A DNA stretch of 39,686 bases, from contig JBEULM010000016.1 in the NCBI GenBank assembly GCA_041287335.1, forward strand, positions 1 through 39,686, in the 5' to 3' direction. The notes under the pieces were generated by a model. It did not search any database. It had not been told where the DNA came from and saw only the letters and a list, made by a program, of their open reading frames with translations. The stretch comes from Hydrogenobacter sp. GTDB lineage: Bacteria > Aquificota > Aquificia > Aquificales > Aquificaceae. Positions 1-39,686 of this stretch are shown here, in pieces; within the stretch, counting starts at the first letter, position 1; every line of letters starts with the position of its first letter. A program made the position numbers and the translations under genes.

Positions 1-113
1 TTCAACATAGGATGAGGGAACTTCAGTATCTCCCTTACCATAAGGATAAAAGTTTATGCCACTGCTTGGAACTTTCAAGTAGTCAGGAGACTAAAATATA
101 TGACTTAAGATAG

Positions 114-464
114 GATTGTTGGTGTATAAACCTGCAGGCGAGTATAAAAATGGGCTTTTCTATAAGGAAAGTGTACGAAAGGTTTAGCTTTTATGGTGAA
201 TCCTTTAAGATAGGTGGAGACTATGAGTTTATGTTAAGAGTGGTGCATTTTGGGACTATAAAGGTAGAGTATATTCCTGAAACTTTGGTTATTATGCGGG
301 TCGGCGGCATAAGTAGTAGAAGTGTCAGGACAAGAGTCCAAGCTTTTATTGAGGATATGAGGGCATGGAGAATGCACGGAAAAAAGCTACCTCTCTGTAC
401 TCTCCTTTTGAAGAGGTTGAAGAAGATAAATCAATGGGTTTTTGCTAATAGGAATAAAAGATAA
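114..464 (+). pseudogene. C-terminal remnant of a family 2 glycosyltransferase
   Basis: The frame is open from 114 (after a stop at 111-113), with the first ATG at 150. The peptide contains FKIGGDYEFMLRV, then YIPETLVIMRVGGIS and a basic tail KLPLCTLLLKRLKKI. This is the typical C-terminal third of WcaA-like GT2 enzymes, where the ED/DYEF acidic motif binds sugar-nucleotide metal and the tail follows. The N-terminal nucleotide-binding half (about 150 residues, with its DxD) is missing: none of the three upstream frames continues it, and each is broken by stops before 114. I therefore call it a decayed fragment rather than a working gene. It could also be the tail of a frameshifted gene whose start lies outside the window. 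No ribosome binding site precedes the ATG at 150. Confidence 0.6.
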
Positions 465-471
465 CCTCTCC

Positions 472-492
472 TGTTGCAACAATGTTGCAACA
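472..492. promoter_or_regulatory. Tandem palindromes, candidate enhancer (UAS) for a sigma-54 activator
   Basis: Two perfect 10-bp palindromes TGTTGCAACA lie at 472-481 and 483-492, separated by one base. They sit about 70 to 90 bases upstream of a sigma-54-type promoter, the usual distance for an enhancer bound by an NtrC-family activator. An activator gene of that family starts at 2567. The binding partner is inferred. Confidence 0.6.
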
Positions 493-563
493 TGCAATAC
501 ATAAACAAAAGACGGTTCTTCTAAAAATAACGATAAATCAAGGGCTTATGGAAAGGTATTTTT

Positions 564-579
564 TGGTATGGTTTTTGCA
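564..579 (+). promoter_or_regulatory. Sigma-54 (-24/-12) promoter
   Basis: TGGTATG-N4-TTGCA has the invariant GG (565-566) and GC (577-578) separated by exactly ten bases, close to the sigma-54 consensus TGGCACG-N4-TTGCA. Initiation about 12 bases past the GC falls near 590, just ahead of the ATG at 595. This rules out the in-frame ATG at 568, which lies inside the promoter. It would drive the DUF2173 pair and the cytochrome. Confidence 0.75.
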
Positions 580-594
580 ATATTTAAACTCAGG

Positions 595-960
595 ATGGAG
601 AAGATATTTGAAAAACTGAAAGAAATAAGTGGTGTTTTAGTAATAGGAGAGTTTACAAATGCTGGTAACTTTTTAGTACATTGCAGTGATGTGATCAGCT
701 ATGAGGATGTGCCGGAAAAGATAGATGAATTAATAGCACTGGTACATGTTGCCAATCATTTTATAGACATTATGAAGTCAAATAGATGGTCAATATACAC
801 TGAAAAGGAAGGCTTATATCCTGTAGAGGGTTTTATGCTTGCAGGGGGTAAGTATGTGACGTGTATAGTTAGAAGCATAGGAGTGTTTTGTGAATATAAA
901 AATGCGGACTTTGATAGCGTGTTTCGCATACTATTTGAAAATCTTATAAAGGAGGTGTAA
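595..960 (+). CDS. DUF2173 (roadblock/LC7-like) protein 1
   Basis: A 121-residue soluble protein with the DUF2173 pattern: an N-terminal GVLVIGEFTNAGNFL strand, a helical middle, then GFMLAGGKYVTCIV and a C-terminal helix. COG4831 groups this family with roadblock/LC7 domains, small dimeric folds that often regulate GTPases or sit near redox proteins; the biochemical role is unknown. The start at 595 is chosen because 568 lies within the sigma-54 promoter. The next gene is a paralogue two bases downstream, followed by a multiheme cytochrome, so the three look like one operon. This copy is the more diverged of the pair: it has CSDVISYEDVPEKI where copy 2 has KGEVTEEQAKKF. Family call is fairly sure; function is not. 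Confidence 0.75.
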   Translation: MEKIFEKLKEISGVLVIGEFTNAGNFLVHCSDVISYEDVPEKIDELIALVHVANHFIDIMKSNRWSIYTEKEGLYPVEGFMLAGGKYVTCIVRSIGVFCEYKNADFDSVFRILFENLIKEV

Positions 961-962
961 TC

Positions 963-1298
963 ATGGCAGATCTTGACAAACTCATGCAGATCAACGGTGT
1001 AATTGCTGCTGGCGAGTTCACCGATAATGGTGAACTTGTAGCTTACAAAGGAGAAGTTACTGAAGAACAAGCTAAAAAGTTTGCAGAAGTTTGTGCTATG
1101 AACAATTCTATAGCAAAAAAACAAGTTGAAGAATTTTCGGTACTTTCCGGCTTTAATTGGTCTCCCCTTCATGGATGGGCGATTGCAGGACCTGAGTACT
1201 CTTTGTGTGTAATGGGCAATGTAGGAGTTATAGTCAAAAATGAACTGGTATCTTTTAATGACATATTTAAAGCTCTTGCCGAGGAATCTCATAAATGA
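963..1298 (+). CDS. DUF2173 (roadblock/LC7-like) protein 2
   Basis: A 111-residue protein that is a clear DUF2173 member: GVIAAGEFTDNGELVAYKG at the start, GWAIAGPEYSLCVMGNVGV in the second half. It aligns along its length with the preceding gene and probably arose by tandem duplication. The ATG at 963 has a strong Shine-Dalgarno (AAAGGAGGTG) overlapping the end of the upstream gene, so it may be made in larger amounts than copy 1. It could form a heterodimer with copy 1 (inference). Members of this family are common in sulfur- and hydrogen-oxidising bacteria, but no activity is established. Seventeen bases separate it from the cytochrome start. Confidence 0.8.
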   Translation: MADLDKLMQINGVIAAGEFTDNGELVAYKGEVTEEQAKKFAEVCAMNNSIAKKQVEEFSVLSGFNWSPLHGWAIAGPEYSLCVMGNVGVIVKNELVSFNDIFKALAEESHK

Positions 1299-1314
1299 TC
1301 TCGGGGGTAAAAAG

Positions 1315-2070
1315 ATGATTCTGAGTGAAAAGGGTCTCCTGTTAGTTCTTTTTGTAGTTACATTTGCAGTTATAGTTGCTCAGGCCGCGGGTCCACATGA
1401 AGGGCTTGACTGTCTTGGATGCCACGACCCTCACTATGCTAAAGCGGAGAAGATTTTTAAAGTGCAGAATACATTATATCCGAATCCGAGAACAGGGCAA
1501 AATGTGTCAGGAATAGAAGCCCTGTGTTTGGGTTGTCATAACCTTTCAAAATTTGGCGGGGCTGACATAAGACCTATTTATCTTCATATGACACATCCGG
1601 TAAGTGTGAAGCCAAATCCTAAAATTGCGAAAGTTCCAGAGAAACTCCTTGTGGACGGAAAGTTAAGTTGCGTAAGCTGTCATGATCCCCATCCATCCAA
1701 CCCTAACTGGAAATATCTGAGAGTTGATACTCAGGGAGGTTCACAGGTGGGGGTATTCTGTATGGTATGTCACGGAGCTAAGGGAGACCAGAACTACTAT
1801 AAGGTGCAAATGTCTCAGATAAAACTTTTTAGTAGTATGAATGAAGAGAAAGGTCCAACGTTTTTCTCTCTTACAGACCCTGATATGACCATACACAATC
1901 CTACTCCACTTTATATACATCCTCTGGGAAGTTATCCAAACAGTATAGCTCCAGCGTGGACCTTCGTTCCTAATGAGCCTTGGATTTACAACCCTCCTAC
2001 AGATAAGTTACCAGAAGGTTTAAAGAAACTTATTGAGGCTACAGGAACGAAAGGAGGTGGTTCCAAATGA
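1315..2070 (+). CDS. Periplasmic tetraheme c-type cytochrome
   Basis: A 251-residue exported cytochrome. An N-terminal hydrophobic segment (about residues 8-23, ending AQAAG) is a signal peptide or anchor. Four CxxCH heme-binding motifs follow: CLGCH (33-37), CLGCH, CVSCH and CMVCH, the first and third followed by DPH as in the doubled-CxxCH and NapC/cytochrome c3-like families. After the last heme comes a Pro-rich, heme-free tail of about 85 residues. The ATG at 1315 is chosen because it has GGGGGT just upstream and begins the hydrophobic leader; an in-frame ATG at 1240 lies inside the previous gene. It ends the sigma-54-driven DUF2173 operon. It is a candidate electron-transfer protein; its redox partner is unknown. 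Confidence 0.85.
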   Translation: MILSEKGLLLVLFVVTFAVIVAQAAGPHEGLDCLGCHDPHYAKAEKIFKVQNTLYPNPRTGQNVSGIEALCLGCHNLSKFGGADIRPIYLHMTHPVSVKPNPKIAKVPEKLLVDGKLSCVSCHDPHPSNPNWKYLRVDTQGGSQVGVFCMVCHGAKGDQNYYKVQMSQIKLFSSMNEEKGPTFFSLTDPDMTIHNPTPLYIHPLGSYPNSIAPAWTFVPNEPWIYNPPTDKLPEGLKKLIEATGTKGGGSK

Positions 2071-2080
2071 TAAGGCGTAT

Positions 2081-2141
2081 CTCCCCTTTCCCCTCCCCGT
2101 TCTCCCTTCCCCGCCTTTCCTCTTTTTTTTATTTTTTTTTT
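2081..2141. other. Polypyrimidine tract with G-quadruplex potential on the minus strand
   Basis: Sixty-one bases are almost purely C/T on the plus strand; the only purines are at 2099, 2113 and 2131. C-runs lie at 2083-2086, 2090-2093, 2095-2098, 2104-2106 and 2109-2112, so the minus strand carries five G-runs with loops of 1 to 5 bases. The tract ends in T-runs at 2123-2130 and 2132-2141. As RNA it is C-rich, G-poor and then U-rich, as expected of a Rho-dependent terminator. It separates the cytochrome operon from hemerythrin. Confidence 0.6.
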
Positions 2142-2157
2142 AAATTTGTGAATAAAC

Positions 2158-2565
2158 ATGAGTATAATAGAACTAACAAGTGATCTGCTTACGGGGGTTG
2201 AGGAGATGGATAAGGAACATAAAGTACTTGTTGATATGCTTAATTCAATAGCAGAACTTTTAAAAGATGGTAAAAGACAGGAGGCTGAAAAAGTGTTTGT
2301 AAATCAGCTCTCGTGGTTTGTTGAAGAACATCTAAATCACGAAGAAAAATTTATGGAATCGATTGGTTATCCAGAATTGGAGAACCATAAGAGATTACAT
2401 AAGGTATTTAGGGAAGAAGTACAGAAGCTTTTACCATATGTCAAGAGTGGATCTTATAAATCTTTTAGTGAAGCTTTGGCATATTGTTGGGGATGGTTAT
2501 ACGGTCACATCGCTAAAGCAGATAAAAAATATGGGCTTTATGCAAAGGAAAGAGGAATACTATAA
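2158..2565 (+). CDS. Bacteriohemerythrin
   Basis: A 135-residue single-domain hemerythrin, the usual length for bacterial members. All di-iron ligands of the family are visible: H21 (DKEH), H58 and E62 (HLNHEE), H77 and H81 (HKRLH), H117 and D122 (HIAKAD). Such proteins bind O2 (or NO) reversibly at a non-heme di-iron site, and serve as oxygen carriers, scavengers or sensors in microaerophiles. The start at 2158 gives a full domain, but has no Shine-Dalgarno. The sigma-54 activator gene begins one base after its stop, so the two are probably cotranscribed, suggesting an oxygen or NO link to that regulator (inference). Confidence 0.9.
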   Translation: MSIIELTSDLLTGVEEMDKEHKVLVDMLNSIAELLKDGKRQEAEKVFVNQLSWFVEEHLNHEEKFMESIGYPELENHKRLHKVFREEVQKLLPYVKSGSYKSFSEALAYCWGWLYGHIAKADKKYGLYAKERGIL

Positions 2566-2566
2566 C

Positions 2567-4156
2567 ATGGAAAAGAAATTGTTAGATTTCTTTAATAATG
2601 TTCATTTTTTACAGGTATTATTTGATGGTGTTATTATAGTTAGTAAAGATAAAAAAATTCTGTTCTTTAATGAAAGTGCAGAAAAAATCTTGGAGGAGCG
2701 TTTTTCAATTGGTTCTCCATGTCCAGCGTTCTTTTCCATATGTCAGAGTTGTCCCATGAATATAGTGGAGGAAAACAAAAGCGGTGTGCAAATATACGAT
2801 ATTAGAACTAAAAATGAAAAACACGTTTGCCTTAGTATAACTCCGCTTTTTGTAGGAGATGAATTTATGGGAGTTATAGAAGTATTCAGAGATGTCAGTA
2901 AAGTGATCTTCTATATGGAAGAAGTTAAAAAACAAAAAGAGTTTATTGAGGTAACTCTAAATTCTATAATTGAAGCGGTTCTAATAGTTGACGATAGAGG
3001 TAATGTTATAGATTATAACGCCATTGCAAAAAAAGTTCTTTGTAGAGAATACGAAGAGCTAAAAGGCAAAAATTTAAAGGATATTGTTAAATTAAGTTTA
3101 GAAGAGCTTCCTAACCCAGGTGAGAGAACTGATATATATATAGAAACGCCATGCGGAATACATAAAGCATCTATCTTGTTATCTCCACTAAAAATCGGAA
3201 AAGGTTTTGTGATTTCCTTCTACATAGTACCAGAAAGTATGTCAAATTTACTAGAAAAAGGAGACATAAAGATAATAACAAAAAATCCTATTTTCAGAAA
3301 TATACTTAATCAAATAAGTGTTATCTCTGATTATGATACGAACATCCTTTTAGAAGGAGAAACTGGGACAGGCAAAAGTTTTTTGGCAAAGTATATACAC
3401 TACATGTCTCCAAGAAGAAACGGACCTTTTGTAAAGGTTAACTGCACTGCTATCCCCGACACACTGCTTGAGGCGGAGCTTTTCGGTCATGTAAAGGGGG
3501 CTTTCACTGGTGCGGTAAGAGATAAGCCCGGCAAGGTAGAACTTGCAGATGGTGGTACGCTCTTTCTTGATGAGATAGGAGACATGCCCCTGCATCTTCA
3601 GGCAAAAATACTTCACTTTGTTCAAGAAAAGGAATTTGAAAGACTCGGAGATACAAAAACAAGAAAAGCCAACGTGAGAATAATAGCCTCAACCAACAGA
3701 AATCTTAAGGAACTCATAAGGCGCGGACAGTTCAGAGAAGACTTGTATTACAGGTTAGGTGTAGTGAAACTGCACATTCCTCCCCTCAGAGAGAGGAAAG
3801 AAGACATACCTCTTCTTGTAAATCACTTTATAGAAAAGTATTCAAAAATGTACTCACGACGTATAAAAGGTATCTCATCAGAAGCCATGAAACTGCTCCT
3901 TTCCTATAACTTTCCTGGCAATGTAAGAGAGCTTGAAAATCTCATAGAGAGAGCGGTAATCACCTGCAGAGGTAGTATTATAAATCCAGAAGATATACAC
4001 ATTGATATGGATAGTATGCCTTCTGTAAAAGAGGAAGAGATAGAGAGAATAAGACAGGTACTTGAGCAAACGGGAGGAAACAGAAGTCTCGCTGCGAAGA
4101 TTCTTGGTATGCATAGGACAACCCTCTGGAGGAAGATGAAGGAACTCGGTTTATAA
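2567..4156 (+). CDS. PAS-domain sigma-54-dependent transcriptional activator
   Basis: A 529-residue NtrC-family enhancer-binding protein. The N-terminal half holds two PAS-like regions (about 10-110 and 130-230); the first contains a Cys cluster, CPAFFSICQSCPM, that could hold a metal, heme or redox sensor. The AAA+ core follows: Walker A GETGTGKS (264-271), the sigma-54 contact motif GAFTGA (311-316), Walker B LFLDEIGD, and the arginine-finger region FREDLYYRL. A Fis-type helix-turn-helix (GGNRSLAAKILGMHRTTLWRKM) ends the protein. There is no receiver domain, so sensing is probably direct through PAS. The ATG at 2567 is chosen because earlier in-frame codons lie inside the hemerythrin gene. 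The sigma-54 promoter at 564 is its most obvious nearby target. Confidence 0.9.
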   Translation: MEKKLLDFFNNVHFLQVLFDGVIIVSKDKKILFFNESAEKILEERFSIGSPCPAFFSICQSCPMNIVEENKSGVQIYDIRTKNEKHVCLSITPLFVGDEFMGVIEVFRDVSKVIFYMEEVKKQKEFIEVTLNSIIEAVLIVDDRGNVIDYNAIAKKVLCREYEELKGKNLKDIVKLSLEELPNPGERTDIYIETPCGIHKASILLSPLKIGKGFVISFYIVPESMSNLLEKGDIKIITKNPIFRNILNQISVISDYDTNILLEGETGTGKSFLAKYIHYMSPRRNGPFVKVNCTAIPDTLLEAELFGHVKGAFTGAVRDKPGKVELADGGTLFLDEIGDMPLHLQAKILHFVQEKEFERLGDTKTRKANVRIIASTNRNLKELIRRGQFREDLYYRLGVVKLHIPPLRERKEDIPLLVNHFIEKYSKMYSRRIKGISSEAMKLLLSYNFPGNVRELENLIERAVITCRGSIINPEDIHIDMDSMPSVKEEEIERIRQVLEQTGGNRSLAAKILGMHRTTLWRKMKELGL

Positions 4157-4165
4157 TTTATAAAG

Positions 4166-4468
4166 ATGGTTAGGGAAGAAGATATAGTTGCAAGAAGTGT
4201 GAGCATACAGGTGGCTGGTGAAATACACAGATGCCACGAGGGAGCCTACTCCATGTTTTACTGTCTTCCCGTGATCATTTATTTTGACAATGGTGAAAAG
4301 AGAGAGTATATGCTGAAGGCTCACGGAGAGCCAAAAACCCTTCAGGACTTTCTTGAAAATAAAAAGGGACTTAGAGATAGAATGGAAAAAGGTTTTGCCC
4401 TTTTGAAAAACGGGGAGATAAGGTATATATCTCATCTACTCGCTTCAGCTCAAAACACTTCTGGCTAA
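4166..4468 (+). CDS. Hypothetical protein
   Basis: A 100-residue soluble protein that I do not recognise. It has no signal peptide or membrane segment, has a His/Cys pair near residues 21-23 (HRCHEG), a hydrophobic strand YCLPVIIYFDNG and a charged second half (KNKKGLRDRMEKGF). The gene starts ten bases after the sigma-54 activator on the same strand, so it may be the last gene of that operon. Its 3' end overlaps the convergent ribF gene by 24 bases. No clear Shine-Dalgarno precedes the ATG. Codon use is like its neighbours, which supports a real gene, but confidence is moderate. Confidence 0.55.
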   Translation: MVREEDIVARSVSIQVAGEIHRCHEGAYSMFYCLPVIIYFDNGEKREYMLKAHGEPKTLQDFLENKKGLRDRMEKGFALLKNGEIRYISHLLASAQNTSG

Positions 4469-5395
4469 CTCTATGTCCTGCTTTACCTGCTTTTTTAGCT
4501 CTTCAACGGAGTTAAACTTTATTTCTTCCCTCAAAAACTTTACAAATTCCACCTTCACCTTTTTACCTCTGATATCTCCTTTGAAGTCAAGAAGATGTAC
4601 TTCAAGCACCTTCTTCCTACCGTTAAAGGTTGGTCTATATCCATAATTGGCAACTCCCAGAAAGTTATCTTCTACGATTACTGCATAAACACCTTCTTTC
4701 AGACAAAGATTTTCAGTACCTTCAAGGTTGGCTGTGGGTATACCTATAATCGTCCCTCTTCCATCACCTTTTATCACCTTCCTTCTTACCCAGTAAGATC
4801 TTCCGAGATATACCCGGGCTTCCTCAAGCCTTCCCGAGTGAAGTAGCCTCCTTATTAATGTGCTACTCACTATGTGATCGTTCAACCTAAAAGGTTCTAC
4901 AGAACTTACCTCAAAACCTAACTTCTCTCCAAGTTCTCTGGCAAGCTCTATTTCTCCTTCCCTTCTGTAACCAAAGCGCCAATCGTAACCCACCAATAGA
5001 AATTTTGTGTTTAGCCTGTTATAAAGTATATACCTCACGAAATCTTCTGCTTTCATCAGAGAAAACTTTTCATCAAACCTTAGAAAAATAGCGTAATCTA
5101 TACCTAAGGTTTCAAGCATGTCTATTTTCTCTTCAAGGTTTGTAAGCTCGCAAGGCAGTTGTTTGGGCGCTAAAACCTTTAAAGGATGTGGGTAAAAGGA
5201 GAGGATGACGGTTTTTAGCTCCCTCTTTTGAGCTTCTTCTTTTAGTCTTTCAATAAGGAATTTATGTCCAAGATGAACACCGTCAAAATTTCCCACGCTG
5301 ACTGCGGTTTGTTCCTTAATGCTATCTACGCAGTCCAGCCTCTTTACGCATTCACCATTCCATTTCAAAGATAGAGCTTTCATGATCTTTTCCAT
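4445..5395 (-). CDS. ribF: Bifunctional riboflavin kinase / FAD synthetase
   Basis: A 316-residue protein of the normal RibF length. The N-terminal FAD synthetase (nucleotidyltransferase) domain carries VGNFDGVHLGHK near residue 33 and the HxGH-class signature; SSTLIRRLL sits near residue 185. The C-terminal riboflavin kinase domain has GDGRGTIIGIPTANL and EVHLLDF. It phosphorylates riboflavin to FMN and adenylates FMN to FAD, supplying flavin cofactors, including the FAD needed by CoxM encoded in this window. A second ATG four codons in (5383) is an equally possible start. The gene overlaps the upstream NYN gene by 16 bases, so the two are probably coupled. Confidence 0.93.
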   Translation of the reverse strand: MEKIMKALSLKWNGECVKRLDCVDSIKEQTAVSVGNFDGVHLGHKFLIERLKEEAQKRELKTVILSFYPHPLKVLAPKQLPCELTNLEEKIDMLETLGIDYAIFLRFDEKFSLMKAEDFVRYILYNRLNTKFLLVGYDWRFGYRREGEIELARELGEKLGFEVSSVEPFRLNDHIVSSTLIRRLLHSGRLEEARVYLGRSYWVRRKVIKGDGRGTIIGIPTANLEGTENLCLKEGVYAVIVEDNFLGVANYGYRPTFNGRKKVLEVHLLDFKGDIRGKKVKVEFVKFLREEIKFNSVEELKKQVKQDIELARSVLS

Positions 5396-5979
5396 ATCCT
5401 CACTATTCTCTCCCAGAAACTTATCTCTTGAGTTATCACCGGTTTTTCTTCCACCAAAAACCTGTCCAAATAGTCATCAAGAAGTATGAATCTGTCACAT
5501 ATCTTTCTGAGTTGATAGGAGCTTGTCCTTTTAAAGGATGCGTTCTCTACCCTTTTGCCTATTCTCTGTACTTCCTCAACTGTGTAAGAGTAGTCGCTGT
5601 CACCACTTATAAGCACGGCTGTATCGTAAGTATCCATGTATGCCATGCTAAGCATGTCCGTTGCCAGCATAATGTCCACTTCTTTTTCTACATACTCACC
5701 TGATGGAAGCTTTTTAAGATGCGCTATCTTTACCTTTATACCCATCAGTGACAGTTCTTCTAAAAACCTCCTCTGTCTTATGAGACTCTCCCACTCGGGT
5801 GTGTTCTTTTTAACATCCTTTTCATGAGGCATAGCACCATAAAAGTAGGCTCTTATAAGCTTCCTACCTTCGGTGAGAAAATCCACGAGCTTTTGATAAT
5901 CTATCCTGATATTTAAGTACCTTATAGCATGGAAAAGGTTAGATCCATCTATGAATACGATCACTCTTTCATTAATCAT
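5380..5979 (-). CDS. NYN-domain (LabA/PIN-like) putative ribonuclease
   Basis: A 199-residue protein of the LabA/DUF88 NYN family. The N-terminal FIDGSNLFHAI (first catalytic Asp and the Asn), VDIMLATDML (central Asp) and ISGDSDYSYTVE (SGDSDF-type Asp pair) form the acidic metal site of PIN/NYN nucleases. These enzymes cleave RNA with Mg2+ or Mn2+; the substrate here is unknown. Its start overlaps the stop of the baeRF gene by four bases (5976-5979), a sign of translational coupling, and ribF overlaps its end. Pairing with an eRF1-like protein suggests action on stalled ribosomes or their mRNA, which is inference. After about residue 160 the C-terminus is helical, ending in Trp/Arg-rich WERIVRIWKRS. 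Confidence 0.85.
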   Translation of the reverse strand: MINERVIVFIDGSNLFHAIRYLNIRIDYQKLVDFLTEGRKLIRAYFYGAMPHEKDVKKNTPEWESLIRQRRFLEELSLMGIKVKIAHLKKLPSGEYVEKEVDIMLATDMLSMAYMDTYDTAVLISGDSDYSYTVEEVQRIGKRVENASFKRTSSYQLRKICDRFILLDDYLDRFLVEEKPVITQEISFWERIVRIWKRS

Positions 5980-7196
5980 AGGGGAAATCTTAAAAAGGCG
6001 GCAAGTCCGTCTATTTTTTTCTGCATTTGCGGATCTATTATAATTTTTATAATTGCTCTTTCCTCCAAAGCAAGTTCTATAGCTTCATCAACTATGTCTG
6101 GGATCTCGTACACCGACTCGCCTTCAACAGGACATTCGGGTTTGAGAGTGGGCAGATGAGATTGAGAACATAAGTAACCCGGCTTTTCAAAGCTTTCGGG
6201 TACTAAAAGAGTTCTCACATTTCCGGATGCGAGCTGTTCCAAAACCTGACTTGTGCCATTGACAGCAAGTTTCATGCCTTGAAGTTCGTCAAGTTGTTTC
6301 AAAAGATCCTTTTCCTGTTCTCTATCCTTTTGCCAGAGAAGATCGAGGATAAAAGATTTTAATTTTGCGTCGGTAATTTCGCTTGGATTTACGCGCACGT
6401 AACCTGTGAGCCTCTGGAGTATATACGGATGTAGATGGTTTTCTATTTCTCCTATGTCTTCTCTATCACTTCCTATTACGAGTTTGTCAAATTTGTATTC
6501 TTTCCACGCCTCCATTAAAGCGTCGTTGGCTAATTTAAAAAGTCTGTGCTTTTCTTCTTTTATTCTCATATGAAATCTGTACTCGCCGTAAGAGTGCTGT
6601 ACCATATTGGGAGCTGATACCCTGGATGGCATTGTGTATCTCATGCTACCTTGCGCACCTTTGAGAAGTCCACCACCACTGTGGAATTTGTGAGATCTCG
6701 TTGCGAGGGGTTCAAGAAAGTCCACTACTTCATAAACACCTTCCAGATCCATCAGGTAGAACTTTACATGTTTTCTGTCAATTAACAAAATACCTATACT
6801 TCCAAGCTCTTCGTCTAAGGATGCTATTTCTCTTATCCTCGGGTTGTGTGTTACCATCAGCCTGTTTCTGTATACATAAGGGAGCTTAACCACTTCAAAA
6901 AGTCCCTTCGCGCTTGAAGAGAAGATGGCTATGCCTCTGCATGCTTTTACGTTTTGAAGTTGGAACAAATAGGATTCAATTTTTTCAAAGTCCTCGTTTA
7001 TAGATTCAAGAACTTCTTTATCAATTTCCCTTTTTGAAAGGTATTCCTTTTGTTCTTTGACCATGTTTTTAAAGGTCAAAAGATACTTTCTGTCAGCTCT
7101 TTCTTCGGGTGAGAGATTGAGATAAAGGTTTGTCACCATGTACTTATCCGGTTTAAATGATGTCAACACGTCAAGGGATGCTTTTAAGCTTTTCAT
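5976..7196 (-). CDS. baeRF-type bacterial eRF1/Pelota-like protein
   Basis: A 406-residue protein resembling bacterial-archaeal eRF1-like (baeRF) proteins, relatives of eRF1, Pelota and Vms1. Residues 1-160 form an N-terminal domain; a middle domain holds a glycine-rich loop, GGG then GAQGSMRY at about 180-187, matching the GGQSALRF loop of eRF1, with GAQ in place of GGQ. After the loop come FHMRIKEEKHRLFKLAND and KLVIGSDRE, as in eRF1 domain 2. The C-terminal part (VRTLLVPESF, then DIVDEAIELALEERAIIKII) matches eRF1 domain 3. Such proteins are proposed to free nascent chains from peptidyl-tRNA on stalled ribosomes; no bacterial function is firmly established. The four-base overlap with the NYN nuclease gene indicates joint expression. 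Family call good; activity uncertain. Confidence 0.75.
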   Translation of the reverse strand: MKSLKASLDVLTSFKPDKYMVTNLYLNLSPEERADRKYLLTFKNMVKEQKEYLSKREIDKEVLESINEDFEKIESYLFQLQNVKACRGIAIFSSSAKGLFEVVKLPYVYRNRLMVTHNPRIREIASLDEELGSIGILLIDRKHVKFYLMDLEGVYEVVDFLEPLATRSHKFHSGGGLLKGAQGSMRYTMPSRVSAPNMVQHSYGEYRFHMRIKEEKHRLFKLANDALMEAWKEYKFDKLVIGSDREDIGEIENHLHPYILQRLTGYVRVNPSEITDAKLKSFILDLLWQKDREQEKDLLKQLDELQGMKLAVNGTSQVLEQLASGNVRTLLVPESFEKPGYLCSQSHLPTLKPECPVEGESVYEIPDIVDEAIELALEERAIIKIIIDPQMQKKIDGLAAFLRFPL

Positions 7197-7216
7197 ACTA
7201 AACCTCCGATCTGTAT

Positions 7217-8425
7217 TTATTGCATATATTTTACCAAAACTTCCTTCGCATATCTTTCCTTATCCTTGTCATCTTCGGAAGCTATCAAACCTATTACCCT
7301 CCACCTTTTATTCTGACCGTATGTGAAGTATATCCTACCACCTTTAGGCTTCAATTTAAAAACATTTCTGAGTCCTTTCATGTTTTCCAGCGGTTCTCCC
7401 CTATCCCTCATATTAAGTATTAAAAGTTCCTTTATAAATTCCCTTTTTTTATCAAGCGGTAGGTGCATAAACTCGCTTAGAACTCTGTCCTCTATCTCCA
7501 CATTGTCAAGTATAAAGCTGAACACCTCCCTGTATATATCTGCTTTGCTCAGTACCTTCTTTTTGAGCTGTTCAAGATCAAGAGCTAAAAGGTCCCTTTC
7601 CTTACCAAGAGCTTCAAACTGGGATCTGAGTTTTGACAATTCCATCCTGAGCTGATCCTTTTCACTTTCTGAGATTTCCAAAAGAGATTGAAGCTCCAAA
7701 ACCTCTTTTACAAGCTTTTTCCTCTCCTTTCTGAGATTTGCTATTTCACCTTTCTGACTCTTTTCCTCCTGTCTTTGTAGCAGTTCAAGGAGTTCAAAGA
7801 GTTTTCTGTTAGCTTCAACTGTTCTTTCAAGCCTGCTTCTGTATTCGATGAGACTCATTTCCGTTTGTCTTATCTTCTCTATAAGTTCATCCCTTTCCTT
7901 TAAAAGAGCCTGCCTGTCTGCTGTTTGAAAATCTTTCAGTTGATTAAGTTTTTCCTCTACAGCCTCCTTTTCTCTTTTGAGGGAGCTGATTAGTTCTTCG
8001 GCTAATCTCACCTGTTCCTTGATATTCTCAAACTCCTTTCTGTTTCTCTCAAGATCCTCCTCAAGCCTCTTCCTTTCTTCGGAGAGCTTCCTTATATTCG
8101 TCTCGGTTGGGGATTCAAAGAGCCACAGAAAGATGAGTGTTAGCAAGAAAGATGGAGTATACTCTGCTATAACTGTATAACTGCGCGTGATAAAGGAAAG
8201 CCCAAGTATCTGGAAGAAAAAGAGGTAAGCTAACCATAGGACTGTGCTGTTTCTGTAGCCAAAGAGCCAGGCAAGATAGAGAGCTGAATCAAAAGATATG
8301 AGCGTAATGAAGCTTTGAAGGTCTTCTGGAAAGAACCTAACTGGAAGAACTACCTTGCTTGAGATATACTCAAGTAGGAAGTTATATGACACTATCAGGA
8401 AAAGGAGCTTTAAGCTTTCCCTCAT
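7217..8425 (-). CDS. Membrane-anchored coiled-coil protein with a RelE-like C-terminus
   Basis: A 402-residue protein I cannot name. Residues 1-105 hold three or four hydrophobic segments (LLFLIVSYNFLLEYI, ALYLAWLFGY, LWLAYLFFFQILGLSF, FLLTLIFLWLF). Residues about 115-295 are a continuous highly charged coiled coil. The last 100 residues form a compact domain ending GGRIYFTYGQNKRWRVIGLIA, a pattern like the core strands of RelE/ParE-type proteins (weak, from reading only). It would be an inner-membrane protein with a long cytoplasmic rod. It lies 20 bases upstream of baeRF on the same strand, so it probably heads the baeRF-NYN-ribF operon. The start at 8425 follows a TATATT -10-like sequence by only seven bases, hinting at a leaderless transcript. 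Confidence 0.7.
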   Translation of the reverse strand: MRESLKLLFLIVSYNFLLEYISSKVVLPVRFFPEDLQSFITLISFDSALYLAWLFGYRNSTVLWLAYLFFFQILGLSFITRSYTVIAEYTPSFLLTLIFLWLFESPTETNIRKLSEERKRLEEDLERNRKEFENIKEQVRLAEELISSLKREKEAVEEKLNQLKDFQTADRQALLKERDELIEKIRQTEMSLIEYRSRLERTVEANRKLFELLELLQRQEEKSQKGEIANLRKERKKLVKEVLELQSLLEISESEKDQLRMELSKLRSQFEALGKERDLLALDLEQLKKKVLSKADIYREVFSFILDNVEIEDRVLSEFMHLPLDKKREFIKELLILNMRDRGEPLENMKGLRNVFKLKPKGGRIYFTYGQNKRWRVIGLIASEDDKDKERYAKEVLVKYMQ

Positions 8426-8429
8426 AGGG

Positions 8430-8457
8430 TATAATATAGGGAAGAAATCAAAGGAGG
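8430..8457 (+). promoter_or_regulatory. fbp -10 box and Shine-Dalgarno
   Basis: TATAAT at 8430-8435 is followed by AGGAGG at 8452-8457, seven bases before the fbp ATG. A weak -35 (TTTAAG, 8409-8414) sits 15 bases upstream. The same AT stretch, TATAATATA, read on the other strand gives a -10-like sequence for the divergent membrane protein, so the two promoters overlap. Confidence 0.55.
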
Positions 8458-8463
8458 TTTGGT

Positions 8464-9609
8464 ATGAAAGTGACGCTTAGCGTTATTAAAGCGGATGTAG
8501 GGGGTTATGTGGGACACTCCGCTGTACATCCCGAACTTGTGGAAACTATTGAAGAATTTGTAAAAGAGGAGGTGAAGAAAGGACTGCTTATTGATGCTGA
8601 CATACTTACGTGTGGTGACGATACAGCAATAGTTATGACGCATACTCACGGTGTGGATAGTGAGATAGTTCATGGCATAGCCTGGAGAGCCTTTGAAAAG
8701 GCAACTGAGGTAGCAAAAAGGCTCAAACTTTACGGTGCTGGTCAAGATCTTCTTTCTACAGCCTTTTCCGGAAATGTTAAAGGTATGGGTCCTGGCGTTG
8801 CGGAGATGGAGTTTGAGGAGAGACCTTCTGAGCCTATAATAATCTTTTTTGCGGATAAGACAGCTCCGAGTGCGTGGAGCCTCCCACTTTACGAGATGTT
8901 TGCGGATCCTATGGTGTGCGCTGGACTTGTCATTGATCCCAAGATGCACGATGGATTCACTTTTGAAGTTCTTGACACTTACACTGGTAAAGCTGTAAAG
9001 CTTTCTACACCATCAGAACTTTACGAACTTTTGGCTCTCATAGGTACTGTGGAGAGGTATGCGGTCAGAAGCGTCTGGAGGAATAATGACGGTGAGATAG
9101 CTGCTGTTGCCTCAACTCAGAGGCTCTCTTTAATAGCAGGTAAGTATGTTGGTAAGGACGATCCTGTCATGATAGTGAGAGCTCAGGCTGGATTTCCTGC
9201 TGTAGGTGAGATCCTTGAGCCTTTTGCAAGACCGTGGATAGTGGAAGGATGGATGAGGGGATCTCACAACGGACCACTCATGCCTGTATCCTTTAAAGAT
9301 GCCAAACCTACCAGGTTTGATGGACCACCTAGGGTTATAGCTGCAGGCTATCAGCTTGCAGAAGGCAAATTAATTGGTCCGAGAGATCTCTTTGACGATC
9401 CCGCCTTTGACAAAGCAAGAGAGCAGGCTCAGGTGATAGCTGACATACTAAGGAGACAGGGTATCTTTGAACCTCACAGACTCCCATCTGAGGAAATGGA
9501 GTACACTACCCTTCCTAAGATACTCAAAAAGTTGGAAGAAAGATTTTATGAGGTGGAAGCCCCCAGAAAACCTGTGGAAGACCCAGTTGAAAAACACGAT
9601 ATGGACTAA
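8464..9609 (+). CDS. fbp: Fructose-1,6-bisphosphate aldolase/phosphatase (archaeal type, class V FBPase)
   Basis: A 381-residue protein matching the bifunctional FBP aldolase/phosphatase of Archaea and deep-branching thermophilic bacteria. Family motifs are visible: MKVTLSVIKADVGGYVGHS at the start, LTCGDDTAIVMTH, YGAGQDLL, FSGNVKGMGPGVAEMEF, FFADKTAPSAW, and the late RGSHNGPLMP and RFDGPPRV. It condenses triose phosphates and dephosphorylates the product to fructose 6-phosphate, making gluconeogenesis one-way in autotrophs that fix CO2 through the reductive TCA cycle. Its heat stability is thought to suit hot habitats where triose phosphates are labile. The start has a strong AGGAGG. Twenty-three bases separate its stop from the smc ATG. 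Confidence 0.95.
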   Translation: MKVTLSVIKADVGGYVGHSAVHPELVETIEEFVKEEVKKGLLIDADILTCGDDTAIVMTHTHGVDSEIVHGIAWRAFEKATEVAKRLKLYGAGQDLLSTAFSGNVKGMGPGVAEMEFEERPSEPIIIFFADKTAPSAWSLPLYEMFADPMVCAGLVIDPKMHDGFTFEVLDTYTGKAVKLSTPSELYELLALIGTVERYAVRSVWRNNDGEIAAVASTQRLSLIAGKYVGKDDPVMIVRAQAGFPAVGEILEPFARPWIVEGWMRGSHNGPLMPVSFKDAKPTRFDGPPRVIAAGYQLAEGKLIGPRDLFDDPAFDKAREQAQVIADILRRQGIFEPHRLPSEEMEYTTLPKILKKLEERFYEVEAPRKPVEDPVEKHDMD

Positions 9610-9632
9610 AGGAATGCTATAAATTTATATTG

Positions 9633-12600
9633 ATGCGGGCGTGGATAGAGAAAATTTTGGTGGAGGGTTTTAAGTCTTACGGAAGGGGGAGGACGCAGAT
9701 CCCCTTAGGATCAGGTTTTGTAGGCATTGTGGGACCAAACGGTGCTGGGAAATCCAACATAGGGGATGCCATATCTTTCGCTTTAGGTCTTGCAACAGCC
9801 AAGACCCTGAGGGCAAAAAATCTATCTTACTTAATATACTCAAAAGACGGAGAAAGTAGCGATTTTGCTTATGTTGAGGTGCATTTTAAGAATGAAGGCG
9901 CATTTCCAGTGGAGGACCAACACATAGTGATTTCAAGAAAGGTGGAAAGAGACGGAAGAACCACTTTCCGGATAAACGGTAGTGTGGTGAAAGAGAGAGA
10001 TCTCAAGGAGCTTCTCTCAAGGGCTGGTCTTTACGAGAACGCATACAACATAGTTTTGCAAGGTGATGTCATACGCTTTTTGAAAATGACCCCTGTAGAA
10101 AGAAGGAAACTTATAGAAGAAGTTGCGGGCATAGGCGAATATGAGGAGAAAAAACAGAAAGCGCTTACGGATCTTGGGGATGTAGAACTTAAGTTGAGGG
10201 AGCTTAGACTCCTGATAGACGAGATGGAAGTTCAGATGGAGAGGTTATCAACTGATGTCAAAAAGTTGAGAAAGTATAGGGAGCTGGAAAGCGCATTAAC
10301 AGACCTGCAGATAAAACTGCTTGTAAAAGATGCAAGAAGTGTAAGCCAAACTCTTGAAAGCCTCCAAGCATCTGCGCAGGAAAGGAAGCTTGAGCTTTCC
10401 CGAATAAGGCAAGATCTAAAAGATCTGGAAACCGAGTATACTAAGAGAGAAGATGAGCTAAAGTCCATAAATTCCCAGCTACTTCCCTTTAAGGAAAGGC
10501 TCGGAAAGTTAAGTTCCGACATTGAGCATATAGAAAGCAATATAAAAGAGCTTTTGCAAAAACAGGAAGAGACACAGGAAGATATACTCAAAAGTGAGGA
10601 ACACCTCAAAAGCCTAAGGGCAAATCTTGAAAAGCTCTTGGATGAGGAAAAAGATCTTAAAATCCTGATATCCGAAAAGGAAAGAAGTATTACCCTTATG
10701 CAAGAGAGGCTTGAATCTCTCTATGCGAACCTCAGGAGCAAAGAAGAGGGACTTAAAGTTTCCCTTGAGGAAGCACACGCAACCGAAGAGAAGATAAGCT
10801 CTATAAGGAAGGAGCTTGATCAGAAAAGAGAACGTGTGTCCCAAATAGATATAAAACTCAGAGAGATAGAAATAAAGGGTGAGAGGATCGTGGAAGACAC
10901 GAGAAAGCTCAAAGAAGAAGTAGAAAAGCTAAAATCACAGATGGGTGAGAACCTTATGAAGATGGAAAACTATCGCAAAATGTATAAAGAGGAAGAGATA
11001 TCTATAAAGAGGAAAAAGGCGGAGATTGAAAATCTTGAAGGCAAGCTAAAGAGAATAAGACAAGAAAAAGAGGAGATCCTTAAGGAAAAGGCTGTGCTTG
11101 AAACCAAGCTCGCAAATAGTGAAGGTGATGCGCTACCCTTTGAGGATATAGAAGGTGTTTATGGCAGGGTATCGCAACTTATAAAAGTAAAGGACTTTGA
11201 GTATATAAAAGCGGTGGAGTCCGCCGGTGGTGCGAGACTTTCCTATGTGGTGGTACGTGACGAAGATGTAGCTAAAGAGTGTATTCAGAGACTAAAAGAG
11301 GTGAGGTGGGGAAGAATTAACTTTATACCTCTTAACAGAATAAAAGCTCCCGATCTTCCATCCTATCCCAGAAGGAAGGGCTTTATAGACTTTGTTGTGA
11401 ATCTTGTAGAGTACGATAGGAAATTTGAAAGGGCTGTGAGGTTCGTTTTCGGAGACACCCTTTTGGTTGAAGACTTTCAGAGTGCGAAAGATCTGGGAAT
11501 TGGCAATTACAGGATGGTTACTCTTGAAGGCGAACTCTTTGAAAAGACTGGAGTTATCAGCGGTGGATACCTTGAAAGCAGAGGTGACCTCGGAAGAGAG
11601 TTTTACATAGAGGAGCTAAGGAGACTTTCCGAAGTTGAGGAAAAACTCAGGTTCGAGGAGGAGCAAACTGAAAAGCTTTTAAAAAGCCTTAGAGAAGAAC
11701 TCATAGAAAAGGAAGGTGTACTGAGAGTACTTGAAAGGCGTTCAAAAGAGCTTCAAGAATCTGACAAAGCTGGTTTTGAAAGGATAAAAGAGGTGGAGGA
11801 AAAGCTTTCAAAAGCACAAGATTATCTTAGAATGCTCGTGGAAGAAAAAGAGAATCTCAAAAAAGAAAGGCAAGCCCTTGAAGAGGATATATCTTACCTT
11901 GAGGAGAAACTCTCCAATCTTATGATAAAAAGGCAGTCTATACTTGAATACTACAAACAGTCAGGTATAGAGGGACTCAGAGAGGAGTATGAAAGGAGCA
12001 AAAAGTTTCTTGACAGGCTCAAGGAAGAGAGCTTTTCGCTCAATATAAAACTTAAAGACCTTCAAAAGGATATCCAAAATCTCCAAATGGAGATAAACAG
12101 AAAACTGGCTTTTCTTGAGAGCGCAAAGGACACCATAATCAATATAGAAAAAAAGATAAAACATCTGAGGGAAGAAAAGGTCAGACTTGAGGAGAGTGTA
12201 AAGGAACTTGAACGCACAGCCTACAAGCTTTACTCAATGAAAGATAAGCTGGAAGAAATCTGCACAGATATGCAGGTTAAAATTGGAAAACTCAGACTCC
12301 AAGAAGAAAGCAGGAAGGAGGAACTTACCAGATGGGAAGCCGAGATGTCAAAGCTTGAGGAAAAACTCAAAGACATCATGAATAAACTTTCAGAGCTTGG
12401 GTTTGCAGGAGAGCTTGAGGAAGTAAAGGAGAGTTACAGCAGAATAAGAGAAGCTATGGATACCGTAAAGAGAGAGATGTTAGCTCTCGGAACCATAAAC
12501 TTTAAAGCCGAAGAGGATTACAAAGAGTACGAAGTTAGACACAAAGATTATATAGAAAGGTACGAAAGACTCAGTGAGGAAAAAAGAGCGATAAAGCAGA

Positions 12601-13097
12601 TGATTGAGGAAATAGAGGCAAAAAAATTGAGAACCTTTATGGAAGCCTTTGAGAGTATAAACGGGAGTCTCAAAAGGGTATTTGCTGAGCTTTCTCCCGG
12701 TGGAAAGGCGTATATGCAGATGGAAAAGCCGGAAGATCCCTTTGCGGGTGGTATAAACCTTGTAGTAAAGCCTAAAGGTAAAGAGGTACAGTATTTAGAA
12801 GCTATATCGGGTGGGGAAAAAACGCTCGTTGCACTCTCTCTAATCTTTGCCATACAAGACTACAAACCCTCACCCTTTTATTACTTTGATGAGGTGGATG
12901 CACACCTTGATGAGGCAAACGCCAAAAGAGTAGGAGAGCTTATAAAGAGCAGATCCCAGAACGCTCAGTTTATAGTTGTTACGCTTAGAGAAGTGTTGGC
13001 TTCCTATGCGGATAGACTCATAGGTGTAAGTAGCAAAGGTGGTATATCAAAGGTTTTTCCAGTTAAAAATGTACTTGTGGGAGTCTCAGATGGGTAA
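9633..13097 (+). CDS. smc: Chromosome segregation protein SMC
   Basis: A 1154-residue protein with full SMC architecture. The N-terminal ATPase half has Walker A GPNGAGKSN near residue 33 and the Q-loop region NIVLQGDV. A long coiled coil of about 330 residues follows, then the hinge (about 500-650: GVYGRVSQLIKV, VVSAGG-like ESAGGARLSYVV, GVISGGY). A second long coiled coil leads to the C-terminal half with the ABC signature ISGGEKTLVAL and Walker B PFYYFDEVDAHLD. It works with ScpA/ScpB to compact and separate chromosomes. A TTG codon directly precedes the ATG at 9633; ATG is preferred. There is no good Shine-Dalgarno, and a TATAAA at 9618-9623 hints at a separate near-leaderless start. It overlaps hemH by eight bases. 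Confidence 0.95.
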   Translation: MRAWIEKILVEGFKSYGRGRTQIPLGSGFVGIVGPNGAGKSNIGDAISFALGLATAKTLRAKNLSYLIYSKDGESSDFAYVEVHFKNEGAFPVEDQHIVISRKVERDGRTTFRINGSVVKERDLKELLSRAGLYENAYNIVLQGDVIRFLKMTPVERRKLIEEVAGIGEYEEKKQKALTDLGDVELKLRELRLLIDEMEVQMERLSTDVKKLRKYRELESALTDLQIKLLVKDARSVSQTLESLQASAQERKLELSRIRQDLKDLETEYTKREDELKSINSQLLPFKERLGKLSSDIEHIESNIKELLQKQEETQEDILKSEEHLKSLRANLEKLLDEEKDLKILISEKERSITLMQERLESLYANLRSKEEGLKVSLEEAHATEEKISSIRKELDQKRERVSQIDIKLREIEIKGERIVEDTRKLKEEVEKLKSQMGENLMKMENYRKMYKEEEISIKRKKAEIENLEGKLKRIRQEKEEILKEKAVLETKLANSEGDALPFEDIEGVYGRVSQLIKVKDFEYIKAVESAGGARLSYVVVRDEDVAKECIQRLKEVRWGRINFIPLNRIKAPDLPSYPRRKGFIDFVVNLVEYDRKFERAVRFVFGDTLLVEDFQSAKDLGIGNYRMVTLEGELFEKTGVISGGYLESRGDLGREFYIEELRRLSEVEEKLRFEEEQTEKLLKSLREELIEKEGVLRVLERRSKELQESDKAGFERIKEVEEKLSKAQDYLRMLVEEKENLKKERQALEEDISYLEEKLSNLMIKRQSILEYYKQSGIEGLREEYERSKKFLDRLKEESFSLNIKLKDLQKDIQNLQMEINRKLAFLESAKDTIINIEKKIKHLREEKVRLEESVKELERTAYKLYSMKDKLEEICTDMQVKIGKLRLQEESRKEELTRWEAEMSKLEEKLKDIMNKLSELGFAGELEEVKESYSRIREAMDTVKREMLALGTINFKAEEDYKEYEVRHKDYIERYERLSEEKRAIKQMIEEIEAKKLRTFMEAFESINGSLKRVFAELSPGGKAYMQMEKPEDPFAGGINLVVKPKGKEVQYLEAISGGEKTLVALSLIFAIQDYKPSPFYYFDEVDAHLDEANAKRVGELIKSRSQNAQFIVVTLREVLASYADRLIGVSSKGGISKVFPVKNVLVGVSDG

Positions 13098-14025
13098 AGT
13101 AGGCGTTGTGCTTCTCAATATGGGAGGTCCTGATAGCTTATCTGCAGTAGAACCCTTTCTTTACAACCTCTTTTCTGATCACGACATTATAGAGATACCG
13201 AAAATCATTCAAAAACCTGTTGCTCGCATTATTTCAAAAGTAAGAGCGAAAAAAACGAGACATTATTATGAGATCATGGGAGGAAGATCTCCCCAAAGGG
13301 AGCAGACTCAGAAGCAGGCGAAAGCTCTCCAAAATTTACTCGGAGAAAACTTTAAGGTGGTTATTTCTATGAGATACTGGCATCCCTTCATTGAAGAAGC
13401 CCTTGAGGAGCTTTTCAAAGAGGATATACAAAAGATAGTCTTACTCCCTATGTATCCGCAATACAGCAAAACTACAACAGGATCATCTTTTAATGAATTT
13501 GAAAGGGTTTTTAAAAAATTTCCGCAGGTACCAGTTGTTAAGATAAAGTCTTACCACGATCACCCTCTTTACATAAAGGCTATGGTGGAAAATATAAAGG
13601 AAAATCTGCACAATTGGAAGAATTACTTTTTCCTATTTAGCGCTCACAGTCTTCCCCTAAGAGTTATAAAAAGCGGAGATCCCTATAAGGAGGAAACAGA
13701 AAAAACTGTCAAACTCATAATGAAGAACTTTCCCGGAGTATCTTACGCTCTGGGATACCAAAGTAAGTTAGGACCCATAAAATGGTTGGAGCCTCCCACA
13801 GACAAACTTTTGGAGGAAATCATTAGCGCACGTTTCAGACATGTAGCTTTAATACCCGTGTCTTTTGTGTGTGAACATTCCGAAACACTTTACGAACTTG
13901 ATATACTTTACGGGAAGCTTGCGAAGGATCTTGGTGTTGAGAGCTTTGTGAGAATCCCTACTCTAAAGGACCACCCCATTTTTATGGAAGCCCTTAGACA
14001 GTTAGTCATTTCTTCCATCTTATAA
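13090..14025 (+). CDS. hemH: Ferrochelatase
   Basis: A 311-residue protein of normal bacterial HemH length. It begins GKVGVVLLNMGGPDS, the ferrochelatase N-terminal signature, and contains the active-site region FSAHSLPLRVIKSGDPY (His) and FVCEHSETLYELD (His and Glu of the metal-entry site). It inserts Fe2+ into protoporphyrin IX, the last step of protoheme synthesis, feeding cytochromes such as the tetraheme protein here. An earlier in-frame start at 13039 lies inside smc and lacks support; the ATG at 13090 overlaps the smc stop by eight bases. Its 3' end overlaps the convergent zinc-ribbon/HEAT gene by 20 bases. No membrane-anchoring tail is seen. Confidence 0.94.
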   Translation: MGKVGVVLLNMGGPDSLSAVEPFLYNLFSDHDIIEIPKIIQKPVARIISKVRAKKTRHYYEIMGGRSPQREQTQKQAKALQNLLGENFKVVISMRYWHPFIEEALEELFKEDIQKIVLLPMYPQYSKTTTGSSFNEFERVFKKFPQVPVVKIKSYHDHPLYIKAMVENIKENLHNWKNYFFLFSAHSLPLRVIKSGDPYKEETEKTVKLIMKNFPGVSYALGYQSKLGPIKWLEPPTDKLLEEIISARFRHVALIPVSFVCEHSETLYELDILYGKLAKDLGVESFVRIPTLKDHPIFMEALRQLVISSIL

Positions 14026-15265
14026 ATTTTTCCAGAGTGTGTCTTGCCCTTGAGCGTATCAGTGGATAGCTGTGGTAAGAGAGCTTTCTCAAAAGTTCTA
14101 AGGCTTCGGGGTGGGTCATCTTAGCCAAAGCGTCAACTATTGCAAGAAGCAGTATGGGATTAGATTCTCTCTTTGCCATATACTCAAACTGAGGCAGGGC
14201 TTCTTTAAGATTTTTCATACCTATGGTGTGTATAACATTCATTCTCATTTCTAAAATAGGATGCTCAAGTCCCATGAGAAGTTTGTATTCATAAGGCATC
14301 TTGTGAAATTCTGTAAGGTCATACCCACAGTTTGGGCATGTTTTGTCCTTTTGGGATATGACGCTCCAGCAGGCAGGACAAAAATATATAATAGTAGAAC
14401 CCTCATCGCTCCTTAATACCCTAATTTTGTCATCTTCTGAGAGATAATCTTCAGGTATGAAGAAATCTAAGGTTTTAAAGCTCTTAGTGAAGTAAAGTTC
14501 AAAAAAAGGAGCATCATCGCAAAAAGCTTCCTCATACGCTAACTTTCCATCCATGTACACTTTGTATCCATAATCCTGCAGAGCTACGCTTACTAAAAGT
14601 GCAATAGTATCAGTATGAGCTTTGGATACCTCATAAAGAGTTTTTTCTGCATCTTCAAGTTCCCAAAAGACAGAAAAGTTCTTGTATTCGGAAAGCAGGA
14701 AGCTAAGCACTGTATTGCTAAGCTCGTAAATATTGAGGAGACAGACGTTTTCTAAGAGACTTCTGAGAATAGATCTAAAAGCCTTTTCCCCCTTTTCTTG
14801 TCCTAAGGTCGCAGATACCACATACCCGTTTTGTAAAAAAATGTATCCTTTTCTTTTCTCTACTCTGTCCTCCACCTCTACAAAACCATTAATCCCAAAA
14901 TCTCTTATTTTTACGAAAAGCTCTTTAATGTTAAAGCCAATGCTTTCCATGTTGATCCAGACTGGATTCCCCCTATATAGAGGCACTTCCTTAGACAGTG
15001 AAAGTCTAAAAGTATGTATAAGAAAATTTTTCACTGTTCTGTAAAAGCTAAGCATATCAAAATCTTTTTCTAAATCTCCTAAAAGGTTCCCCTCTATCAT
15101 AGGCAGGTAAGAAGTTTCCTCAAGAGACTGAAGCTTGTACAAGCCTGTTTGAAGAGAAGAGCTATGGATTTCAAGAATCCATTTCAGGTTAACAGCCTCC
15201 CTATTTATAGGTCCGAGCAGAGGTTTTACCTCTTTAAGGAGTTGAGGAAGTCTTTCTTGCACCAT
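14006..15265 (-). CDS. Zinc-ribbon and HEAT-repeat protein of the GTPase/roadblock operon
   Basis: A 419-residue cytoplasmic protein. The middle (about 120-170: GFVEVEDRVEKRKGYIFLQNGYVVSATLG) resembles the DUF4388/PATAN-type domain found with MglA-like GTPases. Near residue 295 is a zinc ribbon, CPAC-N13-CPNC. The last 90 residues form HEAT-like helical repeats (PILEMRMNVIHTIG, NPILLLAIVDALAKM, SYPLIRSRARHTLEKF). It overlaps the GTPase gene by 32 bases, so it is tightly coupled to the GTPase and roadblock genes. It is a plausible effector or scaffold of that switch (inference). Domain calls are by eye; the zinc ribbon is the most certain. Confidence 0.65.
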   Translation of the reverse strand: MVQERLPQLLKEVKPLLGPINREAVNLKWILEIHSSSLQTGLYKLQSLEETSYLPMIEGNLLGDLEKDFDMLSFYRTVKNFLIHTFRLSLSKEVPLYRGNPVWINMESIGFNIKELFVKIRDFGINGFVEVEDRVEKRKGYIFLQNGYVVSATLGQEKGEKAFRSILRSLLENVCLLNIYELSNTVLSFLLSEYKNFSVFWELEDAEKTLYEVSKAHTDTIALLVSVALQDYGYKVYMDGKLAYEEAFCDDAPFFELYFTKSFKTLDFFIPEDYLSEDDKIRVLRSDEGSTIIYFCPACWSVISQKDKTCPNCGYDLTEFHKMPYEYKLLMGLEHPILEMRMNVIHTIGMKNLKEALPQFEYMAKRESNPILLLAIVDALAKMTHPEALELLRKLSYHSYPLIRSRARHTLEKFIRWKK

Positions 15266-15767
15266 TTAAAGCTACCTTCAGAGCTTCTCTGAAAGTTTCT
15301 ATCACACCTATGCCCTCTATCGCTACCGCAGGGACTACAGTATAATCACTAAATATCCTTTTCACCTCCTCAAGCTCAATAGCGTTTTCTACATCCCTTT
15401 TATTTGCCTGCACAACTAACCCACCTGCGTGATCTCTTATTTCCTGAAAACTCCTTATATTTTCTTCCACACTTCTTGATGAATCAAAGACAAAAACTAC
15501 AGCTGATGAATGTCCAAAAAGCCAAGGTCTCATAAGTGCAAACCTTTCTTGTCCGGGAGTGGTAAAGAGAGAAACGATGAGATCCACATTTTCTAAGCGG
15601 GTTTTAAGCTTAAGACTGAGCATATCAAGATAAACGGTTCTCCCCTCTTTGGTATGCTGGTGAAACCTGTCAAAAACCACATCTCTGTACAGTTCTTTTA
15701 GCTTTTCCAGGTTGGTAGTTTTGCCAGCCATACCAAGACCGTGATAGAGTATGCGAAGCTCTATCAT
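15234..15767 (-). CDS. MglA-like small Ras-type GTPase
   Basis: A 177-residue single-domain GTPase. It shows the P-loop GLGMAGKTT (residues about 10-18), the switch II motif TTPGQER (compare TVPGQ in MglA), the base-specificity motif NKRD and a closing VPAVAIEGIGV (SA-like G5 region). MglA proteins set cell polarity, directing type IV pili or gliding machinery, and are switched off by roadblock proteins such as MglB. Here a roadblock gene lies directly upstream, overlapping by four bases, so this pair looks like an MglA/MglB-type module. The target machinery is not in the window. The substrate GTP is implied by NKxD. Confidence 0.88.
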   Translation of the reverse strand: MIELRILYHGLGMAGKTTNLEKLKELYRDVVFDRFHQHTKEGRTVYLDMLSLKLKTRLENVDLIVSLFTTPGQERFALMRPWLFGHSSAVVFVFDSSRSVEENIRSFQEIRDHAGGLVVQANKRDVENAIELEEVKRIFSDYTVVPAVAIEGIGVIETFREALKVALNGARKTSSTP

Positions 15768-16216
15768 ATGGCTATGTCCTCAAACTTTATGGTGCGCTCA
15801 ACATTGGATTTTTCCCTTACACTCCGAAGGATGGGAGATATCTCCTTTATGAGTCTTTCACTAAAGAGCTTTACGCTACCTATGGGTATCTTGTTGGGAA
15901 AAGAGCAGAAAAAGAGAAAGGAATACTCGGACTTCAGCATATATACGCTTTTTGTAACCCCAGCTACATAGAGAGTTCTTCCCTGATCCACAAAGTTTTC
16001 TAAATACTCCAAAGCTCCACTTACCGCAGCAGACACCACCGCACTTCTCAGGGACAGCGCTTTTAGATTTTCGATCTGAGGTGCGAAAGTTATGAGCCTT
16101 CCTCCTTCGTCACTCAAAAGTGCTATATCTACACCCACGTTTCTGACAAAACGATCTAAAAGCCGTGTAAGTTCATTAATTTGTTCTTCAGAAAAGCTGT
16201 AAGAGACAATATCCAT
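15764..16216 (-). CDS. Roadblock/LC7-domain protein, MglB-like partner of the GTPase
   Basis: A 150-residue protein with a roadblock/LC7 pattern: an N-terminal helix (EEQINELTRLLDRFVRNV), the strand pair VDIALLSDEGGRLITFA, a central helix rich in small residues (LRSAVVSAAVSGALEYL), then VYMLKSEYSFLFFCSF and a C-terminal helix. Roadblock proteins such as MglB act as GTPase-activating or exchange partners of MglA. The four-base overlap (15764-15767) with the GTPase gene supports that pairing. It is the first gene of the operon and is read from a Pho-box-like dyad at 16251-16293. A Shine-Dalgarno (AGGAGGAAAGCT) precedes the ATG. Confidence 0.8.
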   Translation of the reverse strand: MDIVSYSFSEEQINELTRLLDRFVRNVGVDIALLSDEGGRLITFAPQIENLKALSLRSAVVSAAVSGALEYLENFVDQGRTLYVAGVTKSVYMLKSEYSFLFFCSFPNKIPIGSVKLFSERLIKEISPILRSVREKSNVERTIKFEDIAI

Positions 16217-16250
16217 AGCTTTCCTCCTGCTTTTACATATTAAGTTCCGA

Positions 16251-16293
16251 CTGTTAAGATATAGTTAAGGAAGCTTTAACAGTATCTTAACAG
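16251..16293. promoter_or_regulatory. 43-bp dyad of four TTAACA-type half sites, Pho-box-like, between divergent genes
   Basis: Half sites lie at 16251-16257 (CTGTTAA), 16262-16268 (TAGTTAA), 16276-16282 (TTAACAG) and 16287-16293 (TTAACAG). Within each arm they are 11 bp apart, and the arms are symmetric about 16272. TTAACA-N5-TTAACA matches the B. subtilis PhoP box, and the 11-bp direct-repeat spacing is typical of PhoB/OmpR-family regulators. Each arm is followed after eight bases by a -10-like sequence: TAAATT at 16302 for the plus-strand gene, TAATAT at 16237-16242 read for the minus strand. Regulator identity is inferred. Confidence 0.65.
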
Positions 16294-16315
16294 TTCGCCG
16301 ATAAATTCAGTGATC

Positions 16316-16720
16316 ATGCGAGTAGAAGACATAGAACTGTTTTTAAAAGCAGTAGCTGGTGAAAGTGTAAGCCTTATGTTCAAAAGGTTTGCCGAGCAAT
16401 CAAAAGGTACGGAGACAGAGCGGATCGCACATGCTTTAGAAACTTTTGAAAAAATTTTCGGATTAGGCACTTTGGTTCCCATTTTGAAACTCGCAGGTAA
16501 AAAGGTAATTATTAATCATACTATTGAAAAATACGAAGATAAGGTCAAAGTAAACTGTCCTTTTAAGGAATTATTAATAACTAAAAAACCCTTGGAACAT
16601 CCCCTTTGTTATCTATGTTGGGGTGGTCTTTATACATACGGAGACGCTTACTTTGAGAGAAAAGAGGAAAACAAGTGTATCTTTAAACTGCACTCAAAAA
16701 AGAAGCGTTTAACTTTATAA
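16316..16720 (+). CDS. Hypothetical protein downstream of the Pho-box-like dyad
   Basis: A 134-residue soluble protein I do not recognise. The N-terminal half is helical (VEDIELFLKAVAGESVSLMFKRFAEQ), followed by strands (KKVIINHTIEKYEDKVKVNCPF). A Cys cluster comes next (CPF at about 82, then HPLCYLCWGGLYTYGDAYF), and a basic tail. The Cys/His pattern could bind metal and loosely resembles small-molecule-binding V4R-type domains, but this is a guess. The ATG at 16316 is preferred over a GTG two codons upstream; both lack a Shine-Dalgarno, and a -10-like TAAATT lies only eight bases away. It stands alone, divergent from the roadblock operon, and ahead of the strong xoxF promoter. Confidence 0.65.
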   Translation: MRVEDIELFLKAVAGESVSLMFKRFAEQSKGTETERIAHALETFEKIFGLGTLVPILKLAGKKVIINHTIEKYEDKVKVNCPFKELLITKKPLEHPLCYLCWGGLYTYGDAYFERKEENKCIFKLHSKKKRLTL

Positions 16721-16777
16721 GCATGTTCTTATAAGTTTATTTTAGTAATTTTGTTATATTCTTAAAACAAAAAATGC

Positions 16778-16806
16778 TTGACAAAGTTCCTATTTTCGTT
16801 TATAAA
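16778..16806 (+). promoter_or_regulatory. Strong sigma-70 promoter of xoxF
   Basis: TTGACA (16778-16783), a 17-base spacer, then TATAAA (16801-16806): one mismatch from the ideal. Initiation would fall near 16813, leaving a short leader with AGGAGGT at 16831-16837 seven bases before the xoxF ATG. Confidence 0.85.
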
Positions 16807-16843
16807 TATACATGTTTTTAAAATCTTTGTAGGAGGTGCTTCC

Positions 16844-18718
16844 ATGAAGCGGAGGGTGTATCACAGGTTACTCTTTCTGTTTATGCTTTTTGCAACCTTA
16901 TGGGTTGGTCTGTCTTTTGCTAACCCTGAGGTTGAACAGCTCTCACACAAGGCCAGCCTCTGGCCAGCGCCGGGGAGAGACTATCATTTAACCAGGTACT
17001 CTCCTCTTAGTCAGATCAATACCCGTAACGTGAAGAACCTGGACTTAGCATGGAGTTTTTCCACGGGTGTGCTTAGGGGGCATGAAGGTCAACCTCTCGT
17101 GATAGGAAACGTTATGTATGTGGAAACCGCTTATCCCAACATAGTTTACGCCTTAGATATAAGCAAGGGGAACGATTACAGGATACTCTGGAAATACGTC
17201 CCTCAGCAAGATGACAGGGCGGTTGCGGTTGCTTGCTGTGATACAGTTATGAGGGGTATATCTTATGCGGACGGCAAGATAGTTATGAATACCCTTGATG
17301 GCCATGTTATAGCTCTTGATGCAAAGACGGGTAAAGAGCTTTGGAAAGTAAAGCACGCGGACCCCTACAAGGGTGAAACCATCACTGCGGCTCCCATAGT
17401 TGCAAAGGATAAAGTGATAGTGGGTATATCCGGTGGTGAGTTTGGCGTGCGTGGAAGAGTTGCCGCTTATGATCTCAACTCAGGAAAGCGTGTCTGGATG
17501 TGCTACAATCAAGGTCCAGATCAGGACATGTGCTATGGTCCAAGGACTCCCGCCAAGTATAAGGGTCTTGGTGTGAACACGTGGCAGGGTGATCAGTGGA
17601 AGATAGGAGGAGCCACCGTTTGGGGATGGTTTGCCTATGACCCTAAGCTTAACTTAGTATATTACGGGACGAGCAATCCCGGCACCTGGAATCCTTACAT
17701 AAGGTGCAGCGCAAGCACGTGGGAAGAGTGCCAAAGCGGAAGATATGATAACAAATGGTCCACATCCATAATTGCTCGTGATGCAGATACGGGTGAGTTA
17801 GTATGGGCATTTCAAATGACACCTTACGATGAATGGGACTATGACGGTGTAAACGAGATGATACTGCTTGATGTCAATGTGGGAGGTAAGAAGGTACCTG
17901 CTTTGATACACTTTGATAGAGATGGTTTTGCCTTCTTACTTAACAGGGCTACTGGAGAACTCATATACGCAAAGCCCTTCGTTTACGTAAACTGGGCGAA
18001 AAGCTGGGATGAAAGGCATGCAAGGGATGGACATACCTTCAATGTCGTAAAAGATCCGGCTAAATCGCCCTGGAAACCCGGTGATAACAAGAAAGATGTT
18101 TGTCCATCAGCTATGGGTGGAAAGGACCAGCAACCAGCAGCTTACAGTCCGGACACTGGACTTGTCTATGTACCTACCAATCAATGGTGTATGGATTATG
18201 AACCTGCTGAAACCAAGTATACGGAAGGCGCTCCTTATGTCGGTGCTAACGTGCTGATGAAGTTCTATGAGCATAAATCACCCATACACGGACTTTCCAA
18301 GACACCTGGGCATTACGGCAGGATCATTGCATGGGATCCGGCTAAAGGTGAGATAAAGTGCTACATAGATGAGAAGTATCCTACATGGAGCGGTGTACTT
18401 GTCACAAAGGGTGGTGTAGGATTTTACGGGACTATGGATGGCTGGTTTAGAGCCTTTGATCTAAAAACATGCAAAGTTCTTTGGTCTAAAAAGCTCGGTT
18501 CAGGCATTATAGGTAACCCCATATCCTTTGAGGTGAATGGTAAGCAGTATGTTGCTGTGTACTCAGGTATAGGTGGATGGGCAGGTCTTCCCGTAACCGC
18601 AAACCTTGATCCCAATGACCCTTACGGCGCTTTGGGTTCCACCAACCTCTCACTTGAGCTTGATCTATACAGACAGGCTACTATGAGTGGTGTCCTCTAC
18701 GTGTTCTCTCTTGAGTAA
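16844..18718 (+). CDS. xoxF: Lanthanide-type PQQ-dependent methanol/alcohol dehydrogenase
   Basis: A 624-residue periplasmic quinoprotein. The signal peptide runs to about residue 26 (LSFA|NPEV). The eight-bladed propeller carries the vicinal disulfide C131-C132 typical of quinoprotein alcohol dehydrogenases. The metal site is E199 (GGEFGVRG), N278 (GTSNPGTWN), catalytic D332 and D334 in DEWDYDGVNE. The second Asp two residues after the catalytic Asp marks XoxF-type enzymes that use rare-earth metals; calcium enzymes (MxaF) have Ala there. These enzymes oxidise methanol or other alcohols and pass electrons to a cytochrome c. No heme domain is fused. The ATG at 16844 is fixed by AGGAGGT and the leader. 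It heads a cluster with a PQQ-associated propeller, XoxJ and a PQQ-receptor-like protein. Substrate is not certain. Confidence 0.93.
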   Translation: MKRRVYHRLLFLFMLFATLWVGLSFANPEVEQLSHKASLWPAPGRDYHLTRYSPLSQINTRNVKNLDLAWSFSTGVLRGHEGQPLVIGNVMYVETAYPNIVYALDISKGNDYRILWKYVPQQDDRAVAVACCDTVMRGISYADGKIVMNTLDGHVIALDAKTGKELWKVKHADPYKGETITAAPIVAKDKVIVGISGGEFGVRGRVAAYDLNSGKRVWMCYNQGPDQDMCYGPRTPAKYKGLGVNTWQGDQWKIGGATVWGWFAYDPKLNLVYYGTSNPGTWNPYIRCSASTWEECQSGRYDNKWSTSIIARDADTGELVWAFQMTPYDEWDYDGVNEMILLDVNVGGKKVPALIHFDRDGFAFLLNRATGELIYAKPFVYVNWAKSWDERHARDGHTFNVVKDPAKSPWKPGDNKKDVCPSAMGGKDQQPAAYSPDTGLVYVPTNQWCMDYEPAETKYTEGAPYVGANVLMKFYEHKSPIHGLSKTPGHYGRIIAWDPAKGEIKCYIDEKYPTWSGVLVTKGGVGFYGTMDGWFRAFDLKTCKVLWSKKLGSGIIGNPISFEVNGKQYVAVYSGIGGWAGLPVTANLDPNDPYGALGSTNLSLELDLYRQATMSGVLYVFSLE

Positions 18719-18733
18719 GATTGAAATCCTGTT

Positions 18734-18758
18734 GGGGCAGTTTTGTCTGCCCCTTTTT
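18734..18758 (+). terminator. Rho-independent terminator after xoxF
   Basis: GGGGCAG (18734-18740), loop TTTTGT, CTGCCCC (18747-18753), then T5AT5. A 7-bp GC-rich stem with a U tail. It suggests xoxF is made in excess over the downstream genes, as is usual for this abundant enzyme. Confidence 0.92.
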
Positions 18759-18805
18759 ATTTTTGATAACTTTTTTTGTAAATATAACAATTTTGGAGGA
18801 TGGAT

Positions 18806-19789
18806 ATGCGTTACCTTTTTATTCTCTTTGTAAGTGCATTTACTTGCGTTGAAGCTTTTGCATCTTATGTCTTTGTGAGTGATGAAGAAGAGGGAATTTA
18901 CGTGATAGATGCGGATAAACTTGAACTTGTAAAACGCGTTGAGTTAAAGGATTTAGGAATAAGAGGTATAGGGGTTACCAAGGATGGTAAGTATCTGGCT
19001 GTAGCTTCAAAAAAACTCGGAAAGCTCTTAGTAGTGTCCACAGAAAATTGGAAAATAGTCAAAGAGATACCCCTGGGTGAAAATCCCGAATTCGTAAAAG
19101 TGCATCCCAAAAGGGATTTACTCTTTGTAACGTACGAAGAGACAGGAAAGGAAGAAAGAGCGTACATAGTTGCTATAGATACCAAAAACTGGAAGGTATC
19201 TTTTAAGTTTGAGGGAGGGAAAGAGAGCGAGGGTATGGCTTTTTCAAAAGATGGAAAGTACTTGCTTGTTACCAACGAAGGTGAAAACAGCTTGTCAGTC
19301 TACGATCTTGATACTAAGAAAAAGCTTAAAGATGTAAACCTAAAGCCCTACGGTGAGAGACCGCGCGGTGTTGTGTGTTCACCGGATGGGAATTATTACG
19401 CGGTCACCTTTGAAAGTTCAAATAATATGATCTTGCTTGATAATAACTTTAAACCCCTCAGGTCCGTAAAAACTGATGCCGGTCCCTACGGCGTAACATA
19501 TAGTCCAGATGGTTCTGAAATTATAGTAGCATCCTTTAGAGCTGGAAAGCTTGATATCTATGATGCGAGAACTTTGAGTAAAAAGGCGTTCCTTCAAACA
19601 GGCAAAAGATGCTGGCATTTTACTTACACCTCTGATTATAAGAAGCTTGTAGTTCCATGTGGAAACTCAAAGAACGTTCTCTTTTTTGATACTAAGGACC
19701 TTCGTCTTATAAAGAGCATGGATAATCTAGGCAAACCATGGGGTGCAGTGGCTTTTCCCAGAGCGTGGGGAAGCATAGATACACCTTGA
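18806..19789 (+). CDS. PQQ-associated YVTN/YncE-type beta-propeller protein
   Basis: A 327-residue exported protein. The signal peptide is about residues 1-20 (RYLFILFVSAFTCVEAFA). The rest is a seven-bladed propeller of about 45-residue repeats with the SPDG/SKDGK and YVTN-like pattern (GVTKDGKYLAVAS, AFSKDGKYLLVTN, VCSPDGNYYAVTF, TYSPDGSEIIVAS). It resembles the propeller proteins found beside PQQ-dependent dehydrogenases (TIGR03866 type), whose biochemical role is unknown. It has no CxxCH, so it is not the electron acceptor. The ATG at 18806 is chosen because GGAGG at 18795-18799 is then correctly spaced; an ATG two codons upstream overlaps that site. Confidence 0.8.
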   Translation: MRYLFILFVSAFTCVEAFASYVFVSDEEEGIYVIDADKLELVKRVELKDLGIRGIGVTKDGKYLAVASKKLGKLLVVSTENWKIVKEIPLGENPEFVKVHPKRDLLFVTYEETGKEERAYIVAIDTKNWKVSFKFEGGKESEGMAFSKDGKYLLVTNEGENSLSVYDLDTKKKLKDVNLKPYGERPRGVVCSPDGNYYAVTFESSNNMILLDNNFKPLRSVKTDAGPYGVTYSPDGSEIIVASFRAGKLDIYDARTLSKKAFLQTGKRCWHFTYTSDYKKLVVPCGNSKNVLFFDTKDLRLIKSMDNLGKPWGAVAFPRAWGSIDTP

Positions 19790-19813
19790 CTCAAAGTTTT
19801 AACACGCTATATT
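19786..19813 (+). promoter_or_regulatory. Candidate promoter of xoxJ
   Basis: TTGACT (19786-19791), 16 bases, TATATT (19808-19813). Initiation would fall near 19820, leaving almost no leader before the ATG at 19824. No Shine-Dalgarno is present there, consistent with a leaderless transcript. Confidence 0.55.
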
Positions 19814-19823
19814 ATTAAACATT

Positions 19824-20654
19824 ATGAGAGAAAAAATTGGGTTGCCATGGAGAGTGGTAGGTAAGTTTATGGTTCTACCTTTTTTCTTTATACCGCTTAC
19901 TTCTCTATCCGCACCTAAAGGATTGACCGCATGCAGTGATCCGGGACTTACTCCCCTCTTTGATATGCAGGGAAAGGGCATATACAACAAAATAGAGGAA
20001 CTAATAGCGAGCTATCACGGACAAAAGGTAGAGCGCTACTTTTTCCCGATGCAGATGGGGTTTGTGAGGCATACGCTTGTGGAAAAAGCCTGCCATTTTG
20101 TGGTAGGTGTACCTGCTGGTTATGAACTTACTTTAAATACCAAACCTCTATTTAGATCCACATACGTTCTCGTTTACAGGAGCGATAGCGGTTTTGATAT
20201 AAAGGGTATTGATGATCCCATACTTAGCAAACTAAAAATAGGGGGCATAGTTAATAATCCTGCCTTCTTTTACCTCAAGGATAGAGGCATTACCAACTAT
20301 GTGGGCTACAACAGTTTTTATGACTCTTTTAATAGACCTGAGGACAATCCAAACCTGCAGATAATAAAGGATCTTCTTGACAAAAAGATAGATGTAGCGG
20401 TACTTTGGGGTCCTATAGCTGGATATTTTGTCAAAGAGTATAACGGTAAACTCAAGATGGTGCTACCCAATCCTGAAGGTCAGAGTAGTGTGAGGCTTGA
20501 TTATAAGGTAGCCATAGGTGTAAGAAAAGGGGACACACACATGAAAGAGTATGTGGAGGAAGCTATTGTGGGAGAAAAGGAAGCTATAAAGAGCCTTCTC
20601 GTTAGCAATGGCATACCCATATTACCGTGCGATAATTGTGTGATAAATCCTTGA
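19824..20654 (+). CDS. xoxJ: XoxJ/MxaJ-type periplasmic solute-binding-like protein
   Basis: A 276-residue protein with a long N-terminal leader (hydrophobic VLPFFFIPLTSLSA, residues about 17-30) followed by TACSDPGLTPLFDMQGKG. The body has the periplasmic binding protein pattern of the quinoprotein-dehydrogenase-associated family: FFPMQMGFVRHTLVEKACHFVVGVPAGYE, RSTYVLVYRSD, DVAVLWGPIAGYFVKEY, and ILPCDNC near the end. MxaJ and XoxJ help produce active methanol dehydrogenase; XoxJ is thought to bind and activate the apoenzyme, not to transport a solute. No ABC permease is nearby, which agrees. It lies between the propeller gene and the TonB receptor, 22 bases before the latter. Confidence 0.85.
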   Translation: MREKIGLPWRVVGKFMVLPFFFIPLTSLSAPKGLTACSDPGLTPLFDMQGKGIYNKIEELIASYHGQKVERYFFPMQMGFVRHTLVEKACHFVVGVPAGYELTLNTKPLFRSTYVLVYRSDSGFDIKGIDDPILSKLKIGGIVNNPAFFYLKDRGITNYVGYNSFYDSFNRPEDNPNLQIIKDLLDKKIDVAVLWGPIAGYFVKEYNGKLKMVLPNPEGQSSVRLDYKVAIGVRKGDTHMKEYVEEAIVGEKEAIKSLLVSNGIPILPCDNCVINP

Positions 20655-20676
20655 TAACGCATAAAGGGGGTGTGCT

Positions 20677-22713
20677 GTGAAGGGAAAGGGTTTTTCTGGT
20701 ATATTTTTTCTGATCGTTTTCACTGGAATTTCCCTCGCACAGGATGCACAAGCTCCACCCATCGTCATAACCGCTACAAGAGAAAGAAAATCTTTATTTG
20801 AGTTATCTACCTCGGCAGGTACTGTGGAAAAGGAAAATATCCAGACAGCCCTTCCTAACCTTCAGCCTGCTGACGTTTTGTCTCGCATTCCCGGTGTTTA
20901 TGCACAAGACAGAGGCAGAAATTTTGCTCAAGATGCTAAGATAATCATAAGAGGCTTTGGAGCGAGGACACAATTCGGTGTAAGGGAAATAAAGCTCTTT
21001 TGGGATGGTGTTCCACTCACCATGGCGGATGGTCAAGGTGATATAGATAAGCTTGATATGAGTTTTATAAAGCACGTTGAGGTTTTAAAAGGTCCACTTG
21101 CGGTTCTTTATGGTAATTCCGCAGGTGGCATAATTTATTTTGAGAGCGAGGATGGAGGACTGAAACCCCTCTCGACAGGACTCAAGATATCGGGCGGAAG
21201 TTACGGCTTCCATAAAGAAAACCTTAAGGTAGGTGGACAGATAGAAAAGTTCAATTATATGCTTGGTCTTACATCTCTTTATACAACCGGTTTTCGTGAT
21301 CACAGCTCAGCGAGGAGAAATTACGCAAATTTGAAAACCACTATAGGGATCACGGATAGATCATCTCTAACCTTATTTATTCACCTCTTTGATGAACCAT
21401 TTGCCAAGGATCCGGGTGCTCTCACCAAAACCGAGTTTGAAAAAGACTCAAAGCAAGCGGCTCCTATGTATAAGGCAAACGATGCGAGAGAAAACATACA
21501 AAACAGAGAAATAGGGTTCCTTTACCAGCATGAACTTTCGCCAAATCAGTCTTTTAAGATAACAGGGTATTTCGGACACAGGGACTTTACTGGATACACA
21601 CCCGTAATAGTGAACGATTTCGGAAGAGATTATTACGGTGTAGGTCTTAATTGGTTTAGTAAGTTTAGGATTGGGGAAAGAAGTTTAGAGACTACCTTAG
21701 GTTTAGATACAGACTTTATGAAAGAAGATAGAAGCAACTTCCAAAATGTAAATGGAAGTAAGGGGACGCTCCAGTACACCCAAAACAGCAATGTGAAAAA
21801 CGTAGGACTTTATACGCTTATGAGTTTTGACATTACAAAAAGTTTGCAACTGAGTGGAGGTGCAAGATACTCAAAAGTGGATTTTAGCGCTGATTATAAC
21901 AGATTTTCTCCCTCCTTACTGTTGGTGTCAGGCGATAGAAGTTTTCAATTCACAAGTTGGGCGTTAACGATGAGTTACAAACCACTTAAGATGGTAAATC
22001 TTTATGCGGGTGTGGGCAGGGGCTTTATAACACCAACCCTCATAGAGCTTATAAACTCGCCTTCCGGTCCTGGTGGTTTAAATCAGAACTTAAAAGCTTC
22101 TAAGTTCTACAACTACGAGGCTGGTATAAAGACGCTTCTTGCAAGCGGAACTTATTTAGACACATCCATCTTTCTGGTGAGAACTTCAGACGAACTTGTG
22201 CCAAAGCAACTATTTCCGGGTACGAACTACTATGTGAATGCTGGAAAGACAGAAAGGAGGGGAATTGAATTTTATCTGACACATGAGCTTCCCTTTAATC
22301 TTTATACCATGTTGGCGTACACTTACATGGAAGCCACCTTTAAGGACTTTATAGACACGGATGGCATAAACAAATCAGGTAAGAAGATTCCTGGCATACC
22401 CAGACATACCCTCTTTTGTGAGTTTGGGTGGAAACCCACAAAGAAATTCTTAGCTTCTGTTGATGTAAAGTATGCGGACAAGGTTTGGGCGGACAACAGT
22501 AATACCGCAAGTGCGGAAAGCTACACTATAGTAAACCTGAAAAGTTTGTATAGGTTTGATATTTTTGGTTACAGTTTGGATGCTTTCTTTAGAATTGAGA
22601 ACCTTTTTGATAAAAAGTATGTGACATCCGTTGTACCGAATGCAACAGGCGGAAGATATTACGAACCAGGACCAGGCAGAAATTACTATGTGGGTATGGC
22701 GTTGAATTTTTAG
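20677..22713 (+). CDS. TonB-dependent outer-membrane receptor, PqqU (YncD)-like
   Basis: A 678-residue receptor starting at GTG 20677, after AAAGGGGGTG. The signal peptide ends near ISLAQDAQA; a TonB-box-like IVITATRE follows at about residue 30. The plug (about 40-150) has IIIRGFGARTQFGVRE, DGVPLTMADGQGDIDKLD and VLKGPLAVLYGNSAGG. The 22-strand barrel ends GGRYYEPGPGRNYYVGMALNF. Several stretches closely match E. coli PqqU (formerly YncD), the high-affinity PQQ receptor: RGFGxR..xGVR, DGxPxTMxDGQG, RDHSxARxNxAN and GRYYEPxPGRNY. With its place beside xoxF and xoxJ, PQQ is the likely ligand. A rare-earth chelate is the alternative. TonB/ExbBD are not in the window. Confidence 0.85.
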   Translation: MKGKGFSGIFFLIVFTGISLAQDAQAPPIVITATRERKSLFELSTSAGTVEKENIQTALPNLQPADVLSRIPGVYAQDRGRNFAQDAKIIIRGFGARTQFGVREIKLFWDGVPLTMADGQGDIDKLDMSFIKHVEVLKGPLAVLYGNSAGGIIYFESEDGGLKPLSTGLKISGGSYGFHKENLKVGGQIEKFNYMLGLTSLYTTGFRDHSSARRNYANLKTTIGITDRSSLTLFIHLFDEPFAKDPGALTKTEFEKDSKQAAPMYKANDARENIQNREIGFLYQHELSPNQSFKITGYFGHRDFTGYTPVIVNDFGRDYYGVGLNWFSKFRIGERSLETTLGLDTDFMKEDRSNFQNVNGSKGTLQYTQNSNVKNVGLYTLMSFDITKSLQLSGGARYSKVDFSADYNRFSPSLLLVSGDRSFQFTSWALTMSYKPLKMVNLYAGVGRGFITPTLIELINSPSGPGGLNQNLKASKFYNYEAGIKTLLASGTYLDTSIFLVRTSDELVPKQLFPGTNYYVNAGKTERRGIEFYLTHELPFNLYTMLAYTYMEATFKDFIDTDGINKSGKKIPGIPRHTLFCEFGWKPTKKFLASVDVKYADKVWADNSNTASAESYTIVNLKSLYRFDIFGYSLDAFFRIENLFDKKYVTSVVPNATGGRYYEPGPGRNYYVGMALNF

Positions 22714-22714
22714 A

Positions 22715-22737
22715 TTTTCCTTTGGAAAAACCCTTTA
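22715..22737 (+). terminator. Weak terminator after the PqqU-like receptor
   Basis: TTTTCC (22715-22720), loop TTT, GGAAAA (22724-22729), followed by the T-rich ACCCTTTATTTTC. The short, AT-rich stem makes this a weak candidate. Confidence 0.35.
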
Positions 22738-22833
22738 TTTTCTCTTATTTATAAGAATATAGTTATGTTTTTATCGTCTTTCTTAATTTACTTTCAGGTA
22801 TCAAACACTCTAACTTTGGAAAAAAAATTCTAC

Positions 22834-22862
22834 TTGACAGAAGTATATATGGGAAATATAAT
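22834..22862 (+). promoter_or_regulatory. Perfect-consensus sigma-70 promoter of the cox-type operon
   Basis: TTGACA (22834-22839), exactly 17 bases, TATAAT (22857-22862). Both boxes match the consensus at every position. A leader of about 45 bases follows, with AAGGAGGTG ahead of the ATG at 22913. Confidence 0.9.
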
Positions 22863-22912
22863 TTTTCAAAGTAAGTTTGTTACGTTTATCTCTCAGAAGG
22901 AGGTGTGCAATC

Positions 22913-23389
22913 ATGAAAGAGAGGGTAAGCCTCACTATCAACAAAATCCCTTACACCTTGGAGGTGGAACCCAGAACACTGCTCGTGTATGCCATAAGGG
23001 AACTGCTCAATATGACTGGAACGCACGTAGGGTGTGATACGAGCAGTTGTGGTGCATGCACCGTTCTTATGAACGGTAAGGCAGTCAAATCGTGTACCGT
23101 GTTAGCCCTTCAGGCTGATGGTGCAGAGATAATAACGGTTGAAGGACTTGCTTCAGATTCGGAGCTTCATCCCGTGCAAGAAGGCTTCAAAGAAGAACAC
23201 GGTCTTCAGTGCGGTTTTTGTACTCCGGGTATGATGATAGTGTCCTGCGACATACTTGAGACCGAAGAAGAACTTGACGAAGACAAGGTAAGAAAGCTCC
23301 TAAAGGGTAATCTCTGCAGATGTACGGGATACCAAAATATCGTAAAAGCGATAATGTATGCTAAAGAAAAAACAGCAGTAGCAAAGTAA
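22913..23389 (+). CDS. CoxS-like [2Fe-2S] small subunit of a molybdenum hydroxylase
   Basis: A 158-residue iron-sulfur subunit. The N-terminal plant-type ferredoxin cluster is C41, C46, C49 and C61 (GCDTSSCGACTVLMNG). The C-terminal cluster is C100, C103, C135 and C137 (CGFCTPGM, LCRCTGYQNI). All eight ligands expected of the xanthine oxidase family are present. It carries electrons from the molybdenum site to FAD. The ATG at 22913 is fixed by AAGGAGGTG. It is the first gene of the S-L-M order; CO dehydrogenases are usually M-S-L, so the order itself argues for a different member of the family. It lies 13 bases before the large subunit. Confidence 0.93.
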   Translation: MKERVSLTINKIPYTLEVEPRTLLVYAIRELLNMTGTHVGCDTSSCGACTVLMNGKAVKSCTVLALQADGAEIITVEGLASDSELHPVQEGFKEEHGLQCGFCTPGMMIVSCDILETEEELDEDKVRKLLKGNLCRCTGYQNIVKAIMYAKEKTAVAK

Positions 23390-23402
23390 AGGAGGTGTTG
23401 TC

Positions 23403-25748
23403 ATGGTTATAGGAAAACCTTTGAGAAGGTTTGAGGATGACAGGCTTATAAGGGGTTTGGGGCAGTATGTGGAGGATATAAAGCTACCGCGGATGGCTTA
23501 TGCGGTATTTGTGAGATCTCAGGTTGCTCACGGTAGGATAAAGAGTATAAACACGCAAGAGGCAAAGAAGGTTGAAGGCGTAATAGCTGTGATTACTGGA
23601 CAGGACATAAAGGATAAGGTAGGTAAAAACTTCACCGCATGGATAGTGCCTAACAGTAATCAAGTCAGTGCGGATGTATCTTCGAGGTATCTGCTCGCGG
23701 TTGATAAAGTTAGGTATGTAGGTGAGCCTGTAGCTCTGGTGATAGCAGAAAGCAGAGAAAAAGCCTTTGATGCTGCTGAGCTTGTAGAGGTTGAATATGA
23801 AGAGCTTCCGGCGGTAGCGAGTGTTGAAAAAGCTATACAAGAAGGTGCTCCTTTGGTTCATGAAGAGGCACCGGGTAATATAGCCCTAAGGTGGCATGTA
23901 AAGAACGGAGATGTAGATAAGGTCTTTTCCGAGGCTGACAGGATAATAAAGCAAAGGATATACGTAAACAGAGCTGCACCTGTACCTATGGAACCGAGAG
24001 CTTGCATAGCCGATTACAATTCTGCCACAGGTAAGCTAACCTTATGGGTTACCTCTCAGAACCCTCACATACACAGATTTTACCTCTCTGTAGTTTTAGG
24101 TCTACCCGAGCATAAAATCAGGGTCATAGCACCTGATGTAGGTGGTGGGTTTGGAGCAAAGATAGACATATACAATGAGGAACTTATAGTCTCTTACGCT
24201 TCCATTTTGCTCAAAAGACCTATAAAGTGGGTAGAGACGAGAAGTGAGCATTTTGTAGCGTCATTGCACGGGAGGGATTTTCTTGCGGAACTTGAATTCG
24301 CTGTAAAGAATGATGGAAGAGTACTCGGAATAAGGGGTAAAAGTTACGCTAATATGGGGGCTTATCTGGCAACTGTAGCTCCTGGTGTCGCCACAGTACT
24401 TCACGGTCTAATACTTCCCGGTCCTTATAAGATAGAGGCTTTTGATTATGTGATGCACGGAGTTTTTACAAACACTATGCTCCTTGATGCGGACAGAGGA
24501 GCGGGAAGACCTGAAGCTATATTTTTACTTGAAAGGATGATGGACATTGTGGCGGACGAGCTTGGTATGGATCCCCTTGAGCTAAGAAAGAAAAACTACC
24601 TTCCAGCGGGTGAGAATGTCCAAACTGTAACTGGGCTTTCTTATGACTCTATAGACTTCGGTAAGGTACTCAAAAAATTTGAGGAAGTTGTGGACTACAA
24701 GGCTTTGAGAGATATGCAGAAAAAAGCGAGGGAAGAGGGAAGATATATAGGCATAGGTATAGTTTCAAGTATAGACATATGCGGTTTTGCACCCTCACCT
24801 GTTGTTGGAGCTGTAGGCTTGCAAGCGGGACAATGGGAAAGTGCGGTGGTGCGTGTTCATCCTACGGGTAAGGTAACAGTCCTTTCAGGTGCGCACTCTC
24901 ATGGTCAGGGAGGCGATACTACCTACGCTCAAATAGTTGCGGATGTGCTTGGTGTGCCTGTCGATTCCATAGAGGTGCTTCACGGGGATACTGACATGAT
25001 ACCTATGGGTTGGGGAACATATGGAAGCAGAGGTACATCCACCGGTGGTTCTGCCGTTTACAAAGCTGCGGAGAAAGTAAGGGAAAAGGGAAGGGTCATA
25101 GCGGCGCATATGCTCGGTACTAAGCCTGAAGAAATTGAGTTTAGCGAAGGTATTTATTACCTCAAGTCCGATCCATCCAAAAAGGTAACCATTCAAGACG
25201 TTGCCCTTCAAGCAAATGTAGCGTGGAACCTACCTCCGGGTGTTGAGCCAGGGCTTGAGGCGGAAGCCTTCTTTGATCCACCCAACTTTACCTTCCCCTT
25301 TGGCATACACTGTTGTGTAGTAGAGGTAATGCCCGATACTGGCGAGGTAAAATTCTTAAAGTATGTAGCCGTTGACGATGCAGGTAGAATAATAAATCCG
25401 CTACTTGCTGAAGCTCAGATACAGGGGGGAATAGTGCATGGCATAGGTCACGCCATGTATGAAAATATAGTCTATACTGAAGATGGACAGCTACTTACCG
25501 GTTCTTTTAACGAGTATGCCCTGCCTAAGGCTCACTTAGTACCCAAGATGGAAACTTACTTCACGGAAACACCAAGTCCTGCCAACCCCTTAGGTGTCAA
25601 AGGACTTGGTGAAGAGGGAGCCATTGCAGGACAGATAGCTGTCGCTAATGCCATAATAGATGCCATAAAACCCTTTGGGGTAAAACATCTTGACGGTCCA
25701 TACACACCGTCAAGGATATGGAGAGCTATAAATAAGTTGGAGGTGTAA
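23403..25748 (+). CDS. Form II CoxL-like molybdopterin-binding large subunit
   Basis: A 781-residue catalytic subunit of the xanthine oxidase/CO dehydrogenase family. It opens with GKPLRRFEDDRLIRGLGQYVEDI, typical of CoxL. The active-site loop reads ADRGAGR (363-369), the form II signature (AYRGAGR), not the AYxCSFR of true aerobic CO dehydrogenase. The cofactor-binding GGGFGAKID, the HGQGGDTTYAQ segment and the C-terminal catalytic Glu in GLGEEGA are present. Form II enzymes oxidise varied aldehydes, purines or aromatic compounds, and few oxidise CO. The substrate cannot be read from sequence. Its closeness to xoxF makes an aldehyde attractive (inference). An XdhC-type protein and a MocA-like enzyme nearby supply a sulfurated cytosine-dinucleotide cofactor. 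Confidence 0.9.
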   Translation: MVIGKPLRRFEDDRLIRGLGQYVEDIKLPRMAYAVFVRSQVAHGRIKSINTQEAKKVEGVIAVITGQDIKDKVGKNFTAWIVPNSNQVSADVSSRYLLAVDKVRYVGEPVALVIAESREKAFDAAELVEVEYEELPAVASVEKAIQEGAPLVHEEAPGNIALRWHVKNGDVDKVFSEADRIIKQRIYVNRAAPVPMEPRACIADYNSATGKLTLWVTSQNPHIHRFYLSVVLGLPEHKIRVIAPDVGGGFGAKIDIYNEELIVSYASILLKRPIKWVETRSEHFVASLHGRDFLAELEFAVKNDGRVLGIRGKSYANMGAYLATVAPGVATVLHGLILPGPYKIEAFDYVMHGVFTNTMLLDADRGAGRPEAIFLLERMMDIVADELGMDPLELRKKNYLPAGENVQTVTGLSYDSIDFGKVLKKFEEVVDYKALRDMQKKAREEGRYIGIGIVSSIDICGFAPSPVVGAVGLQAGQWESAVVRVHPTGKVTVLSGAHSHGQGGDTTYAQIVADVLGVPVDSIEVLHGDTDMIPMGWGTYGSRGTSTGGSAVYKAAEKVREKGRVIAAHMLGTKPEEIEFSEGIYYLKSDPSKKVTIQDVALQANVAWNLPPGVEPGLEAEAFFDPPNFTFPFGIHCCVVEVMPDTGEVKFLKYVAVDDAGRIINPLLAEAQIQGGIVHGIGHAMYENIVYTEDGQLLTGSFNEYALPKAHLVPKMETYFTETPSPANPLGVKGLGEEGAIAGQIAVANAIIDAIKPFGVKHLDGPYTPSRIWRAINKLEV

Positions 25749-25751
25749 GCC

Positions 25752-26609
25752 ATGATACCTGCACCCTTTGAATACTATAGGGCTAAAACGGTAGAGGAAG
25801 CTTTAGAGCTCATAAAGAAGTTTGGGGATGAAGCCAAGGTTTTGGCTGGTGGGCAAAGCCTTATCCCTATGCTCAAGCTAAGATTTGCCAGATACTCAAA
25901 GATAATAGATATAGGCAGGCTACAAGAACTAAAGTATATAAGGCAGGACGGTGATATAGTGCGTATAGGAGGTCTCACTACCCACAGGGAAGTCGAAAAA
26001 TCCCAGCTCGTAAAGGATAAAGTTCCTGTTCTCTCTCTATGTGCGAGTGAGATAGCCGATGTACAAGTAAGAAATATGGGAACTATCGCAGGTTCTCTCT
26101 CTCACGCAGATCCCAGTGCGGATTATCCACCTACAATGCTTGCCTTGGGTGCCACCTTAGTAGCAAAAGGTGCTAAAGGAAGCAGGGAAATTCCTGTAGA
26201 CAACTTTTTTGTAGGTACTTTTACCACAGCCCTTGAACCGGATGAGCTTCTGGTGGAGGTCAAAGTACCTGTAATGAAGAATAACGAAAGGGCATACTAT
26301 ATGAAGATAGGACACCCTGCAACGGGGTTTGCTATAGTTAATTGTGCGGTAAAGCTATCCTTAAACAATGGGAGGATAGATAGTGCGAGGGTAGCTCTTG
26401 GAGGTTTCGTCACTGTACCTTACAGAGACTCAAAGGTAGAAGAATTTCTCACCGGTAAAGAGGCAAATTTGGATACCATAAAGAAGGCTTCAGAGCTTGT
26501 AGGTGAGGGTCAGGACATAATAGGAGATTATTACGCAGATGCAGATTACAGGAGAAGTCTTGCCAAAGCTCTCTTTGTAAGGGTTGTAAGAACAGCCTTG
26601 GGGGTTTAA
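25752..26609 (+). CDS. CoxM-like FAD-binding medium subunit
   Basis: A 285-residue flavoprotein subunit. It starts PAPFEYYRAKTVEEALELI and has the FAD pyrophosphate motif AGGQSLIPMLKLRFA near residue 33. A second motif, NMGTIAGSLSHADPSADYPP, sits near 110. The C-terminal domain covers the remaining 120 residues. It passes electrons from the iron-sulfur subunit to the final acceptor (quinone or another carrier). The start is three bases after the large-subunit stop, so translation is coupled. Length is normal for CoxM (about 285). Confidence 0.93.
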   Translation: MIPAPFEYYRAKTVEEALELIKKFGDEAKVLAGGQSLIPMLKLRFARYSKIIDIGRLQELKYIRQDGDIVRIGGLTTHREVEKSQLVKDKVPVLSLCASEIADVQVRNMGTIAGSLSHADPSADYPPTMLALGATLVAKGAKGSREIPVDNFFVGTFTTALEPDELLVEVKVPVMKNNERAYYMKIGHPATGFAIVNCAVKLSLNNGRIDSARVALGGFVTVPYRDSKVEEFLTGKEANLDTIKKASELVGEGQDIIGDYYADADYRRSLAKALFVRVVRTALGV

Positions 26610-26610
26610 A

Positions 26611-27576
26611 GTGCAGACCTGGAAGGAAGCTAAACTTTTAGCGGAAGGTATACTGGACTGTAAAAAGAGGGGTGTCCGATGCGCCCTTCTTACCATAGTC
26701 AGTGTAAGAGGCTCTTCATACAGGAAAGAAGGAGCAAAGTTCTTAGTTACAGAAGAAGGTGAAGAAATATGTAGTATATCAGGAGGATGCCTTGAAAGGG
26801 GTCTTTTGGATACTGCCCTTGAAGTAATAATGAGAAACTCTCCGATGCTTGAGCGGATTAACATGGAAGAGGAAAGCTCTTGGGGGATGTGGCTAGGCTG
26901 TCCAGGTGAAGTGGATATATACATAGAGCCTCTTCACTTTGACCAAGTCCTAAGTGCTTGGGTTGATGCAGTGGTGAAAGGGGAGAAGTTTGTTTTAGCC
27001 AAAAGGCTCTTCTCGGAAGATAAGCTTTTAGTTACGGAAAAAGAAACGGTGGGAAACTTGACGCAGGCTAAGGAAGAAGCTCTCAGCCTACTGCACACCT
27101 ACGGTATAAGACCTTACCTTAATGGGGACATCTTTTTTGATACCCTTCTCCGTTATCCACCTATTCATATTTTTGGAAGCGGGGAAGAAGCACATCACAT
27201 GCGCGAGCTTGCAAACATCTTGGGGTTTGAAGTTTATCTGCACGAACCTTCCGAGAGAGTAAAGATAGAAGAAGGGAGCTTTGTGCTGGTGGCAAATCAT
27301 AACATAAAGGCGGACAGAGTTTCTTTGAAACAAGCTTTGATGTCTAAAGCTTCCTACATAGGTGTTGTCAGCTCAAGAAAGAGGTTCTTGAAACTTTCGG
27401 AGGATCTTCAAGTGGATGACAGAATATACTGTCCCGCTGGATTAGATCTTGGAAGCTTTACGCCAGAAGAAGTAGCTTTCAGCATAATGGCAGAAATACT
27501 GAAGATCTATTGGGGAAAGACGGGGGAGAGTTTGAAAAAAGTGAAGCAGGAGGTTACGTATGGAACTGGTAGTTAG
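26611..27576 (+). CDS. XdhC/CoxI-type molybdenum cofactor maturation protein
   Basis: A 321-residue protein starting at GTG 26611, one base after the CoxM stop. The N-terminal XdhC_CoxI region has LLTIVSVRGSSYRKEGAKFLV and SISGGCLERGL (the SGGCxE motif). The C-terminal half is a Rossmann-like domain with HIFGSGEEAHHMRELANILGFEV and the ending GSFTPEEVAFSIMAEIL. XdhC binds molybdopterin and guards or delivers the sulfurated cofactor to molybdenum hydroxylases. Expected to act on the large subunit of this operon. It overlaps the coxG-like gene by 17 bases. Confidence 0.88.
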   Translation: MQTWKEAKLLAEGILDCKKRGVRCALLTIVSVRGSSYRKEGAKFLVTEEGEEICSISGGCLERGLLDTALEVIMRNSPMLERINMEEESSWGMWLGCPGEVDIYIEPLHFDQVLSAWVDAVVKGEKFVLAKRLFSEDKLLVTEKETVGNLTQAKEEALSLLHTYGIRPYLNGDIFFDTLLRYPPIHIFGSGEEAHHMRELANILGFEVYLHEPSERVKIEEGSFVLVANHNIKADRVSLKQALMSKASYIGVVSSRKRFLKLSEDLQVDDRIYCPAGLDLGSFTPEEVAFSIMAEILKIYWGKTGESLKKVKQEVTYGTGS

Positions 27577-28141
27577 GGAATCCTTTGAAACTAAAGCTGA
27601 CTTCAAAAAAGCGTGGGAATTTTTCTCAAACCCAGAATTTATAGTACCTTGCATACCCGGAGCGGAGATAAAAGAGATAAAGGAGGATGGTTCTTTTGAA
27701 GCGAGCGTGAAGCTCAAGCTCGGGGCGGTTTCCCTTAATTTCTTAGGGAGTATGAAGTACGAAAAACTTGATGAAACAAATGGTCTTATGGTACTTTCGG
27801 GGGAAGGAAAAGAGAAAGGGGGAGCTGGAAGGGCAAAGGCGAACATAGAAGCAAGCCTCAAAAGAGAAGGTGATGCTCTAAAAGTATATGTTGTGGCAAC
27901 CGTTGACATATCCGGGAAGATCCTTCAGTACGGTAGGGGTATGTTTGAACAGGTGGCAAAGCAGTACTTTGCTCAGTTTTCTCAGTGTGCCAAAAACTAT
28001 TTGGAAGCTAAGCAGGAAAGTGAAGAAGAAAAAAAAATGCCACCTAAGCCTGTAGAACTAAATGCCTTGAGCCTTTTCTTAAAGGCTCTTTTGGCATGGC
28101 TTTTAACTCCTTTTAAGAGGATCTTCGGAAGTAAGGCGTAG
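27560..28141 (+). CDS. CoxG-like SRPBCC-fold protein
   Basis: A 193-residue protein. Residues 1-145 match the CoxG/SRPBCC fold (FETKADFKKAWEFFSNPEFIVPCIPGAE, then GAVSLNFLGSMKYEKLDE and GRGMFEQVAKQYFAQFSQC). A charged linker (QESEEEKKMPPKP) leads to a hydrophobic C-terminal helix, LFLKALLAWLLTPFKRIF. CoxG is reported to help attach CO dehydrogenase-type enzymes to the membrane or carry menaquinone between enzyme and respiratory chain; the C-terminal helix here fits a membrane role. It overlaps the preceding gene by 17 bases and the convergent mocA-like gene by 39. Confidence 0.88.
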   Translation: MELVVRESFETKADFKKAWEFFSNPEFIVPCIPGAEIKEIKEDGSFEASVKLKLGAVSLNFLGSMKYEKLDETNGLMVLSGEGKEKGGAGRAKANIEASLKREGDALKVYVVATVDISGKILQYGRGMFEQVAKQYFAQFSQCAKNYLEAKQESEEEKKMPPKPVELNALSLFLKALLAWLLTPFKRIFGSKA

Positions 28142-28714
28142 GTAATCCCATACGTTGTCAAAGTCTTCAAGGAGGTGATCAAATCCCTTTATTACCTCCT
28201 TCCTCTTCGCCTCCTTTATTATTTTCTTTGCACCTGTATCCCCCTTCAATTCTGCCAGCGCTTTATAGTATCTTCTACTGAAAAGCGAAGGTGGACAAGG
28301 CTCTCCATTTTTTTCAAAGGAAACAATATCGTAACCTTCATTAAAATGCTTTATAAGCACTCTCAGCATATAGTCATTTACAAAGGGCTGGTCTGAAAGA
28401 ATTAATACAATAGCCTCCAACTTTAACTCTGTAGCCTTCTCTGATACGAGCCTTATGGAGGAAGCCATACCTTCAGAATATTTCGGATTGTATATGAGTC
28501 TTCCATTTTCCACTTTTGAAGCGATCTCTTTGTGATAAGCCCCGGTTATTATGTAGGTATGCTCAGGCTCTACAATTAAACACTTTTCAAGCAATCTCTT
28601 AAGCAATGGCATACCTTCATAGGGGAAGAGAAACTTGGGGGCGCCGAATCTTTCACACCTTCCAGCTGCAAGGATAAAAAAACCTACCGTTTTATTTTTC
28701 CTAATCTCATTCAT
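28103..28714 (-). CDS. mocA: MocA/MobA-like molybdenum cofactor nucleotidyltransferase
   Basis: A 203-residue nucleotidyltransferase with the glycine-rich FILAAGRCERFGAPKFLFPYEG motif broken here as LAAGRCERFGAPKFL near residue 15, a metal-binding LSDQPFV near 105 and GDTGAKKII near 155. MocA adds CMP to molybdopterin to make the cytosine dinucleotide used by the xanthine oxidase family; MobA adds GMP. The DQP motif and the neighbouring cox-type operon favour MocA. It is on the opposite strand, 39 bases overlapping the end of coxG. Six bases upstream lies the lipoprotein gene, so the pair may share a transcript. Confidence 0.82.
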   Translation of the reverse strand: MNEIRKNKTVGFFILAAGRCERFGAPKFLFPYEGMPLLKRLLEKCLIVEPEHTYIITGAYHKEIASKVENGRLIYNPKYSEGMASSIRLVSEKATELKLEAIVLILSDQPFVNDYMLRVLIKHFNEGYDIVSFEKNGEPCPPSLFSRRYYKALAELKGDTGAKKIIKEAKRKEVIKGFDHLLEDFDNVWDYLRLTSEDPLKRS

Positions 28715-28719
28715 GTGAA

Positions 28720-30264
28720 CTAATCCATTTTATAAATAGATGGAGTCTTTTGCTTCATGATTTCGTGTAATTTTGCTGAATTTACCTCAACGTAATATTT
28801 TTTATCTTCTGAATAGCATCTTAAAGTGTAGTCCGGAAGTTTGCCAAAGAGATCTCCTGCGTTCCTGATCTTAAAATAACTCCTCCAGGGGGGAATCTTA
28901 TCAACGATAAGTTCAGAGCCTTCAGAAAAGAGTCTCAGAGAACACCATGGTAGATCTGATCCTCTCTTGAACTTAAGGAGAAGATAACTGTTTTTGAATT
29001 CGTATCTTAATACTTCAAGATCAGTCTCAGGGAAGGATACTCCGCTTTCCTCCGGATTCAAAAACACCCCTACGCTTTTACCATCCGGATAAACACTTTC
29101 CACGTAAACGCTCCCTTTATATGGAATTTTAAAAACGCCTTTTGCGGAACTTTCACAAGATCCTTCCATCTCAAAATTCCCATCTGTTGAATAAACGCGC
29201 ATAGTTGCTGATGGGGTTACACCTTCAAAGCTAACATCCCTGAGTTGTATATCTATGTTCGCACTTCCCGTAAAGTTTTGCAGTTCTGTGAACATACTGT
29301 ATCGCATAACACAAGGTTCCTTTATCTTGCCAGAAATGTATAGAGAATAAGTTAGCTGTGGGTTATAGACGAAAAGTTCTCCATAAGTGATGGGAAATCT
29401 TATACCCGCGTATGAGGCAAATAGAGTGTATGTATCCGGTTTTTCTCCGGTAAATTTTATGTTTAGAGCCTTGCACTCGCCTTCTACCTGACATGCTTTT
29501 TTGAAATTCACACTATCCTTTGATACCGAGTAGTAAAGCCCATCCGCATAACCGATAAAAACCACCGTACCGTCGGAAAGCATTTTTTCGGAAAATACAG
29601 TTACACTTTTGTCCGTTTCCGTCAGGAGACCTTCATAAGATCCGTAAACCTCCATGCTTGTGATACCGTCGGGGAGTTTGATGGGCAGTGTGTACCTTCC
29701 GTAAAGGAATATCTCCTGATCCGACTGATCCTGAAGGTATAAAAACCTCCAAACCCTTCCGTCATGGTAAGCAAGATAAGAGCCTAACATGTATGCATAT
29801 GTATCTCCGCTTTGAAGGGTTGAAAAGCTTGTATTTAAGCTGTAGAGATCTTCGCTAAATAGGTAAAAATTCACACCCCCCGCATACTTTTTGCCGTCAG
29901 AAAAAACCTCATAAGAGAACACCCTTTTTTGGGAAGGTTTCATATCCATAATTAAAGTGGTGTCCTTTGACATATCGAGAGTTTTGCTCGCATAATAAAC
30001 GGGGTTACCCTCAGGATCGTATATGATGGCTTCTACAAGTCTCTCTTTACCCTCAGGAATGTTCACATTAAAAGTGACCACATCACCAGGGTAAAAAGTC
30101 CCCTCCTTTGAGTATAGGATGGGATCAAACTCTTCACCAGAAATTCTGACGGATACCTTAGTATAATATGGCGCTAAGGAAGAGTCCATATTTAGGATGA
30201 TACTGGTACTCCCTCCACCACCGCAAGACATTACAAAAAGGAAAATTAAAAATACCTTCCTCAT
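28720..30264 (-). CDS. Putative outer-surface lipoprotein of unknown function
   Basis: A 514-residue secreted lipoprotein. The leader MRKVFLIFLFVMSCGGGG has a lipobox ending in Cys14, followed by a Gly-rich linker. The body is beta-rich, with Ig-like or Big-domain character (SVRISGEEFDPILYSKEG, TTLIMDMKPSQKRVF), and many Tyr-rich strands. No enzyme motif is visible. I cannot name it. It begins seven bases after a -10-like sequence and has no Shine-Dalgarno, so the transcript may be leaderless. It is followed by the mocA-like gene, but shares no clear function with it. Confidence 0.75.
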   Translation of the reverse strand: MRKVFLIFLFVMSCGGGGSTSIILNMDSSLAPYYTKVSVRISGEEFDPILYSKEGTFYPGDVVTFNVNIPEGKERLVEAIIYDPEGNPVYYASKTLDMSKDTTLIMDMKPSQKRVFSYEVFSDGKKYAGGVNFYLFSEDLYSLNTSFSTLQSGDTYAYMLGSYLAYHDGRVWRFLYLQDQSDQEIFLYGRYTLPIKLPDGITSMEVYGSYEGLLTETDKSVTVFSEKMLSDGTVVFIGYADGLYYSVSKDSVNFKKACQVEGECKALNIKFTGEKPDTYTLFASYAGIRFPITYGELFVYNPQLTYSLYISGKIKEPCVMRYSMFTELQNFTGSANIDIQLRDVSFEGVTPSATMRVYSTDGNFEMEGSCESSAKGVFKIPYKGSVYVESVYPDGKSVGVFLNPEESGVSFPETDLEVLRYEFKNSYLLLKFKRGSDLPWCSLRLFSEGSELIVDKIPPWRSYFKIRNAGDLFGKLPDYTLRCYSEDKKYYVEVNSAKLHEIMKQKTPSIYKMD

Positions 30265-30269
30265 ATAGT

Positions 30270-30298
30270 ATTATGTTAACATGCCTTGAAGTTTTCAA
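30270..30298 (-). promoter_or_regulatory. Promoter of the lipoprotein gene
   Basis: On the minus strand TTGAAA (30298-30293), 17 bases, CATAAT (30275-30270). Initiation falls at about 30263, on the start codon at 30264. The -35 box lies inside the 19-bp palindrome at 30287-30305, which could be an operator. Confidence 0.6.
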
Positions 30299-30305
30299 AA
30301 CTTCA
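30287..30305. repeat. Perfect 19-bp palindrome in the lipoprotein-selD intergenic region
   Basis: TGAAGTTTT-C-AAAACTTCA. It overlaps the -35 box of the lipoprotein promoter, so a repressor bound here would block it. It has no T-tail on either side, so a terminator is less likely. Confidence 0.6.
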
Positions 30306-30367
30306 CCTGTAAATCCTTTGAAATATTCAAATAGATACTCTTGCAGGCGGTATTAAACTTAAGCATT

Positions 30368-31384
30368 ATGGTAGAACTTCTAAAATTGGTAAGGGCTTCT
30401 GGTTGAGCAGCTAAGGTGGGTCCGGCGGACCTGGAAAACATCGTAAAGGGTTTGGAACTTTACAGTGATGAACGCACCTTACTGGGTATAGGCGACGATG
30501 CTGGTGTTTATCTCTACGGTGGGAGTGTGTTTATCCATACCGTGGACTTTATCACTCCAATAGTAAATGATCCCTACCTGTGGGGAGCTATATCGGCAAC
30601 AAACTCTTTGAGTGATGTTTACGCAATGGGTGGTATACCATTAAATGCTCTTGCGGTTGTGGGTTTTAATAGCTGTGATATGGATATAGAAGTTTTGAGG
30701 GAAGTTATGAGAGGATGTACTGATAAACTCAGAGAGGCAAAAACGGTTCTTTTGGGGGGACACACCATAGATGACAGAGAACCCAAGTTTGGACTTGCAG
30801 TAATGGGCGTGTGCGAAGATGGTAAATATCTGACCCAAAATGGAGCAAGAGTAGGTGACCTTATCGCACTTACAAAACCCATAGGTGTAGGCATTCTCAC
30901 CAAAGCTATAAAAGAAGGAAAAATAAAGGAGGTAGATATTCAAGAAGCTATAGATTATATGCTTGCCCTCAACGATAGATCAGCCATACTGGCAAAAAGG
31001 CTTGAATCATCTTCATGTACTGATGTGACTGGTTTTGGTCTCTTAGGACACGCTTGGAACATAGCCAAAAAATCAGGAGTCAGGTTTTCTATAGACTTTT
31101 CCCGAGTACCTATATATGATGAATCTGTCTTCTTCATAAAACAGAAGCTTTATCCTAAGGGTGCTTTGGACAACTACAATTTCGTTAGAGAGCATACTAT
31201 CAACGAAGGACTTGAGTGGTGGCAACTCTTGATCTTGTCAGATCCAAACACGTCGGGAGGACTTCTCTTTACTTTTCCGAAAGATAGGCTACCCATTATG
31301 AATGAGGAACTTACAAAGCTACATATAAAGGCTTGGATAATAGGAGAGGTGGAGGAAGGGGAAGGTTTAAGACTGTATAGGTGA
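30368..31384 (+). CDS. selD: Selenide, water dikinase (selenophosphate synthetase) with selenocysteine
   Basis: A 338-residue SelD. The reading frame runs from ATG 30368 through an in-frame TGA at 30404-30406 (codon 13) into the long frame. The N-terminus reads [16 protein letters not shown], matching the SelD active site ASGCAAKxGPADL with selenocysteine in the Cys position. The rest has GIGDDAGVY (ATP and metal), [35 protein letters not shown]. It makes selenophosphate from selenide and ATP for selenocysteine and selenouridine. Starting at GTG 30416 would lose the catalytic residue. The family's essential Lys follows at codon 16. Its stop is one base from the convergent tnpB stop. SelA, SelB and SelC are not in the window. 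Confidence 0.93.
30417..30433 (+). promoter_or_regulatory. Candidate bacterial SECIS hairpin in selD
   Basis: Just after the UGA (30404-30406) is GGTCC (30419-30423), loop GGC, GGACC (30427-30431), extended by two G-U pairs to 30417 and 30433. The apical loop starts 18 bases past the UGA and begins with G, as expected for a SelB-recognised bacterial SECIS. Confidence 0.7.
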
Positions 31385-31385
31385 A

Positions 31386-32741
31386 CTACTCCATGCTATA
31401 GAGCATGGAGCTTCCTGAGGAGCTTGTCTCCTCAGAGGGTGGCTCACATGCGCCCCCTACTGCGTATGTCCCATTAGAGACACTCCGCCATACTTTTATC
31501 CTGACTGGCACTGGTATATGAGAGAATTCTGGCTCAAAGCCCGCCTTCCTCATAATGTTGATGGCACCATTGACATCCGCATTAATTACCTTGCCCGTGC
31601 CTGAAAGATACAGCCCTCTTGATATCCTCCTGCCTGAAAAGACATGGTTTCCTCTCTCATGGTGTTTTGGTATGTAGTCTCTGCACAGGCTATCCGCCTG
31701 TGAGGTGTATGCCTCATCTACTTCCATATAAGTTATGCCATGCTTTTCGCACTTGTGCCTGATAAGGTCTCTGAGATATCCAAGAGGCAAAAACTTCATG
31801 TTTTGGTTGTTAACTCTTCCAAGCTCTGGCTTGTCATAAACAGATGAGCAGTCTCCTACCACCACAAGGTCTATGCCTTCCTTCAGGCAAAAGTCCAGTA
31901 TTATCTTGGCTGTCTTGTGCATATAGTCTCTTATCTGGTTCTGTCTTTTCTCAGACAGAACCGCCAGCCTTTTACTGGACTTTATGCCTTGTTTATCATA
32001 TATGCTTTTTAGTCTTGCAAGCTCCTTGTTATACCACTGATTGACCGCCTTTATATCTCTGCCATCTACAATAAATGCCTTACCATCTGAACTCACACAG
32101 GTAGCAAGATTATCTATGCCTAAATCAATAGCCAAAACCTTTTTAGGTTTTACTCTTTTTTCTTCCTTTTCTCTTACCCTATACACATAATGCACCTCAA
32201 ACCATTTTCCTTTAGCCTTTGGCACTATCTTGACTTCCTTAAGGTCAAGCCCTAAAACCAGCTTCGGAACTCTAATTTTTACCTCTCCAAAAAGCTCCTT
32301 TCCTTGCTTGCTTACTGGTATTGTCAGATATCCATCTTTGATAGAAAACATGATAATATGCAGTGGATATAATCCATCTTTTGGCAAATATTTTGGTATA
32401 GATGGTCCTGGAAGGTTTTTCTCTTTTGCCTGCTTTAAAAGTGAAAAGAAAGTCTCAAAGTTTGCATGTGCTTTTTTGATTACCTGCTGTGCCATGTTGG
32501 AGTTAAGCCTTCTGTAGTTTTCCGAGTGTTTGAGAAGATGGTAGTTTTCCTCATATCTCAGGTATGAACCTGTCTGGAAAAAGTGCTGTCTTATGTTATA
32601 GAGCGTCTGGTTATACAGGCTTTTGGCTATCCTGCACATAGAGTAAAGAGCCTCATACTCTTTCCTGCTCAGATGGTTTAGCCTCTGCCTTATCACTCCA
32701 AACACAGTGCCTTGAATGTTGCCTTTTCCTTTTCCAGCCAT
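31386..32741 (-). CDS. tnpB: IS200/IS605-family RNA-guided nuclease/accessory protein TnpB
   Basis: A 451-residue OrfB/TnpB protein. The RuvC-like nuclease has its first Asp in AIDLGIDNLAT near residue 205 and its last Asp in NADVNGAINIMRK near 400. The middle position reads LVVVGD, without the usual catalytic Glu (VIE); the candidate replacement is the Glu in VDEAYTSQ. The zinc-finger region before the last motif (TSQADSLCRDYIPKHHERG) has lost most Cys. This fits the TnpB subgroup with a rearranged active site, related to eukaryotic Fanzor. TnpB normally cuts DNA guided by an RNA made from the element's 3' end. The reading frame is intact. The last codons lie in the terminal hairpin. Activity is uncertain. 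Confidence 0.85.
   Translation of the reverse strand: MAGKGKGNIQGTVFGVIRQRLNHLSRKEYEALYSMCRIAKSLYNQTLYNIRQHFFQTGSYLRYEENYHLLKHSENYRRLNSNMAQQVIKKAHANFETFFSLLKQAKEKNLPGPSIPKYLPKDGLYPLHIIMFSIKDGYLTIPVSKQGKELFGEVKIRVPKLVLGLDLKEVKIVPKAKGKWFEVHYVYRVREKEEKRVKPKKVLAIDLGIDNLATCVSSDGKAFIVDGRDIKAVNQWYNKELARLKSIYDKQGIKSSKRLAVLSEKRQNQIRDYMHKTAKIILDFCLKEGIDLVVVGDCSSVYDKPELGRVNNQNMKFLPLGYLRDLIRHKCEKHGITYMEVDEAYTSQADSLCRDYIPKHHERGNHVFSGRRISRGLYLSGTGKVINADVNGAINIMRKAGFEPEFSHIPVPVRIKVWRSVSNGTYAVGGACEPPSEETSSSGSSMLYSME
31389..31410. repeat. Terminal hairpin at the 3' end of the TnpB element
   Basis: CTCCATGCT, loop ATAG, AGCATGGAG: a perfect 9-bp stem that overlaps the last codons of tnpB. Beside it, the sequence TAGTTCAC (minus strand) runs to the selD stop. 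In this family such hairpins mark the right end and form part of the omega RNA. Confidence 0.75.
31415..31435. repeat. Second hairpin near the 3' end of the TnpB element
   Basis: CTGAGGAG, loop CTTGT, CTCCTCAG: a perfect 8-bp stem inside the tnpB C-terminal coding sequence. Together with the terminal hairpin it could form the scaffold of an omega RNA. Confidence 0.65.
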
Positions 32742-32792
32742 TGCAGAAAATATATATTTATTAATCTATCAAGTTTTTATTAAGCTATTCAT

Positions 32793-32814
32793 CTCCACCT
32801 TAAAGAAGGTGGAG
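32793..32814. repeat. Terminal hairpin at the 5' side of the TnpB element
   Basis: CTCCACCTT, loop AAAG, AAGGTGGAG: a perfect 9-bp stem. It has the same size and the same outer CTCCA/TGGAG bases as the hairpin at the other end, as expected for paired left and right ends recognised by a TnpA acting in trans. Confidence 0.7.
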
Positions 32815-32839
32815 TCTTCTGGCTTATTTTTCTGATAAA

Positions 32840-34345
32840 TCACTTTTTCTTTTCTTTGCTTCCCTTGGTTGCCTTCTTTCTGTCTTTGAGAAGAACCTCC
32901 TTTATAAAATAGCTCTGTGCCATATTAAAAACGTTGTTAAAGGTCCAATAAAGTACTAATCCTGCGGGAAAATTGGCAAACAGGAAGGTGAAAGCTATTG
33001 AAGATATATACATCATAACGTTTTGGGTTTTATCGGGATTTGGACTTATAAACTGCTGGGCTATCATGGTAATACCCATTATCACGGGAAGGATGTAGTA
33101 AGGATCTTTGTGAGACAAGCTTGGTATCCAAAGCATGGAAGCGAGTTGCAGATCAGCTGTTATGGTAAGAACCTTGTAAAGGGCAAAAAATACAGGTATC
33201 TGGAGGATCATAGGAAGACAACCCGACATAGGATTAAAACCTACCTGAGAGTAAAGCTTCATCATCTCCTCTTGCATCTTAGCAGGGTCATCTTTATACT
33301 TTTCCCTTATTTCCTGCATCTTTGGTGCAAGCTCGGAGAGTTTCATCATGGAGATGGTACTTTTGTAGGTGAGGGGGAACATAAAGAGTCTAACAAGCAA
33401 AGTGAGCGCAAGAATGGAAAAAACCCATGAACGGAGATGTTCGTATATCCAGTACATAAATATAAATAGAGGTTTGACTATGGGCTTAAGCGTTCCGTAG
33501 TCAATAACATCCGATAGTCCTATTTTCTTAAGTCTTGAGTACTCCTTAGCACCTGCATAAAAGATGAGATTATCGCTTGCCTGAACGAGCATCAAACTAT
33601 CTTTGTTGTCTGCGCTGTATATCAAAAGGGAAGGTATTTTACCTACAAAACCTTTAAAGTAGTATCTACTTTCTTCTCCAGCAAAGCTTATGTCCCCGCT
33701 CACATACTCCCTTCCTTTTATGTTTTCCGTATCAATTCTTTCCACCTTACCATTTATGCTAAAAACAGGTCCAGAGTGTGTATAAAACTCATCTCCTTTG
33801 GGATGACTCCCTACCACAATATAAAGGGGAGCGCTTATACCTTTTGAGCTTAAAGAAAGCTTAAAGTAATTCCCTTCGTAAGTCAGGATCTTTGTAAGGA
33901 TCACATCTCCATCTGAGTATGTCATGATAATGGAGTTGTTTTGCTTTGTTACTCTGTAAGGCAAAAAGTTTAGCTTTTCATCCAGATTTGTGTCTCCGGT
34001 ATAAACCTCAAGTGGATAAACATTTAGCTTCCTCTCAAGGGGAGTAACCAAATCGTAAGAGTACTTTTTGTCAATGAGGCTGATAATCTTTCCCCCTTCA
34101 AAAGACACTGTTAGGCTGAACCGTCCGAAGTTAAAGGTTTGAGTTTGTAGCGGTTTTTTTGACTCTCTTGCTGTCCCAAGCATGAGTTGAGGGAAATTTT
34201 GCACCTCCTGCCTTTTTATCTGCTTTTGAGGTACCTCCTTTGGTGAAAAGAAATAGGTATAGAACTCAAAAGCGAACATAAAAAGAGTCACTGCGAGCAT
34301 TAAGGCAAATAATCTCTTGATATCTATATCATTCTTTTCCATCAA
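32840..34345 (-). CDS. yidC: Membrane protein insertase YidC
   Basis: A 501-residue Gram-negative-type YidC. An N-terminal membrane anchor (residues about 10-28) is followed by a large periplasmic domain (about 30-290). The five-helix core comes last: FIFMYWIYEHLRSWVFSILALTLLVRLFMFPLTYKS (broken here as its key parts YWIYEHL and LLVRLFMFPL, with the conserved Arg), NPMSGCLPMILQIPVFFALYKVL, and FPAGLVLYWTFNNVFNMAQ. It inserts proteins such as F0 subunit c into the inner membrane. It overlaps yidD by four bases and shares an operon with atpB and atpE. The tail is Lys-rich. The stop is 20 bases from the TnpB element end. Confidence 0.95.
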   Translation of the reverse strand: MMEKNDIDIKRLFALMLAVTLFMFAFEFYTYFFSPKEVPQKQIKRQEVQNFPQLMLGTARESKKPLQTQTFNFGRFSLTVSFEGGKIISLIDKKYSYDLVTPLERKLNVYPLEVYTGDTNLDEKLNFLPYRVTKQNNSIIMTYSDGDVILTKILTYEGNYFKLSLSSKGISAPLYIVVGSHPKGDEFYTHSGPVFSINGKVERIDTENIKGREYVSGDISFAGEESRYYFKGFVGKIPSLLIYSADNKDSLMLVQASDNLIFYAGAKEYSRLKKIGLSDVIDYGTLKPIVKPLFIFMYWIYEHLRSWVFSILALTLLVRLFMFPLTYKSTISMMKLSELAPKMQEIREKYKDDPAKMQEEMMKLYSQVGFNPMSGCLPMILQIPVFFALYKVLTITADLQLASMLWIPSLSHKDPYYILPVIMGITMIAQQFISPNPDKTQNVMMYISSIAFTFLFANFPAGLVLYWTFNNVFNMAQSYFIKEVLLKDRKKATKGSKEKKK

Positions 34346-34548
34346 GGATAATCAACACCTCCCTTTGAAAAGGGATTACACCTCAAAAGTCTCCACATAG
34401 CTTTGAGTCCTCCTTTCACTATACCGTACTTTTCAACAGACATGATGGCATACTCAGAGCATGTAGGGTAATATCTACAAGAAGGAGGATACAAAGGAGA
34501 GACGAACTTTCTCCATAACTTCAGAATAGTCAAAAATACCTTCTTCAA
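34342..34548 (-). CDS. yidD: Membrane protein insertion efficiency factor YidD
   Basis: A 68-residue protein. It has the family pattern: [25 protein letters not shown], broken as [18 protein letters not shown], and a closing [15 protein letters not shown]. YidD assists YidC in membrane protein insertion. It starts at TTG 34548, overlapping the rpmH stop by four bases (TTGA), so the expected rnpA gene has no place between them. Its end overlaps the yidC start by four bases. Confidence 0.92.
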
Positions 34549-34688
34549 GGCGAAAGTCTCTTCCTTCCTTTGCTCCTTCTTCTCTTTATAATCTTCCTTC
34601 CGCTCTTTGTAGACATCCTCGCAAGGAAGCCACTCCTTCTCTTCCTCTTGAGATTAGATATTCTCGTTATATTTCTCTGAGTTGCCAT
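34545..34688 (-). CDS. rpmH: Ribosomal protein L34
   Basis: A 47-residue basic protein read by hand from the minus strand: ATG at 34688-34686, TGA at 34547-34545. It contains the L34 pattern [18 protein letters not shown], then [12 protein letters not shown]. The N-terminus ([11 protein letters not shown]) replaces the usual MKRTYQPS. L34 is part of the 50S subunit. It lies 17 bases after atpE and overlaps yidD by four bases, forming rpmH-yidD-yidC without rnpA. Confidence 0.92.
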
Positions 34689-34705
34689 CTTTAACTCCTT
34701 TTACA

Positions 34706-35041
<336 letters not shown>

Positions 35042-35046
35042 TCATT

Positions 35047-35706
35047 TCAGTGCTCCTCATGGGATACTGCACCTGAAAGGTACACAACGGAAAGTATCAT
35101 AAATATATACGATTGTATAAAAATTGCTAAAAATTTTATAGCTATGATAAAAAGGAGTATCACAGGGGAGACAGCCATAGTAAATGGATTTTTTATTACC
35201 AGACTCACAAGCACCAAAAGCAGTAAAGCTCCACCTTTCATATTGGCAAATAACCTGAGGGTAAGGGTTATAGGTCTTGCAAGGTGAGAAATTATCTCTA
35301 TGAGGAAGAAAAAGGGGGCGAGGTATGGGTTTGGTCCCATAAAGTGCCTCAGATAGCCTATACCGTGTATCCTGAATCCTTCAAGGTTATACAGTATAAA
35401 AACGCATAAAGCCAGGGCAAGGTTCGTATTAACGTTAGCCGTAGGAGCTTCAAGTCCCGGCACCATACCAAGAAGATTGGAAAAAAATACAAAAAGACCT
35501 ATAGAAGCTATAAGTGGAGTGTATCTAAGACCTCCTTCACCTGCATTCTCAAGAAGCATGTTACGAACGAATCTAATATACCCTTCCCACAAAGCCTGGA
35601 ATTTGGTAGGTCTTAAGGAAGGTTTACCAGCGAGGAAAATTAGCGTTAAAGCTATAGCCATAGCCAGCACACCTAAGTAAACGTGTTCCAAATTCACACC
35701 TTCCAT
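35047..35706 (-). CDS. atpB: F0F1 ATP synthase subunit a
   Basis: A 219-residue membrane protein with five or six hydrophobic helices. The essential Arg is in PITLTLRLFANMKGG; FVFFSNLLGMVPG is a family motif. It forms the proton half-channels beside the c ring. The ATG at 35706 is preferred to one 12 codons upstream, because a TATAAT lies between them (35721-35716) and family members start near MEGVNLEH. There is no Shine-Dalgarno; the transcript may be leaderless. It is upstream of atpE, with the F1 genes elsewhere. Confidence 0.92.
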   Translation of the reverse strand: MEGVNLEHVYLGVLAMAIALTLIFLAGKPSLRPTKFQALWEGYIRFVRNMLLENAGEGGLRYTPLIASIGLFVFFSNLLGMVPGLEAPTANVNTNLALALCVFILYNLEGFRIHGIGYLRHFMGPNPYLAPFFFLIEIISHLARPITLTLRLFANMKGGALLLLVLVSLVIKNPFTMAVSPVILLFIIAIKFLAIFIQSYIFMILSVVYLSGAVSHEEH

Positions 35707-35715
35707 AACGCTATC

Positions 35716-35742
35716 ATTATAACACAAAATTACTAAATTCAA
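35716..35742 (-). promoter_or_regulatory. Promoter of the atpB-atpE-rpmH-yidD-yidC operon
   Basis: On the minus strand TTGAAT (35742-35737), 15 bases, TATAAT (35721-35716). Initiation is predicted at about 35709, three bases from the atpB ATG. Confidence 0.55.
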
Positions 35743-35754
35743 GGGAATATAAGT

Positions 35755-36771
35755 TCACAACAAGAGTATCCTCTTTACACGGCTGGATACGTTGCACATT
35801 ATTTCGTAAGGTATAGTCCCTGCAAGCTTTGCAAGATCGCTGAAGCCTTGATGATCTCCCACCACCTCAACCCAGTCGCCTACATTTGCATCCGTCCCTT
35901 CAAGATCTATGATCGTCATATCCATAGTTATGTTTCCAAGTATTTTGACAGGCTTCCCGTTCCAGTAGAGATACCCTACGTTGGAGAGGGATTTGGCAAG
36001 ACCATCCGCATAACCAAAAGCAACTACACCAACCTTCTTTTCTCTTTCAGTAATGTGTGTTCTTGAATAAGATATAGGATAACCTGCTGGAAGGTTTTTG
36101 ACGGAGATGATGCGCGCCTTTATACTTAATGCCCTCTTTAGATCTATAGGATAGTTGGGTGCTGGCTTTTCACCGTATATTGCAAGACCTATCCTTACAT
36201 GTGTCGCAAAAGGAACCTTGTAAACTACACCCGCTGAACTTTCCAGATGTATGTCTACGTTTCTGTAAGCTTTTATTATCCTTTCAAACTTCTCTATCTG
36301 CTTAAGAGAAAACTCTCTGTCCAAAGGACTTGAGAGATGTGTAAGTACACCCCTGACCCTATCATCTTTTATTATCTCTTCAAGAAACCCCAACCTTCCC
36401 ATGCCTGTATCATACTTAATATGAAAACCTATGTTAAGACCTTCTATAGCTTTAAGGTGTTGAGGATGAGAAACTACAGGTGTGAGATGATACTCATATA
36501 AAGCCTTTTCCTCACCCTTTAATACACCCCCTAAAATGAGTATATCTTTTTTTATACCTGCTTTTCTCAGTTCTATACCTTCTTCAATGCATGCAACAGC
36601 ATAGGAGGAAACATCATTGAGGGTTTCCAGAATGCGACACACATGAGTGGCAGATACACCGTAAGCATCAGCTTTAACAACCGCTATGATCTTTTTGCCA
36701 GAAAATTTCCTTATCACCTTTATATTGTGCCTTATAGCTTCTGCATTTATCTCTAACAACGCTCTTGCCAT
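35755..36771 (-). CDS. alr: Alanine racemase
   Basis: A 338-residue PLP enzyme. The PLP lysine is K33 in AVVKADAYG. Catalytic Tyr is in the ISYSRTH segment, and other motifs are DTGMGRLGF, LTHLSS, RIGLAIYG, GFAYGDGL-like AFGYADGLAKS and CNVSSRVKRIL. It converts L-alanine to D-alanine for peptidoglycan. A TATAAT at 36793-36788 (minus strand) is 16 bases before the ATG, giving a leader of about ten bases. It lies upstream of atpB on the same strand, 48 bases away, but atpB has its own promoter-like sequence. Confidence 0.94.
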   Translation of the reverse strand: MARALLEINAEAIRHNIKVIRKFSGKKIIAVVKADAYGVSATHVCRILETLNDVSSYAVACIEEGIELRKAGIKKDILILGGVLKGEEKALYEYHLTPVVSHPQHLKAIEGLNIGFHIKYDTGMGRLGFLEEIIKDDRVRGVLTHLSSPLDREFSLKQIEKFERIIKAYRNVDIHLESSAGVVYKVPFATHVRIGLAIYGEKPAPNYPIDLKRALSIKARIISVKNLPAGYPISYSRTHITEREKKVGVVAFGYADGLAKSLSNVGYLYWNGKPVKILGNITMDMTIIDLEGTDANVGDWVEVVGDHQGFSDLAKLAGTIPYEIMCNVSSRVKRILLL

Positions 36772-36875
36772 ATTGTAGATGCCTTTTATTATAATGCAGG
36801 CTGATATGCATCATCTTGCAGTCTTTTTGCAAGCTCTCTTAAAATTCTATCAAAACTTAAAAAGGAGGTATTGTT

Positions 36876-37385
36876 ATGGCTCAAACGGTTACATTAAAAG
36901 GAAATCCAGTTATTTTATCTGGATCTTTACCTTCGGTAGGAGATAGAGCGCCTGAAGCCGTGGTTGTCACAAAGGATCTACAGGAAAAGATCATAGGTGG
37001 GGCTAAGGGTATAGTTCAACTGATAGTGACTGTACCGTCACTTGATACTCCAGTTTGCGAGACAGAAACTAAGAAATTTAACGAAATGCTTGCAGGAATG
37101 CAGAATGTGGATGTAACAGTAGTGTCTATGGACCTTCCCTTTGCAGAAAAAAGATTTTGCGAGAGTTTCAACATAGGTAATGTAACTGTAGCTTCCGACT
37201 TCAGATACAGGGATATGGAAAAGTATGGTGTTCTTATAGCTGAAGGCGCACTAAAGGGTATCTTAGCAAGAGCAGTTTTTATAATAGATAAAGATGGGAA
37301 AGTGGCTTACGTACAGCTTGTTCCTGAGATTACACAAGAACCTAATTACGATGAAGTTGTGAGTAAACTGAAATCTCTCGTATGA
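36876..37385 (+). CDS. tpx: Thiol peroxidase (atypical 2-Cys peroxiredoxin)
   Basis: A 169-residue Tpx of the normal length. Peroxidatic Cys61 is in PSLDTPVCETET and resolving Cys95 in EKRFCESF, at the same positions as in E. coli Tpx. It reduces hydroperoxides using thioredoxin, protecting a microaerophile from oxygen stress. The start has AAAGGAGG eight bases upstream. Divergent from alr with about 100 bases between them. Confidence 0.95.
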   Translation: MAQTVTLKGNPVILSGSLPSVGDRAPEAVVVTKDLQEKIIGGAKGIVQLIVTVPSLDTPVCETETKKFNEMLAGMQNVDVTVVSMDLPFAEKRFCESFNIGNVTVASDFRYRDMEKYGVLIAEGALKGILARAVFIIDKDGKVAYVQLVPEITQEPNYDEVVSKLKSLV

Positions 37386-37392
37386 TCTAATT

Positions 37393-37416
37393 GCCCCCTC
37401 CGGGGCGGTTTATAAT
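37393..37416 (+). promoter_or_regulatory. GC-rich hairpin after tpx followed by a -10-like TATAAT
   Basis: GCCCC (37393-37397), loop CTCC, GGGGC (37402-37406) could end tpx transcription, though its T tail is poor. TATAAT follows at 37411-37416 and may serve folP; no -35 is evident. An additional palindrome, ATATGAT-TTAT-ATCATAT, lies at 37426-37443. Confidence 0.45.
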
Positions 37417-37476
37417 AAAAACGCTATATGATTTATATCATATTAGAAAGACTCGGCAACATAAGATAATGGTGGT

Positions 37477-38658
37477 ATGCTTATCAAAAGCTTCAAAGAT
37501 AGGGATGCCTTTTACAGATTCCTCAAGGAAAAAGTCGGTATATTTTTCAAAGAGGCTGATAGCAGATCTTTTGAGGGCATTTTTCACGTAATATACTTTG
37601 AAAAAAAGCTAAATCCCGGTATACTTTTTGAATGTGCGAGACAATCTGGCGTGTCTTTATTCAATCAAGAAGACAGATACGCCCTTTGTGGAAGTGAAGC
37701 AAAAATAAGAGATTTCTGTTCGTGCATAGTCAGAGATTACAGGGAGCTTTCCCTCAATATACTTGAAAGCCTGATAAACTACAGAAAGAAGTCTTTTAAA
37801 CTCCAATACAACCGCAAAATATTACCCTTAGGTATAAAAACTGCGATTATGGGTGTCCTCAACGTAACACCGGACTCTTTTTCCGACGGAGGTATGTATT
37901 TGGAAACTTCTCAAGCTGTAAGGAAGGGTATTCAGATGGCACAGGAGGGAGCCGAGATAATAGACATAGGAGGTGAATCTACAAGACCAGATTCCGAAAG
38001 GATAAGCGCTCAGGAAGAACTCGAAAGAGTTCTTCCAGTACTCAAACAGCTAAGGAGAGAACTTCCAAATACGTGGATATCCGTGGATACCTATAAGGCG
38101 CAAGTGGCAAAAGCATGTTTGGATGAGGGAGCAGATATGATAAACGATATAAGTGGGGGTAGCTTTGACGAAGGAATGTTTGATGTGATATCAGCTTACA
38201 ACTGCCCTTACATTCTTGGACATACGAAGGGAAAACCGGAGGAATGGAAACACATACCCATAGTGTACGATGATGTTGTTCATGAGTTGATAATCTGGTT
38301 CAGGAGGAGAATAGAGAAATTAAGGCAAAAAGGATATAGAGGTGATATAATACTTGATCCGTGCATAGGATTTGGTAAGCTCCCTGAACACAACATAGAG
38401 ATACTCAAAAGGTTCAGGGAACTTAAGATTTTTGGACTTCCTTTACTTATAGGGGTATCAAGGAAGTCCTTTGTGGGGTTGATTATTGAAGGATTACTCG
38501 GTAGGAAATTAGAGCCAAGGGAGAGGCTCTACGGAAGCCTTGGAGCCCTCGCCTATCCGATAATAGAAGGTGCGAATATAGTGAGAGTGCATGATGTGAA
38601 AGAAACGAAGGAATTCCTCGCACTCTTAGATACGGTAAAAACTTATGGTGAATTTTGA
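37477..38658 (+). CDS. folP: Dihydropteroate synthase with an N-terminal extension
   Basis: A 393-residue protein. The core TIM barrel starts near residue 118: IMGVLNVTPDSFSDGG, IDIGGESTRPDSE, ISVDTYKAQVA, MINDISGG, ILDPCIGFGK, IGVSRKSFVG and the final RVHDV, the full set for DHPS. It joins pABA to dihydropterin pyrophosphate in folate synthesis. The first 115 residues are an extra domain, seen in some archaeal and bacterial DHPS forms, of unknown role. The start has GGTGGT directly before the ATG, so the ribosome site is poor. It overlaps cdaA by 14 bases. Confidence 0.93.
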   Translation: MLIKSFKDRDAFYRFLKEKVGIFFKEADSRSFEGIFHVIYFEKKLNPGILFECARQSGVSLFNQEDRYALCGSEAKIRDFCSCIVRDYRELSLNILESLINYRKKSFKLQYNRKILPLGIKTAIMGVLNVTPDSFSDGGMYLETSQAVRKGIQMAQEGAEIIDIGGESTRPDSERISAQEELERVLPVLKQLRRELPNTWISVDTYKAQVAKACLDEGADMINDISGGSFDEGMFDVISAYNCPYILGHTKGKPEEWKHIPIVYDDVVHELIIWFRRRIEKLRQKGYRGDIILDPCIGFGKLPEHNIEILKRFRELKIFGLPLLIGVSRKSFVGLIIEGLLGRKLEPRERLYGSLGALAYPIIEGANIVRVHDVKETKEFLALLDTVKTYGEF

Positions 38659-39409
38659 CTTTTTAAAATTTTTTTCCTTTAGGGACATTTTAGATATAAT
38701 AGCCGTCTCTTTCTTCATATATATGGTCATACACTTTTTGAAAATCACCAAGGGTTTACAAATACTCAAAGGGCTGGCATTTATAGGTTCTTTCTGGATC
38801 TTGGCGGAGTTTTTGGGTTTGAGAACTTTATCTTGGATATTTGACAAATTCTGGGCAGTTGGTCTCTTTTCTTTGGTTGTTATATTCCAGCCTGAGATAA
38901 GAAAAGCTCTTTCACGTATAGGGCAGAAGACACACGTTGTGGGAATAAAGTTCGTTGAAGAGAGGATTGTGGAGAGAATAGTAAGAGCGTGCAGTTTTCT
39001 ATCCGAAAGACAGATAGGGGCTCTCATAGTTATCGAAAGAGGTCAGAATATAGAGGGATTGCTTGAAGGATGCGTTTCTATAGACAGTATAGTCTCCGTT
39101 GAACTTCTTATAACCATCTTTGATCCACTTACCCCCCTGCATGATGGTGCTGTAATTATAAAGGGTGACAGGATAGCTTTTGCCTCCTGTATCCTACCTC
39201 TCTCTAAATCTACGGAGCTTCCTAAAAAGTATGGTACCAGACACAGGGCAGCTCTTGGCATAGCGGAAGAAAGCGATGCCATAGCTGTAGTAGTGTCTGA
39301 AGAGACGGGTGAGATCTCGGTGGCAGTTGATGAAAAGTTTTACAGGAACTTGGATCCAGAAACTCTAAAAAATCTATTGTTTAAGGAGCTTGGCATAAAT
39401 CATGCTTAA
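38645..39409 (+). CDS. cdaA: Diadenylate cyclase CdaA
   Basis: A 254-residue membrane enzyme. Three N-terminal transmembrane segments (about 10-95: IIAVSFFIYMVIHFL, LAFIGSFWILAEFLGL, FWAVGLFSLVVIF) precede the DAC domain with the catalytic DGA (PLHDGAVIIKG) and RHR (GTRHRAALGI) motifs. It makes c-di-AMP from two ATP. Downstream lies cdaR, the usual regulatory partner. The start overlaps folP by 14 bases, an arrangement known in several phyla as folP-cdaA-cdaR-glmM. Confidence 0.94.
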   Translation: MVNFDFLKFFSFRDILDIIAVSFFIYMVIHFLKITKGLQILKGLAFIGSFWILAEFLGLRTLSWIFDKFWAVGLFSLVVIFQPEIRKALSRIGQKTHVVGIKFVEERIVERIVRACSFLSERQIGALIVIERGQNIEGLLEGCVSIDSIVSVELLITIFDPLTPLHDGAVIIKGDRIAFASCILPLSKSTELPKKYGTRHRAALGIAEESDAIAVVVSEETGEISVAVDEKFYRNLDPETLKNLLFKELGINHA

Positions 39410-39686
39410 AAAAATATTCTTATACGACTGGCAGTACAAATTTTTGGCATTACTTTTAGGGTTTTTCTTATGGCTTATAGTGAACCTGGGGGTAAGAGTT
39501 CCCATAGTTGTAGAGCGGAGCATACAGATAGTTAACGAAGATCCCCATTATGTTTACAAACTTGAAAGGAAAAGGGTAAGGATAAGGCTTTTGGTTATTG
39601 AAAGGCTCAGCCTTAACGAAAGCATAGAGGGAGTAAAAGCGATAGTTGATGTAAAAGGATTAGGCGAAGGTGACTACATACTCAAG
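39402..39686 (+). CDS. cdaR: CdaR/YbbR-like protein, 3' end cut by the window
   Basis: The first 95 codons of a protein starting at ATG 39402, eight bases inside cdaA. It begins with a short cytoplasmic segment, LFLYDWQYKF-like IFLYDWQYKFLA, a single transmembrane helix (LLLGFFLWLIVNLGV) and then an extracytoplasmic beta-strand domain (PIVVERSIQIVNEDPHYVY), which is YbbR-like. CdaR modulates CdaA activity. The remainder lies outside the window, so length and repeats cannot be judged. Confidence 0.8.
   Translation, partial: MLKKIFLYDWQYKFLALLLGFFLWLIVNLGVRVPIVVERSIQIVNEDPHYVYKLERKRVRIRLLVIERLSLNESIEGVKAIVDVKGLGEGDYILK

Follow-up and report, generated by a model that had tools for sequence, protein, structure and literature searches.

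A candidate locus for lanthanide-type methanol oxidation in two Hydrogenobacter species

The Hydrogenobacter lineage is described as obligately chemolithoautotrophic, and a gene for a lanthanide-type alcohol dehydrogenase in a member of this genus raises the question of what such an enzyme may do there. We analysed a window, i.e. the whole stretch of 39,686 nt studied here, on contig JBEULM010000016.1 of Hydrogenobacter sp. (GCA_041287335.1), and compared it with a second genome, G028, which is very probably that of H. thermophilus TK-6. Reading frames and profile searches revealed four intact, consecutive genes on the plus strand (16844-22713) that encode XoxF, a propeller, XoxJ and a TonB-dependent receptor. 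As judged from the sequence, this locus is probably the core of a periplasmic lanthanide-type oxidation of methanol (or short alcohols) in two Hydrogenobacter species, in which methanol would be converted via formaldehyde and formate to CO2 and NADH, with the CO2 being fixed by the reductive TCA cycle. The locus and its surroundings contain the following features:

16310..16720, plus strand: 136-aa protein of no family, upstream of xoxF; a homologue (51% identical) lies beside xoxF in G028
16778..16806, plus strand: putative xoxF promoter, TTGACA-N17-TATAAA, from sequence; the arrangement is also found 5' of xoxF in G028
16844..18718, plus strand: xoxF, lanthanide-type PQQ methanol/alcohol dehydrogenase, 624 aa (TIGR03075, solved relatives, ligands, trees)
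18734..18753, plus strand: intrinsic-terminator-like hairpin with T tract, 3' of xoxF, from a scan; a hairpin and T tract also follow xoxF in G028
18800..19789, plus strand: secreted YncE/YVTN-type beta-propeller (TIGR03866, below cut-off)
19824..20654, plus strand: xoxJ, periplasmic binding-protein-like XoxF partner (TIGR03871, 6ONP)
20677..22713, plus strand: pqqU, predicted TonB-dependent PQQ receptor (6V81 match, signature residues)
22834..22862, plus strand: consensus-like promoter, TTGACA-N17-TATAAT (12/12 match), 5' of the Mo-hydroxylase operon; kept in G028
22913..23389, plus strand: Mo-hydroxylase small [2Fe-2S] subunit (NF041020, 234.6 vs cut-off 290; Fer2 and Fer2_2)
23403..25748, plus strand: Mo-hydroxylase large subunit of the aldehyde-oxidoreductase type with an RGAGR (form II) motif (NF041018, solved relatives)
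25752..26609, plus strand: Mo-hydroxylase FAD subunit (NF041019, 318.1 vs 350; PF00941 and PF03450)
26611..27576, plus strand: XdhC/CoxI-family maturation factor (PF13478 and PF02625)
27560..28141, plus strand: CoxG-family accessory protein (PF06240)
28103..28714, minus strand: MobA-like nucleotidyltransferase, likely for Mo-cofactor (PF12804, 98.5 bits); end of the shared island

A longer frame of 646 aa exists for xoxF; since its TTG codon is the -35 box, the ATG at 16844 is the likely start. For the small subunit, the start at ATG 22913 was inferred from the ribosome site. The 136-aa protein upstream of xoxF had no match in Pfam or NCBIfam, and its single-sequence structure model (pLDDT 54.7) was too poor for use.

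The product of xoxF scores 656 bits against the TIGR03075 profile (cut-off 480); among solved structures, the lanthanide enzymes 7O6Z and 4MAE are closest to it. In the alignment, all lanthanide ligands are kept: E172, N256, D299, which is also the catalytic Asp, and the lanthanide-specific D301, a position occupied by Ala in the MxaF control 4TQO. Moreover, the C103-C104 pair (disulfide) and R326 are present. By these residue criteria, the predicted product of 16844-18718 is a lanthanide-type XoxF enzyme. XoxF enzymes accept ethanol and aldehydes besides methanol. With identities of 60.5% and 58.8% to the verrucomicrobial XoxF2 (4MAE) and XoxF1 (7O6Z), respectively, the protein belongs by sequence to the XoxF1/XoxF2 group; it shares the ligands and the tree group with the enzymes of the verrucomicrobial methanotrophs, whereas its host is a chemolithoautotroph of the Aquificota. 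An assignment to XoxF1, as obtained from a first tree, was dropped because the grouping is on long branches and the diagnostic Asp172 is absent: two trees place the protein beside 7O6Z on such branches, and it is the sister of 4MAE (bootstrap 100) only in the tree without 7O6Z. XoxF1 is defined by Asp at position 172 of the published scheme, where our protein has Gly; its G/T/S at positions 172/240/259 are the same as in XoxF2, and the XoxF1-diagnostic Asp172 and Cys240 are both missing (PMC8546591). Its Ser259 is shared with 4MAE and with hot-spring Acidobacteria.

The next two genes are less sharply defined by the curated profiles. XoxJ scores slightly under its cut-off (209.4 vs 212.2, TIGR03871); its best solved relative is the XoxJ structure 6ONP (E 5e-32), and this homology together with its place in the xoxF cluster identifies the predicted protein as XoxJ. 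The propeller reaches 135.6 bits as compared to a family cut-off of 287.3 (TIGR03866). The association with PQQ given in the initial annotation is therefore only suggested, and we name the protein YncE-like. Comparable propellers were found in the xox loci of several relatives, and in most non-proteobacterial relatives xoxJ comes directly after xoxF. The gene kinds around xoxF resemble those of the XoxF3-type loci of Acidobacteria and Gemmatimonadetes, which contain XoxG, XoxJ, a YncE propeller and a TonB receptor; the locus studied here differs from them in having no adjoining cox/ctaG genes, in the location of xoxG on another contig, in the PqqU signature of its receptor and in a XoxF that falls into the XoxF1/XoxF2 group (PMC10875860). 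Lanthanide-type XoxF, a XoxJ-type protein and a PqqU-like receptor in a row on one strand, as initially annotated, were confirmed by the intact genes, the XoxF ligands, the 6ONP match and the receptor signature, but the cluster is not as complete as it had looked: there is no xoxG anywhere in the window, and the co-oriented operon downstream had gone unmentioned.

This operon (22913-28141) follows the xox cluster directly, with mobA after it, and encodes a Mo-hydroxylase. Its large subunit scores 748.9 against the glyceraldehyde dehydrogenase alpha model (NF041018, cut-off 790) and 691 against CO dehydrogenase (cut-off 991); the solved structures related to it are those of CODH and of aza-aromatic hydroxylases. 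The Mo-hydroxylase is present in 6 of 136 Aquificota genomes, including both that contain xoxF, while xoxF was not detected in the other four. As the enzyme also remains under every substrate-specific cut-off, its link to alcohol oxidation is positional.

A candidate electron acceptor is encoded on contig C56: next to the operon for an NAD-type formate dehydrogenase (alpha subunit 959 bits, cut-off 666) lies a gene for a cytochrome (L164:1194-1649) that matches the post-xoxJ cytochromes of XoxF loci from other phyla (L009, L010, L015, L011 and others) with up to 43% identity and an E-value of 2e-20. The predicted protein is a class I cytochrome c of the XoxG type; its score of 43.6 against the MoxG model (cut-off 147.8) indicates that it is not MxaG. 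For the 195-aa secreted protein encoded beside it, we found no family and no usable structure. In G028, the homologous cytochrome adjoins the xox island instead of the formate dehydrogenase operon: there, the cytochrome and secreted pair is located next to the MobA-like protein (67% identical). The two positions of the cytochrome gene link the two modules.

The xox block is syntenic in G028 with protein identities of 80-96%, so the gene block is not a matter of chance, and the promoters and the terminator of the island are kept in both species, which argues for selection. In the comparison across genomes proposed in the initial annotation, xoxF and pqqE each occur in only 2 of the 136 Aquificota genomes, the same two in both cases. 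The NAD-type formate dehydrogenase is present in three, among them both xoxF genomes. In these two hot-spring hydrogen oxidisers, xoxF occurs alongside the genes for PQQ synthesis and formate dehydrogenase, and all three are absent from three sequenced congeners that were compared; since the two xoxF genomes are congeners, this co-occurrence may count as one gain. Apart from PqqU (PMC12124388), we found no report in the open-licence literature on Aquificota or Hydrogenobacter that deals with XoxF or lanthanides. The parts are known, and their combination and host appear to be new to the literature searched.

In the proposed pathway, XoxF (with XoxJ) would oxidise methanol to formaldehyde in the periplasm and pass the electrons via the XoxG-type cytochrome to the respiratory chain. 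For the step from formaldehyde to formate, the neighbouring Mo enzyme of the aldehyde-oxidoreductase type is a candidate, as is XoxF itself. The formate dehydrogenase FdsGBA would then generate CO2 and NADH, and the CO2 would enter the reductive TCA cycle, which is known in the genus and by which TK-6 fixes CO2 (PMC3111988). It is tempting to go one step further and to speculate that Hydrogenobacter is capable of lanthanide-dependent methylotrophy, with full oxidation of methanol to CO2 at 65-75 °C and assimilation by the reductive TCA cycle; we put this forward as tentative. It would be the counterpart of the XoxF-CBB methylotrophy of Bradyrhizobium and Sinorhizobium, with which it would have in common XoxF and formate dehydrogenase, the complete oxidation to CO2 and autotrophic CO2 fixation, whereas those bacteria use a glutathione formaldehyde route and the Calvin cycle in place of the inferred Mo-hydroxylase step and the reductive TCA cycle (PMC12628762, PMC12997859).

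Alternatively, XoxF might have an auxiliary or detoxifying role and oxidise traces of alcohols or aldehydes in a cell that lives on H2 or sulfur, so that methanol alone would give no growth. We regard this as rather unlikely, even though it agrees with the patchy distribution among the Aquificota, with the micromolar affinity of XoxF1/F2, which fits a trace substrate (PMC8546591), and with the negative growth tests of TK-6. Citing the 1984 description, a later account records this type strain as not using methanol, ethanol or, at that time, formate, on which growth was reported later; this account is silent on lanthanides (PMC3111988). No lanthanide supply is reported for the old tests. Moreover, an encoded full chain to CO2 and, in one species, a xoxG-type gene next to those for formate dehydrogenase go beyond what detoxification requires. 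For the wider Aquificales metabolism that had initially been suggested, the genes (XoxF, XoxJ, the XoxG-type cytochrome, the aldehyde-oxidoreductase-type enzyme and formate dehydrogenase) speak in favour, but with 2 of 136 genomes it is not a trait of the phylum. If the proposed methanol-oxidising chain works, a textbook obligate chemolithoautotroph would possess a lanthanide-dependent energy source that has gone unnoticed, and methanol would join H2, sulfur and formate as fuels of hot-spring autotrophs that use the reductive TCA cycle. The recorded negative result can be re-tested in the culture-collection strain with lanthanides, and structural studies would profit from a thermostable XoxF/XoxG pair.

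The last gene of the row concerns the cofactor. The closest solved relatives of the receptor are, by a wide margin, the E. coli PqqU structures 6V81 and 9C4O (E 2e-110). It is a full-length homologue and has F99, R304 and R365, i.e. the published signature of an aromatic residue at position 99, Arg304 and Arg365 (PMC12124388); R304/R365 were lacking in the other TonB receptors that we examined. The genome also encodes TonB C-terminal domains. In contrast to E. coli PqqU, the receptor has its gene next to xoxF, shares the genome with PQQ synthesis genes, and carries the substitutions K274E and R536T. A tight linkage of pqqU and xoxF as a general rule was rejected for the Binatia and Gemmatimonadota genomes compared, since the respective matches were on different contigs or far apart.

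Uptake of PQQ by the receptor is plausible. It might even import a PQQ-lanthanide complex and thus be an entry route of the metal for XoxF. The position of pqqU within the xoxF island in both species would suit this idea, as would Glu at position 274, a change that Munder et al. modelled as a metal site with PQQ, but their metal placement is a low-confidence model (PMC12124388). Moreover, Glu274 does not track XoxF: among 30 PqqU proteins of Gemmatimonadota, XoxF was present in 2 of 4 genomes with E274 and in 8 of 26 with K274 (Fisher p 0.58). A joint import is improbable. We consider it a little more improbable still that the protein only looks like PqqU and transports something else, for instance a metallophore: TonB receptors switch their ligand easily, R536 is Thr, and the score of 459 bits is far from the PqqU equivalog cut-off of 1200 (NF041535), but all three signature residues, two of them absent from the other receptors, are retained, PqqU proteins are by far the best solved relatives, and an H. 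thermophilus PqqU had previously been modelled with PQQ (PMC12124388).

The dependence on PQQ from community members that the initial annotation had read from the receptor with its intact signature is hardly credible and was rejected, as the PQQ synthesis genes are intact in both species. The search for pqqA-E suggested there uncovered the full set on another contig, C4, with the order pqqA-C-E-C'-B plus pqqD: PqqB (247 vs cut-off 245), the two PqqC proteins (278 and 259 vs 240) and PqqE (425 vs 381) exceed their curated cut-offs, and PqqD is at the threshold (45.8 vs 46). The pqqA gene was recognised by its W..P...ExxxY peptide, which is identical in G028 (30/30), where the gene order is also the same. 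The cell need not scavenge PQQ, and since 23% of the published PqqU producers make PQQ as well, the receptor does not imply auxotrophy (PMC12124388). Most likely, PQQ is made in the cell, and PqqU recaptures what is lost from the periplasm and takes up external PQQ as a supplement.

The four genes named in the initial annotation, encoding XoxF, a propeller, XoxJ and a PqqU-like receptor, are intact and in the order claimed. The identification of XoxF as a lanthanide-type PQQ alcohol dehydrogenase holds as well: The protein exceeds the cut-off of the PQQ alcohol dehydrogenase family in profile searches, its best matches among solved structures are the lanthanide enzymes 7O6Z (XoxF1) and 4MAE (XoxF2), and the alignment revealed the lanthanide-binding residues including Asp301, which is missing in a calcium-type control. 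XoxJ scores slightly below its family cut-off, and its closest solved relative is the XoxJ protein 6ONP. The propeller is present and YncE-like; the label PQQ-associated is at most suggestive, since its score lies far below the cut-off of the family of that name. Directly upstream of xoxF, positions 16310-16720 encode a conserved, family-less protein of 136 amino acids with several cysteines, possibly a regulator or a metal-binding protein.

The cluster had been taken to suggest a possible dependence on PQQ from community members. However, a search of the genome to which the window belongs as contig C16 (1.67 Mb, 99.98% complete) for pqqA-E identified the full set on contig C4, in the order pqqA, a first pqqC, pqqE, a second pqqC, pqqB, an MFS gene and, convergently, pqqD. 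PqqB, PqqC and PqqE exceed the curated cut-offs, and PqqD is at the threshold. Thus, no reason remains to infer such a dependence. The same gene order is present in G028, a second Hydrogenobacter genome that is very probably H. thermophilus TK-6, and these two are the only ones among 136 Aquificota genomes to carry pqqE, exactly as for xoxF. In both species, two pqqC paralogues flank pqqE (L005:9561-10262 and L005:7773-8483 on C4; their G028 counterparts lie in stretch L176). A block of about 120 bp is 97-100% identical between the paralogues of one genome and only 77-82% across species, whereas the remainder of the genes is more similar between species than between paralogues, as expected from repeated gene conversion. 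In the second copy, the catalytic His154 is replaced by Ile in both species.

The receptor shows the PqqU signature known from the literature (F99, R304 and R365). This signature discriminates, since R304 and R365 are absent from the further TonB receptors used for comparison, some of which come from related Aquificota. PQQ synthesis genes are present in 23% of PqqU producers, and an H. thermophilus PqqU has previously been modelled with PQQ (Munder et al., PMC12124388). PqqU would probably serve to recapture or supplement PQQ. Glu and Thr are found at the K274 and R536 positions, respectively; the former has been proposed to permit co-import of PQQ and metal (PMC12124388). Among 30 Gemmatimonadota receptors, Glu274 was not associated with XoxF (XoxF in 2 of 4 genomes with Glu274 versus 8 of 26 with Lys274, p 0.58), and PQQ-lanthanide import by PqqU is a possibility unsupported here.

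The entire stretch 16310-28714 is syntenic in G028 (51-96% protein identity), and the tested flanking genes were not found within 30 kb around the block in that genome; it thus behaves as an island. About 2.7 kb past its end lies an IS605 OrfB/TnpB-type gene (31386-32741). The neighbouring selD (30368-31384) appears to be a selenoprotein gene, with an in-frame TGA (30404-30406) within an ASGU motif, so that the listed ORF starting at 30416 is truncated. Downstream of pqqU, the island contains an operon that encodes a Mo-hydroxylase along with XdhC and CoxG factors, followed by the convergent mobA. The putative terminator after xoxF is conserved in both species, the promoters are separate, and the Mo-hydroxylase operon has its own consensus promoter, also conserved in G028. 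As consensus matches only, these elements suggest three or more transcription units, in which xoxF would be transcribed separately from the genes for the propeller, XoxJ and PqqU. The Mo-hydroxylase, present in 6 of the 136 genomes including both xoxF carriers, scored below every substrate-specific cut-off tried. It carries the RGAGR motif, which we take to mark form II enzymes, and not the form I motif of CoxL, and is thus more likely to oxidize aldehydes than CO.

We infer a likely pathway in which XoxF and XoxJ would oxidize methanol in the periplasm and pass the electrons to a XoxG-type cytochrome; formaldehyde would be converted to formate, formate to CO2 and NADH by FdsGBA, and the CO2 would be fixed via the reductive TCA cycle. 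This cycle has been demonstrated biochemically in TK-6, and the later report of growth of this strain on formate independently supports the formate step (PMC3111988). Set against the methanol step is a negative report: In the original description TK-6 did not grow on methanol, in an account that does not mention lanthanides (PMC3111988). No cytochrome gene is present in the window. The best match of the genome-wide cytochrome c search, on contig C56, adjoins fdsG-fdsB-fdsA-fdhD and resembles the cytochromes that XoxF loci in Rokubacteria, Nitrospirae, Gemmatimonadetes and Binatia encode immediately after xoxJ. The G028 version of this cytochrome is 91% identical; there, it and a secreted neighbour shared by both species adjoin mobA at the island edge, and the fds operon is located elsewhere. 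The position of this pair next to the methanol module in G028, but next to the formate module in the genome studied here, supports the idea of a single pathway. Formate dehydrogenase of this type occurs in 3 of the 136 genomes, among them both xoxF carriers; as these are congeners, the shared gene set may reflect a single gain. The secreted neighbour (about 195 amino acids, no family match; L164:605-1192 on C56, L178:14605-15174 in G028) is a candidate for a new XoxG partner. Beside the pair in G028, L178:10840-13712 contains genes named by eye as 6-phosphogluconolactonase, glucose-6-phosphate dehydrogenase and 6-phosphogluconate dehydrogenase-like.

Both FastTree and IQ-TREE placed XoxF apart from XoxF5 and inside the XoxF1/XoxF2 group, together with enzymes of Verrucomicrobia and of hot-spring Acidobacteria (bootstrap 100). 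Within this group, it is joined to XoxF1 by long branches, and it becomes sister to XoxF2 once 7O6Z is left out. Asp172, diagnostic for XoxF1 (PMC8546591), is missing, and Ser259 is XoxF2-like. By phylogeny, the enzyme falls within the XoxF1/XoxF2 group, and we assign no finer subtype. Since xoxF is absent from the other Aquificota genomes, horizontal acquisition is likely; an earlier study suggested that Hydrogenobacter and verrucomicrobial methanotrophs have exchanged other genes (PMC11102522).
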